Assembly (NCBI RefSeq): GCF_940670685.1
Contig: NZ_OW711693.1
Location: forward strand, 2,480,001 to 2,544,000
Direction: 5' to 3'
Length of the DNA: 64,000 nucleotides
Source of the DNA: Anaeropeptidivorans aminofermentans
Lineage (GTDB): Bacteria > Bacillota > Clostridia > Lachnospirales > UBA5962
Under the pieces are notes generated by a model. It did not search any database and was not told the origin of the DNA. It saw only the letters and a program-made list of their open reading frames with translations. Of this stretch, positions 1 through 64,000 are shown one piece after another. Positions within the stretch are counted from its first letter, which is position 1, and each line of letters starts with the position of its first letter. The position numbers were made by a program, and so were the translations under genes.

Positions 1-1230
1 ACCCAGATTGATTCATCTGCTATTATTAAAAACGGCGGCGGTGTACAGGTTGTTAATAAGGAATATCGCATCGTTTATTCCAAAGGCCTTGACACCATAG
101 GGAAAAATCAGCTAAATATCCAGGAGTTCACAGCCTTTTTAACCGAAAGCAAAGAAAAGCCCTATCATTACGATATCCTTTATCAGCCAGAGGGTGAATT
201 CTGGCTGATTGTCACCTTCCCCACCTCCATTCGCCTTGATTTTTCCTTAATATATAATAAAGAAGCCTCTTCCAGTGATTTCACACGGACAGGCTTTGCC
301 ATTGCTTTTGTTGCACTTCTTTATTTTTTAATCCTTGCTTTTCTTACCTTTATTTATTCAAGAATTACGGCTGCAAGTATTACTGTGCCTTTACGAAAAC
401 TCTGTGATGGCACAAGGCTTTTACGTGAAGGCGATTATTCCGCAAGGGTGGATTTGCGTCTAAAAAATGAATTTTCTGAACTTCAGAGCACCTTTAACGA
501 CATGGCCGCCCGTATTGAGCATGAAATTTCTCTTCGTAAAAAGTCCGAGGAGGATAGAAAACAATTAGTTCTTGATATTTCCCATGACCTAAAAAACCCT
601 ATGTCAAGCATACATGGCTACGCTGAAATATGTATAAAAAAACCAGAGCTAACCAAGAAGGACCAAAAGGAATATCTTGAAATCATTCTTCATAACAGTA
701 AGAGGGCAAATAAATTGCTTACAGAGCTTTTTGAGCTTTCCCAAATGGATAGCCCTGAGTTCTCATTGAAATCCGAAAAAACAGACCTTTGTGAATACCT
801 GCGGCAGGCTTGTGGCGACCTTGTGCCCCAGTTTGAAGAAACGGGCTTTGTCTATGAATTTACTATTCCAGAAGAAAGCGTTTTTGCTTTGCTTGATGCC
901 GACAGATTCAGCCGGATCATTGGAAATCTTGCAGAAAACGCATTACGGTATAATCCCCAAGGAACAACAATTTCTATAAACATGGCTATTGAAAATCATT
1001 ATGCATTGATTGACTTTAGCGACAATGGGATCGGAATTCCTCCTCACCTTGCAGACAACGTATTTAAGCCTTTCATCAGTGCAGATGATGCTCGCAGTTC
1101 CAAAGCCGGCGGAAGCGGCCTTGGGCTTTCCATCGCACAAAAAATCGCCGAGGCCCACGGAGGGGAATTGACGCTGATACCCCATAGAAATAAGGGCAGC
1201 ACATTCAGGATTACAATTCCTACGATTTAA
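1..1230 (+). CDS. Sensor histidine kinase, 5' end outside window
   Basis: The reading frame is open from base 1, so the true start lies upstream; about 409 residues are visible. It is a membrane histidine kinase of a two-component system. The first ~95 residues are extracytoplasmic, followed by one membrane segment (about residues 98-122), a HAMP linker, a HisKA domain with H-box ISHDLKNP (near residue 195), and a HATPase_c domain with N-box NLAENALRYNP, G1 DNGIGIP and G2 GGSGLGLS. All motifs needed for autophosphorylation are present. The cognate response regulator is probably just upstream (inference). The gene ends at a strong terminator, so it is the last gene of its operon. The ligand cannot be deduced. 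Confidence 0.93.
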   Translation, partial: TQIDSSAIIKNGGGVQVVNKEYRIVYSKGLDTIGKNQLNIQEFTAFLTESKEKPYHYDILYQPEGEFWLIVTFPTSIRLDFSLIYNKEASSSDFTRTGFAIAFVALLYFLILAFLTFIYSRITAASITVPLRKLCDGTRLLREGDYSARVDLRLKNEFSELQSTFNDMAARIEHEISLRKKSEEDRKQLVLDISHDLKNPMSSIHGYAEICIKKPELTKKDQKEYLEIILHNSKRANKLLTELFELSQMDSPEFSLKSEKTDLCEYLRQACGDLVPQFEETGFVYEFTIPEESVFALLDADRFSRIIGNLAENALRYNPQGTTISINMAIENHYALIDFSDNGIGIPPHLADNVFKPFISADDARSSKAGGSGLGLSIAQKIAEAHGGELTLIPHRNKGSTFRITIPTI

Positions 1231-1248
1231 GGTAAATTTAAAGTTCAT

Positions 1249-1312
1249 ATCAGCTGTATGAAAGGTTCCATTGCTATAATGGCAATGAGCCTTAAATACA
1301 GCTGATTTTTTA
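1249..1312 (+). terminator. Rho-independent terminator of the histidine kinase
   Basis: Perfect 11-base arms (ATCAGCTGTAT at 1249-1259, ATACAGCTGAT at 1296-1306) enclose further pairing arms AAGG/CCTT and CATTGC/GCAATG, and are followed by a T run at 1306-1311. The long nested stem ends just before the next (broken) gene. Confidence 0.85.
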
Positions 1313-1319
1313 TTGTGGG

Positions 1320-2215
1320 GTGATAAATAATAAAGCACGAACCGTTCCTTTTAGAAATGCTTTTAACAAATCTTGCCTTTTTTTTGCGGCAAATTAGTAT
1401 ACAAAACATTTGCAGACCGTCTGCCTCTTGCCGGCAGCGAGCAGGTGCTTGATTTCGGGTGCGGAATGGGCACAGTCGCCTATTATGTTATGAAAAGGCT
1501 TCCCAAAGGACAATTGACCTGTATTGATATTTCAGAAAGATGGCTTAATACCTGCCGTAAGACTTTAAGCAAATACAGAAACGTTAGTTTTATAAAATCG
1601 GATTTTCCGGAACTGGTTGACAGCAGCTTTAATGTAGTATACTGCCACTTTGTCTTACATGATATTTCAAAAAGTGAGCTTGAAAAAGTAATTTCTGTGC
1701 TGACTAAATCCATCAAATCCGGCGGCACTTTCATTTTTCGCGAACCATTAAATGAAACGGAAAAATTAAATATAATCAAAAGGCTAGTTGAGGAAAATGA
1801 CCTATCTCTCAAAAACAGCCGAATCACAGATATTCCGCTGATGGGCAATGCCCTTACAAAATATCTGAAAGAACACTTTTCACAGGAGAAGATTTATCTG
1901 ATCGGTGAATCCTGGGGCAGTGCTTTAGGAATTTTTCTCATTGATAAATATCCTGAATCCTATCATGGATTTATCGGTACTGCACAAATGGTTGACTTTG
2001 CCGAAACCGAACGCATGGATTATAGAAAGGTAATGGAAATTGCAGAAGCAAAAGGTGACACTGCTATTATAGAACAGCTTAAGAAAAACGGCCTTCCCCC
2101 CTACTACGGGAAAAGTGCAACCGGAAAAGTTACAATTAAAAATTTAGAAGACAGGAATAAACAGGCAGCTAAAATTTATTTGGACAGTATAGATAATATC
2201 AAAAATCACTTATAA
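1320..2215 (+). pseudogene. Chimeric pseudogene: SAM methyltransferase head fused to alpha/beta-hydrolase tail
   Basis: From GTG 1320 one frame encodes a methyltransferase-like start (INNKARTVPFRNAFNKSC). It then breaks in an eight-T run (1378-1385): one extra T would join it to the frame that continues CGKLVYKTFADRL and carries the SAM-binding motif VLDFGCGMGT and a typical class I methyltransferase core to about nt 1850. From there, in the same frame, the protein becomes a piece of an unrelated alpha/beta hydrolase, with nucleophile elbow GESWGS and the following helix, ending at 2215. The hydrolase piece lacks its N-terminal beta strands, and the methyltransferase lacks its C-terminus. I infer a deletion that fused two neighbouring genes, plus a frameshift. 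An intact ORF starting at TTG 1373 exists, but it would lack the normal N-terminus. Confidence 0.75.
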
Positions 2216-2273
2216 AAATAATTCATACCGGCAACGTAATATTCATGGTCCAATAAAACAAAATGAGAACTAT

Positions 2274-2300
2274 CACGGCCTTAAGTCAAATAAGGCCGTG
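2274..2300. terminator. Perfect 10-bp hairpin after the chimeric gene
   Basis: CACGGCCTTA (2274-2283) pairs with TAAGGCCGTG (2291-2300) around a 7-base loop. There is no T run on either side, so it may be a weak terminator or processing site between the convergent remnants. Confidence 0.4.
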
Positions 2301-2357
2301 GTTCTGTGAAAAACAAACCCCGGCCCTTTTTATGTTAAATAAATAATATTATTAATA

Positions 2358-2585
2358 TTAAATGCTTTTTCCGAAATGCTCCATGGCCTGTTTAAACTCT
2401 TCTACATATTCAGATTTAATCATTTCAAGGATTTTTTTACTGCTTTCTTCAAATGCATTGGCATCAAATGTTCCTGCTTTTTGCTGCTGAAAGTTTTCTT
2501 TAAGTAAAGCAGATAATTCGTCCGCCTTGCCTTCCTTAACACGTTCAAGAATTCAATTGAAGAATTGATTTTGACCCTTTTCCAT
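2358..2585 (-). pseudogene. Small helical protein gene with an in-frame TGA at codon 11
   Basis: On the minus strand an ideal ribosome binding site (GGAAGGAGAAG) precedes ATG 2585. The frame reads MEKGQNQFFN, then TGA (2553-2555), then continues open for 64 codons (ILERVKEGKADELSALL... to EHFGKSI) to TAA at 2358. The downstream part is amphipathic, charged and helical with sensible codon use, so this looks like a real 75-residue protein recently broken by a nonsense change (TGG to TGA would explain it). No good restart codon follows the TGA. I do not recognise the family. Suppression or recoding is possible but less likely. Confidence 0.6.
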
Positions 2586-3513
2586 TATATCTTCTCCTTC
2601 CGCCTATTTCTCTATTAATTAGAATAAACTTAGATTTTGCTCATAGTATATCCAAAAATAACATCCCTATCAATATACATCTTATGGCGGCTGAACTCGA
2701 GGGCTTGAGCATGAATAGCGGACAGTATACATACAATTTTAAGTTCATTTAAAAATCGACAAAAAAATTTGAAAAATTTGGCGAAAAATCAGATTTACCA
2801 CCTAAATGGGTATGAATAAAAAGATAATCTGCTATATTATTTTATATAGTAGATTTTTTTATACACAAGAATAATATTCTGTTATTTAAAAATTTAGAAC
2901 GGTCAAAGAATTATACCATAAAAAATGAAAATTACTTTTCAGCAAAGAGATTCTTTTTTAAGCAAAATAAACTAAGGTTTATATCCAGAAAATACAAATT
3001 AAAGCATTCTATGTAAAATTCTTTAAAGAAAATCAGACAATTATGACGATATAAATAATAGAAAGGAAATAAAAACCAACAACGGATAATATTATTCCCT
3101 CTTTTATTAAAAAAGGAACTTATAACGATAAAATACCATTATGGCGGTTTATAGGCCGCAATTACATTATTTCTTGTGGCCGAAAAAGAAGAATTAAACC
3201 TGGATATACACTTAAAAAATATAAAAGTCAAATAATAATATTATGATCTTTTCCTATTGCGTATCGGAAGAGTTCTCTATGAAAAATGAAAGGAGGATAC
3301 TCCTATGGCATAGTCAAATGATTGGAAATCAATAAAGGCCGGAACAGGAATCTATTTCTATTTTAAATACATCGGATAGAATTGGTTTTGAAAGGCACGG
3401 ACAGAATTTATTTTAATGAGTAGATTTTCTGCAAAAAAGCGACACAAGAATTTATGGATATTGTTTTATAGCCAAAGAAAACAAACTTACATAACATAAA
3501 GGAGGATACATAT
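2586..3513. other. 928-bp AT-rich spacer upstream of the first chemoreceptor
   Basis: No convincing gene. It contains the conserved motif-hairpin element at 2781-2860. Near the end, at 3280, a possible 18-codon leader (MKNERRILLW...) overlaps a strong Shine-Dalgarno held in a small hairpin (AGGAGGATACTCCT, 3293-3306), which itself precedes an ATG-GCA-TAG mini-ORF. The rest is very A+T-rich with no long palindromes. It is probably the leader and promoter region of the downstream receptor. Confidence 0.5.
2781..2860 (+). promoter_or_regulatory. Motif-hairpin element, copy 1
   Basis: GCGAAAAATC, then TTTACCACCTAAATGGGTA TGAA (2794-2814), then a 12-bp stem (2826-2837 / 2844-2855) with a seven-T tail. 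It aligns base by base with the element at 11193-11276, and the two hairpins keep pairing although their sequences differ. The core ACC-TAAATG-GGT is a small dyad. Either an operator next to an attenuator or a structured leader; no known riboswitch class recognised. Confidence 0.5.
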
Positions 3514-5574
3514 ATGTTTAAAAAGCTTAAAGCAAATAAGCAAGACCCAAACCTCTCTTCAAAAGGGCTTAAGACACTTCTGTTAAGAATTCTCATATAT
3601 GTCGGGGTTCCGGTAATCATTTCATATCTGGTTGTAAGCGTCGTTCTGATGAATATTGTCAGCACAACCGTTTCTCGTCTTACAACCAATGAATTAAGCG
3701 CTAAGTCGCAAGCGGTGGCCAATGATATTAATGCTTATTTTGGAAAATATTTTGACATAACTGAACAACTTTCCTATAACAGCCAGGCACAAACATTATT
3801 TGGGGAACTGGTTCCCGGAGTTATCATCGAAGAGTATGAAGGTGTAAAGCCGGTAAAGGAAACCATGGAAAATATCCAAGCGGCAAGCGGAGATACCATT
3901 ATGGCTGTATGGGTAGCAGATATAGATTCAAGCCAGCTTATACAGGCAGACGGTGCTTTCCTGCGTGAAGGCTGGGCAGTAAAGGAACGCCCATGGTATA
4001 AACAGCTTTCGGCGGCTAACCACACCATAATGACAGAACCTTATGAAGACAGTGTCACCAAGTCTCAGATTGTAAGCGTAATTAGCCCTGTATATCAACC
4101 GGGAAGCAATGAAATTATAGGGTCAACGGGAGTAGACTTTTCACTGGACGAGCTTGCAAGAATCATCAGATCCTATACCTTGGGTAAAACCGGCTTTTAT
4201 ATCCTCATAACCGATTCGGGCCAGATTATTTATCACCCTGTTTCTGATAATATTGGCAAAAATATTGCCGATATAGATATATCGGATAATATTCAAAATG
4301 CGATGCTTTCCAGATTGGAAGGCAGTTTGGAATATACTTCTCACGGTATTGAAAACCACGGCTATGTTGCATCAGTCGGTAATACAGGCTGGATGATAGC
4401 AACAGGCTTACCGGATACAGAGTTTTATCAGGAATATAGTACAGCAAGAACCGCCACAATCTCTGTCTTTGTCATTGCCGCCGTGTGTGTTTTCTTTATG
4501 ATTTTACTTGTATCACGGCTTATTGTCGCACCGATTAAGAAGCTCACCCTAACGGCTAACCGGATTGCAGAAGGAGACCTTGATGTTTCGGCTGAGGCCG
4601 CTTCCCGTGACGAAATAGGGCAGATGGCAGATGCAATCAACCGCACCGTCATACAGCTTCGCCGATATATCGCCTACATAAAGGAAATTACCTCTACCCT
4701 TGAAAACATGGCTCAGGGAGATATGCGTATTCATCTTAAAGAAGATTATGTAGGTGAATTTGCATCTATCCGGTCGGCTTTTACAATGCTTTCCAATTCG
4801 TTAAATTATACTCTGCGTACTATTGATACTGCCGCCGAACAAGTAAGCGCAGGTTCTTCTCAGGTTGCAAGCGGTGCCCAGGCTCTTGCCTCCGGCTCAA
4901 CCGAACAGGCCGCCTCTGTGGAAGAATTAAGCTCCTCCGTCGAAAGAGTTGCAGAACAAGCAGCGGAAAATTCGTCTAACGTTATGGCTGCGGTTAGCCA
5001 TATTGAGCAGGCAGGCACAGCAGTAAACGAAGGAAATGAGCATATGAAGCACCTTGCCGGCGCAATGGCAGACATTAACTCTGCTTCTAATCAAATAGCA
5101 AGTATTACAAAGGTTATTGAGGACATTGCCTTCCAGACAAACATTCTGGCCCTTAACGCCGCCATTGAGGCCGCCCGGGCAGGAAACGCAGGAAAGGGCT
5201 TTGCCGTGGTAGCCGATGAAGTACGTAATCTTGCAGCAAAGTCCGCAGAAGCCGTTAGACAGACCGGAGAACTGATTGAGGCTTCTGTTGCAGCCGTTAA
5301 GAGGGGCACTGAAATTACCGCTCAAACAGCCCATATCCTTCAAGACGTGGGTGAAAAGGCTAATAAGGTTAGTGAAAGCTTTGATAAAATTGAGAGAGCA
5401 TCTGCTGAACAAGCCTATGCAATCGATCAAATAAAAGAGGGCATTGCCCAAGTTTCTGCCGTTGTTCAAAATAATGCCGCAACTGCGGAAGAGAACTCCG
5501 CAACCAGCCAGGAAATGTCTGCTCAGGCAGCTACTCTTCGTGAAGAGGTGGGTAAATTTAAGCTGGGCGAGTGA
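3514..5574 (+). CDS. Methyl-accepting chemotaxis protein, dCache-type sensor
   Basis: 686-residue membrane chemoreceptor. TM1 is about residues 27-50, a large extracellular double-Cache-like domain follows (about 51-308; [17 protein letters not shown] and [13 protein letters not shown] are typical Cache segments), then TM2 about 311-335, a HAMP domain, a second HAMP-like stretch ([15 protein letters not shown]) and the long MCP signalling coiled coil. The tip carries the CheA/CheW-binding hairpin ([20 protein letters not shown], near 537-560). The start is set by AAAGGAGG upstream of ATG 3514. Signalling-domain sequence is almost identical to the receptor at 11941, showing duplication, while the sensor has diverged. 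It ends KFKLGE and lacks the C-terminal tail of the other two receptors. Cache sensors often bind amino acids or organic acids; the ligand here is unknown. Confidence 0.95.
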
Positions 5575-5636
5575 TAGAACAGAGGATAATTGAGAGGAAT
5601 ATAGAATTCATAAAAAATGGCAGTTTAAGAGTTAAC

Positions 5637-5675
5637 ATAGTAAATTAACTGGAAAAACTCAAATTAATTTACTAT
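5637..5675. repeat. Short hairpin with dispersed-repeat ends
   Basis: ATAGTAAATTAA (5637-5648) and its complement TTAATTTACTAT (5664-5675) flank 15 bases. The ends match those of the larger palindromic repeats elsewhere in the window (TATAGTAAA...), so this may be an internally deleted copy. It could also act as the end of the receptor transcript. Confidence 0.5.
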
Positions 5676-5690
5676 AAGCATTAAAGGGAA

Positions 5691-5730
5691 GCCTATTGAA
5701 CTTTAAAGCATGCATTAAAGTTCAATAGGC
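5691..5730. repeat. 40-bp near-perfect palindrome before the GGDEF-EAL gene
   Basis: The arms GCCTATTGAACTTTAA (5691-5706) and TTAAAGTTCAATAGGC (5715-5730) are exact complements around AGCATGCA. It sits directly before the Shine-Dalgarno of the gene at 5750, so it could be an operator or a leader hairpin. Confidence 0.6.
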
Positions 5731-5749
5731 ATAGACGGAGGTAATAAGG

Positions 5750-8107
5750 ATGAAAAATAAGTCGAAAAAACAGATATGGGCTTGGATGATAATTCTAGCC
5801 GTTAACTCTTTGATGGTCATACTTTTTCCATTGGTGTTTTCTCAAAGCATCAATTCGGATTTTAAGTGGTATATGATGCAGCAAAGACAGAATTCTGTCA
5901 GTAGAATGGTTCACCTTACCTATAACGCCGTCGAACCGTTGATTGACCAGCTTAAAAATGACGAAATAAGCCGCGAAGAAGCAATAGAAAGAATCAGCGG
6001 TCTTGTGAGAAAAATGACTTACGGCGATGAGTTCGGCCCTAATTATATTTTCATGAGTACCTATGATGGAATTATGCTTGTTCAGCCCTATGAACCGGAA
6101 AAGGAAGGTACTGATCAATGGCTTCTTCAAGACGCAAACGGCAAATATATTATACAAGAGCTTGCAAATGCAGCAAAAGCAAATCCTGAGGGCTCTTTTG
6201 TGACATATAATTATTATATACCGAATCTATCCACTGTTGAGGAGAAGCTCTCTTTTGTCATAGGGATACCAGAAATTAACGCTTACATAGGTACCGGCAT
6301 ATATATGGAAAGCAACTATAAAATGCTTAAGGCAACTCTTGAAAAGCAACGGATAACTTATATTGCGACGACAATTTTTATACTTGCATCATTTTTGCTA
6401 TATACACGGGCACTCCTTAGAAACAATCAGCGGCTTCAACAGGAGATTAAGGAGCGGACCTACGCAGAGAATAATTTATGGACTGTGTTTGATACCATTC
6501 ACGATGCCATTATAATTCATGATGAAAAAGGAAGGCTTCTGCATACGAATAAACAGGCCAGCATTATGTACGGCCTAAACTGCGATGATATTCTTAATTA
6601 TAGTATCAAAGACATCACCGTAGACCCTGTTCTTGAAAATCAATGGATTGAAAAATTAAATGAAAAGATTGAGAACCAAGGCTTTGTAATCTTTGAATGT
6701 AAATCAAAGAAACCGCTGGAGGGAACAGTCCTTGACCTAGAGATTGCCCTTCGTAAGACTCAGTGGTCTGGAACAAATGCTTATGTAGCTGCTGCACGCA
6801 ATATTACGGAACGAAAACGATATATGGAGAATATTCATCGCCTTGCTTATTTTGACAGCCTTACGGGCCTTCCCAACAGGGCCTATATCATGCGCGAATT
6901 ATATAAAAGGCTGGATAGATGCACCGATAGCTGCGGCTCCGGCTCCGCTTTCTTTATAGATGTGGATAATTTCAAAATAATTAATGATACCCACGGACAC
7001 TCCTGCGGTGACCGTATGCTGATTGAAATCGCAACACGCCTGAATACCCTTTCTTCACCAAATCTTACCTTATCACGGTCCGGAGGCGATGAATTTCTAA
7101 TACTTTCTGCCAATGCTTCTAGAAAAGAGGAAGTTCTTAAACTGGGGGATCAAATCTTTTCCTTATTTAAGGAGGCTATTATTATCGATAACATCAGCTT
7201 CCATGTTACCTGCAGCATAGGGATTGTATTCTACCCCAGAGACGGAAAGACAGTTGAGGAGCTTTTGAAGCATGCTGATCTTGCGATGTATAAAGCTAAA
7301 AATCAGGGAAGAGATAAATATGTTCTGTTTGACAGCAGCATGGTAACGGAGCTTTCTCAGAGGACAGAACTCGAGAATCGCCTGAGAGAAGCTTACAAAA
7401 ACAGAGAATTTCTATTGCATTATCAGCCGCAAATTGATTCAGAGAGCGGCAAAGTCATTGGTATTGAAGCCCTTATACGCTGGCACAGTGATTCTCATGG
7501 GCTTATATCCCCAGAGGATTTTATTCCTGTGGCTGAGGAAATGGGCCTTATTAATGAAATCGGCATGTGGGTCATAGAAGAAAGCTTTAGCTTTGCCCGG
7601 AGCCTAATGGATAAGGGCATATGCGTTTCCTGTAATGTATCTCCTGTTCAGCTGAAGCAAATTAGCTTCGTTGATGACGTTATTGAAGCTTTTAACCGGT
7701 TTGGCCTTAAGAAAGGCAGCGTGGCAATTGAAATCACCGAATCCTGTCTGGTTGAATCCTTTGGCGACACCTATGCAAAGCTTGCCAGATTAAGGGACTG
7801 CGGTATTATGATTTATTTAGACGATTTTGGCACCGGCTATTCCTCTTTGAACTATATGAAGAGCCTGCCCATTGACGTACTGAAAATCGACAAATCCTTT
7901 ATTGATAATATTACGGCAGACGGCATTGAACGGCACATTGTAAAAACAATTGTATCTCTCGCCCGGGAAATAGGGCTTAAAGTTATTGCAGAAGGCGTAG
8001 AAGAAAAGGCACAGCAGACCTATCTGACTGCCTGCGGCTGTAATGCCATCCAAGGTTATCTTTTTAGCCGGCCTGTTTCGGAATCAGAAGTACTGGATTT
8101 AATATAA
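5750..8107 (+). CDS. Cache-PAS-GGDEF-EAL cyclic-di-GMP signalling protein
   Basis: 785-residue membrane protein. TM1 is about residues 10-32, an extracellular single Cache domain (about 35-195) follows, TM2 about 200-222, PAS (about 240-354), GGDEF (about 364-523) and EAL (about 544-780). The GGDEF site is intact (SRSGGDEF) but there is no RxxD inhibitory site before it. The EAL domain keeps all expected catalytic residues: EALIRW, CNVSP, EITE, the DDFGTGYSS pair of aspartates, LKIDKSF, AEGVE and QGY. I infer a working cyclic-di-GMP phosphodiesterase, with the GGDEF domain either active or GTP-sensing. The start has GGAGG 9 bases upstream. Two 40-bp palindromes flank the gene. Between chemoreceptors, it probably sets motile or sessile behaviour in response to an external ligand. 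Confidence 0.94.
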   Translation: MKNKSKKQIWAWMIILAVNSLMVILFPLVFSQSINSDFKWYMMQQRQNSVSRMVHLTYNAVEPLIDQLKNDEISREEAIERISGLVRKMTYGDEFGPNYIFMSTYDGIMLVQPYEPEKEGTDQWLLQDANGKYIIQELANAAKANPEGSFVTYNYYIPNLSTVEEKLSFVIGIPEINAYIGTGIYMESNYKMLKATLEKQRITYIATTIFILASFLLYTRALLRNNQRLQQEIKERTYAENNLWTVFDTIHDAIIIHDEKGRLLHTNKQASIMYGLNCDDILNYSIKDITVDPVLENQWIEKLNEKIENQGFVIFECKSKKPLEGTVLDLEIALRKTQWSGTNAYVAAARNITERKRYMENIHRLAYFDSLTGLPNRAYIMRELYKRLDRCTDSCGSGSAFFIDVDNFKIINDTHGHSCGDRMLIEIATRLNTLSSPNLTLSRSGGDEFLILSANASRKEEVLKLGDQIFSLFKEAIIIDNISFHVTCSIGIVFYPRDGKTVEELLKHADLAMYKAKNQGRDKYVLFDSSMVTELSQRTELENRLREAYKNREFLLHYQPQIDSESGKVIGIEALIRWHSDSHGLISPEDFIPVAEEMGLINEIGMWVIEESFSFARSLMDKGICVSCNVSPVQLKQISFVDDVIEAFNRFGLKKGSVAIEITESCLVESFGDTYAKLARLRDCGIMIYLDDFGTGYSSLNYMKSLPIDVLKIDKSFIDNITADGIERHIVKTIVSLAREIGLKVIAEGVEEKAQQTYLTACGCNAIQGYLFSRPVSESEVLDLI

Positions 8108-8653
8108 AAACAAAAGCGAAATTATCTTTTAGAGAGAATCAATTATAGCTCCCCTTCCCTGAATCTTGCGATAACCATAGGGCTAGTCTGTTTCTCTCAG
8201 TCCATGCAGCAAATATTGATTATAGAAATCCAGTATTTTGTTATAACAAAATACTGGATTTCTTATTAATACCCAAAGGTATGAACTTAGGAAGCACCAG
8301 GTTAGGATTTATATAAACAAATCCATGTTTGCAAAACAAGTTTACATTTTGTTGTATATCAAAATTTTAAACAGAATTATCCTTTGTCGATTTGTGGCGA
8401 TTTATGTAACTCTATTCATTGAAGAATCATATATTCCATGATAAAATAAACCGGATGGGGATAAAATAATGAATCATTTGCGGAGAACGGCAGCGAAGTG
8501 CGAATGGTAGTTTTGTGCTGTCTGAGAATCAAGTGAAAGGTATAATGAAAAAGAAGCAGCCTTGATTTTGACAGATGCTTTAAAGCCAGCAGCTATATGG
8601 TAAACATCGGGAAAATGAGTCACTGTCTCCCTCATCAGACTGGAGGAAACAAG
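8108..8653. other. Spacer before the LuxR gene
   Basis: 546 bp without a gene. Holds the perfect 40-bp palindrome at 8224-8263, a short core of the ACC-YAAA-GGTATGAA motif at 8270-8286, and a segment (8281-8340) resembling pieces of the spacers at 22905 and 47220. The end is the leader of the LuxR regulator. Confidence 0.5.
8224..8263. repeat. Perfect 40-bp palindrome
   Basis: AGAAATCCAGTATTTTGTTA (8224-8243) is followed directly by its exact complement (8244-8263), without a loop. It lies 117 bp after the GGDEF-EAL gene. There is only a weak T tract after it, so it may serve as a terminator on both strands or as a protein-binding site. Confidence 0.7.
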
Positions 8654-11194
8654 ATGAGCCAGACGATAAGTAAACAAGAAAAATATTATTTCTCTGACAA
8701 ACTTAAAGAGCAGCTGAGTCAAATATCACAATATCCCTTAACCATTATTGAGGCCCCCAGCGGCTTTGGAAAAACAACAGCAGTTAGGGAATATTTACGA
8801 AACGAGCTTCCTGAGGCGTCCTGCCAATGGTACATATGCTTGGGAGAATCTGCGCCTATAGCATGGCTGGGAATCTGCGAACTGTTTTCCAGAATAAACA
8901 GTGAAGTGGCCAATAATATGAAAAGCTTGAAAATGCCTACCCTGGACACCCTCTTCCATATGACATCATATCTTAAAAATTTGGAATGCCGTAATAAAAC
9001 ATATTTTGTAATCGATAATTACCAGCTTATTAACTTTGATATGCATCGGGAGCTTATAAACGTTTTTTCTATGCACGAAGACCCAAACCTTCACATGATA
9101 TTTATTACTCAGCAGCTGGACTTCAGACAGCAACTCTCCATACATAATAACAATATTCATACAATTGATGCCTCCTCCTTCTTTTTTGACAAAGAGGGTA
9201 TTGCAAACCTCTTTCGCATGGAGGGCTTGCGGATCACAGAAAACGAGTTGGAAAATATTTTTAAAAATACAGAAGGCTGGATTTCTGCTATCCGCCTGCA
9301 GATGATAAACTACAAAGAATCCGGCTCCTTTATTTATTCAGCAGGAATTGAACATCTTGTAGAAACCGCCATTTGGAACCGTTTAGGATCTGTTGAAAAG
9401 GATTTTCTTCTTAAAGTATCTGTTTTTGACAGCTTTACGGCGCAGCAGGCTGCCGAAATACTCGACCATGAAGTCCTGCCCGGAAAAATTGAAGAAGAGC
9501 TTAAATCCAGCGATTTTGTACGGTTCTTACCCGATAAGCGTCTGTTCATTATAAACGGTATTTTTCTGGACTATCTGCGTAATAGATTCTATCACCATCA
9601 GCCAAGAGCATACCAAAAGAAGGTATTCTACAAAGCCGGTATTTCTTGCGCTGCCATGGGACAGTATTGCCTTGCCACAAAATTTTTCTATACTATCAGA
9701 GACTTTGATTCCATACTTTCTTTACCTTTTACCCGTCAATATTTAGATTCCCAAAAAGAAGAATGTGATGAAGCAATGTTTGTGGAAATCGTTCGCGAAT
9801 GTCCGGAAGAAATATTATGTAGGTATCCTTCTGCTATTGTTGTCTTCGGCCATTATGCACATTTAAATGAGCAACACGAAATCTATAAAAAGCTCTGCCG
9901 GCTGCTTCGGTCGCTTATGCAAAATAAACCAAATTTATCGCAGGAAGAAATCCGAAGGTTTAATGCAGAGCTTGTCCTGCTGGAAGTTTTGGGAGAATTC
10001 AACGATATTACTAAAATGAAGGAAGGCTATAAAAAAGCAAGGGATATTTTAGAAGACTCATCTGATATAATCGAGCATAGTACGCCGTGGTTTTCTGTAT
10101 TTCCTACGGCTTTCGGCATTTTTTGGCGTGAATCTGGAAAGCTTGACGAAATGCTTAACACCATTGATGAAATTAGGCCTTTCTACCGTAGCCTCAGTCA
10201 AGGCCAGGGAGCCGGCCTAGGCCATCTTATAAGAGCAGAGGCTGTGCTTTCAAAGGGCGAGGATAACGAAGCGGAAATACTTTGCCATAAGGCCCTTTAT
10301 GAAGCCCGCACCTACAGACAGTTCAGCATTTGTATCTATGCAGAATTAAGCCTTGCTAGGATTTTTATCCTAAGAGGAGATTCTGAGAAATTTTTCACTG
10401 CAATTAAAAATATTCAAAGCTTTGCAACAGATTACTCTGACCCTTCCATACACCGTATGGTGGATATGTGCATGTCAATTATAAGCCTTACGCTGGGGGT
10501 AAAGGATTATGTTGCTCCTTGGTTCTATAATATAGAGGGCATTAGAAAATTACTCTATGCCCCTGTCATTCCGTTTGCGGAAATATGGTATTTTAGGCTT
10601 TTGCTTATAGATAAGCGCTATAATGAGCTCTTTGCCTTTAGCCAGCTTGCTCTGGATACTCTCAGAAACTCCGGTGCAAAAGTTCAATATATGATGCCCC
10701 AGATACATAGCCTCATCTTCCTCTCCCTGGCAAAGCATAAAAGCGGAAATGATTTGGAAGCCCAGATGTATCTAAAAGAGGCCCTTGCCATAGCCCTCCC
10801 CGATCAGGTATATCTTCCCTTTGCCGATTATGATTGCATGACCAATCTGCTTACAGGGATAAATATATGCTATTTCGACAACCCTATGAAATCTGCGCCT
10901 TCCCATAAAAACCAGAAAGAGACATTTATGTTAAACAGCTTCGATGCCTTAACGGAGCTTTGCAAACGGCAGCAAAAGGGCATAAGCACAATAAGAAAAT
11001 CCCTTATTCAGGTTAAATCTACCTTAACATCAAGAGAAAGAGAAATTGCTCTCCTTGCCAAAGAAAGACTCAGTGCAAAGGAAATTGCAGATAAGCTTTA
11101 TATATCGGAAACAACTGTTAAAACGACCCTTAGAAATGTTTACAGCAAGCTTGATATTCATTCAAGAAGTGAGTTGGCAACCATAGAATTTTGA
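8654..11194 (+). CDS. MalT-like LuxR-family transcriptional regulator
   Basis: 846 residues from ATG 8654, chosen because TGGAGGAAACAAG gives a good ribosome binding site there; a longer in-frame start at 8597 has none. It has a STAND-type NTPase head with Walker A EAPSGFGKTT (residues 33-42), a winged-helix and TPR-like helical middle (about 300-770), and a C-terminal GerE/LuxR helix-turn-helix (LTSREREIALLAKERLSAKE, then SETTVKTTLRNVYSKL). Such proteins are ATP-dependent, ligand-triggered activators, with MalT as prototype. Its place among chemoreceptor and cyclic-di-GMP genes suggests it controls this island. The inducer is unknown. The gene ends inside a conserved motif-hairpin element that is also found upstream of the first receptor. 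Confidence 0.93.
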   Translation: MSQTISKQEKYYFSDKLKEQLSQISQYPLTIIEAPSGFGKTTAVREYLRNELPEASCQWYICLGESAPIAWLGICELFSRINSEVANNMKSLKMPTLDTLFHMTSYLKNLECRNKTYFVIDNYQLINFDMHRELINVFSMHEDPNLHMIFITQQLDFRQQLSIHNNNIHTIDASSFFFDKEGIANLFRMEGLRITENELENIFKNTEGWISAIRLQMINYKESGSFIYSAGIEHLVETAIWNRLGSVEKDFLLKVSVFDSFTAQQAAEILDHEVLPGKIEEELKSSDFVRFLPDKRLFIINGIFLDYLRNRFYHHQPRAYQKKVFYKAGISCAAMGQYCLATKFFYTIRDFDSILSLPFTRQYLDSQKEECDEAMFVEIVRECPEEILCRYPSAIVVFGHYAHLNEQHEIYKKLCRLLRSLMQNKPNLSQEEIRRFNAELVLLEVLGEFNDITKMKEGYKKARDILEDSSDIIEHSTPWFSVFPTAFGIFWRESGKLDEMLNTIDEIRPFYRSLSQGQGAGLGHLIRAEAVLSKGEDNEAEILCHKALYEARTYRQFSICIYAELSLARIFILRGDSEKFFTAIKNIQSFATDYSDPSIHRMVDMCMSIISLTLGVKDYVAPWFYNIEGIRKLLYAPVIPFAEIWYFRLLLIDKRYNELFAFSQLALDTLRNSGAKVQYMMPQIHSLIFLSLAKHKSGNDLEAQMYLKEALAIALPDQVYLPFADYDCMTNLLTGINICYFDNPMKSAPSHKNQKETFMLNSFDALTELCKRQQKGISTIRKSLIQVKSTLTSREREIALLAKERLSAKEIADKLYISETTVKTTLRNVYSKLDIHSRSELATIEF

Positions 11195-11276
11195 CGAAAA
11201 ATGTAATTTACTACCCAAAGTGGTATGAAAAAAAACACGGTCCGTTGTATGATTTTATACAGCGGATTGTTTTTTT
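11193..11276 (+). terminator. Motif-hairpin element, copy 2, and LuxR terminator
   Basis: Begins on the stop codon of the LuxR gene: GACGAAAAATG, then TTTACTACCCAAAGTGGTA TGAA (11207-11229), then a stem GGTCCGTTGTAT / ATACAGCGGATT (11239-11250 / 11257-11268) and a T run to 11276. The hairpin should terminate the LuxR transcript. The conserved part before it is the same as at 2781-2825 and may be a regulator site. Confidence 0.65.
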
Positions 11277-11580
11277 GCCATTAGTATTCCTCATAAAAAG
11301 ACTACACAGCTTCGGCTTAATTATAAAGGAGAAGAGCTTTTACATTTATACGGATAGCAGGAGCGCTAATATTATAAGTGCCATTAATAAATATGGAAAA
11401 CAACAAATAACAAAACTATCAAAGGAACTTTAAGAAGGCTTAAACTGCAGCTCCAAATTCATATGGAAAGGTCTATGTCCTCAAAAGGCTTAAATATTAG
11501 CTTACGAAAATAGGCTTTTTTCACATACTTCCATAAAGGATTCAACAATAAGTCACACCGGGGAAAGGAGATTTACAATA
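11277..11580. other. Spacer between LuxR terminator and DUF2442-like gene
   Basis: About 300 bp with no supported gene. A reading frame overlapping the LuxR stop runs to 11433 but crosses the terminator and has no ribosome binding site. The end carries the AAAGGAGA signal of the next gene. Confidence 0.45.
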
Positions 11581-11916
11581 TTGGATATTAACGCCATTAA
11601 AACCAGTATAGAGGCAAATAATGTGCCAGATGCAATGGAAATGAAGCATCAAAGCAAAAGCAATGGATATTTCAGAAGCGTTCAGGCCCTTCCGGGATAT
11701 CATCTTGAAGTAACCATGGAGACCGGCTCGATTATCCATTTTAATTTCCGCAGCAGACTCAATACCGCTCGGTTTGGAAGGCTTATAGATGAAGAATTAT
11801 TCCAAAGTGTACAAACAGACGGAAATTACTTGATATTTCATAAAGCCGGAATTATGCCTGTCAAAGTCACCGCATCTGAATTCATGGATTTGGTTCTAAT
11901 TGATAGGAGCAAATAA
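11581..11916 (+). CDS. DUF2442-like small protein
   Basis: 111 residues from TTG 11581, with AAAGGAGA upstream. The pattern resembles DUF2442: a strand pair with LPGYHLEVTMETGSIIHFNF, then RFGRLIDEELFQSVQTDGNYLIF. It is soluble with no signal peptide. It lies 24 bp before a chemoreceptor, so co-transcription is likely and a role linked to that receptor or to the LuxR protein is possible. DUF2442 proteins have no firmly assigned activity. Family assignment is by overall pattern only. Confidence 0.65.
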   Translation: MDINAIKTSIEANNVPDAMEMKHQSKSNGYFRSVQALPGYHLEVTMETGSIIHFNFRSRLNTARFGRLIDEELFQSVQTDGNYLIFHKAGIMPVKVTASEFMDLVLIDRSK

Positions 11917-11940
11917 ATCTATATAAAAGAGGGATGAAAT

Positions 11941-14097
11941 ATGTTTAAAAATAAAAGGATTTCTAAGAAATCAGGTTCATATTCAAAGGGGTTCAAATCA
12001 CTTTTTACAAGAATTCTTACATTCGTAGGGTTACCTGTTGTCATTACCTTTTTGCTTGTAAGCTTCGTACTGTTGAGCCTTGTAAATAATGCCGTCACCA
12101 GGCTCACGACAAACGAATTAAGTGCAAAATCCCTTGCAGCTTCTTATAGTATTAATAATTATTTTGAAAAACACCTTGAAATTGTAAAGACCCTTGCCGG
12201 AAATTCCGAACTGGAAACACTGTTTACCTCTGTCAAACCTGGTATAAAAATCGGTGATTATGACAATTTTCCTCAAATTAAAAGTACTCTTGAGAATGTG
12301 CAAAATGCAAACCCAGAATCAGTTATGTCCGTATGGATTGTAGATATTGATTCAAGCCAGCTTGCTCAGGCAGATGGATACCTTTCAGAAGAAAGCTGGG
12401 ACGTACAAAAACGGCCGTGGTTTATCCAGATGAAAAGTGTAAATTCTTCTATTTTAACAGACCCTTATGAAGATACCTCCACTAAATTGCAGGTAGTTAC
12501 CGTGGCTTCCCCTATATTTAAACCGGATACCCAAGAAATTATTGGGGTCGCCGGCATAGATTTTTCGCTGGAAACCCTCAGTGAAACCATCAAAGGATAT
12601 ACCCTTGGAGAAAAGGGATTTTACATACTCTCAACCGGAGCAGGTCAGATTATATATCACCCTGTTGCCGAAAATATTAATAAAAATATCGCTGACACAG
12701 ACATGTCGGAAAATATTAAAGAAGCCTTACTTTCTAAATCAGAAGGAAGCCTTTCATACACCTCTCACGGCATTAAAAGCCACGGCTATGTTTCACCGGT
12801 AGGAAAAACAGGCTGGACCGTAACGACCGGCTTACCTAATGATGAATTTAAGCAAGAATTTTTTGAAGTCCGTACAGCTATGCTTGCCACCTTCGCAATT
12901 GCCATAGCTGCCATAATGGCTGTGCTGCTGATTTTATCAAGTCAAATAGTAGCACCAATAAAAGCCCTTACAAAGACCGCCAATATGATTGCAGAAGGAA
13001 ACCTTGATGTTTCAGCTGAAGTGAGCTCCCGTGATGAAATAGGTCAGATGGCAGATGCCATTAACCGCACTGTTATACAGCTTCGCCAGTATATCGCCTA
13101 TATAAAGGAAATTACCTCTACCCTTGAAAATATGGCCTTGGGAGATATGCGTATTCACCTTAAAGAAGACTATGTGGGTGAATTTGCATCTATCCGGTCG
13201 GCTTTTACAATGCTTTCCAATTCATTAAATCATACCCTTCGCACTATTGATACTGCTGCCGAACAAGTAAGCGCCGGTTCTTCCCAGGTTGCAAGCGGCG
13301 CCCAGGCCCTTGCTTCAGGCTCAACTGAACAGGCAGCTTCTGTGGAAGAATTAAGTGCTTCCATCGAAAGAATCGCGGAACATGTGTCTGAAAATTCGTC
13401 TAACGTAATTGCCGCTGCTGGCTATATCGAGCAGGCAGGCACAGCAGTAAACGAAGGAAACGAACATATGAAGCAGCTTGCCGGTGCAATGGCAGAAATT
13501 AACTCTGCTTCTAATCAAATAGCAAATATTACAAAGGTTATTGAAGACATTGCCTTCCAGACAAATATTCTGGCTCTTAACGCCGCTATTGAAGCAGCTC
13601 GGGCAGGAAATGCAGGAAAAGGCTTTGCTGTTGTAGCTGATGAAGTTCGAAGCCTGGCAGCAAAGTCTGCAGAAGCTGTTAGGCAGACGGGAGAGCTGAT
13701 TGAGGCTTCTGTTGCAACCGTTAAAAAGGGTACAGAAATTACCACTCAAACATCCCATATCCTTCAAGATGTAAGTGAAAAAACAGTTAAGGTCAGCGAA
13801 AGCTTTGATAAAATTGAGAAGGCATCTGCCGAACAAACCCTTGCAATTGAACAAATTAAAGACGGTATTACCCAAGTTTCTGCCGTTGTGCAAAATAATG
13901 CTGCAACAGCAGAAGAAAATTCTGCAACCAGCCAAGAAATGTCTGCCCAGGCTGCTACCCTGCGGGAAGAAGTAGGTAAATTCAAACTGGATACGGAAAC
14001 AGGAAATAACGATATTCCAATAATGCCCAGGTTTACAGGCGCTCCCGAGATCTTTGACCCAATACTAAAAACTTCCTATGAGTTGGGCAAGTATTAA
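11941..14097 (+). CDS. Methyl-accepting chemotaxis protein, dCache-type sensor, with C-terminal tail
   Basis: 718 residues. TM1 about 25-48, double-Cache-like extracellular domain ([30 protein letters not shown]), TM2 about 313-335, HAMP plus a second HAMP-like segment, and the MCP signalling hairpin ([20 protein letters not shown]). The cytoplasmic part is nearly identical to the receptor at 3514; the sensor is clearly homologous but diverged, which suggests a changed ligand. After the shared end VGKFKLD there is a 30-residue flexible tail that ends SYELGKY. The next receptor has the same type of tail ending STLGKY. A receptor tail of this form may tether adaptation enzymes, as the CheR-binding pentapeptide does in enterics (inference). 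Confidence 0.95.
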
Positions 14098-14128
14098 AAC
14101 AGTAGAATTTTAAATTGGAGGGACTATT

Positions 14129-15952
14129 ATGGCTACAGCCAAAGTAAAAAAAGGCAAAAACAGCTTAATTAAAAATTTATCTATCGGTAAAAAACTAATC
14201 ACAGGCTTTGGTATTGTGCTTATTTTAATGCTGCTATCTGCAGCTTTGTCACTCTACAGCATCAATAACATAAATCAGCAAATCAGCTTATACGGAGAAT
14301 ACACGGTTCCCAATGCAGAGCATGTTAGAAGCATGCAAGTAAATATGCAGGGCATTTTGCACACTTTACTTGAGGCCATAACCGCCGATAATCTAAAGGG
14401 CTCAAAAGATGCGCTGGACAAAGCCGAAAATTACGGCAGGTTAATTGTAGCTGAATTAGATTTTTATGAAAATAACCAGCGAAACCATGACAGGGACGCA
14501 GATATTGAACAAATAAAAATAATTATTACTGAAGCCGCGGAAAAACGGCACGAAATTAGCGAGCTTATTCTCACCCGCTCAGATTTTAACATCGCCAAAG
14601 CGCTGAATCTATATAGAAATGAATATAAACCGAGAATTGATAAGGCCATGGATATTCTGCTTCAATTTTCAACATCCGCTAAAGACCGGGCAGCACAACA
14701 AAGCGCCGACGCTTATGCATCTTCTGTTTCCGCATGGGTTATGGTTACAGCCTGTATCGCAGTATCTGTCGGGCTTACAATTATAGTAATAATTTCCATA
14801 AGAAAGTCCATACTCGACCCGATTAACGAAATCGTAAATGCCTACTACGAAATATCCAAAGGCAATACCAAGGCTCAAATAAATTACGAAAGCCGTGACG
14901 AACTTGGCCAAATGGCAAAGCTTATTCAAAAAACCAACGAATTGCAAAAGGCTCTTATTGAAGATATTGTTGAGAAGTTTATAAAAATATCTACGGGTGA
15001 CCTTAGGCTTCAAGTGGATTTGGATTATCCCGGTGATTATGCTATTCTTAAGCAAACAATGGAAAAAACTGTTTCCACCTTGAACCATACCATGAAAGCT
15101 ATAAATACCGCTGCCGAGCAGGTCAGCACAGGTTCTTCCCAGGTTGCAGACGGAGCCCAGCTTCTTGCGGCAGGCTCTACAGAGCAGGCGGCTTCTGTAG
15201 AAGAATTAAATGCCTCTATTATAAAAATTGCCGAACAGGCGGCAGAAAACTCCGATAATGTAAAAATAGCAAGGCAGCAGGCTGAACAGGCCGGAGCCGA
15301 TGCCAACAGCGGAAATGAGCATATGAAGCATCTTGCCGATGCAATGAAAGATATTAACTCTGCCTCCAATCAAATAGCAAGCATTACAAAGGTAATTGAA
15401 GACATTGCCTTCCAGACAAATATCCTTGCCCTTAACGCTGCCATTGAAGCGGCTCGTGCCGGAGATGCCGGAAAGGGCTTTGCTGTGGTAGCTGATGAGG
15501 TTAGAAGCCTTGCCGCAAAATCTGCAGAGGCTACGAAAAAAACCAGCGAATTAATTCAAAATTCGGTTGCCACAGTATCTCATGGTACAGAAATCACAGC
15601 TCAAACGGCGCAAGTTTTACTGGATTTGGGAATAAATGCACAGCAGGTAATGGACGTTATGGTTAAAATCGAACAAGCCTCCGCTGAACAGGCTAATGCC
15701 ATTGAACAAATTAAACAGGGCTTAGTTCAGGTTTCCGCCGTTATCCAAAATAACGCCGCCACTGCGGAAGAAAATTCCGCAACCAGTGAAGAAATGTCTG
15801 CCCAGGCGGCAACTCTTCGTGAAGAAGTAGGTAAATTCAAGCTGGATACGGAAGCAGAAAAAGATAATATTTTAGTAATTCCCCAGTTAACAGCCCCATC
15901 TAACACATCAGAACTTATGATTATGAATTCTTCCACATTGGGTAAGTATTAA
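14129..15952 (+). CDS. Methyl-accepting chemotaxis protein, four-helix-bundle sensor
   Basis: 607 residues, 31 bp after the previous receptor and with GGAGG upstream, so co-transcribed. TM1 is about 21-44 and TM2 about 200-222; the ~155-residue extracellular part is all helical (4HB_MCP-like: [20 protein letters not shown]) rather than Cache. Then HAMP ([19 protein letters not shown]), a second HAMP-like segment and the signalling hairpin with [20 protein letters not shown]. The end has the tail SSTLGKY. Signalling domain shares its core with the two Cache receptors, but differs in flanks ([11 protein letters not shown]). Ligand unknown; 4HB sensors often bind small molecules at the dimer interface. 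Confidence 0.95.
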
Positions 15953-16116
15953 ATCCATAGGATTTTAATTTGGGGATTCACATGGATATAGCTGAAATAA
16001 AAGATGTAAAGACAGCTTTATGCCTTTTGACCTATATAGCCCACACCTTCTTAATATATCCTCATAGGCAATAGAAGGCCAGTCCAAACATCGAAAATTT
16101 AAGGAAGAATAAGCCG
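15953..16116. other. Short spacer with a 30-codon frame
   Basis: An ATG frame at 15981 (MDIAEIKDVKTALCLL...) runs 30 codons with only a weak ribosome binding site. It is probably debris rather than a gene. Confidence 0.3.
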
Positions 16117-16496
16117 ATGAACCGCAAGAAAATAAAATGGGCTATTAAAACATTTTTAGCTGTAGCCGCCATGCTCATAGGCTCTCTCGCTGTACTCATT
16201 GCCTTATCTATCTTATGTATCAGCAAGGAAATGACAGATAAGGTTAACGACGAGTTTTCAGGATTTTCTGCCCAAAACGGAATTATCAGAGAATCGTTAG
16301 CAATACCACAAAGGCCGCAGAAAATCTTAAAAGCGTTATCTCAGATGTTGGTTATTGCAACAGTTTCAGCAGAGATGAAAACTTTTCTGCAAATCTTACC
16401 TTACCTGCAAGAGACAGCATTGTGGAAAGTATCAGGCTTTCATCGCTTTATAAAAGTGAACTTAGAAAATATTTATACCCTAGGCATTGTTTGTAA
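16117..16496 (+). pseudogene. Frameshifted remnant of a membrane sensor protein
   Basis: The ATG 16117 frame starts like a membrane sensor (basic MNRKKIKWAIK, then a membrane segment AVAAMLIGSLAVLIALSILC and KEMTDKVNDEFSG). After about nt 16290 its composition becomes unlikely. The +2 frame instead reads sensibly (NTTKAAENLKSVISDVG, SANLTLPARDS, SSLYKSELRKYLYP) to TAA 16496. I infer one frameshift near 16290-16310 and loss of the whole C-terminal output domain. It may be the front end of a former receptor or cyclic-di-GMP enzyme. The ORF in the first frame reaches 16512, but I do not regard it as a real protein. Confidence 0.55.
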
Positions 16497-16619
16497 AAAG
16501 AAAAACCGATGAATGTTTTGCGAAAAAATATATGAGAGTTTTGATTTTACAAACAAGCCCTGACAAGCTTTCGGAATTTTTTATAAATTATACAATTATG
16601 AATCAAAAGGGGGAATTAT

Positions 16620-19421
16620 GTGAAAAACATTAAGAAAGAGACTACTCAGATACCGAATAAAATAGTCATTCCGGTATTGATTTTCTGCGGCCTTGTGTTT
16701 GCGGTATCCATAATTCTACTTTTTACACAACAAAAACAGAAGCTAGATGAAGAGTTTAAAAGTATGATTATCAACAGCCTTAATATACATACTAAAAGCA
16801 ATGCCGCTGCCATTAATAATGCCATTGAGAATGCAGGCGGTATATTGGAAATTACGAAAGAAATGCTTTTATCAACGGATACTAATAATCCCCAAGGCAT
16901 TTTAGCGCAACTGAATACAATGAATTCCGCCCTGTTCATCGGGTATATCAGCGCCCATGAAATTATAACAGAGGCATTATCCACTGTGGTCCAGGCAGAC
17001 GGAGAAGACGTCGGCAAGAGACTTTTACAGGGTGAAACCGTTGTAGGAAAAATACGCTATTTTCAATCTTTACGGGGTCATTTTCTTCCTTTAGTTTTAC
17101 CGGTGCAAGAAAACGGAAGCACAGCAGGCGCTCTGTATGCTCATATCAAGGCAGAGGGGCTGCTTCCTGATAATTCCGAAAGCGCCATATATCAAGATGT
17201 ACAAAGCTGCCTAATTACAAGTAATGGTGATATTTTCTTTAATACCTTCCTGCCAGGTCAGGAAGGAAACCTCTATGAAACTCTTAATGCATATGGCCTT
17301 ACCCCAGATGAAATTAAAAACATTACGGCAATTATCAATAGTCCTCATATGGACAGCACCGTTTTTAACCGCCATGGAGAAGTTTACTTTGTATCCGCTT
17401 CCCCATTGGAATATAACGGCTGGCATCTGGTCTCTTTCGTTCGTGGGCCGGATGTACTTCTGCGTTCGGCAAATATCTTTAAAGATCTGGTGACTACCAG
17501 CGCCGTATCGATCTTTCTTACTGCAGGGACCGCCTGCGTTGTTTTCATGCTGCTTCTTTTCAGCAAAAAAGAGCTGGAAAAAGAACAGCGTCGTAATAGT
17601 GAACTTGCACAAAGGCTTAAAGCTATGTTTGACCAGCATAATGCTTTAAAAGTAGTCCTTGATGCCGAAACCCAAGAAATTATGGACGTAAATCCTGCCG
17701 CATGTAAATATTTCGGCTCTACTCGGCATGAAATGCTTGGCCGTAAGATTCAAGATTTCACTTTGCTCTCTTTTGACATTCTTGATGAGAAATTCCAGAA
17801 CGCTGAAAGCGGCAAAGTCATATTTTTAGCGGCTCCCCATCGCGTTCAAAGCGGAACCATTAAGCTTCTCGATGTTTATGCCTCTATTATCCGTGACGGT
17901 AACCGGAATCTGGTTTATGGAATTCTCTTTGATTCAACAGACAGAGAGCAGTACCGTAATGATCTGTATCGTGAAAAAGAACTTCTTCGGACAACGCTGC
18001 AGTCCATTGGCGACGGCGTAGTTACAACGGATAATCTTGGCCTTATTACCAGTTTAAATGAAGTTGCTAAGAAATTAACCGGCTGGAAAAACGGCACAGC
18101 TATCGGCAAGTCCTTTACGGAAGTGTTTATCCTCCGCAATGAAGAAACCGGCCAGCCGGCAGAAAACCCCATACAGAAGGTCTTGGAAACAGGCAGAATC
18201 ATAGGCCTCGCAAACCACACAGAGCTTGTAAAAAGCCATGGAGAATGTATTCCCATTGCCGACAGCGCAGCCCCTATCAAGGCGGAGGATGGAGAGACCT
18301 TCGGTGTCGTTATGGTATTCCGTGATGTCAGCGACGAAAAAAAATATAGTAAGCAAATTGAATTTTTAAGCTACCATGACTCTTTAACAGGCTTATATAA
18401 CAGGCGCTACATTGAAGAGATGATGGTCCGCCTTGATGCAGAAGAGCATTACCCCGTTTCAGTCATTATGGCAGACGTTAACGGCCTAAAAATCACAAAC
18501 GATGTATTTGGGCATAAAGCAGGAGACGCTTTGCTTAAAAACGTAGCTGACCTTATGCGAAAATGCTGCAGAGAGACTGATTTTATTGCCCGATTAGGCG
18601 GCGATGAATTTGTTATCCTTATGCCGGAAACAAGTTTGGAATCAGCGGAAGTAATTATCCAGAGAATCAAAGATACCCATATTGCAATTGAAGGCAATCT
18701 CTCCCTTAGCCTGTCACTGGGCTGTGCCTATAAAGATACGGCTGAAAGCAGTATTCAAGCAGCCATGCAGAAAGCTGAGGAATATATGTATCAGCAGAAG
18801 CTTCTTGACGGAAAAAGCTACCGAAACTCCATTATCAGTACCTTGCTTGCTACCCTCTACGAAAAAAGCAATGAAACAGAAGAACATTCGAAGCGCCTTG
18901 AAACATACTGCCATGAAATAGGCAGAAAGCTTCAGCTTTCCTCTAAGGAGATGGACGAGCTTTCTTTATTGGCTCTTCTCCATGATATTGGAAAAGTCAG
19001 CATCAATCCAAATATTCTGCAAAAGCCCGGCACTCTTACCTCTATAGAATGGGAAGAGATGAAGCGGCATCCTGAAATCGGTTACCGAATTGCCCAGGCT
19101 ACCCCGGAACTGGCGGTTATAGCAGATTTAATACTGTCCCACCATGAGCGCTGGGACGGAGAAGGTTACCCGCGAAGACTAAAAGAAGAAGAAATTCCCT
19201 TTGCCTGCCGTATTCTTTCTGTGGTAGATGCCTTCGATGCCATGACTAACGACAGGATATACCGTCAGGCTATGAGCCCTCAAGAGGCACTGGTTGAAAT
19301 TATAATAAATGCGGGGAAGCAATTTGATCCACAGGTGGCAAATCTCTTAATCGAAATTATTGCAAGTGAAGATGAAAGTTTAGTATTGGAGGATTTATAC
19401 CATGACAAATGTACCAAATAA
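16620..19421 (+). CDS. PAS-PAS-GGDEF-HD-GYP cyclic-di-GMP protein
   Basis: 933 residues from GTG 16620 with AAGGGGGAA upstream. TM1 about 17-38, extracellular sensor about 39-290, TM2 about 292-315, PAS about 335-440, PAS about 455-570, GGDEF about 580-730, HD-GYP about 736-918. GGDEF is intact (ARLGGDEF) and preceded by RETD, a proper RxxD inhibitory site, so it can probably make cyclic-di-GMP under product control. The HD-GYP domain keeps HDIGK, HPEIG, SHHERWDGEGYP and DAFDAM, so it can probably hydrolyse it. The next gene overlaps by 20 bp. Different class of hydrolase from the EAL protein at 5750, giving the island two independent turnover enzymes. Confidence 0.94.
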   Translation: MKNIKKETTQIPNKIVIPVLIFCGLVFAVSIILLFTQQKQKLDEEFKSMIINSLNIHTKSNAAAINNAIENAGGILEITKEMLLSTDTNNPQGILAQLNTMNSALFIGYISAHEIITEALSTVVQADGEDVGKRLLQGETVVGKIRYFQSLRGHFLPLVLPVQENGSTAGALYAHIKAEGLLPDNSESAIYQDVQSCLITSNGDIFFNTFLPGQEGNLYETLNAYGLTPDEIKNITAIINSPHMDSTVFNRHGEVYFVSASPLEYNGWHLVSFVRGPDVLLRSANIFKDLVTTSAVSIFLTAGTACVVFMLLLFSKKELEKEQRRNSELAQRLKAMFDQHNALKVVLDAETQEIMDVNPAACKYFGSTRHEMLGRKIQDFTLLSFDILDEKFQNAESGKVIFLAAPHRVQSGTIKLLDVYASIIRDGNRNLVYGILFDSTDREQYRNDLYREKELLRTTLQSIGDGVVTTDNLGLITSLNEVAKKLTGWKNGTAIGKSFTEVFILRNEETGQPAENPIQKVLETGRIIGLANHTELVKSHGECIPIADSAAPIKAEDGETFGVVMVFRDVSDEKKYSKQIEFLSYHDSLTGLYNRRYIEEMMVRLDAEEHYPVSVIMADVNGLKITNDVFGHKAGDALLKNVADLMRKCCRETDFIARLGGDEFVILMPETSLESAEVIIQRIKDTHIAIEGNLSLSLSLGCAYKDTAESSIQAAMQKAEEYMYQQKLLDGKSYRNSIISTLLATLYEKSNETEEHSKRLETYCHEIGRKLQLSSKEMDELSLLALLHDIGKVSINPNILQKPGTLTSIEWEEMKRHPEIGYRIAQATPELAVIADLILSHHERWDGEGYPRRLKEEEIPFACRILSVVDAFDAMTNDRIYRQAMSPQEALVEIIINAGKQFDPQVANLLIEIIASEDESLVLEDLYHDKCTK

Positions 19422-19935
19422 GACGAATGACCCTAATGCCTTTACCTGGGAAAAGCTTGGGGATATCAAAAAAGGCCGTGCATCTCTTGGGGAAGAAATG
19501 CCGGTTCTCATATATCGCTTAATGCAGTATACCATGCTTGATGTACTGAGTAAGTCTTACGGAAATAAAACAGCAAACGAGTATTTCCGTAAGTCCGGCT
19601 ATTTGGCCGGTACGGAGTTTGCAACTCATGTATTAGACGTACAGGTTGAATTCAGCGTTTTTGTAGCAAACCTTCAAAAGACAATGAAAGAATTGAAAAT
19701 TGGGATTTTGCGCATGGAAGATTATAATGAAACAACCGGAGAAATTGTTCTTACTGTCGGAGAGGACCTTGATTGCAGCGGGCTTCCTATTACTAACGAA
19801 ACCGTATGTTATTATGATGAAGGCTTTATCTCCGGTATCCTTGAAGTCTATACCGGTAAAAAATATGATGTCCGGGAAATTGATTGCTGGGCTACAGGAG
19901 ACAGAGTTTGCCGGTTCCGAGGCGTAGTGGAGTAA
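19402..19935 (+). CDS. V4R-domain protein
   Basis: 177 residues, with GGAGGATTTATACC before ATG 19402 inside the end of the HD-GYP gene, so the two are translationally coupled. The C-terminal ~100 residues fit the V4R (4-vinyl reductase-like) domain, a ligand-binding fold, with the paired cysteines CWATGDRVCRF near the end. The N-terminal part is predicted helical and could dimerise. There is no DNA-binding or enzymatic domain attached. Such proteins bind small hydrophobic ligands, metals or haem-like cofactors. I infer a soluble sensor partner of the cyclic-di-GMP enzyme. Family assignment fairly sure; role inferred. Confidence 0.75.
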   Translation: MTNVPNKTNDPNAFTWEKLGDIKKGRASLGEEMPVLIYRLMQYTMLDVLSKSYGNKTANEYFRKSGYLAGTEFATHVLDVQVEFSVFVANLQKTMKELKIGILRMEDYNETTGEIVLTVGEDLDCSGLPITNETVCYYDEGFISGILEVYTGKKYDVREIDCWATGDRVCRFRGVVE

Positions 19936-20369
19936 ATTTCTTATAAAACAGGAGAAAATACTTATTCACGATAGCTATGTTCTTCGGAAACAGTATTATT
20001 TTTGCGGCAATGTAAATATGCGTTTTTTCCTATTTCATTTTAAATTTACTATAAAATAAAAAAGAGCTGTTTTGACTGTAATAGTCCGCATAAATCAATC
20101 ATAAACCATATAAGGTATTACCGCATATAAAGCCAAAAGCCACAGTCATAAAAATAAATTAAAAAGCCTTTCTCGAGCTGCTTTTGCTTAGTTTATAAAC
20201 TACTAAAGCAGCTTTCTTATCCCTTTAATCTAAAAATATCCCTTGACTTTCCCCCTACTGGAAGATGTATGATACAGATAATCTCGAGATTGCCGTTAAC
20301 AAATTTATCTTTAAATTTATTAACCATAAAAGGGCCCCTAACTTAAAAATGATGCATAAGCTTACGCTT
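19936..20369. other. Spacer after the sensory island
   Basis: No gene. Contains a fragment with a repeat-like end (AAATTTACTATAAAA, 20042-20056) and a hairpin at 20176-20216 whose arms AGCTGCTTT and AAAGCAGCT enclose TAGTTTATAAACTA, itself a palindrome. The latter could end the V4R transcript. Confidence 0.45.
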
Positions 20370-20612
20370 TATAGTAAATTTAAAGTTAAACAGTAACAAA
20401 ACCGTATATTCGCAAGGATTCAAAAATGTACCTTTTCCGAAGGAAATCCGTGTTTTTATACTACGCGAACTTGGAAAAGGATACAAGCGTAAGCCTGCAA
20501 ATCTTTTTAAGTGAGCATCTTCTTTTCGTTATCAAACTTGCTTTTTGTTTAGTAACGATGAATCCGTAGGAAATCGGTTTTTGTTGCTTCTGTATAAGAA
20601 ATTTACTTTATA
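20370..20612. repeat. Dispersed palindromic repeat, class B, long copy
   Basis: Starts TATAGTAAATTTAAAGTT and includes CAGTAACAAAACCGTATATT and CCGAAGGAAATCCG, ends TTTTTGTTGCTTC...AAATTTACTTTATA. The ends are inverted repeats of each other and match the copies at 22859 and 25309. This copy carries about 100 bp of extra internal sequence (20450-20560). It sits directly upstream of the MerR gene. Confidence 0.65.
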
Positions 20613-20653
20613 TTCATTTTAAGTTCCCTAAGTATACTATTGGAGTGAAGAAA

Positions 20654-21460
20654 TTGTTATCAATTGGAAATTTTTCAAAAATAGCGAACATTACCACAAA
20701 AACCCTTCGGTACTATGATGAAATTGGCCTTTTAAAGCCAAGTCACGTAGACAGCGATACAGGATATCGATTCTATGACGTATCACAGCTTGAAAGCATC
20801 CTTCTCATTAGTAAATTGAAGGCTTATGATTTTTCATTGGAGGAAATAGCACAGGTTCTTAATAACCCAAAGGATAACGCATTTATTCTCTCAGCTATCA
20901 AACAAAAGAAGTTGCTCATTGAAACCATAATTTCAAACTATACCCATGTCCTAAAATGGATGGATGATGATATTTTAAATCTGGAAAGGGGAAATTATTT
21001 TATGTCTTATCTTGATAATATTGAGGTTAAGCTCACAGAAACAAAACCTATGAATATCTTATATATCCGAGAAAAAATCAATATAAAAGAATACGAAAAT
21101 TATATCCGTAACCTGCAAAAAAGAGTAACAGAAGAAAAGCTTACGCCTGTAGGCCCCCCTATGTCCATTTATCATAGTGAGGAATTTAACCCTGAAAGCT
21201 ATGATGTGGAAATAGCCGTTCCGGTGAAGGAAGTTATCAAAGGCACAAGAGACTTTCCTTCGTTTTTATGCGCTCATGCAACTTTAAAGGGGGATTACAG
21301 CGGTCTTACATCTGTATACTCAAAAATACGAGAATGGATTGAAGCAGAAGGATATATTGCCTCAGCTGCCGCTTTTGAAATCTATACAACGGACCCTGCC
21401 CAAACTCCGCCGGAAGAAAACATTACAGAAGTTTATTTGCCTGTGAAGAAATTGAGCTGA
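20654..21460 (+). CDS. MerR-family regulator with GyrI-like effector domain
   Basis: 268 residues from TTG 20654 (GGAG 8 bases upstream; a GTG at 20645 overlaps that signal). N-terminal MerR winged helix (SIGNFSKIANITTKTLRYYD, EIGLLKP, GYRFYD), a dimerisation helix to about residue 120, and a C-terminal GyrI/BmrR-type drug-binding domain (about 125-268). Proteins of this shape sense hydrophobic or cationic compounds and turn on efflux genes by twisting promoters with long spacers. No efflux gene is adjacent, so its targets lie elsewhere or it may regulate itself. A clear terminator follows, making it monocistronic. Confidence 0.88.
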   Translation: MLSIGNFSKIANITTKTLRYYDEIGLLKPSHVDSDTGYRFYDVSQLESILLISKLKAYDFSLEEIAQVLNNPKDNAFILSAIKQKKLLIETIISNYTHVLKWMDDDILNLERGNYFMSYLDNIEVKLTETKPMNILYIREKINIKEYENYIRNLQKRVTEEKLTPVGPPMSIYHSEEFNPESYDVEIAVPVKEVIKGTRDFPSFLCAHATLKGDYSGLTSVYSKIREWIEAEGYIASAAAFEIYTTDPAQTPPEENITEVYLPVKKLS

Positions 21461-21536
21461 TAAAAGAGCTCATTTTCAAAAAATAATTGGTTTTAAAATA
21501 AAATACTTCTTTAAAATAAGTTGAATAATCTAGTGC

Positions 21537-21573
21537 AAAAGCCTTGAAATGAGAAGATTTCAAGGCTTTTTAT
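21537..21573 (+). terminator. Terminator of the MerR gene
   Basis: AAAAGCCTTGAAAT (21537-21550) and ATTTCAAGGCTTTT (21557-21570) form a 14-bp stem with a 6-base loop, followed by T residues. Confidence 0.85.
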
Positions 21574-21607
21574 ATTATTTTATCTGATAGCAAAGACTAA
21601 TATTAAC

Positions 21608-21737
21608 TATAGTCAAATAGTTTAATTAAAGTAACAAAAATCGTATATTTTGGATGGCTTAATATAAGCGTTTCTATTATATTAAGCCGTTTATAAAAAA
21701 TAGATTTTTGTTACTACTTTAAGGCTATTTCACTATG
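21608..21737. repeat. Dispersed palindromic repeat, class A
   Basis: 130 bp. Outer arms TATAGTCAAATAG / CTATTTCACTATG, then GTAACAAAAATC / ATTTTTGTTAC, then GGCTTAATATAA / ATATTAAGCC around the centre. Same length and order as the copy at 52820-52949, with partner copies at 29391 and 25491. The whole element folds as one long hairpin, like a MITE. Confidence 0.75.
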
Positions 21738-21844
21738 ATTGCTGTTTAATCTAATTCCTTTTCTTTATTTTCTTCGGCGCTTTTTTATGGATTGTTTTAT
21801 TAGTTTCTTATAATGGCAATTAGTTAATTTAGAAAATAGCAAGG

Positions 21845-21874
21845 AAAAATACTGCTTCTATAAGCAGTATTTTT
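21845..21874 (-). terminator. Terminator of the AraC gene
   Basis: AAAAATACTGCTT and AAGCAGTATTTTT pair perfectly around a 4-base loop, 12 bp after the AraC stop. The stem ends in T residues on both strands, so it can work in both directions. Confidence 0.8.
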
Positions 21875-21885
21875 CCCGAATAGCC

Positions 21886-22794
21886 TTATTCATATTTATA
21901 TTCTCTGACGGGTCTTCCTTCAATATAGCCCCTTGAACCACTTGGCGCAAATTGAAAGCGCGGGCCGTCTTCCGGTGCAAACTCCCATCCATAGTTTTTA
22001 GGGTCATAGCGATTTATAGCTTCCCATACAATTTTTATGGCTTCCTCAAAATTATCCTCTTCAAAAGGCTCCCCTTGAAAAACCATATATTTGCATTTAG
22101 GCAAATCAATAATATCAAAGCCTTCGGGAATTTCACCGGAAAATTCATAGGGCACTTCAACAGCCTGACAGTATTCAGATGTTCCGGGCTTACGCATGTT
22201 TTCCGGCAGCCATACGCCTATGGACTCGTTTAACGCCCCCTTAATGCTTTCAAGAATACCCCATACATCGCACCCTGCTTCTTCGCAGTATTCAAAATAG
22301 CCTTTTGCTTTTATTCCTCTTTTTAATATAAGCTTTCTTTTGGGCCGTTCAATAACCTGTGTAAATACAACTGAATTTAGCATCGTATCATTTCCTTTCT
22401 TAACCTGATTATAAGAATGGGTAATGGGATAATAGGAAAAATATTGTACCGGCGGAGCGTTTTTCCGATAATTTCTAGGGGTTATGCCAAACTGCTTTGT
22501 AAACGCCTTTGTAAAACCTTCATGAGTGCCGAAGGCCGATTCCAGCGCAATGTCAAGAATGCTTTTATTTGAATCGCGAATTTTCTTTGCCGCTTCTGAA
22601 AGCCTTACAGCACGGATATATTCAAAAGGCGTTTTTCCTACAAGCTCAGTAAAAGCCCTTAGGGAGTGCCACGGTGAATATAAAGCTGATTTGGCCAAAG
22701 CCTCAAGACTCATTTCTTCATGATAGTGAGCCATAATATAATCTTGCATACGGCGTACCGCCTCTATTGTTTCTCGTTTTTCCTCCATTATCAT
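21886..22794 (-). CDS. AraC-family regulator with GyrI-like domain
   Basis: 302 residues from ATG 22794; GTG 22797 or ATG 22788 are alternatives, and GGGTG upstream fits the last best. N-terminal double helix-turn-helix of AraC type (EEMSLEALAKSALYSPWHSL and SILDIALESAFGTHEGFTKA), then a C-terminal GyrI-like effector domain (about 130-302; VERPKRKLILKRG, EYCQAVEVPYEF). This is the Rob-like/TipA-like architecture that senses small molecules and drugs. Single gene on the minus strand, between dispersed repeats; target genes not visible. Three nearby regulators (20654, here and 23216) have similar multidrug-sensing shapes. Confidence 0.9.
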   Translation of the reverse strand: MIMEEKRETIEAVRRMQDYIMAHYHEEMSLEALAKSALYSPWHSLRAFTELVGKTPFEYIRAVRLSEAAKKIRDSNKSILDIALESAFGTHEGFTKAFTKQFGITPRNYRKNAPPVQYFSYYPITHSYNQVKKGNDTMLNSVVFTQVIERPKRKLILKRGIKAKGYFEYCEEAGCDVWGILESIKGALNESIGVWLPENMRKPGTSEYCQAVEVPYEFSGEIPEGFDIIDLPKCKYMVFQGEPFEEDNFEEAIKIVWEAINRYDPKNYGWEFAPEDGPRFQFAPSGSRGYIEGRPVREYKYE

Positions 22795-22858
22795 CACCCG
22801 AAATCATCATACCATGATTCTCACAGATTTTTCTTGAACTCAATTGCTAAATTAATCC
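22795..22858. other. Leader of the AraC gene
   Basis: Short AT-rich region that must hold the AraC promoter. It borders a class B repeat, which extends to 23019. No clear -35/-10 pair could be fixed. Confidence 0.3.
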
Positions 22859-23019
22859 CAGTAAATTTAAAATGAAACAGAACAAAATCGTTTAAAGCGT
22901 GAAATTCAAGATGCCCCATGTACTTAAGTATCAAGTCTGGATTTATGTAAACAAATCTATATTTATTCTTTAAGAAATAGGCTTTTGTTGCTTTCTTATA
23001 AGAAATTTACTGCACTATA
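22859..23019. repeat. Dispersed palindromic repeat, class B, diverged
   Basis: CAGTAAATTTAAAATGAAACAG... at the left and GAAATAGGCTTTTGTTGC...AAATTTACTGCACTATA at the right are inverted repeats matching class B. The middle is diverged and includes a stretch also seen near 8281-8340 (GGATTTATGTAAACAAATC). Confidence 0.55.
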
Positions 23020-23215
23020 ACATCTTTTATACTAAAATATAGCAGCTTATTGAAATATTGTCCATTCAAAAGAATATGCAGGAAATTCTTTTTATTTCAC
23101 TATAGTTTTTGTTAAAAAAGTAGCTAAGTTTGACTGTTTTTGCTATACTAAAAATAAAATGTATTAAAAAAGCTGTACAAGCAATACTTATAATATAGTG
23201 ATGGCGGTGAAAAGT

Positions 23216-24055
23216 GTGGATATTCAAAAGCTTACAATCGGACAAATGGCTGAGCTAAACCATGTGACCTGCCAAACCCTTCGCCACTATGATAAGGAAG
23301 GTTTGCTGAAGCCCTATTTTGTTGATTTACAAAGCGGATATCGGTATTACCATATTAATCAAAGCGCAAGGCTGGATATGATTCAATATTTAAAAGCCTG
23401 CGGGGTTCCCTTGGCGGCAATTAAGCGCCAGCTTGAAGCCGATAATCCAAAACAGTTCTATGACTATCTTGTAAAACAGCTTAACGCAATTGAAGACACA
23501 ATAAGCCTGCTTAACAGCAGTAAAATGTCTATCCTTCGCACAATTTCAAATTATGAAAAATATGAATCCCTTCCAAAAGATGCAACAATCTTCTTTGAAT
23601 ACATACCGGAGCGCTTTATTTACAAATACACCTCCCCTAATAATTTTTTTGAGCAGGACGATTCAGGCTATGAAATGATGCTTCGTGAACTTAAGAAAAA
23701 TTTGTATGACAAAAATCTTCCTCCAAGTTATTTCTGCAATGTGGGAACAATTATTAAAAAGGCTTATCTTGAAAAGAAAACGCTTTTTTCAAATGAAGTA
23801 TTCGTATTTGTAGATAAAAAATCCTCTATTGACTATGAAACCGAGGTTCTTTCCCAAGGTATGTATATTTGCTTATGCTCCGATGACTTTTATCGGGAAG
23901 CAGAATTTGCTCTGGAACTATTAAATAAAATAAAAAACATGAATTATGTCATTGTGGGCGATTATATATGTGAAGTTATTGCCGAATTTCCGGCTATGAA
24001 CCATATTTCTCGGAAAATGTTTTATAAAATACAAATCCCTGTAAAATTAAAATGA
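23216..24055 (+). CDS. MerR-family transcriptional regulator
   Basis: 279 residues from GTG 23216, chosen because GGCGGTGA (23203-23210) is a near-ideal Shine-Dalgarno with proper spacing; in-frame ATG 23201 and GTG 23198 lack one. MerR helix-turn-helix (LTIGQMAELNHVTCQTLRHY, then DKEGLLKPYFVDLQSGYRYY) and coiled-coil dimer helix, then a ~150-residue C-terminal domain weakly like GyrI domains. It ends 89 bp before the ord-like gene, whose promoter has a 19-bp spacer with a dyad, the shape recognised by MerR proteins. I infer that it controls that gene in response to a metabolite. Confidence 0.88.
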   Translation: MDIQKLTIGQMAELNHVTCQTLRHYDKEGLLKPYFVDLQSGYRYYHINQSARLDMIQYLKACGVPLAAIKRQLEADNPKQFYDYLVKQLNAIEDTISLLNSSKMSILRTISNYEKYESLPKDATIFFEYIPERFIYKYTSPNNFFEQDDSGYEMMLRELKKNLYDKNLPPSYFCNVGTIIKKAYLEKKTLFSNEVFVFVDKKSSIDYETEVLSQGMYICLCSDDFYREAEFALELLNKIKNMNYVIVGDYICEVIAEFPAMNHISRKMFYKIQIPVKLK

Positions 24056-24074
24056 TATTTTCTTAACAAAGTGA

Positions 24075-24105
24075 TTGACTTTATTCTTACAATAAGGTTT
24101 ATAAT
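24075..24105 (+). promoter_or_regulatory. MerR-type promoter of the ord-like gene
   Basis: TTGACT (24075-24080), a 19-bp spacer and TATAAT (24100-24105). The spacer carries the inverted repeat TTATT-CTTAC-AATAA. Overlong spacers with a central dyad are typical of MerR-activated promoters. Confidence 0.65.
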
Positions 24106-24144
24106 GAAATTGTCCACAATTTATAATGTTAGGAGGTATTATAA

Positions 24145-25224
24145 ATGAATCGAAAAGTTAGAGCTGCCCAGTATGGCTGCGGTAAAATGAGTGTTTACCT
24201 TATGCGCTATCTACTGGAAAAGGGCGCGGAAATCGTAGCGGCCTTTGATGTTAATCCTGCCGTTATCGGCAAGGATATCGGTGACATTATCGGAGGAGAT
24301 AAGGTAGGCGTAATTGTTTCAGATGCTAAAGACGCCGGCCGGATTTTAAAAGAGCTTAAGCCTGATGTATGTGTAGTAGCAACAATGAGTACAATGGCGG
24401 ATATAAAAGATGCATTCACAATTTGTGCCGAAAGCGGAGTAAATGCCATTTCCACATGTGAAGAAGCTTTATATCCATGGAACTCTTCACCGGATATTAC
24501 AAAAGAGCTTGATGCGCTTGCCAAGAAAAACGGCTGTACTTTAGCAGGAAGCGGTTACCCCGATATGTATTGGGGTGTGCTTATTGATACCCTTGCAGGC
24601 TCCATGCATAAGATAACAGGCATAAAAGGAAGCAGCAGCTACAATGTTGAAGACTATGGCATTGCTTTGGCAAAAGGCCACGGCGCAGGATTAACCATAG
24701 ACGAATTCACCAAAGAAATCGGCAATTATAACGATTTATCCTCTGATGAAATTAAAAAGCTTGTTGAAAGCGGCTCTTATATTCCAAGCTATATGTGGAA
24801 CCAGAACGGCTGGCTTTGCAGCAAAATGGGCCTTACCCCTATTTCTCAAACTCAGATATGCGTTCCCACAACCCATAGCGAAGATTTGCATTCCGAAACC
24901 TTAGGTATGACCATAAAAGCCGGAGATGCAACAGGCATGTCTGCAATTGTTACTACTAAAACAGCCGAAGGAATTACCCTCGTAACAGAATGCATCGGAA
25001 AAGTATATGCGCCCAATGAATTTGATAAAAATGAATGGACATTTTACGGTGAACCTGAAACCACCAATATCTGCAATAGGCCCGCTACGGTAGAGCTTAC
25101 ATGCGCAAATCTCGTAAACCGTATTCCTGCTCTTATAAACAGTGCTCCAGGATACATTTCTACAGACAAGATGCCGAATAACCGTTATCTTGTAAGGCCC
25201 CTTAATGAATATGTAATCGGATAA
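24145..25224 (+). CDS. ord: 2,4-diaminopentanoate dehydrogenase-like NAD(P)-dependent enzyme
   Basis: 359 residues, start set by AGGAGG 8 bases upstream. N-terminal Rossmann fold related to dihydrodipicolinate reductases (RAAQYGCGKMSVYLMRYLLE, FDVNPAVIGKDIGDIIG, VATMSTMADI), then a catalytic/dimer domain with the family motif SGYPDMYWGVL. The length and motifs match the 2,4-diaminopentanoate dehydrogenase family of clostridial ornithine fermentation (Stickland-type), which deaminates 2,4-diaminopentanoate to 2-amino-4-oxopentanoate. The usual ortAB and oraSE partners are absent here, so the substrate may be another amine or amino acid. The strong terminator after it and the MerR promoter before it make it a single regulated unit. 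Confidence 0.8.
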   Translation: MNRKVRAAQYGCGKMSVYLMRYLLEKGAEIVAAFDVNPAVIGKDIGDIIGGDKVGVIVSDAKDAGRILKELKPDVCVVATMSTMADIKDAFTICAESGVNAISTCEEALYPWNSSPDITKELDALAKKNGCTLAGSGYPDMYWGVLIDTLAGSMHKITGIKGSSSYNVEDYGIALAKGHGAGLTIDEFTKEIGNYNDLSSDEIKKLVESGSYIPSYMWNQNGWLCSKMGLTPISQTQICVPTTHSEDLHSETLGMTIKAGDATGMSAIVTTKTAEGITLVTECIGKVYAPNEFDKNEWTFYGEPETTNICNRPATVELTCANLVNRIPALINSAPGYISTDKMPNNRYLVRPLNEYVIG

Positions 25225-25234
25225 TAAATATATA

Positions 25235-25286
25235 AAGCCCTAAACCAAGCTCTTACAACAGAGATTGATTTAGGGCTTATTTTTTA
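25235..25286 (+). terminator. Terminator of the ord-like gene
   Basis: AAGCCCTAAA / TTTAGGGCTT with inner arms CAA/TTG and CTCT/AGAG, followed by a run of six Ts. Confidence 0.88.
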
Positions 25287-25308
25287 GGCTAAAGTAAAAT
25301 AATTTGCT

Positions 25309-25451
25309 TATAGTAAATTTAAAGTTAAATAGTAGCAAAACCGTATCGTATATTCACGAAGGCTCAAAAAAGTACCGTTTCCGAAGGAAATCCGTTTTTT
25401 TGAGCCTGCCGGGAAAGGCTTTTGCTGCTTCTTCATAATAAATTTACTATA
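25309..25451. repeat. Dispersed palindromic repeat, class B
   Basis: Starts TATAGTAAATTTAAAGTT, contains AGTAGCAAAACCGTAT and TTTCCGAAGGAAATCCG, ends TTTTGCTGCTTC...AATTTACTATA. The ends are inverted repeats. It is the cleanest short class B copy in the window. Confidence 0.7.
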
Positions 25452-25571
25452 CAGCAACAAAGCTCTTTTTAGCTTTGCTGACTATAAGCGGCTTAATATA
25501 AGCGCTTCTATTATATTTAAGCCGTTTATGAAAAATAGGTTTTGTTACTGCCTTAAAGCTGTTTTACTGTA
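25452..25571. repeat. Truncated class A repeat abutting a class B copy
   Basis: 25491-25571 match the right half of the class A element (GCTTAATATAAGCGCTTC...TTAAGCCGTTTATGAAAAATAGG...GTTTTACTGTA). The left half is replaced by a small hairpin (AGCAACAAAGCT / AGCTTTGCTG, 25453-25480). Four repeat units in a row fill this spacer. Confidence 0.6.
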
Positions 25572-25572
25572 T

Positions 25573-25740
25573 TAGGACGTGTTCCCACTATATAAATATG
25601 CAGATAAAATGGGCGGTATTTAGCCAAACAAGGAAGCGTTGACGACGCATACTGGAAGGAGTCTGCTAGGAAACGCTGACATAGTATGGCTAAATAGCGC
25701 CTTTTTAGATGCTTGCTTAGATTAGCGGGAACACACCCTA
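25573..25740. repeat. 168-bp palindromic element with TAGGRYGTGTTCCC ends
   Basis: Terminal inverted repeats TAGGACGTGTTCCC (25573-25586) and GGGAACACACCCTA (25727-25740). Inside, GGCGGTATTTAGCCA and TGGCTAAATAGCGCC pair, then GTATGC-type inner arms. It codes for nothing and is unlike class A or B. It looks like a MITE or REP-type element. Confidence 0.65.
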
Positions 25741-25775
25741 GGTTTTATACCGGAGTATCTCTATGCAATATAAGT

Positions 25776-26513
25776 TTATATGCCCTTTGTTAAAAGTGCC
25801 ATCCCATGATAAGTTAAAATTAAACCTACAAGGCATGCTAAAAGAGGTGCTGCAATATTAGCCCATTTCGTAATCTTTTTGTTTATAACCCTATAAAGAT
25901 AATCAAATTTATCCTGTGCCTTTATATAAACAAAATATAAAATAATCAACGGCATTGTATATATGATGTTATATATAACAAGTATGAAGGATAGCTGTAA
26001 AAAGGTAAGCTTATAATTAAAAAGAATAGCCAGAAAAGCAAAATACGGTAAAGCCGTTGTCAGTTCAGAAATTGTTGCACCGATGCCTAAGGCCATTAAA
26101 GCTCTGGGCGATACGGATTTTATTTTAACAGATGTTTCTTTTATAGATTCTGTTATTTTATCCCCCTCTTTTGCCACAGCGCTTATATGCTTTTTAAGGG
26201 TCTCTATTTTGTTGTTTTGAATTAAAAGCCCCGCCCCAATGAGAAAGCCTATGCCAAGAATGATTTCCGCAATAAATAAGACTTGCCCATACTCTTCTAT
26301 AAACATGCTTAATATTTTTCCAATAAAAGATATAAGCCCGAAATATGCAAGAAAACCTCCTATAAGATTTGTAACACCTGTCGGTATAATAAAATACCAA
26401 ATATCCTTTGGTTTTTTGACCATTCCCTGCAATACGAATTGCTGAGTAATGGCAAAAGGGTTAAGGCTGTCGGCTGCACTTGTTAAAACAGTTGAAATTA
26501 ATAATCCCCACAT
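25776..26513 (-). CDS. GAP-family integral membrane protein under riboswitch control
   Basis: 245 residues; GGAGG upstream of ATG 26513. Six or so membrane segments with the early motif DSLNPFAI and a polar cytoplasmic loop in the middle (NNKIETLKKHISAVAKEGDK). The shape and motif match the GAP/SfLAP family (related to LysE-type and CcdA-type exporters), whose best known members move lipids in mycobacteria. Here a ykkC-class riboswitch ends 24 bp before the start codon, so I infer an export or transport role for the riboswitch ligand (probably guanidine) or for a related compound. This is not one of the usual guanidine exporters (small multidrug resistance type). Confidence 0.75.
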   Translation of the reverse strand: MWGLLISTVLTSAADSLNPFAITQQFVLQGMVKKPKDIWYFIIPTGVTNLIGGFLAYFGLISFIGKILSMFIEEYGQVLFIAEIILGIGFLIGAGLLIQNNKIETLKKHISAVAKEGDKITESIKETSVKIKSVSPRALMALGIGATISELTTALPYFAFLAILFNYKLTFLQLSFILVIYNIIYTMPLIILYFVYIKAQDKFDYLYRVINKKITKWANIAAPLLACLVGLILTYHGMALLTKGI

Positions 26514-26537
26514 GTAGTTTCCTCCTTATTTTTAAGC

Positions 26538-26662
26538 AAAAAAATAAGCCTAGGAGTTTCAATAACTCCTAGGCTTTTATCCCACCGTGTACACAATATA
26601 AAATTGTGCGTTTTCTCTCGGACCAGACTAATAATTTATATTACGGAACCCTAGAAAACTAA
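26538..26662 (-). promoter_or_regulatory. ykkC-class riboswitch, probably guanidine-I
   Basis: Reading the minus strand, the conserved blocks occur in order: TCTAGGGTTCCG, then TCTGGTCCGAGAG, then ACACGGTGGGATAAAAGCC, which are the signature of ykkC aptamers. A terminator stem (26546-26558 / 26564-26576, AAGCCTAGGAGTT arms) and a seven-T run (26538-26544) follow directly, and the 5' arm of the terminator includes the last aptamer bases. So ligand binding should block termination and switch the gene on. The block sequences fit guanidine-I better than the ppGpp or PRPP subtypes, but subtype should be tested. Confidence 0.88.
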
Positions 26663-26827
26663 ATAAGTATTCTGATGTGCTGTTATCATATCAAAAAGTC
26701 TGTAATCTGTCAACATTTCCGTATCTTTGTAAATCAACAAAGAGAAATTACCCGCAAATTAAAGTAATATTTATTAATCCCTTTCCAAGAAAGCAGTCAT
26801 AAAGCCCTTTTATTACTATATGTTTTC

Positions 26828-27646
26828 TTAAACGGGCTGGCATGCAGGGCAATAATAAATAGAGCCGCCCATATAAGTTTCTTTTACAATTTGTCCTCCG
26901 CAAAGGGAGCATCTGGAAGAAAGTGTGTTTTTAGATAATTTAACTTCGTACCCTCCTTTATTTCCGAATATATCCTTTTCAGTATTTCTTCCCCCAAGCT
27001 CCGTCATCTTTTTAAGTACAGAGATAATAGAAGAATACAGCTTATCCTCTTCAATCTTGCTTAAGGTTTTAATTTTTCTTTTAGGATGGATTCCCGCCTC
27101 AAATAAAATATCCTGCAAAGACCCGTTTCCAATCCCCGGAAACCGCTGTTCCGTGGCAAGAAAAGCTTTTGCGCTTAAATTCGGTTTTGCTTCTAAAAGC
27201 TTACTTCTATAATGGGCTTCAAAGCCGTCTGAAAAAGGAGAAATGCTTTCTCTGCTTTTAACATAATATTCATTGTCGTAGTTTCCGTCATGAAGCATAA
27301 TGGCGCCATACATACTTACTGTAAAACATAATGCCGTTTCATCATCAAATTCTATTAACAGCTGATAGTTTTTAGGTACATCTTCTTGTTTTACAAGCCT
27401 TATATTAATTCCATCGTTAAAGCACAGCCGCTTTCCGTTATCAAAAATCATCTCTACATAAATGCCAAAGCCTTCGGCAGATTGAACCTTGCTTTTCTTT
27501 ATATGGGAATCGTACTGCGCAGGCTCGCAGGAATACCAGCAAAATTTATGCTCCTTTGTGGGGGGCAGAACCTGCTTTATTACTTTACCAGCTATATTAT
27601 CTTCTATCTGCTTTGATATATTGATTGTTTCCGGCAGTTCCAGCAT
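26828..27646 (-). CDS. Fpg/Nei-family DNA glycosylase-like protein lacking the N-terminal proline
   Basis: 272 residues. The family fold is clear: an N-terminal LELPE segment, the central helix-two-turn-helix region (FLATEQRFPGIGNGSLQDIL, AGIHPKRKI) and a C-terminal zinc finger (CSLCGGQIVKETYMGG...CPAC). In true Fpg/Nei enzymes the residue after Met is proline, the catalytic nucleophile; here it is leucine (MLELPE). The following Glu is present. So classical glycosylase/lyase chemistry is doubtful; it may only bind damage, or use another residue. GTG/ATG choice is not an issue: AGGAGG lies before ATG 27646. Monocistronic; functions on DNA in the cytoplasm. Confidence 0.85.
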   Translation of the reverse strand: MLELPETINISKQIEDNIAGKVIKQVLPPTKEHKFCWYSCEPAQYDSHIKKSKVQSAEGFGIYVEMIFDNGKRLCFNDGINIRLVKQEDVPKNYQLLIEFDDETALCFTVSMYGAIMLHDGNYDNEYYVKSRESISPFSDGFEAHYRSKLLEAKPNLSAKAFLATEQRFPGIGNGSLQDILFEAGIHPKRKIKTLSKIEEDKLYSSIISVLKKMTELGGRNTEKDIFGNKGGYEVKLSKNTLSSRCSLCGGQIVKETYMGGSIYYCPACQPV

Positions 27647-27771
27647 TGTTTAAACCTCCTTTATATTTATATTAAATTTTTTGTAATTATAACATAAATG
27701 CAGGGTTACTCCTACAGAAGCATTTAAAAAACACATTAGATGTTTTAAATTCTTTTCATACTAAACTATAT

Positions 27772-27799
27772 AAAAAAATCACCGGTTTTTCCGGTGATT
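27772..27799 (-). terminator. Terminator of ridA
   Basis: On the minus strand AATCACCGG and CCGGTGATT pair around AAAAA and are followed by a T run, 12 bp after the ridA stop. Confidence 0.85.
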
Positions 27800-27811
27800 C
27801 TAAGATAAGTA

Positions 27812-28189
27812 TTAAACTGTGGCAATGGCCTCTATCTCTATAATAGCGTCTTTAGGAAGCTTTGCTACCTGATAGCAGCTTCTTGCAGGAGGATTTTCTG
27901 TAAAATAAGTACCGTATACTTCGTTAACTTCGGCAAAATCAGTCATATCCTGAAGGAAAACAACTACTTTAACAGCCTTTTCCATGCTTGAGCCGGCCTC
28001 TTCAAGGATAGCTTTCACATTTTCAAGGGCCTGCGCGGTCGCTTTTTTAACGTCTGTATACATTTCTCCCGTAGCAGGGTCTACAGGAAGCTGACCTGAT
28101 GTAAAAATAAGTTCGCCTATTTTTATTCCCTGAGAATAAGGGCCGATGGCTCCCGGAGCATTTTTTGTTGCAATAATTTCTTTATTCAT
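27812..28189 (-). CDS. ridA: RidA family reactive intermediate deaminase
   Basis: 125 residues, the usual length. Has the conserved GPYSQG, LIFTSGQLPVDP and PARSCYQVAKLP segments, the last with the arginine that holds the substrate carboxylate, plus the final IEIEAIA. RidA hydrolyses reactive enamine/imine intermediates made by PLP enzymes such as threonine dehydratase, releasing ketoacids. It is trimeric and cytosolic. GGAGG lies upstream of ATG 28189. Monocistronic with its own terminator. Confidence 0.95.
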   Translation of the reverse strand: MNKEIIATKNAPGAIGPYSQGIKIGELIFTSGQLPVDPATGEMYTDVKKATAQALENVKAILEEAGSSMEKAVKVVVFLQDMTDFAEVNEVYGTYFTENPPARSCYQVAKLPKDAIIEIEAIATV

Positions 28190-28307
28190 TTGTATTTCCT
28201 CCTTAGTGAATGTAATATATTATACATTTTCAAAGAAAATGCCTTATAGTAAATCCTCTTTATCAAAGAAGATTTTATATAACAAGTATAAATATATAAA
28301 GGAAATT

Positions 28308-29249
28308 TTAAAAAAGCTTTTTTCTGGCCATGAAAAGAGCCGCAGCAACACAGCATATAGCCGCAACGCCCATAATCAGCCAGAAAGCATATGGGTGGGC
28401 AGCAAGAGGCATATTGACTACGTTCATTCCGTAAAAGCTGGAAATCATGGTTGGTATTGCCATTACTATCGTTACTGAGGTTAAAAGCTTCATCACAATA
28501 TTAAGATTATTTGAAATAATAGAAGCAAAGGCATCCATGGTTCCTGATAAAATATCGCTGTATATTTTAGCCATTTCAATCGCCTGCTTGTTTTCTATAA
28601 TCGTGTCTTCAAGAAGCTCCTTGTCCTCAGGATATTTCTTTATTAAATCAAGCCGTAAAAGCTTTTCCAAAACAATCTCATTGGACTTTAACGAAGTAGA
28701 AAAATAAACAAGGGATTTTTCAAGGTCCATAAGCTGTATTAATTCCTGATTTTTCATGGATTTGTGAAGCTCTGTTTCAATAAGGCTGCTTTTTTTATCT
28801 ATTTGCTTAAGATACTGAAGGTAACTTGTAGCTGTTCTATACAAGAGCAAAAGTATAAATCGTGACTTTTTATAAGTAAAAAATGTTTTTACAGCACCTT
28901 TTATAAAGCTGTCTATGATATTGCTTTCCTGAAGGCATACGGTTATTATCGCTTTGTCACTGTAAATAATACCTATAGGAAGCGTCTCATAAGTTCTTGA
29001 ATTTCTCGTTTCAGTGATAAAGGGTATGTCTATTACGATAAGGTATGAATTTGTATCCTCATCGTATTCTATTCTTGAGCGTTCTTCTTCGTCGGTAGCG
29101 GCGCTTATAAAGCTTTGGTCCACTCCGGCCATTTGGCTCACATGCCTTATTTCCTCAAGTGTGGGGCTGATTAAATTAATCCATGAGCCCTCTTCTATTG
29201 TTTCAAGCTTTTCAAGCCCTTGGGGGCCTGATTTATAAATATCCATCAT
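28308..29249 (-). CDS. corA: CorA-family magnesium/divalent cation channel
   Basis: 313 residues from ATG 29249 (GAGG upstream); GTG 29258 is an alternative. Large N-terminal cytoplasmic domain (about 1-245) with a long stalk helix, then TM1 (LLTSVTIVMAIPTMISSFYG), the pore signature GMN (FYGMNV) and TM2 (FWLIMGVAAICCVAAALFMA), ending KKLF. CorA forms homopentamers that let Mg2+ in when internal Mg2+ is low. Single gene; no M-box Mg2+ riboswitch recognised upstream. Confidence 0.93.
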   Translation of the reverse strand: MMDIYKSGPQGLEKLETIEEGSWINLISPTLEEIRHVSQMAGVDQSFISAATDEEERSRIEYDEDTNSYLIVIDIPFITETRNSRTYETLPIGIIYSDKAIITVCLQESNIIDSFIKGAVKTFFTYKKSRFILLLLYRTATSYLQYLKQIDKKSSLIETELHKSMKNQELIQLMDLEKSLVYFSTSLKSNEIVLEKLLRLDLIKKYPEDKELLEDTIIENKQAIEMAKIYSDILSGTMDAFASIISNNLNIVMKLLTSVTIVMAIPTMISSFYGMNVVNMPLAAHPYAFWLIMGVAAICCVAAALFMARKKLF

Positions 29250-29390
29250 ATTAACCACATCCTCGCTAAAGGACAGCGGCTAAAAAGGATTTATAGCCCT
29301 GCCCTTTGTTTTTTTATTAAGTATCAGAGACCGGCAGCACCGTCGGGGAGGCAAGTCCATAAATCCACTTCCTTTTTAAGTATAATAATA

Positions 29391-29519
29391 AAGCAAAACA
29401 ACTTTAAGATAGTGACAAAACCCTATTTTTCATAAACAGCTTAAATATATAAAACCGCTATATTTAAGTCATTCAAAATATACGGTTTTCGTTACTGTAA
29501 TTAATTTGTTTTACTATAA
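29391..29519 (-). repeat. Dispersed palindromic repeat, class A, inverted
   Basis: In the reverse orientation: AGCAAAACAACTTTAAG...GTGACAAAACCCTATTTTTCATAA (29390-29434) and TATACGGTTTTCGTTAC...GTTTTACTATA (29480-29519). Arms pair as in the other class A copies. Confidence 0.65.
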
Positions 29520-29722
29520 ATACCTTCACTATTTAGTTTAACCTAAATAATACGCTTAATCAACTAATTTATATATTAAAATATCTAAAATAAATATGAA
29601 AAAGTTTACATACTTTAAACAAAAAATTTTTAAATAAATACTCTAATTTCTCTGATATAATACTAGACTTGTGCATTTTTAAGCATAATTTTATCATTTC
29701 GACATCCAAATGGGCTTTTCAT

Positions 29723-29754
29723 GCAGAAATTACTATAAACTTTCTGCCTTTTTT
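29723..29754 (+). terminator. Orphan terminator-like hairpin
   Basis: GCAGAAA and TTTCTGC pair around 11 bases and are followed by CTTTTTT. No gene reads into it from the left, so it may mark a lost gene, a small RNA or a leader. Confidence 0.5.
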
Positions 29755-29874
29755 GATATATTATAATAAAAACTCTTACATATTTTATAATAAACGCAAA
29801 CACTTATTTATAATTTATTTTTAAAAAATCAATTTTTTATGATTTTACAGCGCAAATGTGAAAGGAATGAAAAC

Positions 29875-29916
29875 ATGACTTTTCCAAAGCTTTTTACCAA
29901 AGGGACAACCCTTTAG
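29875..29916 (+). pseudogene. Possible 5' remnant of an old-yellow-enzyme family gene
   Basis: Shine-Dalgarno GAAAGGAATG precedes ATG 29875, then MTFPKLFTKGTTL and a stop. The first residues look like the start of NADH:flavin oxidoreductases of the 2-enoate-reductase type (M-x-Y/F-P-K-L-F). Nothing further matches, so this is a weak call; it could be a leader peptide. Confidence 0.3.
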
Positions 29917-29982
29917 AAACCCTTGATTTTATAAGCTTTGTATGGCTATATTAAATTTTAATATATATGTATGTTTTTTTAC

Positions 29983-30045
29983 TTGACATTGAAATCTGTT
30001 TATGGTTTAATATCAATGTTTAGAATCCCTAAACTTTAGGTTTAG
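29983..30045 (+). promoter_or_regulatory. Promoter and operator of the XRE-pot operon
   Basis: TTGACA (29983-29988), 17-bp spacer, TTTAAT (30006-30011). Just after the -10, half-sites GTTTAG (30018-30023), CTAAAC (30029-30034) and GTTTAG (30040-30045) form overlapping dyads with 5-base spacings, and GTTTATTAAAC follows at 30045-30055. A repressor here would block the start site. Confidence 0.7.
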
Positions 30046-30076
30046 TTTATTAAACGGTTTTGTAGGTGATATAGAT

Positions 30077-30619
30077 ATGCAAATAGGAGAAAAAATCAAA
30101 CAGCTACGGATACGAACTAATTTAACCCAAGAAGAGCTTGCAAACCGCGCAGAGCTTTCAAAGGGCTTTATATCTCAGCTTGAAAGAGATCTTACAAGCC
30201 CTTCTATCGCTACTCTTGTAGATATATTAGAGTGCCTTGGAACGAATTTAAGAGACTTTTTCAACGAAACCACCGACGATAAAATTATTTTTGAAAAAGA
30301 TGACGTTTTTATTCAGGAAAATGAGGAGCTTGGCCACAGCATCACCTGGATTATCCCAAACGCCCAGAAAAACCGTATGGAACCTATTCTCATGCGGCTT
30401 CAGAAAAACGGACAGTCGAGTATTTACAGCGCCCATGAAGGCGAGGTTTTCGGTTATATTATGCAAGGTTCCGTAACTTTGCATATAGGAAGCCAGAAGT
30501 TCAAGGTAAAAAAAGGCGAAAGCTTTTATTATAATGCAAATTCTTCTTATTATGTAGAGAATTCTTCCTCTTCGACAGAGGCAATACTTCTTATGGTATC
30601 AACACCACCAAACTTCTAA
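30077..30619 (+). CDS. XRE-cupin transcriptional regulator of the polyamine operon
   Basis: 180 residues. N-terminal XRE helix-turn-helix ([20 protein letters not shown]; residues 16-35), then a linker and a C-terminal cupin domain (about 105-178; [36 protein letters not shown]). This is the PuuR-like shape that senses polyamines or related metabolites. It starts 32 bp after the operator dyads and ends 14 bp before potA, so it belongs to the operon and probably represses itself and potABCD. Start by TAGGTGAT upstream of ATG 30077. Confidence 0.93.
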
Positions 30620-30633
30620 GGAGGGCTCTAGCA

Positions 30634-31686
30634 ATGAATGATAAATTAATCGATTTAGTCAAAATCAGCAAAACCTTTACAGATGGTGTTAGGGTTTTGC
30701 ATGATATTGATTTATATATAAAAAAGAATGAATTTCTCACGCTTTTAGGCCCCAGCGGCTGCGGAAAAACCACAACTCTAAGGATTATCGCAGGCTTTGA
30801 AACCCCGACAAGCGGAGATCTTTTATTTGAAGGCAAAAGCATATTGAGCCTTCCCCCATATAAGAGAAGAGTCAACACGGTTTTTCAAAAATACGCCCTT
30901 TTCCCGAATATGGATGTATATGAAAATATCGCATTCGGCCTTAAGCTTAAAAAGACAGAAAAGAGCGTTATTGACGATAAGGTTAAAAAAATACTTAAGC
31001 TTGTGAATCTTCCCGGCTATGAAAAGCGTTCCGTATCCTCTTTAAGCGGCGGGCAGCAGCAGAGAATAGCCATCGCAAGGGCATTGGTAAATGAACCGGA
31101 GGTCCTTCTTTTAGATGAGCCTTTAGGCGCCCTTGACTTAAAATTAAGAAAAGACATGCAAATAGAGCTTAAAAATATGCAGAAGCAGCTGGGTATAACC
31201 TTCGTTTACGTTACCCATGACCAAGAAGAAGCCCTTACTATGAGCGATACTGTAGCAGTAATGAATAACGGTGTGATTCAGCAAATCGGTACCCCCGTTG
31301 ATATATATAACGAGCCTAAGAATGCCTTTGTAGCCGACTTCATCGGTGAAAGCAATATCCTGCCAGGCACTATGACAGAAGACTACTCTGTTCATTTTCA
31401 AGGAAGCATATTTAAATGCGTTGACAAGGCATTTCCCGATACCAGCGCAATAGACGTCGTAATTCGCCCTGAGGATATTAATATCGTAAAATCTGAAGAT
31501 GCAAAAATCAAAGGCACGGTTAAAAACGTAAAATTTCTTGGTGTTCATTATGAGATGCTTGTAGAAAGCGGTGATTTTCTCTGGAAAATACAATCCACAA
31601 AGCTTAGTGAAGCAGGCTCTTTCGTAGGCCTTTCCATAGAGCCAGACTCCATACATATTATGAGGAGGTGCCCTGTTGAGAAATAA
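30634..31686 (+). CDS. potA: Polyamine ABC transporter ATP-binding protein
   Basis: 350 residues, the size of PotA. Walker [11 protein letters not shown]-loop, signature [15 protein letters not shown], Walker [14 protein letters not shown], and H-loop [11 protein letters not shown] are all present, with a C-terminal TOBE-like regulatory domain. It hydrolyses ATP to drive spermidine/putrescine uptake through PotBC. AGGAGG precedes ATG 30634. It overlaps potB by 11 bp. Confidence 0.97.
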
Positions 31687-32500
31687 AACTGCATCTTACC
31701 CTTATATTTTATGGATGATTATATTTACTGTGATACCTATGTTTTTAATCCTTTACTATAGCTTAAGGTCTTCCACAGACCCAAATGCAGGCTTTACCCT
31801 TGAGAACTTTACAAGGGCCTTTGAGCCGACTTATCTTAAGGTTATTTTCGATTCCTTGAAGCTTGCTCTTATCTGCACGGTGATATGCTTTTTTCTGGGC
31901 TATCCCGTTGCTTATATCCTTGCCTCAAAGGAATACATGAAAAAAAGCTTTTTGCTTTTCCTTTTTGTCGTGCCCATGTGGATGAACTTTCTTTTAAGGA
32001 CCTATGCATGGCTTACAATACTTGAAAATAACGGCATTATTAATACCATGCTTGAATTTATAGGCCTGCCTAAAACAAAGCTTATTTATACAGACGGCTC
32101 CGTTATTCTTGGTATGGTTTATAATTACCTGCCCTTTATGATTCTTCCTATATACACGGTTCTTTCGAAAATGGACCAGAGCATCATAGAGGCTGCCCAG
32201 GATTTAGGTGCAAATTCCCGGGAGGTTTTTACCAAAGTTGTTTTTCCCTTAAGTGTTCCGGGTATCGTCTCCGGTATAACAATGGTATTCATGCCTGCCG
32301 TTACCACATTTATCATTTCAAACCTGCTGGGCGGCGAACAATATATGCTCATCGGTAACCTAATTGAGCATCAGTTCTTAAGAGTCGGAAACTGGAACTT
32401 CGGTTCTGCCCTTGCAGTAATTATGATGATGATGATTTTAATTACCTCTCTATTGCTTTCCTTCTTTGATAAGGACGGTGAAGAAAGGAGCCTGATATGA
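31676..32500 (+). CDS. potB: Polyamine ABC transporter permease PotB
   Basis: 274 residues from TTG 31676 with GAGGAGGTG directly upstream inside the end of potA. Six membrane segments and the permease EAA loop ([20 protein letters not shown]) that docks on PotA. It pairs with PotC in the membrane. It overlaps potC by 4 bp (ATGA), indicating translational coupling. Confidence 0.95.
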
Positions 32501-33285
32501 GAAATTTAAAAAAGTTCTATCTCGGGCTGATGCTTTTATTCATGTATGCCCCCATCGTAGTTTTAATCGCCTTTTCCTTTAACGAGTCTCGTTCAAGAGG
32601 ATATTGGGGCGGATTTACTTTAGACTGGTATATTGAACTTTTTCACGATAAAAGAATAATGAAGGCCCTTTATAATACTGTTGTTATTGCTCTTTTATCC
32701 TCTGCTATAGCCACAGTAATCGGCACCATTGCCTCCATAGGCATCAACGGGCTTTCAAAGGCCTCAAGGAACGTTGTAATGAATATTACGAATCTTCCTG
32801 TTTTAAACCCTGATATCGTTACCGGTGTATCCCTCATGATACTTTATATATCCGTATTTAAAATATTAGGGTTAGGCCAGCTGGGATTTATGACTTTACT
32901 TATTTCCCACGTTACATTTAATATCCCTTATGTTATACTTTCGGTTCTGCCAAAGCTAAGGCAGCTTGATAAAAATTTATATGAAGCGGCCCTTGATTTA
33001 GGCGCAAGCCCTCTGTTCGCCTTCTTTAAAGTCGTTCTTCCCGAAATCATGCCGGGGATCGTAACAGGCGCAATATTTGCTTTTACCTTATCTATAGACG
33101 ATTTTGTAATAAGCTTTTTTACCACAGGCTCTGGCGTAAGCAATTTATCGGTTATTGTATATTCAATGGCAAGACGCGGCGTAAACCCCAAAATAAACGC
33201 TCTGTCTACTTTGATGTTCGTAGCTGTTCTTGCCCTTTTATATTTAATTAACAAAAGAGACGCTTCAAAGCTTAAGGAATCATAA
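32497..33285 (+). CDS. potC: Polyamine ABC transporter permease PotC
   Basis: 262 residues. Six membrane segments, EAA loop EAALDLGASPLFAFFKVVLP. Contains the PotC-type NESRSRG-like first periplasmic loop. Forms the channel with PotB. Starts in the ATGA overlap and ends 21 bp before potD. Confidence 0.95.
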   Translation: MRNLKKFYLGLMLLFMYAPIVVLIAFSFNESRSRGYWGGFTLDWYIELFHDKRIMKALYNTVVIALLSSAIATVIGTIASIGINGLSKASRNVVMNITNLPVLNPDIVTGVSLMILYISVFKILGLGQLGFMTLLISHVTFNIPYVILSVLPKLRQLDKNLYEAALDLGASPLFAFFKVVLPEIMPGIVTGAIFAFTLSIDDFVISFFTTGSGVSNLSVIVYSMARRGVNPKINALSTLMFVAVLALLYLINKRDASKLKES

Positions 33286-33306
33286 TAAGGTTATAATCTG
33301 AAAGGA

Positions 33307-34401
33307 ATGATGAAATTGAAAGTTAAAAATGTTTTATTGGCTTTAGCGGCATCCGCCATGCTTATTTCAGGCTGCTCAGGAAATGGCTCTCCAAAGGGTT
33401 CGGAAGACGTACCTGCATCTGAGCTTGCCGGAACCTCCATCAACGTATATAACTGGGGAGATTATATAGACGAAGAGGTTCTTGATATATTTACCGAAGA
33501 AACAGGAATAACGGTAAATTACGATTATTTTGACAGCAACGAAATCATGTATGCCAAGATAAAAAACAGCGGCGCAAGCTATGATGTAGCTTTTCCGTCA
33601 GATTATATGATTACAAAGATGATTGCAGAAGATATGCTTCTTAAGCTTGATTTTAACAATATCCCTAATTATGAATATATTGATGATAAATTCAAAAACC
33701 TTGATTTTGACCCTAACAATGAATATTCCGTTCCATATATGTGGGGAACATTGGGAATACTCTATAATACAGATATGGTCGATGATGAGGTAAATAGCTG
33801 GAATATCCTTTGGAACGAAAAATATAAAGGCGAAATATTTATGTATTCAAGCCAAAGAGACGCTTTTGTTCCTGCTTTAAGGCTCCTTGGGTATTCTGTA
33901 AACACAACGAATATCGATGAATTAAACGAAGCAAAAGAGCTTCTTATTAATCAGATGCCTTTAGTTCAGGCATACGTTGGAGACCCTGTAAAGGATAAAA
34001 TGATAGGAAACGAAGGCGCATTAGCCCTCGTATACTCCGGTGACGCCATCTACTGCCAGGAATATAATGAAAACCTTGAATATGTAATCCCCGATGAAGG
34101 AAGCAATGCATGGTTTGATAATGTAGTTATTCCAAGCACCGCAAAGAATAAAGCAGGCGCAGAAGCATTTATAAACTTCCTCTGCCGCCCTGATATAGCC
34201 CAGAAAAACACAGAATACATTGGATACAGCACCACGAATAAAGAAGTTGCCGAGGAACTGGGAGAAGAATTTTTAAATAATCCTGTTTACTGGCCCTCTG
34301 ATGAAATCTTCGATGAACTGGAAGTATTTGTTGACCTTGGAGATTTCATTCAGGAATTTGATAAAGCATGGACAGAAGTACTTACAGCAAGTTCAAAATA
34401 A
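33307..34401 (+). CDS. potD: Polyamine-binding lipoprotein
   Basis: 364 residues. Lipoprotein signal with lipobox LISGC (Cys near residue 23), then a type II solute-binding fold of the spermidine/putrescine family (INVYNWGDYIDEEVL, PSDYMITKM, WNILWNEKYKG). It captures polyamine outside the membrane for PotBC. GAAAGGA abuts ATG 33307; ATG 33310 or TTG 33316 would have better spacing, but the mature protein is the same. Last gene of the operon, with a terminator 0-30 bp after the stop. Confidence 0.96.
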   Translation: MMKLKVKNVLLALAASAMLISGCSGNGSPKGSEDVPASELAGTSINVYNWGDYIDEEVLDIFTEETGITVNYDYFDSNEIMYAKIKNSGASYDVAFPSDYMITKMIAEDMLLKLDFNNIPNYEYIDDKFKNLDFDPNNEYSVPYMWGTLGILYNTDMVDDEVNSWNILWNEKYKGEIFMYSSQRDAFVPALRLLGYSVNTTNIDELNEAKELLINQMPLVQAYVGDPVKDKMIGNEGALALVYSGDAIYCQEYNENLEYVIPDEGSNAWFDNVVIPSTAKNKAGAEAFINFLCRPDIAQKNTEYIGYSTTNKEVAEELGEEFLNNPVYWPSDEIFDELEVFVDLGDFIQEFDKAWTEVLTASSK

Positions 34402-34427
34402 AAAAGGCCCTAGGGCCCTTTTTTATT
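34399..34427. terminator. Two-way terminator between potD and the racemase gene
   Basis: AAAAAGG...CCCTAGGG...CCCTTTTTT: an A-rich 5' arm and T-rich 3' arm around a palindromic GC core, so it serves both convergent genes. Confidence 0.85.
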
Positions 34428-35119
34428 TATTCCAAAATCATATTTATTAAAGTATTGATATGTATTTCCATTGTGTTAAGAGATTTTACAGGCAATTTAG
34501 CATCTTTAAAAAGTAAGGGCAGTTCTGTACAGCCTAAAACTATGGCCTGAATATGATTTTCTGTAACCATTCTTTCAGCAATATCCATAAAGCCTGAAAA
34601 GGTTTCCTGATTTATTATGCCAAATTCAAGCTCTGTCTCAATTTTTTCTCCAATGTATGCCTTTTCTTCTTCACTTGGCGTAAATACATTAATGTTGTTA
34701 TCAGAAAACGGCTTAATAAAAAAATCACCGTCCATTGTTGCTTTCGTTCCAAGCAGACCAATGTTAGTTAACCCTTGCCTTTTTGTTTCATCACAAGCCG
34801 ATTCGATTATGCTGACTAAGGGTATGGGAGATAGCGCTTTAAGCTCATCAAAAACAATATGGGCAGTATTACCGGTCATGGCAGCAAAATCTGCTCCCCC
34901 AGCCGCAAGGTTATTTATACCTTTTAAAAGATAGTCTGTTAAATTCTCATACTCTTTTCTGTCACACATCTCAAGCACATGGAAAACATTGACGCTTTCA
35001 ATAATAAGGCTCGGAAAGAAAGGCTTTCCAACTCTTTTTTGAATACCATAAGCAATGTTTTTATAATAGGATATTGTAGATTCAGGCCCAATACCGCCAA
35101 TTAAACCTAATTTTTTCAT
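34427..35119 (-). CDS. Aspartate/glutamate racemase-family protein lacking the first catalytic cysteine
   Basis: 230 residues, with N-terminal LGLIGGIGPESTISYY and the second active-site motif VLGCTELP. The first active-site motif, normally with a Cys or Thr before NT, is GNT (AAMTGNTAH). Family members interconvert D- and L-aspartate or related amino acids by two-base catalysis with two cysteines; with only one, this protein may be a one-base isomerase/epimerase or have another substrate. It lies 11 bp after ylmH stop on the same strand, so may be in the cell-division operon, though functionally unrelated. Confidence 0.85.
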   Translation of the reverse strand: MKKLGLIGGIGPESTISYYKNIAYGIQKRVGKPFFPSLIIESVNVFHVLEMCDRKEYENLTDYLLKGINNLAAGGADFAAMTGNTAHIVFDELKALSPIPLVSIIESACDETKRQGLTNIGLLGTKATMDGDFFIKPFSDNNINVFTPSEEEKAYIGEKIETELEFGIINQETFSGFMDIAERMVTENHIQAIVLGCTELPLLFKDAKLPVKSLNTMEIHINTLINMILE

Positions 35120-35130
35120 AAATCTTCTCC

Positions 35131-35919
35131 TTATCCTAAACGCCTTAAGCTTATTTTGAAGCCTTCTTTGCGCCGTTCTTCTATATCGGTAATTATAAGC
35201 CTTCCATGGCCCCTTAAAGTTATGCTGTCGCCCTTTTTGACTGCCGCTGAAGGGTTCGATATGTTTACCCAGTTTATTTGCGCCTTATCCCCTTGTATAA
35301 GCTTAAGAGATAGGCTTCTTGAAAGCAAAAAGCCTGCGCTTATTACGGCGTCCAGCCTTAAAGATGCCACATTAACCGCTGTTTCCTTGTATTCTAAAAG
35401 AGGAGGGATAAAAAACTCATCCTGCACTATAGAAGCTTCTACAGAAACCCTGCCTACACTTTTAAGCCCCATAATAATAAAATCCGAAACAGATTTATTT
35501 ACAAATGCCACAGCTCTCTTTTCAAATATAAAAATATCTCCTATTTTTGCCCTGTCTATTCCAAGGCCTAATATTGAGCCTAAAAAGTCTTTATGGCTAA
35601 GGCCTTTTCCTCCTGTTTTTGAAAATATGATTTCTATTTGGTCTATAGGAAACTCTTCTTCCGTAAGCTCCTCCCAATAAGGAGAAAAACCCAGAAGCTT
35701 TCTTTCGCAGCCTTCCGCCCCGCCGAAAGATTTAACAATAATATCGGAACTTTCAGAAATTACCTTGGAAAACAGTTCGGCTTTTATAGGGTCCAAAAAA
35801 TCGGAAAAAGTTTTAAAACATTTTTCCTCACAGATAAAAACCTGATTTAAAGCTTTTGAAAACAAAAGCTTCTCCTCAGGCTTTATAAATTTTCTTAATA
35901 ATTGATCTCTATCAAGCAT
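35131..35919 (-). CDS. ylmH: S4-domain RNA-binding protein YlmH
   Basis: 262 residues. YlmH core with IDRAKIGDIFI, then a C-terminal S4 RNA-binding domain (RLDAVISAGFLLSRSLSLKLI, GDSITLRGHGRLII). YlmH binds RNA/ribosome-associated peptidyl-tRNA and is coupled with division genes in Firmicutes. It follows yggT by 8 bp. A divIVA gene usually follows in related genomes; here a racemase gene does. Confidence 0.92.
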   Translation of the reverse strand: MLDRDQLLRKFIKPEEKLLFSKALNQVFICEEKCFKTFSDFLDPIKAELFSKVISESSDIIVKSFGGAEGCERKLLGFSPYWEELTEEEFPIDQIEIIFSKTGGKGLSHKDFLGSILGLGIDRAKIGDIFIFEKRAVAFVNKSVSDFIIMGLKSVGRVSVEASIVQDEFFIPPLLEYKETAVNVASLRLDAVISAGFLLSRSLSLKLIQGDKAQINWVNISNPSAAVKKGDSITLRGHGRLIITDIEERRKEGFKISLRRLG

Positions 35920-35927
35920 ATTGATTG

Positions 35928-36209
35928 CTAAAAGCTGTATATAAGGGTCTGAAGAAGACCGCTTATAAGATTAATAAGCAAAATCACTATTACAGGAGAA
36001 AAGTCAAGCATCATGCCGGGACCCCCTAAAGGCGATTTGTATAAAAGCTTCCTTACGGGAGACATAAGCGGTTCCGTAAGAGCCGTTATAGTCCTTGGAA
36101 TAAATGAATCCCTGTTAATAGGCAGCCAGCTCATGATGCAGCTTATTAATATAAGAAAATCCAGCAGATTCGCAAACTGCCCGATAGACCTTGCTAAAAT
36201 ATCTCTCAT
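35928..36209 (-). CDS. YggT family membrane protein
   Basis: 93 residues with two hydrophobic segments (ANLLDFLILISCIMSWL and MMLDFSPVIVILLINLISGL) and the conserved PVRKLLYKSPLGG motif between. YggT/YlmG proteins are membrane proteins of the division/osmotic stress context. It lies 15 bp after sepF and 8 bp before ylmH, so it is in the operon. No specific biochemical role is established. Confidence 0.92.
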   Translation of the reverse strand: MRDILARSIGQFANLLDFLILISCIMSWLPINRDSFIPRTITALTEPLMSPVRKLLYKSPLGGPGMMLDFSPVIVILLINLISGLLQTLIYSF

Positions 36210-36224
36210 TTAATGAGCCCCCGT

Positions 36225-36749
36225 CTATTTAAATGCTGAATTCAACCATGAGGAGGAAAGCCCGAAACTTCTTATCTCTTCATTTATTTCCGATGAGACC
36301 GCACCTGTTATCTCAACGCCTCTTGGAGCAATTACAAACATATCGTTACTTAATCTTCTGATGTTTCCGTCAAGAGCATCTACAGAGCCGCTTAAGAAAT
36401 CGGCAATTCTCTGAGCATCAGCTCCGTCAACGCCTTCAAGATTAACCACAGATATGATATCGCTTTTTGTATTGTCTATAACGTCTCTTGCATCTTCAAT
36501 ATTCTTAGGCAATACTATATCAATTTGAGACTTTCTGTGAAGGTCTACAACGTTTGATGAAAGGCTTCTGATATTGGAAGTTCCCCTTGCCCTTTCAGGA
36601 GCAAGCCTTGGCTGAAAGCTCTTTATTTCAGCGGTCGGCCTTTCAACTACAGGCTCGTCATATTCCTCATATTCGTCATCATAATCCATCTCATCTTCAA
36701 TATCTACCCCAAGTAATGCATCTTTAAGCTTCTTAAAAATCTCAGGCAT
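36225..36749 (-). CDS. sepF: Cell division protein SepF
   Basis: 174 residues. An N-terminal amphipathic/charged region with acidic stretch (DYDDEYEEYDE), then the SepF domain (about 85-165; DIVLPKNIEDARDVIDN, NLEGVDGADAQRIADFLSG, FVIAPRG). SepF ties FtsZ filaments to the membrane and builds rings at the septum. AGGAGG upstream of ATG 36749. First gene of sepF-yggT-ylmH. Confidence 0.96.
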   Translation of the reverse strand: MPEIFKKLKDALLGVDIEDEMDYDDEYEEYDEPVVERPTAEIKSFQPRLAPERARGTSNIRSLSSNVVDLHRKSQIDIVLPKNIEDARDVIDNTKSDIISVVNLEGVDGADAQRIADFLSGSVDALDGNIRRLSNDMFVIAPRGVEITGAVSSEINEEIRSFGLSSSWLNSAFK

Positions 36750-37169
36750 TTAAAAACCTCCTATGTACTTCAAATATAATCTTTTGTTTTAAGGCTATAT
36801 CCTTGATATAAGTAAATCAACTTTAAATAGCTATTGTCATATTGCTTTTTAAAAAGCAATATGACGATACACAATCGTCTATAAAGCAATGTTCGATTAC
36901 TTATTTATATTATTAACGCTTTTGTAACAATTGTCAACTGATTATTTATACTTTTTTAATAAAAAACCCTTTAAAAACTCTGCTTTTTCCTCATGAAGTA
37001 CAAAAACACAATCAATTTTATGGCACAATTTAGCATAATTACCATAATATGTTAATTCCTGTCTATTGGAGAAAAATATAAAAGAGCATAGAGAGTGATG
37101 CTATATTGCCTTGTAAAATAGCATAAATGCTCCCCTTTTGTAGGGAAGCATTTGAAGTTTTATAAAATT
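36750..37169. other. 420-bp spacer where ylmE is expected
   Basis: No coding remnant seen. It contains the perfect 30-bp palindrome at 36836-36865 (arm GTCATATTGCTTTTT then its complement) and a hairpin at 37125-37153 (AAATGCTCCCC / GGGAAGCATTT) likely ending the HlyD transcript. Confidence 0.6.
36836..36865. repeat. Perfect 30-bp palindrome
   Basis: GTCATATTGCTTTTT followed directly by AAAAAGCAATATGAC. It lies between the HlyD-like gene and sepF, and could be a binding site or a bidirectional terminator. Confidence 0.7.
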
Positions 37170-38870
37170 TTAATTTATTCTGTCGCCTTCTTGAATATAA
37201 TTATTAACCGCATCGGAAACAATGATATCATATATCTTTATTCCTGAGGCGCTTCCTTCGGGGCTTGCAGGAAGGATAACGTATCCGTTATTTCCTTTCG
37301 TCATGCCTTCAGTGCTTATGCTTGTAAATGATGCTATGCCGCTGTTGGCCTTAAAAACGCCTTTGGACACGACGATTTCATCTATAACATAGGTCTTTTC
37401 CAGATTATTTGCGGCAGGGGCATTTTCTTCCCCTTCTGAATCCTTCTCTTTCTCCGGCATAATTACTGTATCGCCGCGTTTTATATTATTAAAATCCTGC
37501 ATCACGTAGACGTAGCCGCCCTTATCCTCATTTAAACGAAGGCTTTTCATGCTTATGGCAACTTCTTCTGTTTTGTCATTAATAAGCTTATAAACTACGT
37601 CCCTGCCTTTAGAGTTAATCACATAGTCTTCAGGGATTTTAAGAAATGTTCTTTCTGTAATGGCATTTTCAGGGATTTTTATTCCGCTGTAAATACTGTC
37701 ATAAGTTTTAAAGGAAACAGATCTCATATCGAGGAAATCATACATCTGCTTATTTGATTTAAAAAGAACAAAACTTTCTTTTTCTCTGCGCTCCAGCTCT
37801 TCTATTTTAAAATCTATGCCCATATATTCTCCGTCTTTATCGAGATAAAGCTTGACTGTGTCACTTTCTTTCCAGTTCAAGGTAAGGTCGTTTTCAATAT
37901 ATGACGCTATATACCATTCATTTGACTTAACAATCTTAAATACTTCAGAGCCTTCGGAGGCCTCTTTCACTCTTTCGCTTATTTTGGGTACGATTTGCAT
38001 TACGGTTTCTTCTTTTCTTACCTGATCCATATTGCTGAAATTCAAAAGCTCCTCAAATCCATCAACAACATAAGAGACGATTCCGCCTTCGGTTACAGAA
38101 ACTGTTGCTATACTTTGAGAAAGCTTCTCGCTGTATTGCCGGTTTTCATTGACATAGGATTCGAGAGAGCCTTTTCCCTCACTTAGAAGAAGCTCGTTTC
38201 TTTTGTTGATATTTTTCTCGACGCTGTCCTTCAGCTTGTAAACCGCTGAAAAATCGTCGCCTGAAAGAAGAAAAAGATTCTTATCTATATCGCTTTTTAT
38301 TTTTTTATTTATATTGGATACATCATGGGTAAAGGCCGATACCTCTGTACGCAGAGACTGCATATCCAGGATTTTCTGGGAAAGAATTTCGCTCTGATTT
38401 TCTAAAGCTTTTGTCGTTTCAGGATTTTTTATACTGCAAACTACCGTTCCCGATTTCACCTTCTGCTTGTCCGCCACCCAGAAGTCAACATTTCCCCCTG
38501 CATTTGACCTGTATACTGCTTCGTCTCTGATGATGATTCCGTTTATCACTCTGGGAATATCAACGCTTCCCATAGGGACGACCATAGTGGCGATGTCCTT
38601 TTTGGTAGCATATTTATAGATCGTACCGCCTACGCTTATGGAAAACAGCGCCAAAGCAGTAATCATTATTATTAAATCTCTTGTAGCAGAAGCCCTTTTG
38701 GCAGCAGCTCTTTTTCTGGCATTAAAAGGGACTACGTTATTTTCCCTTTCAGGTCCTTTGGTAGAAGCTCTTGCCGGGGGACTCTTTCTGCTTTCCGGAA
38801 CTTTTCTTACGGGTTTTTTAACCGGTCTTTTTCCGTTTCGGCTGTTACCGTTATTTATATTTCTTGCCAT
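37170..38870 (-). CDS. HlyD-like membrane protein of the cell-division cluster
   Basis: 566 residues. A basic, low-complexity N-terminus (about 1-58), one membrane segment (about 62-84; LIIMITALALFSISVGG), and a long extracytoplasmic part with biotinyl-lipoyl/HlyD-like segments (VWVADKQKVKSGTVVCSIKN), a helical hairpin, and beta-barrel repeats. In clostridia such a protein is encoded just before the ylm division genes; its role is not established. I infer an envelope adaptor rather than part of an efflux pump, because no ABC or MFS partner is near. GGAGGGG precedes ATG 38870. Confidence 0.82.
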   Translation of the reverse strand: MARNINNGNSRNGKRPVKKPVRKVPESRKSPPARASTKGPERENNVVPFNARKRAAAKRASATRDLIIMITALALFSISVGGTIYKYATKKDIATMVVPMGSVDIPRVINGIIIRDEAVYRSNAGGNVDFWVADKQKVKSGTVVCSIKNPETTKALENQSEILSQKILDMQSLRTEVSAFTHDVSNINKKIKSDIDKNLFLLSGDDFSAVYKLKDSVEKNINKRNELLLSEGKGSLESYVNENRQYSEKLSQSIATVSVTEGGIVSYVVDGFEELLNFSNMDQVRKEETVMQIVPKISERVKEASEGSEVFKIVKSNEWYIASYIENDLTLNWKESDTVKLYLDKDGEYMGIDFKIEELERREKESFVLFKSNKQMYDFLDMRSVSFKTYDSIYSGIKIPENAITERTFLKIPEDYVINSKGRDVVYKLINDKTEEVAISMKSLRLNEDKGGYVYVMQDFNNIKRGDTVIMPEKEKDSEGEENAPAANNLEKTYVIDEIVVSKGVFKANSGIASFTSISTEGMTKGNNGYVILPASPEGSASGIKIYDIIVSDAVNNYIQEGDRIN

Positions 38871-38940
38871 TTAGCCCCTCCCTTTTCATAGTTTTCATGA
38901 AAGAAGCATATAAATTAAAAAAACGAAAAAGAGTGATAAG

Positions 38941-40179
38941 ATGAATAATCCAAAAAAATCCAAGGCATTATTACTCATTATACCAATATTAATTATCTTG
39001 TTCAATATTTTAATTATCCTGCGGCCTGCTGAAATCATAGGAGCCGCAAAAGAAGGCCTCTTATTATGGTATACGGCAAACGTTCCTTCCCTTCTTCCTT
39101 TTATGATAACGGTGAATATCCTTATGGGGCTTAAGGCTGTTGAATTTTTTGGTGTAATCTTTGAACCCTTTATGGCGCCTTTATTTAACGTAAACGGAAA
39201 CGGGAGCTTTCCTTTTATTGCCGGAATGACTTCCGGCTATCCCATAGGGGCAAAAGTAACCTCAAGGCTTAGACAAGAAAACTTAATTTCAAAGACGGAA
39301 GCACAAAGGCTTCTTGCCTTTTCCAATAATTCAGGCCCCCTTTTCATTCTCGGAGCCGTCGGCGTAGGAATGTTTAAAAATCCTTCCGTGGGATATTTTC
39401 TCATGCTGATCCATTATCTTGGGGCAATTTTAAACGGGCTTATTTTTAAGTATTATAAAAAGGAAAAGGTTAAGTCTGTAAGCCGCGTTAAAGGAACACT
39501 TTTCAGCGACGCCCTGGAAAAAATGAGAATCGAAAGAATAAGAGACGGAAGAAGCTTTACAATGATTCTTTCGGAAAGCCTTATGGATTCCATGACCGCA
39601 ATCGTTAATATCGGCGGATATATTATGCTTTTTTTCGTGGTAGTAAAAGCTCTTGAAATCGTAAATATTATATCCATTTTTGAAAGCCTTCTTTATCCCC
39701 TTATAAAAATACTGAACATATCTCCCGAAATGTTTAAGGGTCTTTTTTACGGTATATTCGAAATAACAGGAGGTGCGGGAAAACTGTCGGCTCTTCCTTT
39801 AAGCAGGCCCGTAATCCTTTTAGCCGGCTTTATTCTTTCCTTCGGCGGCTTTTCAATCCATGCTCAGTCTTCAAATTTTATATCCAAGACGGATATCAGC
39901 ATGGCAATATATATTTTATCGAAAATTAGCCACGGGCTTATTACAGCCCTTTTAGGCTATATTCTATATCCTTTTTTTAGCTTTCAAACTACTGCCGAGG
40001 TTTTTGGCTATTACGGATTAGACCCTTTAAGAGAGCTTATAGGCTCTGTCATTATATGCATCATATCTTTATTTGCAATGTTTATGACTTATTTTATAAT
40101 CGCCGCTGTTTCAAAGTTTTCGGAATACAGAAAAAAAAGAAACCGTCTGAACGGTTTCCCTAAATATAAAAAAGAATAA
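38941..40179 (+). CDS. ylbJ: Sporulation integral membrane protein YlbJ
   Basis: 412 residues with about nine membrane segments and nucleoside-gate-like repeats (LWYTANVPSLLPFMITVNIL, FIAGMTSGYPIGAKVTSRLR). YlbJ belongs to the Gate family and is needed for proper spore maturation in Bacillus subtilis. It is divergent from the HlyD-like gene. No ideal ribosome binding site can be seen (AGAGTGATAAG). Ends at a hairpin shared with the convergent coiled-coil gene. Confidence 0.93.
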   Translation: MNNPKKSKALLLIIPILIILFNILIILRPAEIIGAAKEGLLLWYTANVPSLLPFMITVNILMGLKAVEFFGVIFEPFMAPLFNVNGNGSFPFIAGMTSGYPIGAKVTSRLRQENLISKTEAQRLLAFSNNSGPLFILGAVGVGMFKNPSVGYFLMLIHYLGAILNGLIFKYYKKEKVKSVSRVKGTLFSDALEKMRIERIRDGRSFTMILSESLMDSMTAIVNIGGYIMLFFVVVKALEIVNIISIFESLLYPLIKILNISPEMFKGLFYGIFEITGGAGKLSALPLSRPVILLAGFILSFGGFSIHAQSSNFISKTDISMAIYILSKISHGLITALLGYILYPFFSFQTTAEVFGYYGLDPLRELIGSVIICIISLFAMFMTYFIIAAVSKFSEYRKKRNRLNGFPKYKKE

Positions 40180-40183
40180 TTAT

Positions 40184-40214
40184 GAACAAAATCAAGCAGA
40201 GCTTGATTTTGTTC
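40184..40214. terminator. Hairpin between ylbJ and the coiled-coil gene
   Basis: GAACAAAATCAAGC and GCTTGATTTTGTTC pair perfectly around AGA. It is followed by ACGAATACAG, the same linker seen in the double-hairpin repeats near clpP and guaB, so it is probably a half copy of that family used as terminator. Confidence 0.7.
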
Positions 40215-40236
40215 ACGAATACAGTATAATTGCAGC

Positions 40237-40773
40237 TTAATTAACCCCTCTAAGCTCCTGGCGGTTATTGTAAAGGGTTTCAAGAATTTGATTAAAATAG
40301 GCCTGAGCGCTTTGGCTCTGGCTGTTTATATTTTCAGCTGTAAGCTTAATGGCCTGCTCTGATTTTGCAAGTATTTCATCTGCATAATCCATGGCATTAA
40401 TCCTGAGGTTTTTAGCGTCCTGCTTTGCTTCTTCAAGAAGTGTTTCTCCCTCTTGAACGGCTCTTTTATATATTTCATGCTCGCCTGTAAGGCGGGTAGC
40501 TTTATTTTCAGCATCTTTAAGAATATTTTCCGCTTCTTTTTTAGCTTCCTCAACAATAAGGGCAGCTCTTTTTTCCGCATCTTTAACGTATTTTTCTCTG
40601 TTATCCATTACTTTTTGTGCTTCCTTTATTTCCTCGGGAAAATGAAGCCGCATTTCGTCAATAATGTCATATATCATGTCCCTGTCCACAGCTACCTTAC
40701 CAGAAAAGGGAACGTTTTTACTGTCCTCTAATATATCTTCAATCTGTGCGAGATAGTTTTCAATAGAATCCAT
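40237..40773 (-). CDS. Coiled-coil protein of the coaD cluster (ATPase-subunit-like)
   Basis: 178 residues, nearly all helical heptad repeat with alternating charge and alanine (EKRAALIVEEAKKEAENILK). It resembles the central stalk-like or DivIVA-like proteins that sit beside coaD and rsmD in clostridia, often labelled ATPase subunit by composition. No membrane segment, no nucleotide-binding motif. No function is known; a scaffold or division role is possible (inference). It is 27 bp downstream of coaD, so co-transcribed. Confidence 0.8.
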   Translation of the reverse strand: MDSIENYLAQIEDILEDSKNVPFSGKVAVDRDMIYDIIDEMRLHFPEEIKEAQKVMDNREKYVKDAEKRAALIVEEAKKEAENILKDAENKATRLTGEHEIYKRAVQEGETLLEEAKQDAKNLRINAMDYADEILAKSEQAIKLTAENINSQSQSAQAYFNQILETLYNNRQELRGVN

Positions 40774-40800
40774 GCTATTATTCCTCCAATCCTATTTATA

Positions 40801-41274
40801 CTAATTGAATTTTTGTTTTAAATCAAGCCTTACTATTTCAGGCACCATATTGCTATAGTCACCGTTAAACCTTGCAATTTCCTTTACGACGCTTGAGCTT
40901 AAAAATAAATATTCTTTGCTTGTAGGTATAAATAAAGTCTCTATGGAGCTTGAAAGCTCTCTATTGGTAAGCGCCATCTGAAATTCATACTCAAAATCCG
41001 TCAGCGCCCTTAGGCCCCTAATGACTATTTGAGCATTGCACTTACGGGCAAAATCTACAAGCAATCCGTTAAAAGACTCTACCCGAACATTTTTCATATC
41101 CTTCGTAATATCAAATAAATGCCGTTTTCTTTCTGCAGCTGTAAAAAGAGAGGTTTTGGAAGGGTTGTCCAATATGCCTACAATAAGCTCATCGGCTAAG
41201 CCGGATGCTCTTTCTATTATATCCAAATGCCCATAAGTTGCAGGGTCAAAGCTTCCCGGGTAAATTGCAATCAT
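40801..41274 (-). CDS. coaD: Phosphopantetheine adenylyltransferase
   Basis: 157 residues. Nucleotidyltransferase motif AIYPGSFDPATYGHLDII, then VVIRGLRALTDFEYE-like block, and SSSVVKEIARFNGD. It makes dephospho-CoA from 4'-phosphopantetheine and ATP, the fourth step of CoA synthesis. It lies 2 bp after rsmD. Confidence 0.97.
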   Translation of the reverse strand: MIAIYPGSFDPATYGHLDIIERASGLADELIVGILDNPSKTSLFTAAERKRHLFDITKDMKNVRVESFNGLLVDFARKCNAQIVIRGLRALTDFEYEFQMALTNRELSSSIETLFIPTSKEYLFLSSSVVKEIARFNGDYSNMVPEIVRLDLKQKFN

Positions 41275-41276
41275 TT

Positions 41277-41837
41277 TTATACCTCTTGTTTATATTTTAG
41301 AAAATAAATGCCGGTAATTCCGTAACGCTTATTTTTAACTATCTCAAAATGAGCGTTGTGAGGCTCTTCCTCATTTGATTTTTGTTCGACTACAATGATT
41401 CCTTCGGCATTTAAAATATCCGCGTCATAAATGAGTTTAAGGGCCGTAGAGCTAAACCCTGTATCATAGGGAGGGTCCATAAATATAATGTCGAACTTTT
41501 GGTCCTTAAGGCTTCGTATTCCATCTTCAAAACCTGAATTAATAAGCTTAAACTTAAATTCTCCCAACGCCTTTTTCACGTGGGAAATATTGTCTTCTAT
41601 AATCTTGCAATGCTTTTTATTTTTTTCAATTACCGCCAAAAAATCGGCGCCTCGGCTTAGAGCTTCTATACCAACTGCCCCTGAACCGCCGAATATATCA
41701 AGGAAAGAGGAACCATATATATCATTTGAAAGCATGTTAAATACAGATTCCCGCACCCTGTCTGGAGTAGGCCTTATGTCGTAATCTTCTGTGGCTTTAA
41801 GCTTATGCCCTCTGGCAAGGCCTGCAATGACTCTCAT
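41277..41837 (-). CDS. rsmD: 16S rRNA guanine-N2 methyltransferase RsmD
   Basis: 186 residues. Class I methyltransferase with FLDIFGGSGAVGIEALSRG (SAM site) and catalytic DPPY (IIFMDPPYD). It methylates guanine 966 of 16S rRNA. Adjacent to coaD as in most bacteria. No upstream overlap; the transcription start is likely at about 41,900. Confidence 0.96.
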   Translation of the reverse strand: MRVIAGLARGHKLKATEDYDIRPTPDRVRESVFNMLSNDIYGSSFLDIFGGSGAVGIEALSRGADFLAVIEKNKKHCKIIEDNISHVKKALGEFKFKLINSGFEDGIRSLKDQKFDIIFMDPPYDTGFSSTALKLIYDADILNAEGIIVVEQKSNEEEPHNAHFEIVKNKRYGITGIYFLKYKQEV

Positions 41838-42289
41838 ATAGTCCCCCTTGTAAAAGGCATGCTTACTAACTTAAAATATGCATTTCTATTTTAAAGTTAA
41901 ATAAGCGCTCCTCAATGCTCATAGTAAACTGGCTTAAGTTTTTAAGTTAATTTGCTATATTAGTAGCCTTTATCAGAATTATTATACATAAAATGAATCT
42001 ATAAGTAAACACCTTTATAAAAAACATAAAGGGCAAAACCCTTTATATAGGCCCGCCCAGTTACATAATACACTTTATTAAGATAATATTAAAAATTATA
42101 TGATATACTTGAATTTATATGAAATAGCAGCATTATCAAATAGAACAGGAGAAAATCCTGACTGGATTAAAATATCGTTTACGGCATTTTAATCTTACGG
42201 GTATTTTACAGAGCAAAAATTCTTATTTCTTTTTTCTTGTTTTATGTTCTCTAAAGCCAGATACTTGCAGCGCCATAAAAACAAACTGA
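41838..42289. other. 452-bp spacer between rsmD and recG
   Basis: No gene. Contains a mini-hairpin with repeat-like ends (ATAGTAAACTGGCTTAAG...AATTTGCTATA, 41919-41961) and a small hairpin AAAGGG-CAAAA-CCCTTT at 42029-42045. The rest is A+T-rich leader sequence of the rsmD-coaD unit and trailer of recG. Confidence 0.5.
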
Positions 42290-44308
42290 CTATATATCAA
42301 TATTTCCAGGCATTAGAATCTCTATTCTTCTTTTAAGCCCTTTATATTTATCATAATTATCATATGCCCATAGGGCGGCCTTTCTTGCTTCTGTAAGAAT
42401 TTCCTTATCCTTATAAATATCCGCAATTTTAAGTTCAGGAAGGCCGTGCTGGCGTATTCCAAAAAAGTCCCCAGGCCCTCTTAATTTTAAATCAAGCTCT
42501 GCTATTTCAAAGCCATCGTTGGTTTTTGTCATGGCTTTTATTCTTTGAGCCGTTATTTTGCTTTTAGAATCGCTTATTAATACGCAGTAGCTTTTGTCGC
42601 TTCCTCTGCCTACTCTTCCCCTAAGCTGGTGAAGCTGTGAAAGGCCGAACCTTTCGGCATTTTCTATAAGCATGAATGTGGCGTTCGGCACATTTACCCC
42701 TACTTCTATTACAGTAGTAGCTACCAATACATCTATTTCTCCTTTTAAAAAGCCGTCCATTATAGTTTCCTTCTGTGAAGGTTTCAGCTTTCCGTGAATA
42801 AGCTCTATAGAAAATTCAGGAAGGTAGCGTTTTTTTATTTCCTCTGCATAAGTAATTACGCTTTTTATATCAAGGGTTTCCCCTTCTTCTATAGCAGGGC
42901 ATACGATATAGGCCTGCCTGCCCCTTTCTATCTCTTTTTTTATAAGGCAGTAAACTCTTTCTCTATATCTTGAATCCACGCCAAAGGTTTCAACAGATTT
43001 TCTTCCCGGGGGCAGCTCATCTATCACAGAAACGTCCATATCTCCGTATAAAACGAGAGCAAGGCTTCTGGGAATGGGGGTAGCGCTCATGACAAGAACA
43101 TGGGGGGCTTTTCCCTTCCTTGCAAGGGCAGACCTTTGTTTAACGCCGAAACGGTGCTGTTCGTCTGTAATTACAAGGCCAAGGCTGTGATAATTTACCC
43201 TTTCCTGAATAAGGGCATGGGTTCCGATAATCATTTGCGCCTGATTGTTTTCAATTTTTAAAAGGGTCTCTTCTTTTTCTCTTTTTTTAAGAGAACCGGA
43301 AAGAAGCACTGTTTCTATGCCAAGCTTTGAAAAAAGGGCATTTATACTATTAAAATGCTGGGCCGCCAAAACCTCTGTAGGAGCCATTAAAACTGCCTGA
43401 TAACCGTTATTGATAGCCATATAGCAAGAAAGTGTGGCTACAGCCGTCTTTCCCGAGCCTACGTCCCCTTGAATAAGCCTGTACATGGCACAGGGGCCTT
43501 CCAAATCCTTTTTTATTTCCTCCATTACCCTTTTTTGTGCGGAAGTAAGTTCAAAAGGAAGGATAAATTCAGACGTATCCGTATTTTTTATGGAAACGTC
43601 GCTCCTGCTTCTTTTTATTTTCCCTTTCATGAGCATAAGGGATAGCTGCAATGTAAAAAGTTCGTCAAAAGCAAGCCTTCTCCTAGCCGAGAAAAACATT
43701 TTTTCATCAGAAGGAAAATGAATATTTTCTATTGCTTCTCTGCGGTCCATAAGGACATAGGAGGACAATATTTCTTCGGGAAAATATTCTTCTATATCCG
43801 AAAAGGCATAGTCTATGGCATCTCTGATTAATCCTCTTAAAAGCTTCTGGGTGATTTTATATGTTAAGGGATATATGGGGACAATCCTTGCGGAATTCAG
43901 CTGATGCTCTCTTTTTTTCTCATAGTCTGGAGATAATATTACGGGGTATTTGTTCTTCGGTTCTGCTCTGCCCGTGAAATAATATTCCTCCCCTTTGATA
44001 AAGGCATCTTTTAAATAAGGCTGGTTAAACCATATAAGCTCCGCTTCCCCCGTATCGTCTTTTACCATCATTCTTGTAACAATTCTCTGCCTGAAGCCGG
44101 AGGTTTTTATATTTCCGCAAATTCCGCATATGGTATAAATCCCCCCTTCTTCCATCTGAGCAATGGGGGTTATGATGCTTCTATCCTCATATTCTCTCGG
44201 AAAATGCTCTATTAAATCGCCTACGGTATAGATACCAAGGCGTCTTAGATGATTTGCCCTTGCAGGGCCTATATTCTTAATTATTTCTACATCTTCATTA
44301 AGTTTCAT
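42290..44308 (-). CDS. recG: ATP-dependent DNA helicase RecG
   Basis: 672 residues. N-terminal OB-fold wedge domain, then SF2 helicase motor: Walker A QGDVGSGKTAVA, DEQHRFGVKQR (motif II), MSATPIPRSL (motif III), and the C-terminal motifs VATTVIEVGVNVPNA and QLRGRVGRG. RecG reverses stalled replication forks and migrates Holliday junctions. Follows fakA by 90 bp, matching common clostridial order. Confidence 0.97.
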   Translation of the reverse strand: MKLNEDVEIIKNIGPARANHLRRLGIYTVGDLIEHFPREYEDRSIITPIAQMEEGGIYTICGICGNIKTSGFRQRIVTRMMVKDDTGEAELIWFNQPYLKDAFIKGEEYYFTGRAEPKNKYPVILSPDYEKKREHQLNSARIVPIYPLTYKITQKLLRGLIRDAIDYAFSDIEEYFPEEILSSYVLMDRREAIENIHFPSDEKMFFSARRRLAFDELFTLQLSLMLMKGKIKRSRSDVSIKNTDTSEFILPFELTSAQKRVMEEIKKDLEGPCAMYRLIQGDVGSGKTAVATLSCYMAINNGYQAVLMAPTEVLAAQHFNSINALFSKLGIETVLLSGSLKKREKEETLLKIENNQAQMIIGTHALIQERVNYHSLGLVITDEQHRFGVKQRSALARKGKAPHVLVMSATPIPRSLALVLYGDMDVSVIDELPPGRKSVETFGVDSRYRERVYCLIKKEIERGRQAYIVCPAIEEGETLDIKSVITYAEEIKKRYLPEFSIELIHGKLKPSQKETIMDGFLKGEIDVLVATTVIEVGVNVPNATFMLIENAERFGLSQLHQLRGRVGRGSDKSYCVLISDSKSKITAQRIKAMTKTNDGFEIAELDLKLRGPGDFFGIRQHGLPELKIADIYKDKEILTEARKAALWAYDNYDKYKGLKRRIEILMPGNIDI

Positions 44309-44398
44309 ACTGCCCTCATTTTAATTTCTATACTAAAAATATGCCTTTGCAAGAATTACGCTTACAAAGGCATTATCGTTTCATATTGAATTCTTTTA

Positions 44399-46081
44399 TT
44401 ACTCAAGGGATATGATATAGTAATAAAGAGGCTGTCCGCCTTCCATAACGGCGACTTCACAGTCAGGGTACTTTTCTTCAACATAGGCTGAAAGATTGTA
44501 AGCGTCTTCCTCAGTTATACCTTCTCCGAAATAGATGCTCATAACCTCTCCTGCTTTTTTAGCGAACATATTGTCTATAAGCACCTTGGAGCCTTCTTCT
44601 ATGGTATTTGAAACATTCGTAATCTTACCGTCTACCATACAGAGAATATCCCCGTCTTCAATTTTCTTATCTTCAAAATTGGAAGCTCTTACGGCATAAG
44701 TAACCTGCCCTGTGACTATGCCTGAAACGGCTTCATTTAAATGCTCAATGTTTTCTTCAGGGTTTTTTTCAGGAGCATAAGAAATAAGAGCCGAAATTCC
44801 CTGAGGAACAGATTTCGTAGCTATTACATAAACATTCTTTTCGGAAAGCTCCGCTGCCTGTTCGGCAGCCAAGACAATATTTTTATTATTTGGAAGAATA
44901 AAAATGTTGTCTGCATTAAGGCCTTCTATGGCGGCAAGAATGTCCTCTGTGCTTGGATTCATGGTCTGTCCGCCCTCTATGATAACATCTGCGCCGATAC
45001 TCTTAAAAAGCTCTTTCAGGCCTTCTCCGGCAGAAACAGCGATAAAGCCTGTTTCCTTCTTTTCGGAAGGTTCTGTGAGAATGTTTTCAGCAGGCTTATG
45101 TTCATGTTCCTTAGTTTCTTGGAAATTTATTAAATTGGTGTGCTGGAGCCTCATGTTTTCAATCTTTAAATTGGAAAGGTTTCCTGTTTTAAGAGCCTTT
45201 TCAAGGGCAAGGCCCGGATGGTCTGTATGGACATGAATTTTTATAATATCCTCATCACCGACAACCACAATGGAATCCCCGATGGTTTCAAGGTATCTTT
45301 TAAAGCCTTCTTCCATTTCGTCGGTAACTTTATCTACGTTTACAAAAAATTCAGTGCAGTATCCATATTTTATGTCAACGTTTGCATTTGCGGCAGCGTG
45401 AATATCGGCAACGGAAACTCCGATGGATTTACTTGCCGTAGGTGCTGAAAGCTCTATATCGCCTTCCATATCCTTTATGCCAAAAGCGCCTTCAAGGATA
45501 TATAAAAGACCTCTTGCGCCGGAATCTACAACTCCTGCCTGCTTAAGCTCGGGAAGCATTTCTGTCGTTTCTGAAAGAATTTTATTGCCGTATTTTAAAG
45601 TGCCTTCCATAAGCTCTATAATGTCTTCCGTATCAAAGGAAGTATCGATAGAATACTCCGCTATACTTCTTGCTAAAGTTAATATGGTGCCCTCTTTCGG
45701 CTTCATAACTGCCTTATAGGCAGTTTCCTTGGCCTTTTCAAAAGCATAAGCCAAATCCTCGGCTGTTGCCACGTCTTTACCTTCAAGACCCTTTGCAAAG
45801 CCTCTGAAAAGCTGAGAAAGTATAACCCCTGAATTTCCTCTTGCACCTCTTAAAGAGCCGTTTGATGCTGCCTTTGCAACTTCATATATATTAGGCGTAT
45901 TCAGCTTTTCAACCTCTCTGCCTGCCGCAAGGCAGGTAAGAGACATATTGATTCCTGTATCTCCGTCAGGCACGGGAAAAACATTAAGGCTATCCACATA
46001 ATCCTTGTGCTTTTCAAGCTCGTTTGTTCCGGCTATTATGGCTCTGCGAAGAGTATGCCCGTCAATAGTTAAAATCTTCAA
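44399..46081 (-). CDS. fakA: DAK2-domain fatty acid kinase FakA-like protein
   Basis: 560 residues from TTG 46081, set by GAGGAGG upstream. N-terminal DAK2/DhaL-type ATP-binding domain (VFPVPDGDTGINMSLT; GARGNSGVILSQ), then a middle domain (about 210-330) and a C-terminal part (about 340-560). FakA phosphorylates fatty acids presented by FakB-type (DegV) proteins for phospholipid synthesis. It lies 18 bp after asp23, the classical asp23-fakA pair. Confidence 0.94.
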   Translation of the reverse strand: MKILTIDGHTLRRAIIAGTNELEKHKDYVDSLNVFPVPDGDTGINMSLTCLAAGREVEKLNTPNIYEVAKAASNGSLRGARGNSGVILSQLFRGFAKGLEGKDVATAEDLAYAFEKAKETAYKAVMKPKEGTILTLARSIAEYSIDTSFDTEDIIELMEGTLKYGNKILSETTEMLPELKQAGVVDSGARGLLYILEGAFGIKDMEGDIELSAPTASKSIGVSVADIHAAANANVDIKYGYCTEFFVNVDKVTDEMEEGFKRYLETIGDSIVVVGDEDIIKIHVHTDHPGLALEKALKTGNLSNLKIENMRLQHTNLINFQETKEHEHKPAENILTEPSEKKETGFIAVSAGEGLKELFKSIGADVIIEGGQTMNPSTEDILAAIEGLNADNIFILPNNKNIVLAAEQAAELSEKNVYVIATKSVPQGISALISYAPEKNPEENIEHLNEAVSGIVTGQVTYAVRASNFEDKKIEDGDILCMVDGKITNVSNTIEEGSKVLIDNMFAKKAGEVMSIYFGEGITEEDAYNLSAYVEEKYPDCEVAVMEGGQPLYYYIISLE

Positions 46082-46099
46082 AATCTAAATCCTCCTCAA

Positions 46100-46456
46100 T
46101 TAACCGTCAACTCTCACACCTTCAACGAAGATGTTTATTTGCTTAACCTTAAGGCCGACAAATTCTTCAACCTTATATTTTACGGTGCTTATCAAAGTAT
46201 CTGCAATAGCCGAAATATTCGTGCCGTATTCTACGATAATATGAAGCTCTATGCTTAAATCTTCTTCATCAAAATTAAGTCTTACACCTTTGGTAAGGCT
46301 TTCAAGCTTTAAAAGCTGAACGATTCCATCTTTTACATTTTTTGCTGCCATGCCCACGATTCCGTAGCATTCCATGGCGGCTAAGCCTGCAATACGAGCA
46401 ATAACTTCATTATCTATGGTAATATAACCAAAATCATTCTTTATTTTAGACGGCAT
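46100..46456 (-). CDS. Asp23/Gls24 family envelope protein
   Basis: 118 residues with the typical Asp23 pattern (ITIDNEVIARIAGLAAMECYG, GVRLNFDEEDLSIELHIIVE, GTNISAIADTLISTVKYKVE). Such proteins act at the envelope under alkaline or antibiotic stress; it is linked to fakA. AGGAGG upstream of ATG 46456. Confidence 0.95.
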   Translation of the reverse strand: MPSKIKNDFGYITIDNEVIARIAGLAAMECYGIVGMAAKNVKDGIVQLLKLESLTKGVRLNFDEEDLSIELHIIVEYGTNISAIADTLISTVKYKVEEFVGLKVKQINIFVEGVRVDG

Positions 46457-46764
46457 CTTATACCTCCTTAAATTAATTTAGGCTTGGATAAATAAAAGCT
46501 TATTTAACCAAACTATAAAGGGTCTTTATGTTTCTTAATTTATACTTAGTGAACCTGAAAACACTTACAGTAAAGCTGTAAAAGTATTTTTAGGTGAACG
46601 CTCCCTTATAGGCAAAAAAGATCTTTTTATCTTTGCTGACTATATCTTTTCATTTTGTTTTAAGAAAAATTCTTAAAAATTAATATCATAATGCTTCACA
46701 TTACATTATACCTATAATTTTATATTATACAAGATTTCACCGCAATAATAAAGCAATATTTTAG
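46457..46764. other. Spacer between divergent asp23 and rpmB
   Basis: A+T-rich with a hairpin-like segment (46600-46655: GATCTTTTTATCTTTGCTG) resembling the insert at 25470. No gene. The asp23 promoter should lie here but cannot be fixed. Confidence 0.4.
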
Positions 46765-46793
46765 TTGCAATAATCGCCCTAATCTGCTACAAT
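46765..46793 (+). promoter_or_regulatory. Sigma-A-type promoter of rpmB
   Basis: TTGCAA (46765-46770), 17-bp spacer and TACAAT (46788-46793). The start would be near 46800, 80 bases before the rpmB start codon. Confidence 0.65.
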
Positions 46794-46880
46794 ATCTTTT
46801 GTTGGTCACATATATATGTATACAACGGTTAATTATACTGCCCTTGTATATAAATTGAGTTCTAAAAGGAGGTGCTTTTA

Positions 46881-47081
46881 ATGGCTAAATGTGAAATATG
46901 TGAAAAAAGCAGGATTACTGGAAGAAGAATAAGCATTACCCGTAGTCAGGTATCAAGACGCGCCAAAAGAGATTGGAAGCCTAATATAAAGAAAATCAGG
47001 ATCAATGACAATGGCACTGTGAAGACTATTAATATCTGCACTAGCTGTCTTCGTTCCGGAAAAGTTACAAGAGCCGTATAA
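46881..47081 (+). CDS. rpmB: 50S ribosomal protein L28
   Basis: 66 residues from ATG 46881, with AAAGGAGGTG upstream (an earlier in-frame start at 46872 overlaps it). L28 pattern with two CxxC pairs (CEIC near the start and CTSC near the end), i.e. the zinc-binding form, and SRRAKRDWKPN. Part of the large ribosomal subunit. Own promoter and terminator. Confidence 0.97.
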   Translation: MAKCEICEKSRITGRRISITRSQVSRRAKRDWKPNIKKIRINDNGTVKTINICTSCLRSGKVTRAV

Positions 47082-47132
47082 TTTGATTGAATTTCCTTTG
47101 AGAAGTTTTAAATTAAATATTCTGCGTGCTTA

Positions 47133-47165
47133 AAAGGCACAGATTCCACTGGAATCTGTGCCTTT
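47133..47165. terminator. Terminator between rpmB and yyaC
   Basis: AAAGGCACAGATTCC and GGAATCTGTGCCTTT pair perfectly around ACT. The A and T flanks allow work in both directions for the convergent genes. Confidence 0.9.
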
Positions 47166-47334
47166 ATTTAATGTAAAAAGATTACTTTACTTAGACAACA
47201 GGGCAGCTTCATTTTAAAGATGCCCTGTGAACTTAGAGAGTACCGGTATAGATTTGCAAAACATATTTATATTTTGTTTTTTATCTATAATATTATTTAC
47301 AGAAGAAACAAAAAATGCCCTAAGGTATTTTATT

Positions 47335-47964
47335 TTATATATTGATTTCACCTAAGTCCTCTGTACAGAAAAATTCGTGTATCCCTTCCGAAATTATATC
47401 CGCAAGCTTCATAACCAAATTAAGCCTTGTATTTGTCAAAATGTGAATATCCAGTTTTCCCATAATATTTACTATTCCCGTAATATGAATATCACCTATG
47501 CTTGGCAGGCTGTGGTTCATGGCTGAACCCGGCTTAAGGGAGCCGCCTCCCACTGTTATATATCCCACATGACCTACCCTTCCAAGGCAGGCATCTACTG
47601 CTATTACAAGCGGTTTCTTATATATCGTATATATCTCATCAATGGCTTCGGAAAGATTTTTCGCGTGAACAGGCTTATCAAGGGTTCCGTAAAGACAGAT
47701 ACTTTCCTTTATTTTGTCAAAACCTTCAAGCTTATATCCGCATAAGGGACCTAAACAATCTCCCGTGGCTCTGTCAGAGCCTATACAGAGGATTATTATT
47801 TCATCATAGTCCATTTTAGCCTTTTCCGACAAAACAGAATATAATGCAGATTTAAACAATTCCTTGGCGTCATCTCTTCCGCTGTCAATATAATAAACTA
47901 TTTCGCTGTTTTTGATCGCTACGTCCAAATATTTCCCTCCTTGTCTAATAGTATTAATTCCCAA
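47335..47964 (-). CDS. yyaC: Spore protease YyaC-like protein
   Basis: 209 residues, matching the YyaC/DUF1256 family (CIGSDRATGDCLGPLCGYKL, VIAVDACLGRVGHVGYITV, PGSAMNHSLPSIGDIHITG). YyaC proteins are related to the GPR germination protease fold and occur only in spore formers. It may process spore proteins at germination. Own leader, monocistronic. Family is sure; substrate is not known. Confidence 0.93.
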   Translation of the reverse strand: MGINTIRQGGKYLDVAIKNSEIVYYIDSGRDDAKELFKSALYSVLSEKAKMDYDEIIILCIGSDRATGDCLGPLCGYKLEGFDKIKESICLYGTLDKPVHAKNLSEAIDEIYTIYKKPLVIAVDACLGRVGHVGYITVGGGSLKPGSAMNHSLPSIGDIHITGIVNIMGKLDIHILTNTRLNLVMKLADIISEGIHEFFCTEDLGEINI

Positions 47965-48267
47965 TTGTCTATAAATAATTAATGGTAATTTATACTAAGA
48001 GAGTTTAAAAATTTGTTTTAATTTATCTGTCATAAGGCAAAAATTTTAATATCTTTTGTAAATAAAATTTCATTACAGGCGACAGTTATTTCCATTTTTT
48101 GTAAATTTAATGTGATAATCTAGTATATGGAAAATAATCCCAGTTTTTGTGCCATAATAAATTAAAATTAACTACCGGTCAAATTGCTTTCTTGTGTCAA
48201 TATTCTCTCAGGTATGAAATAGCTTTTTGTTTGAAAGCAGTTTGACAATACAAAAGGAGGATGTTTT
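47965..48267. other. Spacer between divergent yyaC and LysM genes
   Basis: 303 bp of A+T-rich sequence with no gene; it must carry both promoters. No clear dyad. Confidence 0.4.
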
Positions 48268-49512
48268 ATGTCGAATTTTGAAATACCGTCGAATATCAAG
48301 CAAATCGGTAGCATATCCGACGGCATGCGCATTTATATGGAGGATTATGTTTGCACCTACATACAGGCCCTTTCCAACTCTTATGAAAACAATGAGGTGC
48401 TTGCTGTGCTTATAGGACGGCATTTAACCATAGACTCCGCCCCTGTTCTTTTTATCAACGGCTGTATTGAAGGAAAATATTGCATTGAAGACGGCGGAAT
48501 CCTTACTTTCAGTGAAAAAAGCTATGATTATATTTTAGGTCAGAAGGATAAATATTTTCCAAAAACCGATATTGTGGGCTGGGTCCAGTCGCAGCCGAGT
48601 TATGGCACATACTTGAACTCCCTCTATAAAAAGTATCATATGAATAATTTCAAAAAGGAATATCAGGTGCTTTTTGTAACCGACCCTATCCAGAAGCTGA
48701 ATTGCTTTTATGCTTACAATGAGGACATGACTCAGCTGGAAGAGATTAATGGTTATTTTATATATTATGATAAAAATAGAAATATGCACGAGTATATGAT
48801 AGATAATAAAGACGAAAATTTAAAATTAAAGGATAAACTGGCAATTTACGCCGAAGAAGAGGACATTAAGAATTCGGCTCATATAACAGAAAGGGAAGAA
48901 AAGCGAAGGAAGACCCCTTCAGAAGCCCAAATCAGAACCCGCCAAGCTGTAAGAAAGAGAAAAACAAGATATGACCAGAAAAGAACAGTCAATATGCTTG
49001 CGGCATTAAGTGCCATAATGTTTTTAATTTCCGGCGTAATGGGAGCGGGCCTTATTAAAAGCGAAGAAAGAATCGCAGTTCTTGAGCAGAACCTTTCAGC
49101 TTTAAATACGGCCTATAGAAATATATCTGCTTCCATGGAAGAAACCCAGGCGGCTTTCCTTGGGCAAAGTGAACAAAAAGATAATTCGGAAGAAAATCCT
49201 GTTCCCCCTTCGGAAACTACTCCTCAGGAGCAAAACACCGAAGCAGCCGTAACAGAACCCCCTGCCGAAGCTCCCCCTTCGGAGGCCCCTGTAGAAACAC
49301 CGGCGGAGACACCTTCCCCTTCCCCAGTCCCTCAGACGGAATCAAGCGCAATACCTGAATCCTATATCGTTCAACAAGGAGATAATCTCCTTTATATAAG
49401 CAGAAAGTTTTACGGCTCTGAAAATATGGTTGAAAAAATAATGGAAGCAAATAACATGGACAACCCTGACACTATATATTTCGGGAAAAAATTAATTCTT
49501 CCGAGGCCTTAA
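48268..49512 (+). CDS. Membrane-anchored LysM protein
   Basis: 414 residues; AAAGGAGGATG upstream of ATG 48268. A cytoplasmic N-terminal domain (about 1-205) of unknown type, basic stretch, one membrane segment (about 241-263; NMLAALSAIMFLISGVMGAG), a coiled-coil (about 265-295), a Pro/Glu/Thr-rich linker (about 300-363) and a C-terminal LysM domain (about 366-412; YIVQQGDNLLYISRKFYG). LysM binds cell wall or spore peptidoglycan. The type-II topology places LysM outside. Perhaps a division or sporulation wall protein (inference from neighbours). Confidence 0.85.
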   Translation: MSNFEIPSNIKQIGSISDGMRIYMEDYVCTYIQALSNSYENNEVLAVLIGRHLTIDSAPVLFINGCIEGKYCIEDGGILTFSEKSYDYILGQKDKYFPKTDIVGWVQSQPSYGTYLNSLYKKYHMNNFKKEYQVLFVTDPIQKLNCFYAYNEDMTQLEEINGYFIYYDKNRNMHEYMIDNKDENLKLKDKLAIYAEEEDIKNSAHITEREEKRRKTPSEAQIRTRQAVRKRKTRYDQKRTVNMLAALSAIMFLISGVMGAGLIKSEERIAVLEQNLSALNTAYRNISASMEETQAAFLGQSEQKDNSEENPVPPSETTPQEQNTEAAVTEPPAEAPPSEAPVETPAETPSPSPVPQTESSAIPESYIVQQGDNLLYISRKFYGSENMVEKIMEANNMDNPDTIYFGKKLILPRP

Positions 49513-49725
49513 GCAGCATCTTGATTAATTTTATAGCTATTATACTTGATTAAATATGAAATAGTATCACTGTCATTTTGCTTTAAAATAATCATTTATA
49601 AATTAGGATTTGCTCGACTTTAAACCAATATGGCAATATTTGCTGGCTGGCTGAATCTTGATTTACTGTATTGACAGCTGGACCATACATTATTTGTTTT
49701 ATAATACTTTTTATGGAGATAGGAT

Positions 49726-50379
49726 ATGGATAGTGAGAAAAAAGCAATATCTGAAATAGCAGCTGCAATAGCCCATGAGGTAAAAAATCCCATAGCACTT
49801 GTAAGCGCAAATATTGATCTCATGGAGCTTAAAGATAAGAATAAAGTATATGAAAACAATTATATAATGATGAGAAGAGAGCTTTCAAAAATAAACGAAC
49901 TTATGATGGATTTTATTAATCTTACGGAGCCTTTTGCAGAAGAAGGAGAAACCGTTTATTTATACCCTATACTTGCGGAGTTTTCCGAAATATATGCTGC
50001 CGCTTCAAACGAAAGAATCAAAATAAACTTATTAATAAAAAATAAAGCAGTAAAAGTAAACGGAAAGGAAAAATCCTTAAGAATCCTTTTTTCAAACATA
50101 ATTAAAAATGCTGTGGAAGCCATCGAAGGTACCGGCTTTGTAAACATAGAGCTAAAGGAAGATCGGAATTTTATCGTCCTTGAATTTAAGGACAGCGGAA
50201 AGGGGATATGCGAAAAAGTCAAATCGAAAATAGGAGAAAAGCATTTTACGACGAAAAAATACGGAAGCGGCCTCGGCATATTAATCTGCCGAAAAATAGC
50301 CGAGGAGCACAGAGGCGATTTTACCCTCTGTAATTGGGAAGGAGGTTGTTCTGCTGTAGTAAGGCTTCCTAAGCCATGA
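49726..50379 (+). CDS. Orphan soluble histidine kinase, sporulation-kinase-like
   Basis: 217 residues consisting only of a HisKA-type dimerisation domain (AIAHEVKNPIALVSANIDLM, phosphorylated His near residue 16) and a HATPase_c domain (NIIKNAVEAIEG, KDSGKGICEKVKSK, GSGLGILICRKI). No sensor, membrane segment or response regulator nearby. The H-box resembles sporulation kinases that phosphorylate Spo0F or Spo0A, so it could feed Spo0A directly (inference). GGAG precedes ATG 49726. A good terminator follows. Confidence 0.88.
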   Translation: MDSEKKAISEIAAAIAHEVKNPIALVSANIDLMELKDKNKVYENNYIMMRRELSKINELMMDFINLTEPFAEEGETVYLYPILAEFSEIYAAASNERIKINLLIKNKAVKVNGKEKSLRILFSNIIKNAVEAIEGTGFVNIELKEDRNFIVLEFKDSGKGICEKVKSKIGEKHFTTKKYGSGLGILICRKIAEEHRGDFTLCNWEGGCSAVVRLPKP

Positions 50380-50439
50380 AAGTTAAACTTATACATACGT
50401 ATATAGTCTAAAAAACTCCGGCATGGGTAGCAGTAGCAT

Positions 50440-50480
50440 AACAGTGATATCGCCTTTTATAGACGATATCACTGTTTTTT
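50440..50480 (+). terminator. Terminator of the orphan kinase
   Basis: AACAGTGATATCG (50440-50452) and CGATATCACTGTT (50464-50476) pair perfectly, followed by TTTT. Confidence 0.9.
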
Positions 50481-50656
50481 ATGAGAAAAAATAGAAGAGT
50501 AATCATACTTTAGAGAATTCGCCTGTCGGAAAATATCTAAACTCACTCCCTCTTTAACAATGTGGCTATAAAAATTATCCACAATAGACGTGGACACATA
50601 ATAAAAAGCTATGATAAAATTAAAAATACATATAATGTGCAAAGGGAGATGCAGGG

Positions 50657-51196
50657 ATGAATAAAGAGGAAATTGCCAAAAGTATATATGATGTTTCCCA
50701 CATAACCGGGGAATTTAAACTGCGCTCTGGTCAAGTTTCTATGGAGTATTTTGATAAATATTTATTCGAGGCTAAACCTGAATTGCTTATGGCAATTGCT
50801 AAAATAATGCAGCCGCTGATTCCGGCAGAAACAGAGATTATTGCAGGCCTTGAGATGGGCGGTATCCCTGTTGTCACTGCTCTTTCTATTGTAAGCGGAT
50901 TACCATCTGCTTTTGTTCGGAAAAAACCTAAGATGTATGGGACATGTAAACTTGCAGAAGGCACAAATATTAGTCATAAAAATGTATGCATAATTGAAGA
51001 TGTTGTCACAACAGGCGGACAGATTGTAGACAGCGTTAATGAATTAAGAAAACAAGGGGCAATAATCAACACTGTTTTATGTGTTATTTTAAGAGACGAA
51101 AAAGCAATCGAAACCCTTGCATATGAAGGTTTGAATATTATTCCAGCATTTACAATGGACTATATCAAGGAAAAAATAGCTTCTGATAATAAATAA
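50657..51196 (+). CDS. pyrE: Orotate phosphoribosyltransferase
   Basis: 179 residues. PRPP-binding motif VCIIEDVVTTGGQI and the FVRKKPKMYGTCKLAEG loop are present. Converts orotate and PRPP to OMP. It is a single gene here, away from other pyr genes. GGGAGATGCAGGG upstream of ATG 50657 serves as ribosome binding site. Some other phosphoribosyltransferase with orotate-like specificity cannot be excluded. Confidence 0.9.
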   Translation: MNKEEIAKSIYDVSHITGEFKLRSGQVSMEYFDKYLFEAKPELLMAIAKIMQPLIPAETEIIAGLEMGGIPVVTALSIVSGLPSAFVRKKPKMYGTCKLAEGTNISHKNVCIIEDVVTTGGQIVDSVNELRKQGAIINTVLCVILRDEKAIETLAYEGLNIIPAFTMDYIKEKIASDNK

Positions 51197-51201
51197 TACA
51201 T

Positions 51202-51234
51202 AAATCGGTGAGGATAAAATTCCTCACCGATTTT
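51202..51234. terminator. Terminator between pyrE and tnaA
   Basis: AAATCGGTGAGGA and TCCTCACCGATTT pair perfectly around TAAAAT; T-rich on both sides, suited to both convergent genes. Confidence 0.88.
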
Positions 51235-51280
51235 AAATGTTTTTTTATTTTACCCTTCTATGTGCCGGGGCTTTTTATAC

Positions 51281-52669
51281 TTATTCTATAGGCTCTAAAT
51301 GGGCTTGGAAATGCCTTAAAATAGGCGGCTCCCATGTAATGCGGTAACCCTTTTTAATCTCACTTGCTCTTTCCTTTATGGCAATAAGGGCGTCTGCCAT
51401 TACGTCAAAATGGGCCTGTGTATAGACTCTTCTTGGAATTGCAAGGCGGCTGAATTCAAACTGGGATTTTAACTGCTCTCCCGTATCGGGGTCGTTTCCA
51501 AGCATATAAGAACCAATATCACAGGTACGAATGCCGGCTTCTTTATAAAGCTCTATGCAAAGGGTCTGGGCAGGATATTCATAATAAGGTATCTGGGGAA
51601 ACATAGCGGCTGCATCGATAAATAAGCCGTGGCCTCCTACCGGTGACTGATAAACGATACCGGCCTCGTCAAGCTTTGCCGCAAGGTATTCCATCTGGCC
51701 TATTCTATATTCAAGATAGCTGTCTTCGATGCTTTCATAAAGACCTATGGCAAGGGCTTCCAAATCTCTGCCTGATAATCCGCCGTATGTATAAAAGCCT
51801 TCATAGCTTATGCAGTTTGCTTTTATATCTAAAATTACAGGGGCTTTGCCGTCCTTGATGCCAATAAGGCCGCCCATATTCACGATGCCGTCTTTTTTGG
51901 CAGACATTGTAAACATATCAGCATAACTGAACATTTCTTTTATAATGTCTTTTATTGGGGTGTTTTCGTAGCCCTTTTCATCTCTTTTTATAAAATACGC
52001 ATTTTCAGCATATCTTGCAGCATCTATATCGAGAGGGATATTGTACTTTTTGCATATTGCCGATACCTCTCTCATGTTCTGCATGGAAACAGGCTGGCCT
52101 CCCGCAGAATTGTTGGTAATAGTCATTATTACAAGGCCTACATTTTCGGGGCCTTTTTCAAGAATGATTTCTTCCAGCTTCTTTACGTCCATATTGCCTT
52201 TAAAGGGCGCTCTTTTTGCCGGGTCTTTGGCTTCTTCAACAACACAGTCTATAGCTCTTGCTCCTGCAAGCTCCACATGGGCCCTTGTTGTATCAAAGAA
52301 CATATTGGATATGGAAAACTTTCCTTTTCCAAGGAAGAAAGGAAGAAGAACCTTTTCCGCAGCTCTTCCCTGATGAACAGGCTGAATATAATCATAGCCG
52401 AAAATATCTCTTCCGGCCTCTATAAGCCTATAATAGCTTTTTCCTCCGGCATAGGCTTCGTCTCCGGTCATTACGCCGGACCATTGCTTATCGCTCATGG
52501 CGTTTGTTCCGGAATCTGTCAAAAGGTCGATATAAACGTCCTCTGCCGATAAAGCAAACAGATTATAGTTTGCTTCCTTGATTTTTCTTTCTCTTTCCTC
52601 CCGGGATAATACCTTTATCGGCTCTACCATCTTAATGCGGAAGGGTTCAGGTACATACTTAATTGCCAT
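51281..52669 (-). CDS. tnaA: Tryptophanase
   Basis: 462 residues from ATG 52669 (spacing from AAAGG fits; an earlier ATG at 52678 overlaps it). PLP-dependent beta-eliminating lyase: [33 protein letters not shown], the PLP lysine in [15 protein letters not shown], and [13 protein letters not shown]. The stretches [11 protein letters not shown] and [20 protein letters not shown] resemble tryptophanase more than tyrosine phenol-lyase. It splits tryptophan to indole, pyruvate and ammonia, fitting an amino-acid fermenter. Single gene; no TnaC-like leader or T-box found upstream. Tyrosine phenol-lyase remains the main alternative. Confidence 0.88.
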
Positions 52670-52819
52670 ATGATTCATCCTTTCAAATATATTTGAATAC
52701 CCCGGTCACCTTCAATGGCTGGCGGACAGTATTTCCTTCTTCGTAAAATTCTCTTAGAGAAGTATTCTGGAATTATACTGCTTGCATAACAAATGTATTT
52801 AAATAAGCAAAGTTTGTAC

Positions 52820-52949
52820 TATAGTAAAACAATTAGATTACAGTAACAAAAGCCGTATATTTTGAATGGCTTAACAGAAGGGGTTCTACTCTATTAAGCC
52901 GTTTATGAAAAATAGGCTTTTGTTACTACTTTAAAGTTGTTTTACTATA
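52820..52949. repeat. Dispersed palindromic repeat, class A, clean copy
   Basis: 130 bp. Ends TATAGTAAAACAA / TTGTTTTACTATA, then CAGTAACAAAAGCC / GGCTTTTGTTACT and GGCTTAA / TTAAGCC. Folds into one long imperfect hairpin. It ends within a few bases of the spoIIID remnant. Confidence 0.8.
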
Positions 52950-52954
52950 AAATG

Positions 52955-53192
52955 AGAGCCTGATATTCAATTATAAAAGTATCATCCTTGGATTGAATTT
53001 CCGTTCCTTTAAGGAACATCTGTACATAAAGATGTTACAGAGCGTCTTCAGAAGATAAATCCAAATCTCGCAGGTGAAGCCCGCAGAGTTTTAGAGGTAA
53101 ATAAATCGGAGAGGCACATAAGGGGAGGCCTCGCCACTAAAGAAAAATATCTAAACATTTCACAAAACATTCCGACTAAAAAATTTAAATAG
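52955..53192 (+). pseudogene. spoIIID: Degraded spoIIID (sporulation transcription factor)
   Basis: From 53013 to TAG 53192 the frame encodes the C-terminal two thirds of SpoIIID: TSVHKDVTERLQKINPNLAG, then EARRVLEVNKSERH and IRGGLATKEKYLN, matching the known recognition helix and conserved tail. Upstream, where MHDYI... and the start of the helix-turn-helix should be, the frame has a stop (TAA 53010) and only scattered, frameshifted resemblance (ATTGAATTTCCG, 52991-53002). No start codon or ribosome binding site remains. A class A repeat ends at 52949, directly before it. SpoIIID is a small mother-cell DNA-binding protein of sporulation; an intact copy may exist elsewhere. Confidence 0.85.
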
Positions 53193-53641
53193 ACCGAAGA
53201 TTTTATAGTTATATTTAAGCGCAGTATGAAGCTTGGCTTTATATTGCGCTTAGTTATGTGTTTTAAGATATTTCATTTCTCATTATATATTACATAAGGG
53301 CCAAAGTAAATAAATTACACTGCTTTTAAAATACCCTTTTATATAGAATCTTTTTTAAATCTAATTCCTTCCTAAATATTTTTAATTCACAGAGGCTTCT
53401 TCTATCCTGTTTTTCAATATTAATTATTCATAGAATCCCTGCTGTTTTGGTGGATATTTGCACTTAGATATGTTACAATTTTTAAACGGTATACAAAATT
53501 TACCGTAAAAAAATTAAGCTAAGGTATTTACCAGATATCCTTTGGTTTAATTTATTGACATGCCAACTTACACTGAATATGATAAGAGAAACATCAGGCT
53601 ACTGTAATTAGCCTCCAAGTGCTTTTAAAGGATTTGATAAT
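53193..53641. other. 449-bp spacer before ruvA
   Basis: A hairpin TTTAAGCGCAGTAT / ATATTGCGCTTA (53212-53252) probably ended the spoIIID transcript. The rest is A+T-rich with no gene and should carry the ruvA promoter. Confidence 0.5.
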
Positions 53642-54259
53642 ATGATATATTTTGTACGCGGAAAGTTACATAGTATCCTTCCAAATAAGGTTATAATAGA
53701 GAATAACGGAATAGGCTATGAAATAACCATAGGTAATTCTACTGTTTCAAAGCTTCCTCCTTCCGGAAGCGAGGTTCTGCTTTATACCTATTATCAGAAT
53801 AAAGAAGATAATACCGCTCTCTTCGGCTTTATGACGAAAGAAGAGCTTAGTATGTTTCATCTTCTTATTTCCGTATCAGGCATTGGGCCTAAAAGTGCTG
53901 TTACAATGCTTGGAGAGACAAGCCCTAAAGACCTTATGGTTGCCATCATCACAGATGATATTAAAACCATGAGCAGCTTCCCGGGAATAGGCAAAAAGAC
54001 CGCCGCCCGGCTTATTTTAGAACTTAAAGATAAAATAAAAACTCAAGATGCAGTAAATGAAGAATTTGGCGATATTGTCCCCTCTTCTTCCGGTGCCCCT
54101 TCCGATGAAAAATCAGAAGCCGTAGATGCCCTTACAGCCTTGGGATATTCAAGAAGCGAAGCCTTTAAAACAGTAATTTCCGTATGGGAAGAAAATATGC
54201 CGGTAGAAACCATAATAAAGCTTGCCCTTAAGGCCTTTGCCGGAAAAAACAGAAGCTAA
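53642..54259 (+). CDS. ruvA: Holliday junction DNA helicase subunit RuvA
   Basis: 205 residues. OB-fold start MIYFVRGKLHSILPNKVIIE, two helix-hairpin-helix motifs (LLISVSGIGPKSAVTML and MSSFPGIGKKTAARLILELK) and a C-terminal RuvB-binding domain. Tetramers hold the junction for RuvB. 65 bp before ruvB, with a hairpin (CTTTATTTGC / GCAAATAAAG, 54269-54304) in between. Confidence 0.97.
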   Translation: MIYFVRGKLHSILPNKVIIENNGIGYEITIGNSTVSKLPPSGSEVLLYTYYQNKEDNTALFGFMTKEELSMFHLLISVSGIGPKSAVTMLGETSPKDLMVAIITDDIKTMSSFPGIGKKTAARLILELKDKIKTQDAVNEEFGDIVPSSSGAPSDEKSEAVDALTALGYSRSEAFKTVISVWEENMPVETIIKLALKAFAGKNRS

Positions 54260-54324
54260 TTTCGACCTCTTTATTTGCTTTTGCATAAGGAAAGGCAAAT
54301 AAAGCGTATATTGGAGTTGATTTA

Positions 54325-55350
54325 ATGGAACAAAGAATCATAACAGGGGATTTAAGAGACGAGGATATAGAGCTTGAACAGGGCCTGCGGCCTTTAACCT
54401 TCAGTACCTATATCGGTCAGGAGAGGGTCAAAAGCGCAATGGAGGTTTATGTAAAGGCCGCCAAAATGCGTAATGAGCCTCTGGACCATGTTCTTTTATA
54501 TGGTCCTCCCGGTTTGGGAAAAACAACCCTCTCAAATATCATAGCCAATGAAATGAATGTCAAAATAAAAATCACCTCCGGTCCTGCCATAGAAAGGCCC
54601 GGTGACATGGCTGCCATACTGAACGACCTTAACGAAGGAGATATTTTATTTATAGATGAAATTCACAGGCTGAACAGGGCCATAGAAGAAATTCTTTACC
54701 CTGCCATGGAGGATTTTGTCATAGATATTGTTATCGGCAAAGGCCCCGGGGCAAAAAGCATACGCCTTGACCTGCCTAAATTCACTATGGTTGGTGCAAC
54801 GACAAGAATAGGGCTTTTAACGGCCCCTTTAAGAGACAGATTCGGCGTAATAGAAAGGCTTGAGCCTTATACCGTAAGCGAGCTTTGCCAAATCGTATCC
54901 CGGTCTGCCGATGTTTTGAATATAGAAATTGAGCCTAAAGGTGCTGAAGAAATCGCAAGGCGTTCCAGGGGAACCCCAAGAATAGCCAATCGATTGCTTA
55001 AACGGGTAAGAGATTTTGCCCAGGTTATGCATGATGGAATCATAACGGAAGATATTGCCATAAGCTCTCTTGATATCCTTGAAGTTGATAAAATGGGTCT
55101 TGACCTTACAGACAGAAAAATGCTCCTTGCCATAATAGAAAAATTTGGCGGCGGCCCTGTAGGGGTAGAAAGCCTTGCCGCTTCCATAAATGAAGAAACA
55201 GATACCATTGAAGATGTATATGAGCCTTATCTGATACAGATGGGCTTTCTTATGAGAACCCCCAGAGGCCGGCAGGTTACAGACCTTGGCTATAAATACC
55301 TGGGCATCAATAAAAACGGCGACTCTAATCAGATGGAGCTGGATATGTAA
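54325..55350 (+). CDS. ruvB: Holliday junction DNA helicase RuvB
   Basis: 341 residues. AAA+ motor with Walker [11 protein letters not shown], Walker [11 protein letters not shown], sensor 1 [10 protein letters not shown] and the winged-helix end. Drives branch migration. Starts after GGAGTTG. It runs directly into the pyrophosphatase gene region. Confidence 0.98.
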
Positions 55351-55371
55351 TTGTTTAACGAGGTGATAGAA

Positions 55372-56988
55372 ATGCAGAGACCTGTTTATATTTTAGGCCA
55401 TAAAAATCCTGATACGGATTCTATTTGTTCCGCAATCGCCTATGCGGAGCTTAAACAGCAGCTAGGCTTTCAAAACGTTAAGCCTTTTCGGCTTGGCAAT
55501 GTAAACCATGAAACTGAGTTCGTGCTGAATTATTTCGGCGTTGAAGTTCCTGAGCTTGTTACGGATATAAGCCCTTCTTTAAGGGATTTAGATTTATATA
55601 CGCCTGAATCTATTGAAAAGGATGCTCCCCTTAAAGCAGCATGGGCAGTTTTAAGCAGCCAGAAAGGAAGCAGAATTCTTCCTGTTATGGGGGAAGATAA
55701 TAAGCTTGAAGGCATTATTTCCATCGGAGATATAACCAACCTTTTTATGAAAGTTGCCGATGAGGATTTAGGCTCAAACTATGAGGTTTTATTTAAAAAT
55801 CTTATAAAAACTCTTGATTTTCTTAAAATCGAAGGCACTTACCCTTATGAAAAAATCGAAGGCGCCATATATATAGGCTCTACCATAGAGGATATCTCAA
55901 CCCTTACGGAAAAAGATGTGGTTATTACAAATGATCTTGATACGGCGAAGAAAATATCTAAAAAGTCTCAGTGCGGCTGCCTTATATTGACAAATTCCCA
56001 GCCTATAGATGATCTGAAACCGGGAAAACATGCCGTCGCCAGCGTAAAATCATCATTATTTAAAACCATAGGGCTGTTAAACCAGTCCATATCCGTAGGC
56101 TCTTTAATGAAAAAGGATAATATTCTTACCTTTTCAGCAGATTCCTTTATTGATGATGTTATAGACGTAGTTCAATCCTCTTCTTACAGAAACTTTCCCG
56201 TTGTAGACAGAAACGGTGATCTTGTAGGAATCATATCAAGGCGTCATCTTATTGAATATAACAAGAAAAAGGTCATCTTAGTTGACCATAACGAAAGAAG
56301 CCAGTCTATCTTCGGCATAGAACAGGCAGAAATCATAGAAATCATTGACCATCACAGAGTAGCAGACGTTCAGACGGATTCCCCCGTATTTATTAGAGCA
56401 GAGCCTTTAGGAAGCACAGCAACCATTATCTATAAAATGTTTATTGAAGCAAAGGCCGCCATAAACCGTAAAATAGCGGGGCTTCTTTTAAGTGCGATAT
56501 TATCGGATACCCTTAAATTTCTCTCTCCTACCTCAACGGAAGACGATAAAATGGCTGCCCATAAGCTTGCAACCATAGCCGAGGTAGACATCGACAAGTA
56601 CAGCAGAGAAATGTTTGCAGTAAGCACTTCTTTGCAGGGATATACGCCGGAGCAAATACTCGCCATAGACAGAAAACAATTCACCTTCGGAAAATATGTG
56701 GCTTATATTGCCCAAGTAAACACCCTCGATTTCAGAAGCATCGTAAACATCGAGCAAGAGCTTGTTACGTCTATGGAAAAGCTTGTAGATGAAAATTACT
56801 GTGACTTATTTATTCTTATGATTACAGATATCGCTGAAGGGGGAACAGAGCTTCTTACCGCCGGAAGAGGCCGGGAACTCTTGTTTAAAGCCTTTGGTAT
56901 GAAGCATGATGAAAATGCCATCTTCCTTCCTGGCGTTGTTTCAAGGAAAAAGCAAATCGTTCCGAAGCTTACCATCGCTGCTCAGTAG
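55372..56988 (+). CDS. Manganese-dependent inorganic pyrophosphatase with CBS-DRTGG insert
   Basis: 538 residues from ATG 55372 (GAGGTGA just upstream; a longer TTG frame from 55351 lacks one). DHH/DHHA2 family II pyrophosphatase: LGHKNPDTDSICSA metal motif, VDHNERSQ and DHHR motifs, and the C-terminal SRKKQIVPKL. A ~240-residue insert (about 68-305) holds a CBS pair and a DRTGG-like domain between, the known nucleotide-controlled (AMP/ADP inhibited, ATP/Ap4A activated) form. Hydrolyses pyrophosphate in the cytosol. Co-transcribed with ruvAB (spacing 21 bp). Confidence 0.94.
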   Translation: MQRPVYILGHKNPDTDSICSAIAYAELKQQLGFQNVKPFRLGNVNHETEFVLNYFGVEVPELVTDISPSLRDLDLYTPESIEKDAPLKAAWAVLSSQKGSRILPVMGEDNKLEGIISIGDITNLFMKVADEDLGSNYEVLFKNLIKTLDFLKIEGTYPYEKIEGAIYIGSTIEDISTLTEKDVVITNDLDTAKKISKKSQCGCLILTNSQPIDDLKPGKHAVASVKSSLFKTIGLLNQSISVGSLMKKDNILTFSADSFIDDVIDVVQSSSYRNFPVVDRNGDLVGIISRRHLIEYNKKKVILVDHNERSQSIFGIEQAEIIEIIDHHRVADVQTDSPVFIRAEPLGSTATIIYKMFIEAKAAINRKIAGLLLSAILSDTLKFLSPTSTEDDKMAAHKLATIAEVDIDKYSREMFAVSTSLQGYTPEQILAIDRKQFTFGKYVAYIAQVNTLDFRSIVNIEQELVTSMEKLVDENYCDLFILMITDIAEGGTELLTAGRGRELLFKAFGMKHDENAIFLPGVVSRKKQIVPKLTIAAQ

Positions 56989-57045
56989 AATTTTAAAACC
57001 ATAAAGCAGCAAATATCCTGCAAAGCATAAATTTGGAGGTGAATT

Positions 57046-57690
57046 ATGAAAATCCTTAGAAAAATACAGTATAACTCCCCTGTAATACTTACCTTTACTC
57101 TTTTATCCTTTATCGCTCTTCTTTTGGGCATGGCCACAAAGGAAAAATCAACTTATTTACTGTTTTCTGTATATAAATCCTCATTTTCTGATCCTTTAAG
57201 CTATTTTAGGGTCTTCACCCACACTTTGGGGCATATTGATTTTGCCCACTTTTTCAATAATTTTATGCTTATTCTCCTTCTGGGCCCTATGGTGGAAGAA
57301 AAATACGGTTCGCTAAACCTTCTTTTAATGCTTCTTTTCACGGCATTTATAACAGGTGTTCTTCATATTATACTGTTTAACAGTATTCTTTTAGGGGCAA
57401 GCGGCATCGTATTTTTCCTGATACTCATAAGCTCCTACGCAAATTATCAAAAGGGCCGTATTCCCCTAACCCTCATCCTTGTAATCGTAATATTTATTGG
57501 AAGAGAAATTTACGCCGCATTTATGAATGATGATAATATTGCTCAAATCACCCATATTGCAGGAGCCTTCATAGGGGCATTAAGCGGAGCCTTTTTAAAT
57601 AACAAGGTGAATCATAAAAAAGCATCTGAAAAAGATATGCCAAGCCCTCTTTTAGTTAAGCCCCCTGTAGAAGAAGATGAAGAAATATAA
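57046..57690 (+). CDS. Rhomboid-family intramembrane serine protease
   Basis: 214 residues, six membrane segments. Catalytic serine motif GASG (LLGASGIVFF) and the histidine in THIAGAFIGALSG; conserved HFFNNFM loop. Cleaves membrane-embedded substrates. The C-terminus is a short acidic tail (PPVEEDEEI). GGAGGTG upstream. Terminator follows. Confidence 0.92.
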   Translation: MKILRKIQYNSPVILTFTLLSFIALLLGMATKEKSTYLLFSVYKSSFSDPLSYFRVFTHTLGHIDFAHFFNNFMLILLLGPMVEEKYGSLNLLLMLLFTAFITGVLHIILFNSILLGASGIVFFLILISSYANYQKGRIPLTLILVIVIFIGREIYAAFMNDDNIAQITHIAGAFIGALSGAFLNNKVNHKKASEKDMPSPLLVKPPVEEDEEI

Positions 57691-57696
57691 CGAAGT

Positions 57697-57736
57697 AATT
57701 TTCCTGTGAAGCCTTCTCATTTCACAGGAATTTTTT
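57697..57736 (+). terminator. Terminator of the rhomboid gene
   Basis: TTCCTGTGAA and TTCACAGGAA pair around GCCTTCTCAT, followed by six Ts. Confidence 0.88.
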
Positions 57737-57912
57737 CTTTCGACAACAAGTGTTTCTTAATTTAGCACTTTTCATAATTTTTTATGGATTTTACATAATA
57801 ACTTATTATAAAACTCTTGTACAAAGTGTTAAATTTTGATATATTTGATATATATTGAACTTTCTTTCGAAACTATGTTTTGAAAGAAAGAATTATGTTT
57901 TACGAGGTTGCT

Positions 57913-58194
57913 ATGATTGTAGGCGTGTGTACGGTTTATTTGTCAATTGAACAGGCCAATACTCTTAAAGAAAAGCGTATGGTTTTAAAAAGCCTCATTG
58001 CAAGGCTTAAAAATAAATTCAATATATCCGTTGCAGAAGTCGACAATCAGGATATCATTAAAAATGCTGCCATTGGCTTTGCTTGCGTGACGAACGATAC
58101 AGGGCATGCCAACAGCATTATACAGCACGTTTTAAATTATATTGAGACTTTTTCGGAAGCCGTCATAATTGACATTTCCATCGAAATATTGTAA
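57913..58194 (+). CDS. DUF503-family protein
   Basis: 93 residues from ATG 57913 (GAGGTTGCT upstream); a longer frame from 57880 lacks support. Begins MIVGVCTVYLSIEQANTLKE and has KRMVLKSLIARLKNKFNISV, SEVD-like AEVDNQD, the DUF503 pattern. Small conserved protein near translation/RbfA-like genes in many bacteria; no biochemical role is known. Own short transcription unit, terminator not obvious. Confidence 0.9.
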   Translation: MIVGVCTVYLSIEQANTLKEKRMVLKSLIARLKNKFNISVAEVDNQDIIKNAAIGFACVTNDTGHANSIIQHVLNYIETFSEAVIIDISIEIL

Positions 58195-58307
58195 AATCCT
58201 CTCAGTGGTATGGATTTTACATCTTTTCTATGGTACAATATAGTGCTGTGCCATTGTTTTTGTGTTTATATCTAGGATAAATAGGAAGTTGAGGAGGCTC
58301 GCACCAA

Positions 58308-59600
58308 ATGGGTAGCAGATTTGAAACAGTTGAAACTAACAAAGTGAAGATAACATTTGAAATAAGCCCTGAAAAATTCGAAGAAGGCATTCAGGAAGCT
58401 TACAAAAGAAACAGAGGAAAAATAAATATTCCCGGCTTCAGAAAGGGAAAAGCTCCGAGAAAGATTATTGAAATGAATTTCGGCAAGGAAATTTTCTACG
58501 AAGATGCCGTTAATATTGTTCTTCCAGACGCTTATGATAGTGCTGTTAAAGAGCTTAACCTTGACACCGTAAGCCGTCCGGAAATAGACATTGAAGAAAT
58601 TTCTGCTGAAAACGGCGTTGTACTCACTGCCGAAGTATTCGTAAAGCCTGAGGTTTCAATCGAAGCAGAAGATTACAAAGGCGTTCAATACGAAATCGCT
58701 GAGGCTGTTATAGAAGATAGTGAAATCGAAGCTGAAATCAATAAAGTAAGAGAGCAAAATGCAAGAATCGTTCCTGTTACAGACCGCCCAGTTCAGGACG
58801 GCGATATCGTAACGCTTGATTTCGAAGGCTTTGTCGACGGAGTTGCCTTTGAAGGCGGCAAAGGAGAAAATTATGAGCTTACAATAGGTTCAAAGACCTT
58901 TATAGATACCTTTGAAGAGCAGTTAACAGGCCTTAATATCGGAGAAGAAAAAGACGTAAACGTTAAATTCCCTGAAGAATACGGCAAGGAAGAGCTTAAC
59001 GGCAAACCTGCCCTCTTTAAGGTTAAAATAAACGGCATCAAATTCAAAGAGCTTCCTGAAGCAGATGATGATCTTGCTCAGGACGTATCCGAATTTGATA
59101 CTCTTGATGAATATAAAAACAGCATAAAAGAAAAGCTTCTTTCCGCTAAGGAAGAAGAAATCAAAAACAAAAAGGAAAACGACATCGTTAAAGCTGTTAC
59201 AGAAAAAGCTAAAATGGACGTACCTCCTGTTATGATTGAAAACCAAATAGAAAACATGGTGAATGATTTTGCCAATCAGCTTCGTATGCAAGGCCTTCCT
59301 CTTGAAACATATCTTCAGTATGTTGGCCAGGATATGGATTCTCTCAGAGAAGCCTACAGAGCAAATGCTGAAAATCAGGTTAAAAGCCGTTTGGTCCTTG
59401 AAGCTATCGCAAATAAAGAAGGCTTCCCTGTAACAGAAGAAGATATTGACGCAGAATTAAACAAATTAGCTGAAAACTATCAAATGGAAAAAGAAAGACT
59501 TGAAAACATTTTAAGGCCTGAAGATAAAGAAGGACTTAAAAAAGATATAGCAGTTAGAAAAGCTCTTGATTATATAGTCGAAAATGCAGTAGGCCAATAA
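58308..59600 (+). CDS. tig: Trigger factor
   Basis: 430 residues. N-terminal ribosome-binding domain with signature GFRKGKAPRKII, a PPIase domain (about 155-240) and C-terminal chaperone arms. Folds nascent chains at the ribosome. GAGGAGG upstream of ATG 58308. Followed by clpP and clpX, the usual order. Confidence 0.97.
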   Translation: MGSRFETVETNKVKITFEISPEKFEEGIQEAYKRNRGKINIPGFRKGKAPRKIIEMNFGKEIFYEDAVNIVLPDAYDSAVKELNLDTVSRPEIDIEEISAENGVVLTAEVFVKPEVSIEAEDYKGVQYEIAEAVIEDSEIEAEINKVREQNARIVPVTDRPVQDGDIVTLDFEGFVDGVAFEGGKGENYELTIGSKTFIDTFEEQLTGLNIGEEKDVNVKFPEEYGKEELNGKPALFKVKINGIKFKELPEADDDLAQDVSEFDTLDEYKNSIKEKLLSAKEEEIKNKKENDIVKAVTEKAKMDVPPVMIENQIENMVNDFANQLRMQGLPLETYLQYVGQDMDSLREAYRANAENQVKSRLVLEAIANKEGFPVTEEDIDAELNKLAENYQMEKERLENILRPEDKEGLKKDIAVRKALDYIVENAVGQ

Positions 59601-59606
59601 AGTTTT

Positions 59607-59640
59607 TATTTCCCTTTTGTTAATAGCAAAAGGGAATTTA
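59607..59640 (+). terminator. Terminator of tig
   Basis: TTCCCTTTTG and CAAAAGGGAA pair around TTAATAG, followed by TTTAA. A modest T run. Confidence 0.75.
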
Positions 59641-59685
59641 ACTATTCAGGCCAATATACAAAAAACGATGTTTTTCGTATAATAT

Positions 59686-59750
59686 AAATGAAATAAGACT
59701 ATATTTGATTTCATTTACGAACATATTTCATGTAGGGAAATGTATTCGTA
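59686..59750. repeat. Double-hairpin repeat, copy before clpP
   Basis: AAATGAAAT / ATTTCATTT hairpin, then the linker ACGAACA, then CATATTTC / GGAAATGTATTCGT hairpin. Same layout as the two tandem copies before guaB and the half copy at 40184. The end overlaps the expected clpP promoter (TGCTATAAT at 59764-59772). Confidence 0.6.
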
Positions 59751-59879
59751 AAAGCTATATTTATGCTATAATATAAGTTAATAGAAATTTTTCTCTTATC
59801 TGCTTTATGGTTATGAGAAAAATTTTTTAATCATATTTTTAGAATTGTTCATACATTATTTTTACAAGGAGGAATCAAA

Positions 59880-60467
59880 ATGAGTAGTTTAGTACCATAT
59901 GTAATAGAACAAACCAGCAGAGGCGAACGCTCCTACGATATTTATTCCCGCTTGCTGAAGGATAGAATCATATTTTTAAGCGACGAAGTTAACGACGTTA
60001 CTGCAAGCCTTATAGTTGCTCAGCTTCTCTTCCTTGACGCTGAAGACCCCGATAAGGATATTAACTTCTATATCAACAGCCCCGGCGGCTCAGTTACGGC
60101 AGGCTTAGCCATATATGACACAATGCAGCACATAAAAGCCGACGTTTCTACCATATGCGTAGGCATGGCCGCAAGCATGGGCGCTTTTCTTCTTGCCGGC
60201 GGTCAGAAAGGTAAACGCTTTGCCCTCCCTAACTCCGAAGTTATGATTCATCAGCCTTTAGGCGGAGCAAGAGGTCAGGCAACAGATATTAAAATACACG
60301 CAGACTGGATTATCAAAACAAAGGATAAGCTTAACAAAATACTTTCCGAAAATACCGGAAAGCCTTACGACATTATCGCAAGAGACACGGAGAGAGATTT
60401 CTTCATGTCCGCCGAAGACGCCAAGGAATACGGCCTGATTGATGATGTTATTATAAAACATAAATAA
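59880..60467 (+). CDS. clpP: ATP-dependent Clp protease proteolytic subunit
   Basis: 195 residues. Catalytic Ser in [14 protein letters not shown], His in [12 protein letters not shown] and Asp in RDTERDFF. Forms the tetradecameric protease used with ClpX. AGGAGG upstream of ATG 59880. 11 bp before clpX. Confidence 0.98.
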
Positions 60468-60478
60468 GGAGATATATT

Positions 60479-61780
60479 ATGGCCTCTAACAATGAGAGCA
60501 AAAAACAGCTTAGATGCTCTTTTTGCAATAGACCTCAGGACCAAGTAAGAAGACTTATCGCAGGCCCGAATGTCTATATCTGCAACGACTGCATCAAGCA
60601 ATGCCTTGAATTGCTGGACGAAGACTATTACGATTATTTTGACTTTACCAGTGACTTTGGGCTTCCAAGCCCGGAGACCATGAAAAATAAACTGGACGAA
60701 TACGTCATAGGTCAAGATAATGCTAAAAAGTCCCTTGCCGTAGCCGTTTATAATCATTATAAAAGAATAGCCTCTCTTGACGTAAGCGACGATATTGAAG
60801 TACAAAAAAGCAATATTTTGCTTGTGGGCCCTACAGGCGTAGGAAAAACCTATCTTGCCCAAACCATGGCTAAGCTTTTAAACGTTCCTTTCGCCATTTC
60901 GGACGCTACCAGCCTTACAGAAGCCGGATATGTAGGCGAAGACGTTGAAAATATTCTTTTAAGGCTTATACTTGCGGCGGACTATGACATCGAAAGAGCC
61001 CAGCATGGCATCATTTTTATTGATGAAATAGATAAAATAGCCAGAAAATCCGAGAATCCTTCCATTACAAGAGATGTAAGCGGAGAAGGCGTTCAGCAGG
61101 CCCTGCTTAAGATACTCGAAGGAACCTTAGCCTCTGTTCCGCCTCAAGGCGGAAGGAAGCACCCTCATCAGGAATTTCTGCAGATAGATACTTCAAATAT
61201 ACTTTTTATATGCGGCGGTGCCTTCAGCGGCCTTGAACAGATTATCGAGCAAAGACTCAATAAAAAAGTCATAGGGTTCGGCGCAGAAACAAAAACAAAA
61301 GAAGAAAGGCTTAAGGATAAAGATGAGATTTTGAAAAACCTCCAGCCCCAGGACCTTCAAAAATTTGGTCTTATACCGGAGCTTGTAGGAAGGCTTCCCG
61401 TTACGGTTGCTTTATCTCCTCTTGATACAGATGCTCTTGTATCCATACTTACAAAGCCTAAAAATGCTATCATAAAGCAATATCAATATATGTTTGAACT
61501 GGACAATGTTTATCTTGAATTTGAAGATGATGCTCTCAAAGCCATTGCAGAAATAGCAATTGAAAGAAACACCGGTGCCAGAGGTTTAAGAGCAATCGTT
61601 GAAGAATTTATGACAGATATTATGTACCGCATCCCTTCGGATAATACCATAGAAAAGGTCATTATAACCGAAGGCACTGTCAGAAAGACTGAAGAAGCAA
61701 CCATCATAAATAACCCCGATCGCCAGCCCATACCTAAAAAGATAAAAAAAGCCCGTTCCAAAAAAGTATCTGTGGTTTAA
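60479..61780 (+). CDS. clpX: ATP-dependent Clp protease ATP-binding subunit ClpX
   Basis: 433 residues. N-terminal C4 zinc finger ([11 protein letters not shown] and CNDC), Walker [12 protein letters not shown], Walker [13 protein letters not shown], and the IGF loop (VIGFGAE) that contacts ClpP. Unfolds substrates for ClpP. In operon with clpP. Confidence 0.98.
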
Positions 61781-61787
61781 TAAAATA

Positions 61788-61872
61788 AGAGCTTATGCTC
61801 TTTTAATGGGCTGTCTCCTTTGAGATAGCCCTTAAAAGAGCTTGCCCGGCATAAATTGGCCGGCTTTTTTTA
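61788..61872 (+). terminator. Terminator region of clpX
   Basis: Three stems in a row: AAGAGC/GCTCTT, GGGCTGTCTC/GAGATAGCCC, and GCCCGGC/GCCGGC, the last ending in seven Ts (61865-61871). Confidence 0.8.
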
Positions 61873-62242
61873 TAATAAATATGTTGTTATTAAAAAAGGG
61901 ATATGTTAATATATTTGAAAGCTTTTTATAGCCCATGAAGATTAGACCTCAAATAATAAAGGGAACCTTTGATTTTCTTTGGTTTACCTTTGATATAAGC
62001 TTAACTCGTTTAAAGGATTACATTGCTCCTCGGCGATGCTTTTGTTTTTTAGATACTTAATGAGGAATATAAAGTTAGCTTACAATAAAAACCTTAAAAA
62101 ATTATATTAATCTTATATTTTATTCCGCTATGTTTAAGCCGTTATAATTTATTTGTGAAAAAGTCCTTATTCCAAGGCTTTTTTACATATATATTTTGCA
62201 AAGTAAAATATATAATAGAACGACAAAATTGTGGTATAATGT

Positions 62243-62303
62243 AAAGCAAATTAAGCAAATCTTAATTTGCTTTACGAATATATTTCCGAAGGGAATATAT
62301 GAC
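62243..62303. repeat. Double-hairpin repeat, first of tandem pair before guaB
   Basis: AAAGCAAATTAAG / CTTAATTTGCTTT, linker ACGAATA, then TATTTCC / GGGAATATAT. Confidence 0.7.
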
Positions 62304-62329
62304 GAAAAACTTATATTTATAAAATAATA

Positions 62330-62390
62330 AATTAAGTCAAGCTTCGCTTGATTTGGTTTACGAATACATTTTCCAAAGGAAAATGTATGA
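62330..62390. repeat. Double-hairpin repeat, second of tandem pair before guaB
   Basis: AAGTCAAGC / GCTTGATTT hairpin (TTC loop), linker ACGAATA, then ATACATTTTCC / GGAAAATGTAT around AAA. Confidence 0.75.
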
Positions 62391-62490
62391 GGAATATTTA
62401 CTCTTACGAAACAACATAAAAACCAGCCAAATCAATTAAAAATTAACTTTTCATATATTTATGCTTATTAATTTAAAAGGAGGATTTTAG

Positions 62491-63945
<1,455 letters not shown>

Positions 63946-64000
63946 AATTTAATTTTCTATTGTTGTCTTCACTGGAGCATGCTTGCAAATTGGACTGTCA

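Follow-up and report, generated by a model that had tools for sequence, protein, structure and literature searches.

The known MalT-type regulators are activators, and MalT boxes are direct repeats or single boxes. In class II promoters of the LuxR type, the lux box is centred at about -42.5. For LAL regulators of Streptomyces, the sites described in the excerpted text of PMC5930380 are heptameric direct repeats. A protein of this STAND class is encoded in a 16.4-kb island of sensory genes in Anaeropeptidivorans aminofermentans, and at about 865 residues it resembles MalT and the LAL proteins in its P-loop ATPase, putative helical-repeat middle and C-terminal GerE domain. It differs from them in its linkage to chemotaxis genes and in its putative site, a 17-bp dyad that is symmetric and lies about 43 bp ahead of the start. 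The reading favoured here, held at a probability of roughly 0.7, is that the island is a local regulon in which the STAND/LuxR protein would activate a pair of self-insulated promoters bracketing it.

The kind of regulator is known, but the promoter design is unusual. A literature search, with most subscription journals and all preprints outside its scope, found no description of a chemotaxis-linked STAND/LuxR switch. Among the matches listed, as far as their titles and abstract lines go, no paper on LAL regulators concerns chemotaxis; none of the entries listed for DUF2442, or for V4R with cyclic di-GMP, describes such a system, and a search on promoter/terminator overlap found no such design. 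A switch of the proposed kind would give clostridia a concrete means to exchange chemoreceptor sets and local c-di-GMP enzymes jointly, and with its -10 concealed in a terminator, a cassette of this design could insert anywhere without read-through.

Gene content of the island

The window, meaning the whole 64,000-nucleotide stretch analysed, is positions 2,480,001-2,544,000 of a genome that is closed at 3.757 Mb. Open reading frames and Pfam matches agree with the gene set that a preliminary description had placed at 3514-19935 (three chemoreceptors, an EAL and an HD-GYP protein, a STAND/LuxR regulator, a DUF2442-like protein and a V4R protein), all of it on the forward strand:

3514-5574, forward strand: MCP1, a dCache chemoreceptor (open reading frame; Pfam dCache_1, HAMP, MCPsignal)
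5750-8107, forward strand: sCache_2-PAS-GGDEF-EAL protein (open reading frame and Pfam; motifs GGDEF, EAL and DDFGTGYSS intact)
8225-8262 (38 nt), forward strand: long perfect hairpin in the gap between the EAL gene and luxR, a possible terminator with a weak T run
8597-11194, forward strand: STAND/LuxR (MalT-like) regulator, the proposed switch (Walker A APSGFGKTT, putative helical repeats, C-terminal GerE helix-turn-helix)
11581-11916, forward strand: small DUF2442-like protein (TTG start at 11581, preceded by AAAGGAG; the conserved part begins at 11641)
11941-14097, forward strand: MCP2, a dCache_1 chemoreceptor (Pfam; C-terminal tail ...YELGKY)
14129-15952, forward strand: MCP3, a 4HB chemoreceptor (Pfam 4HB_MCP_1; tail ...STLGKY)
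16117-16512, forward strand: x131, an uncharacterised 131-aa open reading frame (a single membrane segment as judged by eye; matches no family)
16620-19421, forward strand: dCache-PAS-PAS-GGDEF-HD-GYP protein (motifs GGDEF, HDIGK and GYP intact)
19402-19935, forward strand: V4R protein (Pfam), overlapping the HD-GYP gene by 20 nt

Because this island holds three of the 12 MCPs, two of the 13 GGDEF matches (a count that takes in one match with an internal stop) and one of the two V4R matches of the 3.76-Mb genome, the clustering of sensory genes is not a matter of chance. A fourth MCP, another GGDEF protein and the second V4R protein lie within 14 kb upstream of the island. The x131 reading frame is perhaps a remnant; the idea that it is a broken sensor was dropped, as it matches neither the island proteins nor the proteins of relatives.

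As the preliminary description had noted, the island lacks cheA and cheW. CheW-domain matches sit instead at 1.817 Mb, where CheA and CheW are encoded with their own CheR and CheB, and at 0.658 Mb, where there is an additional CheW-domain protein; FliG is encoded in the genome as well. Since CheA, CheW and FliG are all found outside the island, its receptors probably feed a flagellar chemotaxis system encoded elsewhere.

A second island, at 3.402 Mb, consists of a LuxR paralogue (58-59% identity), CheR, CheB, a DUF2442-like protein (76%), an MCP, a small open reading frame and a GGDEF protein. The order LuxR, then DUF2442-like protein and MCP, recurs in both islands, which points to a duplicated core and not a chance row. 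The DNA of this paralogous island is about 99% identical to a locus of 'Clostridiales bacterium UBA11329', so that the two hosts are of the same or nearly identical species. In relatives the gene order of the island is not kept whole. What is kept are pieces of it, namely LuxR-MCP, LuxR-HD-GYP, LuxR-CheA/W/R/B and MCP-HD-GYP; the core of the island is thus conserved though the whole is not. Homologues are partly scattered, which is half of what the preliminary description had named as counting against a sensory module, that is, scatter together with a lack of co-regulation.

A chemotaxis-linked clade of STAND/LuxR regulators

The C-terminal helix-turn-helix of the regulator is recognized as a GerE domain (PF00196, 48.9 bits against a cut-off of 23.5, E 5e-13), and its N-terminal P-loop NTPase carries a Walker A motif, EAPSGFGKTT, that is invariant among the three closest regulators aligned. 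AAA_22 (PF13401) scores 25.9 bits, slightly below the cut-off of 27, and TPR_MalT (PF17874) scores 22.5 bits against a cut-off of 45.

For comparison, 75 LuxR loci were taken from one pattern-based scan of named genomes (EAPSGFGK or a second motif), a sample that is not exhaustive, and 71 proteins were placed in a quick IQ-TREE phylogeny (LG+G4). Loci were labelled 'chemo' on a BLAST match to MCP, CheA/W/B/R/D, EAL/GGDEF or HD-GYP in an interval reaching 1.5 kb ahead of luxR and 3.5 kb beyond it. The window regulator falls within a 21-member clade (SH-aLRT 96), in which all 15 members with readable flanks adjoin chemotaxis or c-di-GMP genes and six have too little flank to judge. Outside the clade one of 44 assessable regulators is 'chemo', the clade thereby holding 15 of the 16 'chemo' rows of the tree; with a same-species copy (L118) counted once, the contrast is 14/14 versus 1/44 (Fisher p 1.5e-12). 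The genes that follow luxR in close relatives, or converge on it at L121, are these:

L106: MCP
L107, Faecalicatena contorta: HD-GYP protein 69% identical over 619 aa to that of the window, then GGDEF
L108, Desulfosporosinus: MCP
L109, F. contorta: DUF2442-MCP
L110, Anaerocolumna: CheW-MCP-CheW-CheR-CheB and a CheD-like open reading frame
L112: CheA-CheW-CheB
L113: CheR-CheB-MCP
L114: CheA-CheW-CheR
L117: CheA-CheW-CheR-CheB-CheD, histidine kinase, receiver-DUF2442 fusion, MCP
L119: DUF2442-MCP
L121: convergent operon CheR-CheB-CheW-DUF2442-MCP-CheW-DUF2442-MCP, with flagellar-like genes adjoining

The neighbours at L107, HD-GYP and GGDEF genes, are not chemotaxis genes proper.

A putative operator-promoter element with a fixed geometry

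Directly 3' of most luxR stop codons in the clade lies an element with a common plan: a 17-bp dyad, 22 nt, and a TATNNT hexamer lying within the 5' arm of a hairpin with a T tail. Two copies are found in the window:

2796-2865, forward strand: element 1, dyad TACCACCTAAATGGGTA at 2796-2812, 22 nt, putative -10 TATTAT at 2835-2840, hairpin with a T tail whose 5' arm holds this hexamer
11209-11275, forward strand: element 2, dyad TACTACCCAAAGTGGTA at 11209-11225, 22 nt, putative -10 TATGAT at 11248-11253, hairpin at 11237-11270, T run

These copies, before MCP1 and before the DUF2442-like gene, bracket the island. Element 1 stands alone, hairpin included, and the first gene 3' of it is MCP1, after a long leader of 673 nt. 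A remnant of luxR or of the DUF2442 gene ahead of element 1 was sought at 2216-3513 by tblastn, which gave no convincing match. At up to two mismatches the 3.76-Mb host genome holds exactly three sites, at 2798-2840 and 11211-11253 of the window and in the paralogous island. A terminator scan listed a single clear intergenic terminator on the forward strand, the one within element 2; the 8225-8262 hairpin was unlisted.

If the hexamer is a -10, the centre of the dyad would fall near -43. In geometry alone, the element is then like LuxR-type class II promoters, in that the dyad overlaps the -35 position and contact with polymerase would be expected. It is unlike them in that its -10 is embedded in a T-tailed hairpin and its proposed regulator belongs to the STAND class instead of being an acyl-homoserine-lactone receptor. 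The first base of the -10 lies within the 5' arm of the hairpin at 14 of 16 sites, the exceptions being the second site of L119, which has the dyad and -10 and lacks the hairpin, and L108, where the hairpin arm is one base short.

The motif was first spotted by eye in these loci, and the consensus for the genome scan was built from them, so that perfect matches within these loci are circular evidence; neither the spacing test nor the lack of sites elsewhere has that flaw. When 16 loci (315,222 bases, both strands) were scanned for a dyad plus TA[TC]NNT, an offset of 31 gave 12 matches and every other offset from 21 to 45 gave 0-4. With 25 nt before the stop added, offset 31 is found in 11 of the 17 sequences from the clade and in 15 of the 57 from elsewhere, against shuffle means of 0.4 and 0.9, respectively, and other offsets give 0-6. 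These strict criteria miss six of the 17 clade sequences, including the window's own site, which has one arm mismatch. At L108 the gap from dyad to hexamer is 21 nt instead of 22.

The dyad arms, often just 4 bp, vary within the clade with compensation (TACC..GGTA, TACT..AGTA, TACGA..TCGTA, TACTTAAT..ATTAAGTA), and other regulator clades have dyads of their own at equal spacing (CCCCC..GGGGG, ATCACCC..GGGTGAT, GTAC..GTAC, GGAC..GTCC). The arms thus covary with the regulator clade, and the dyad sequence tracks the type of helix-turn-helix in the regulator. Both sites of the L119 genome, the second of which lies before DUF2442-MCP, have the rare arms TACGAA..TTCGTA.

Across 20 other genomes, all seven sites with at most one mismatch lie directly 3' of luxR genes of the chemotaxis-linked clade, and no site at that stringency occurs in the nine genomes that yielded no member of the clade. 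Matches with two mismatches occur away from luxR loci in three genomes (one in G053, two in G020, one in G679); another, in G674, is the site behind the luxR of L113. Sites at two or fewer mismatches are absent from four genomes that do have a clade member (G668, G670, G672, G677). In G668, G670 and G677 the arms or spacing deviate from the pattern, and in G672 no element is found in the sequence behind luxR (L111), as is also the case at L121. A scan at three mismatches was discarded as evidence: reversed-pattern controls match equally often, so only matches with up to two mismatches count.

A proposed switch and its alternatives

In the proposed switch, the STAND/LuxR protein would sense a signal through its ATPase and helical-repeat part, bind the 17-bp dyads about 43 bp before the transcription start and activate two promoters, the dyad taking the place of a -35 box as in class II geometry. 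One unit would lead from element 1 through MCP1 and the EAL gene and may end at the 8225-8262 hairpin; the other would lead from element 2 through the DUF2442-like gene, MCP2, MCP3, x131, the HD-GYP gene and the V4R gene. The hairpin would stop transcripts arriving from upstream, that of luxR included, and a transcript begun about 7 nt past the hexamer would start in the loop or 3' arm and, without the 5' arm, would run on. It is because the hairpin cannot form in a transcript begun there, and can form in upstream read-through, that an insulated, LuxR-activated promoter is proposed. The products would alter the receptor set of the single flagellar chemotaxis array together with the local c-di-GMP enzymes, and c-di-GMP and taxis may, as the preliminary description suggested, be reset jointly. 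The view that the island is locally regulated, with the LuxR protein as its likely switch, is largely borne out by the clade linkage, the paralogous island and the two bracketing elements; conservation of the whole island is not supported.

Anatomy identical to that of the element would serve a repressor, with the dyad at -35 blocking RNA polymerase until a signal frees the protein, and geometry alone fits either sign. The -35 positions, however, have no TTGACA-like box (ATGAAA in element 2; other sites were judged by eye), which suggests an activator-dependent promoter, and the MalT-type precedent is one of activation; repression is accordingly the least probable of the readings considered here. 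It is also improbable that the element acts as RNA, the small hairpin and the terminator hairpin forming an attenuator in a leader from upstream, to which an RNA-binding factor, perhaps the DUF2442-like protein itself, would respond. That all three host-genome copies fold well (z -5.9, -4.8, -3.7), that the two hairpins are usually in tandem and that the DUF2442 gene lies just downstream all fit an attenuator. Against it, dyad and TATNNT are spaced identically, to the exact base, across diverged regulators and the hexamer keeps -10-like letters, many dyads would make a 4-bp stem with a 9-nt loop at most, and the dyad follows the helix-turn-helix type; the hairpin-less second site of L119 likewise counts against an attenuator.

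An account without any common control, in which duplication and transfer let sensory genes accumulate and the hairpin does no more than terminate luxR, seems just as improbable as an attenuator. Duplication did take place, as the near-identical signalling halves of MCP1 and MCP2 show, the full gene set is unconserved with its homologues scattered in relatives, and the intergenic gaps of 175-490 bp leave room for separate promoters. Such an account leaves aside the stand-alone element at 2796, which has no preceding luxR, the clade linkage of 15/15 versus 1/44, and the fact that the three element copies in 3.76 Mb all lie within two islands. Rather unlikely, though less so, is that the genes arrived recently as a mobile genomic island that brought its regulator along, a reading that is compatible with the local regulon and not exclusive of it. 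The UBA11329 assembly (3.3 Mb) matches the left flank alone (window 1201-2496, 97-99%) and has no island gene at 97-99% identity, and a dispersed repeat lies at about 20366-20610; yet its contig ends at that flank, the assembly is incomplete, the search covered the window up to 21100, and the sequence inspected showed no integrase, tRNA or attachment site.

Beyond the local regulon, there are about even chances that the locus is one instance of a widespread, so far undescribed cassette in Bacillota and Synergistota, in which a STAND/LuxR regulator, a fixed-geometry promoter with its -10 in a terminator hairpin and often a DUF2442-like partner or output protein drive cargo that can be exchanged, with chemoreceptors and Che proteins as the cargo of one clade and very large secreted proteins as that of others, with the dyad specific to the clade and the spacing common to all.

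The DUF2442-like protein

The label 'DUF2442-like' holds for the fold and is not reached by sequence score, as the protein scores 15.2 bits against PF10387, below the Pfam gathering cut-off of 23.9, and a PDB sequence search gave no match. An AlphaFold model (22 sequences, pLDDT 89.6) superposes on the N-terminal domain of 2auw_A, the solved DUF2442 structure (the N-terminal part of NE0471), with a VIA Z of 9.3 over 81 of 91 residues and an rmsd of 3.8; the value for 3k8r is 7.3.

A match occurs in 15 of 295 genomes of the order (host included), and at seven of eight other loci examined the gene adjoins a full or partial STAND/LuxR gene, the eighth (L092) being a fragment without LuxR. When 391 genomes of the class were searched with a profile, 52 had a match, and 40 regions were examined among the 82 profile matches listed. 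Outside the host genome, 15 of the 19 regions with E below 1e-12 adjoin a STAND/LuxR gene, the other neighbour usually being a very large secreted-type protein; none of the 20 weaker regions does (Fisher 1.5e-7). Second copies at L236 and L248 and the sole copy at L233 lie away from LuxR, and L244 is at a contig end. That the protein is merely an ordinary DUF2442 was rejected, since the 20 weak regions, never beside LuxR, are often beside a DUF4160-like gene; unlike ordinary DUF2442, its partners are a STAND/LuxR gene plus a receptor or large secreted protein. DUF2442-like proteins are thereby linked to a defined regulator class, the ordinary matches without that link serving as a control.

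In the chemotaxis clade the DUF2442-like gene is followed directly by an MCP in all seven cases with a readable flank (the window, the paralogous island, L109, L117, L119 and twice at L121), and at L117 DUF2442 is fused to a receiver domain. The protein may be a partner or output domain of the regulator. A third copy in the host genome has a histidine kinase/response regulator pair on one side and the gene for a secreted-type protein of 1595 aa on the other.

The c-di-GMP enzymes and the V4R protein

The two proteins described earlier as c-di-GMP hydrolases do carry the signature motifs, EAL at residue 573 and DDFGTGYSS at 691 in one (PF00563, 241 bits), HDIGK at 788 and GYP at 849 in the other (PF13487, 129.5 bits). 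That name is too narrow, as each keeps an intact GGDEF, at residue 445 of the EAL protein and residue 660 of the HD-GYP protein, and with GGDEF beside EAL or HD-GYP both enzymes may be bifunctional.

The V4R domain is clear (PF02830, 58.3 bits against a cut-off of 31), and its PDB sequence matches are PoxR and MopR alone, both weak (E 0.09 and 0.83). In DmpR, zinc is bound by Cys151, Cys177 and Cys185, with Glu172 also a ligand, according to the part of PMC7264223 consulted. Cys136, Cys162 and Cys170 of the V4R protein have the same spacing, 26 and 8, as those cysteines (excerpt of PMC7264223), and Glu159 aligns with a Glu of PoxR but is off the spacing of Glu172 in that excerpt. Unlike PoxR, MopR and DmpR, the V4R protein is free-standing, at 177 aa, without a sigma-54 ATPase domain, and its gene is translationally overlapped with that of the HD-GYP protein. 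These features suggest that it senses small molecules and is tied to the HD-GYP protein in function. A V4R gene of F. contorta (71%) is followed by a GGDEF gene, and that of G668 (73%) has other neighbours.

Chemoreceptor tails

Three of the 12 chemoreceptors (MCPs) of this genome have a flexible tail followed by a terminal ..LGKY, and all three are encoded within the two LuxR islands, namely that of the window and its paralogue at ~3.402 Mb, with none elsewhere in the genome:

about 14080-14097, ..LGKY end of MCP2 (window)
about 15935-15952, ..LGKY end of MCP3 (window)
L056 7327-9105, third ..LGKY-ended MCP (paralogous island)

Comparable tails are found again in loci L110, L113, L121, L274 and L282. 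In E. coli, the peptide NWETF serves as a tether for CheR, and by analogy the ..LGKY tail may tether the second island's CheR.

Sensory genes beyond the island

The sensory neighbourhood continues past the edge of the window, as a further gene group lies just upstream in L055 (genome 2,462,001-2,482,000):

L055 11117-16285, V4R (second of the genome, 48%, - strand), AP2-like gene, sCache MCP and GGDEF gene

MCP and HD-GYP genes form a recurring taxis/c-di-GMP pair, adjoining each other in three further places in relatives, with no LuxR gene in the surrounding stretches examined:

L277 3942-7945, L278 8323-11994 and L281 5816-9078, neighbouring MCP and HD-GYP genes

DUF2442-like proteins likewise occur outside the island:

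L117 10154-10855, receiver domain-DUF2442-like domain fusion
L251 8235-8501, this genome's third gene for a DUF2442-like protein

The fusion gene is preceded by a PAS histidine kinase and directly followed by an MCP. The L251 gene is flanked by a histidine kinase/response regulator pair on one side and a 1595-aa secreted-type protein on the other. In L148, L150, L165 and L170, a tandem pair of DUF2442-like units in a single frame follows LuxR genes whose dyads, the putative operators, are of AAGTAC- or GGAC-type.

Flanking features of the window

about 19932-20053 and about 20366-20610, dispersed repeat at the island's right edge
25776-26513 (-), gene with a PF11139 SfLAP match (membrane-protein family)
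26564-26665 (-), Guanidine-I riboswitch (88.4 bits)

Numerous copies of the repeat, short and diverged, are present in the same-species assembly G667. The riboswitch directly precedes the SfLAP-type gene, a candidate guanidine-linked transporter.

Follow-up and report, generated by a model that had tools for sequence, protein, structure and literature searches.

Gdx is regarded as the guanidine detoxification route of most guanidine-I bacteria, and among GAP proteins glycolipid transport is known for a few mycobacterial members only. The window (the whole stretch of 64,000 nucleotides analysed here) brings the two together, as a ykkC-class RNA precedes a gene for a GAP/SfLAP-family membrane protein, and raises the question of what the RNA senses and what the protein does. 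An earlier note, made from the sequence alone, had considered the RNA a probable guanidine-I riboswitch and the protein a novel exporter of guanidine or else a different route of resistance, or, if the subtype were ppGpp/PRPP, a transporter in that response.

The window RNA and the protein encoded behind it

The three ykkC sequence blocks reported earlier were all found, on the minus strand, and the intrinsic terminator followed by a start codon 24 bp on was confirmed as well (Table 1). A covariance scan (cmscan) of the whole window returned RF00442 (Guanidine-I) as the sole match above gathering, at 26665-26564(-), with 88.4 bits (E 1.7e-14), where the cut-off is 63, and model positions 1-107 of 107 covered, which bears out the class proposed in the earlier note. 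In a permissive scan of 26400-26800, the other families all stayed far below their own cut-offs. Judged by its sequence, the window RNA is an ordinary member of the known guanidine-I class. The terminator hairpin (26576-26546(-)) comprises 13 pairs and a 5-nt loop with ATTTTTTT behind it, and the terminator search found 1 against 0.1 expected in shuffles. Its 5' arm (26564-26576) coincides with the final 13 bases of the stretch matched by the aptamer model, so that a competing expression platform is present, and the start codon at 26513 lies 24 bp past the T-run. Guanidine-I is an ON switch, and a terminator-sharing layout as in the window has been described for it (PMC12186494). The aptamer 3' end reads GCCTAGGAG (or ACCTAGGAG) in the window (26564-26576) and in 14 of the 18 GAP-linked relatives (L054-L075); at the same 3'-end position, where most GAP-linked aptamers have GCCTAGGAG/ACCTAGGAG, SMR-linked aptamers show GCC(T/C)GGGAG.

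Table 1. Features of the guanidine-I/GAP unit, in window coordinates
Feature	Position	Strand	Remarks
Promoter-like site TTGACA-17-TATGAT	26713-26685	(-)	11/12 consensus positions; pattern match, function not implied
Guanidine-I riboswitch aptamer	26564-26665	(-)	RF00442, full length; linker as in SMR-controlling aptamers
Intrinsic terminator, stem and T-run	26538-26576	(-)	13-bp stem, T-run behind
Ribosome binding site AAGGAGGA	26520-26527	(-)	From sequence; 6 nt 5' of ATG
GAP/SfLAP-family membrane protein, 245 aa, proposed guanidinium exporter	25776-26513	(-)	PF11139

The window protein scores 36.2 bits with PF11139 (SfLAP), just over the curated cut-off of 35, in agreement with the family assigned to it before, and its relatives score 36-58 bits. 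With PF00893 (SMR) it gave no match; the protein may act like Gdx, but it is no Gdx. As the neighbouring gene (24145-25224(+)) is convergent with the GAP gene, the latter stands as a single-gene unit, as the earlier note had it. In the host genome of 3.76 Mb, the guanidine-I RNA and the PF11139 gene of the window are each the sole one of their kind, and a genome-wide search for an SMR (Gdx) gene found none. Across 47 relatives, residue D15 of the first helix never changes and E150 hardly does, and the two residues are candidates for cation or proton binding; by eye, both also seem present in the outgroup GAP protein L037, suggesting that they are family-wide rather than guanidine-specific. The predicted structure is locally confident (pLDDT 90.6), but its implausibly long unbroken helices led us not to use it as evidence. 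Searches of the PDB gave no match by sequence with the window protein, and no confident match by fold with the predicted structure.

The intergenic region behind the GAP gene contains several repeats. An element of ~145 bp (25305-25462) has ~40 near-full copies with 85-92% identity on both strands of the genome, and is similar to its reverse complement, in the manner of a palindromic element of MITE- or REP-like kind. A second repeat of ~115 bp (25455-25571) occurs in a dozen or more copies with 78-89% identity, and the stretch 25640-25740 has one further copy at 78%, within an inverted repeat GTGTTCCC...GGGAACAC.

Ligand class of the riboswitch

The window linker before P3 proved to be CACGGTGGGA, like that of SMR(Gdx)-controlling aptamers, whereas the purine-gene aptamers of the survey carry ACACCTAAGGG or ACACCGTAGAGGG instead. 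A CACGG linker running into the next conserved block is found in 19/19 GAP-linked aptamers (the window and 18 relatives), and a survey of 398 genomes shows the same for aptamers linked to SMR or RarD genes and for others linked to guanidine; L033 and L035, whose downstream genes were called purine-type by eye, have linkers that differ from this guanidine-linked set. The core blocks of the window aptamer are also as in the SMR-linked aptamers and unlike the purine-gene ones. Since subtype-characteristic nucleotides sit almost only near the binding pocket (PMC5912903) and all 19 GAP-linked aptamers have the guanidine-I-type linker, guanidine is the expected ligand of the window RNA.

That the RNA might instead belong to ykkC subtype 2 (ppGpp or PRPP), with the gene taking part in that response, is suggested by the fact that most conserved blocks are common to the ykkC subtypes (PMC5912903). 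Yet the position at which L033 and L035 differ is unaltered in the window, the guanidine-I form is kept throughout the 19 GAP-linked aptamers, and the gene downstream encodes a membrane protein, where purine or amino-acid genes would be typical of subtype 2. We regard this assignment as extremely improbable, and the ppGpp/PRPP alternative raised in the earlier note was rejected on the grounds of the CACGGTGGGA linker.

Guanidine-I and guanidine-IV-type leaders on related GAP genes

With an alignment of the window protein as query, ~85,000 species genomes yielded 51 relatives, whereas a single-protein query of the species genomes yielded nothing. No relatives were found on viral contigs, and plasmids gave one remote match (27% identity, Klebsiella). 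The earlier note had proposed to look for GAP genes with ykkC leaders in other Clostridia, and cmscan of the upstream regions indeed placed a guanidine-I aptamer 5' of the GAP gene in 18 of the 51 relatives, with 73-98 bits. The distance from the aptamer end to the GAP start codon is ~40-100 bp in 17 of these and ~440 bp in L065, and the hosts include Faecalicatena, Anaerocolumna, Scatolibacter, Miniphocaeibacter and several Enterococcus. In L075 (Enterococcus sp. CU12B), a single guanidine-I aptamer leads an operon in which GAP comes first and a pair of neighbouring SMR genes begins 20 bp behind it. No guanidine leader was recognised for four of the 51 relatives (L055, with 65% identity to the window protein, L070, L072 and L076). 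Where the downstream gene was readable among the guanidine-I survey loci L006-L036, it was mostly SMR (22 by eye, many confirmed by PF00893 coordinates), while L016 has the same GAP protein (66-67% identity) and L017 a urea-carboxylase-associated protein. At L007 and L008, guanidine-I aptamers stand before RarD/EamA-type transporters, another non-SMR target.

SMR genes are present in 4 of 33 GAP-bearing genomes, and in one GAP genome, that of Olsenella uli An733, a guanidine-III RNA accompanies an SMR gene. Among guanidine-I/GAP genomes, the window's included, 3/19 have SMR genes, compared with 23/26 other guanidine-I genomes (Fisher p 1.3e-6); the latter set consists of the best-scoring guanidine-I RNAs before other genes, most of them on SMR genes, its genomes were scored GAP-free from the gene after the listed riboswitch alone, and G795 and G826, whose proteins are identical, probably represent a single species that enters this comparison two times. 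Strong SMR matches occur in just 12/196 genomes of Clostridia at large, and because Clostridia genomes are often without SMR, a host without it is weak evidence by itself, and we give weight only to how guanidine-I/GAP genomes compare with the other guanidine-I genomes.

More distant GAP relatives have another conserved leader, in which a small hairpin with an (A/G)CCG loop is followed by a TAGG(T/C)C-loop hairpin that resembles a terminator. An ACC in the first loop mostly comes with GGT in the second, GCC comes with GGC, and L103 has G-U, so that the loop-loop pairing covaries. Such guanidine-IV-type leaders were assigned to 29 of the 51 loci (8 of type b, 5 of type c, 12 of type a, and 4 in which the leader stands only before an upstream PNPOx gene), the types being sorted by motif and 12 of the 29 assignments resting mainly on motif. 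The guanidine-IV-type leaders in L069-L104 matched no Rfam 15 family at gathering score, and routine annotation may therefore miss them. A covariance model built from the eight type-b GAP leaders (R1) and searched over 291 Clostridia genomes matches leaders of PnuC (L105, L106, L108, L109), MATE (L111) and GNAT (L113) genes, with the genes of L105, L109, L111 and L113 called by Pfam and those of L106 and L108 by resemblance. A second model from type-c leaders (R2) gave 70.7 bits for L111 and 37-52 bits for the PnuC leaders, and just 19-28 bits for type a where it was detected.

PnuC and MATE have been published as new transporters under guanidine-IV (Lenkeit et al. 2020; PMC7736828), and GNAT is among the guanidine-IV target genes (PMC9788692). 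Of the nucleotides that the former paper names in its text for the L. lactis guanidine-IV RNA, all six (G62, U63, G66, U67, A71 and G72) agree with the type-b loop GTAGGTCTTAG; in types a and c some of these positions are different. As R1 and R2 match leaders of published target genes and the type-b loop fits the named nucleotides, types b and c, which have two hairpins and the loop-loop pairing, are filed as guanidine-IV and type a as guanidine-IV-like, all on motif and model resemblance. Gd4v, a variant whose ligand is given as unknown (PMC9788692), may account for part of the leaders in the sister clade; for type b, the named nucleotides and the association with PnuC fit guanidine-IV. Type a is a shortened leader just 5' of GAP (L078, L081, L086-L090, L096, L097, L099), in which the loop-pairing TAGGCC is also the terminator 5' arm, making aptamer and terminator mutually exclusive, unlike in the published guanidine-IV layout. 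Tandem leaders, type c and then type a, precede one GAP gene in L083 (-176 and -63 relative to GAP), L084 (-183 and -49) and L099. Within the window, the guanidine-IV-type models gave weak matches of 17-22 bits at 25199-25286, where the tail of gene 24145-25224 and the adjoining hairpin lie, and at 39601-39640.

A tree of 50 GAP sequences and an outgroup, the root and a few long branches of which (L076, L099, outgroup) are unsure, yields a supported clade with the window gene, in which 17 of 18 rows have guanidine-I and one is without leader (support 98/94); in the sister clade, all 25 rows have guanidine-IV-type leaders (support 98/100), and the leader label (I, IV or none) needs 5 changes on the tree. 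In L056 (Faecalicatena contorta), a guanidine-IV leader, a PNPOx gene, a guanidine-I aptamer (89.9 bits) and GAP follow one another, the guanidine-IV leader scoring 69.4 bits with R2, although L056 was not used in building that model. Several other bacteria have the same PNPOx-GAP pair with a guanidine-IV-type RNA in the intergenic slot. Given the guanidine-I aptamer in this slot in L056, it appears that one guanidine sensor has been swapped there for another of unrelated class. In L056, L082, L088, L097, L100 and L102, the gene beside GAP encodes a PNPOx-family flavoprotein and has a guanidine-IV-type leader to itself, and we found no paper on a PNPOx-guanidine-IV link in the searchable literature.

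Proposed function and comparison with known systems

We consider it quite probable, from the sequence comparisons above, that the window GAP protein is a guanidinium exporter standing in for Gdx under a guanidine-I ON switch. Without guanidine, the AAGCCUAGGAGUU strand would pair into the 13-bp terminator and transcription would stop; with guanidine, the aptamer would retain this strand and RNA polymerase would read through, so that the GAP-family protein would be made and guanidinium exported, which is Gdx's job in most guanidine-I bacteria. It is known that the SMR targets of the guanidine-I ON switch are guanidinium exporters (PMC12186494), and GAP has been placed in the LysE superfamily, mostly exporters (PMC4608589); export by the GAP clade, the ligand response of the window RNA and the identity of the substrate are put forward as predictions. 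The reading as a novel exporter of guanidine or a different route of resistance has gained strength from the guanidine-I leaders of 18 of the 51 relatives, the guanidine-IV-type sister clade, the SMR operon and the SMR-free host, with guanidinium transport itself as its predicted part; our confidence is limited by the four leaderless relatives, the bias of the comparison set to SMR, the tie of the founding GAP protein to glycolipids, substrates of a very different nature, and the lack of a usable fold match. The broader proposal, that the GAP clade is a widespread guanidinium exporter family which takes the place of Gdx in some enterococci and many Clostridia, and that it has come under two guanidine riboswitch classes of unrelated kind, exchanged in the PNPOx-GAP slot, seems to us reasonably likely.

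The protein could conversely import guanidine, or a guanidino compound, as a nitrogen source, with the riboswitch acting in an assimilation response, as there are bacteria in which importers and enzymes that degrade guanidine are likewise under guanidine-I and -II (PMC12186494). We consider this unlikely: in the window, as at most guanidine-I loci, GAP is on its own with no carboxylase or hydrolase genes adjoining, and in L075 it shares an operon with two genes of the SMR family, whose guanidine-I-controlled members are guanidinium exporters (PMC12186494). It is also rather doubtful that GAP relieves some other effect of guanidine stress, for example by carrying a lipid, or a guanidino compound that is larger than guanidinium or modified (methylguanidine, agmatine-like), in place of guanidinium itself, since the leader of the window clade is guanidine-I, a selective guanidine sensor, and the pattern of SMR presence and absence together with the shared operon points to Gdx's task. 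This idea takes its appeal from the founding and best-known GAP protein, which is tied to mycobacterial glycolipid transport (PMC4608589), from the GNAT genes and, beside GAP, the PNPOx-family genes that guanidine-IV also controls, and from the possible Gd4v leaders in the sister clade (PMC9788692).

No paper that joins a guanidine riboswitch with GAP/SfLAP was found in the searchable literature, and the main texts of the guanidine-IV papers (PMC7736828, PMC9788692) name PnuC and MATE but not GAP, which might be listed in their supplements. Within that literature, GAP/SfLAP appears to be a new target in guanidine biology: a recurrent candidate guanidine exporter from a family unrelated to Gdx and an informative added gene for both the guanidine-I and the guanidine-IV regulons. 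If guanidinium export by GAP holds true, the family gains a small-molecule substrate, and it is explained how guanidine-sensing bacteria without Gdx cope.

The closest known system is guanidine-I/Gdx (SMR, SugE type), with the same aptamer class, terminator ON-switch layout and single transporter gene as in the window, and in L075 the GAP and SMR families even come under one guanidine-I riboswitch. The proteins differ, as Gdx proteins are four-helix SMR proteins of ~105 aa, whereas the window encodes a SfLAP/GAP protein of ~245 aa, with no sequence relation detected between them. Non-SMR exporters (PnuC and MATE) were likewise proposed from their association with guanidine-IV (PMC7736828), the kind of leader seen in the sister GAP clade; they are, however, other transporter families, and were described as not at all or hardly ever controlled by guanidine-I to -III, whereas GAP is under guanidine-I and guanidine-IV-type leaders. 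Within the GAP family (TC 2.A.116/PF11139; peptidoglycolipid or sulfolipid-1 addressing proteins), the window protein is over the cut-off and its length lies within the 180-290 aa range. Its clade is nevertheless distinct from the rest of GAP, with an NPxAIxQQ motif and a marginal fit to the Pfam model, and it is tied to guanidine riboswitches, whereas the known GAP proteins are tied to mycobacterial envelope lipids.
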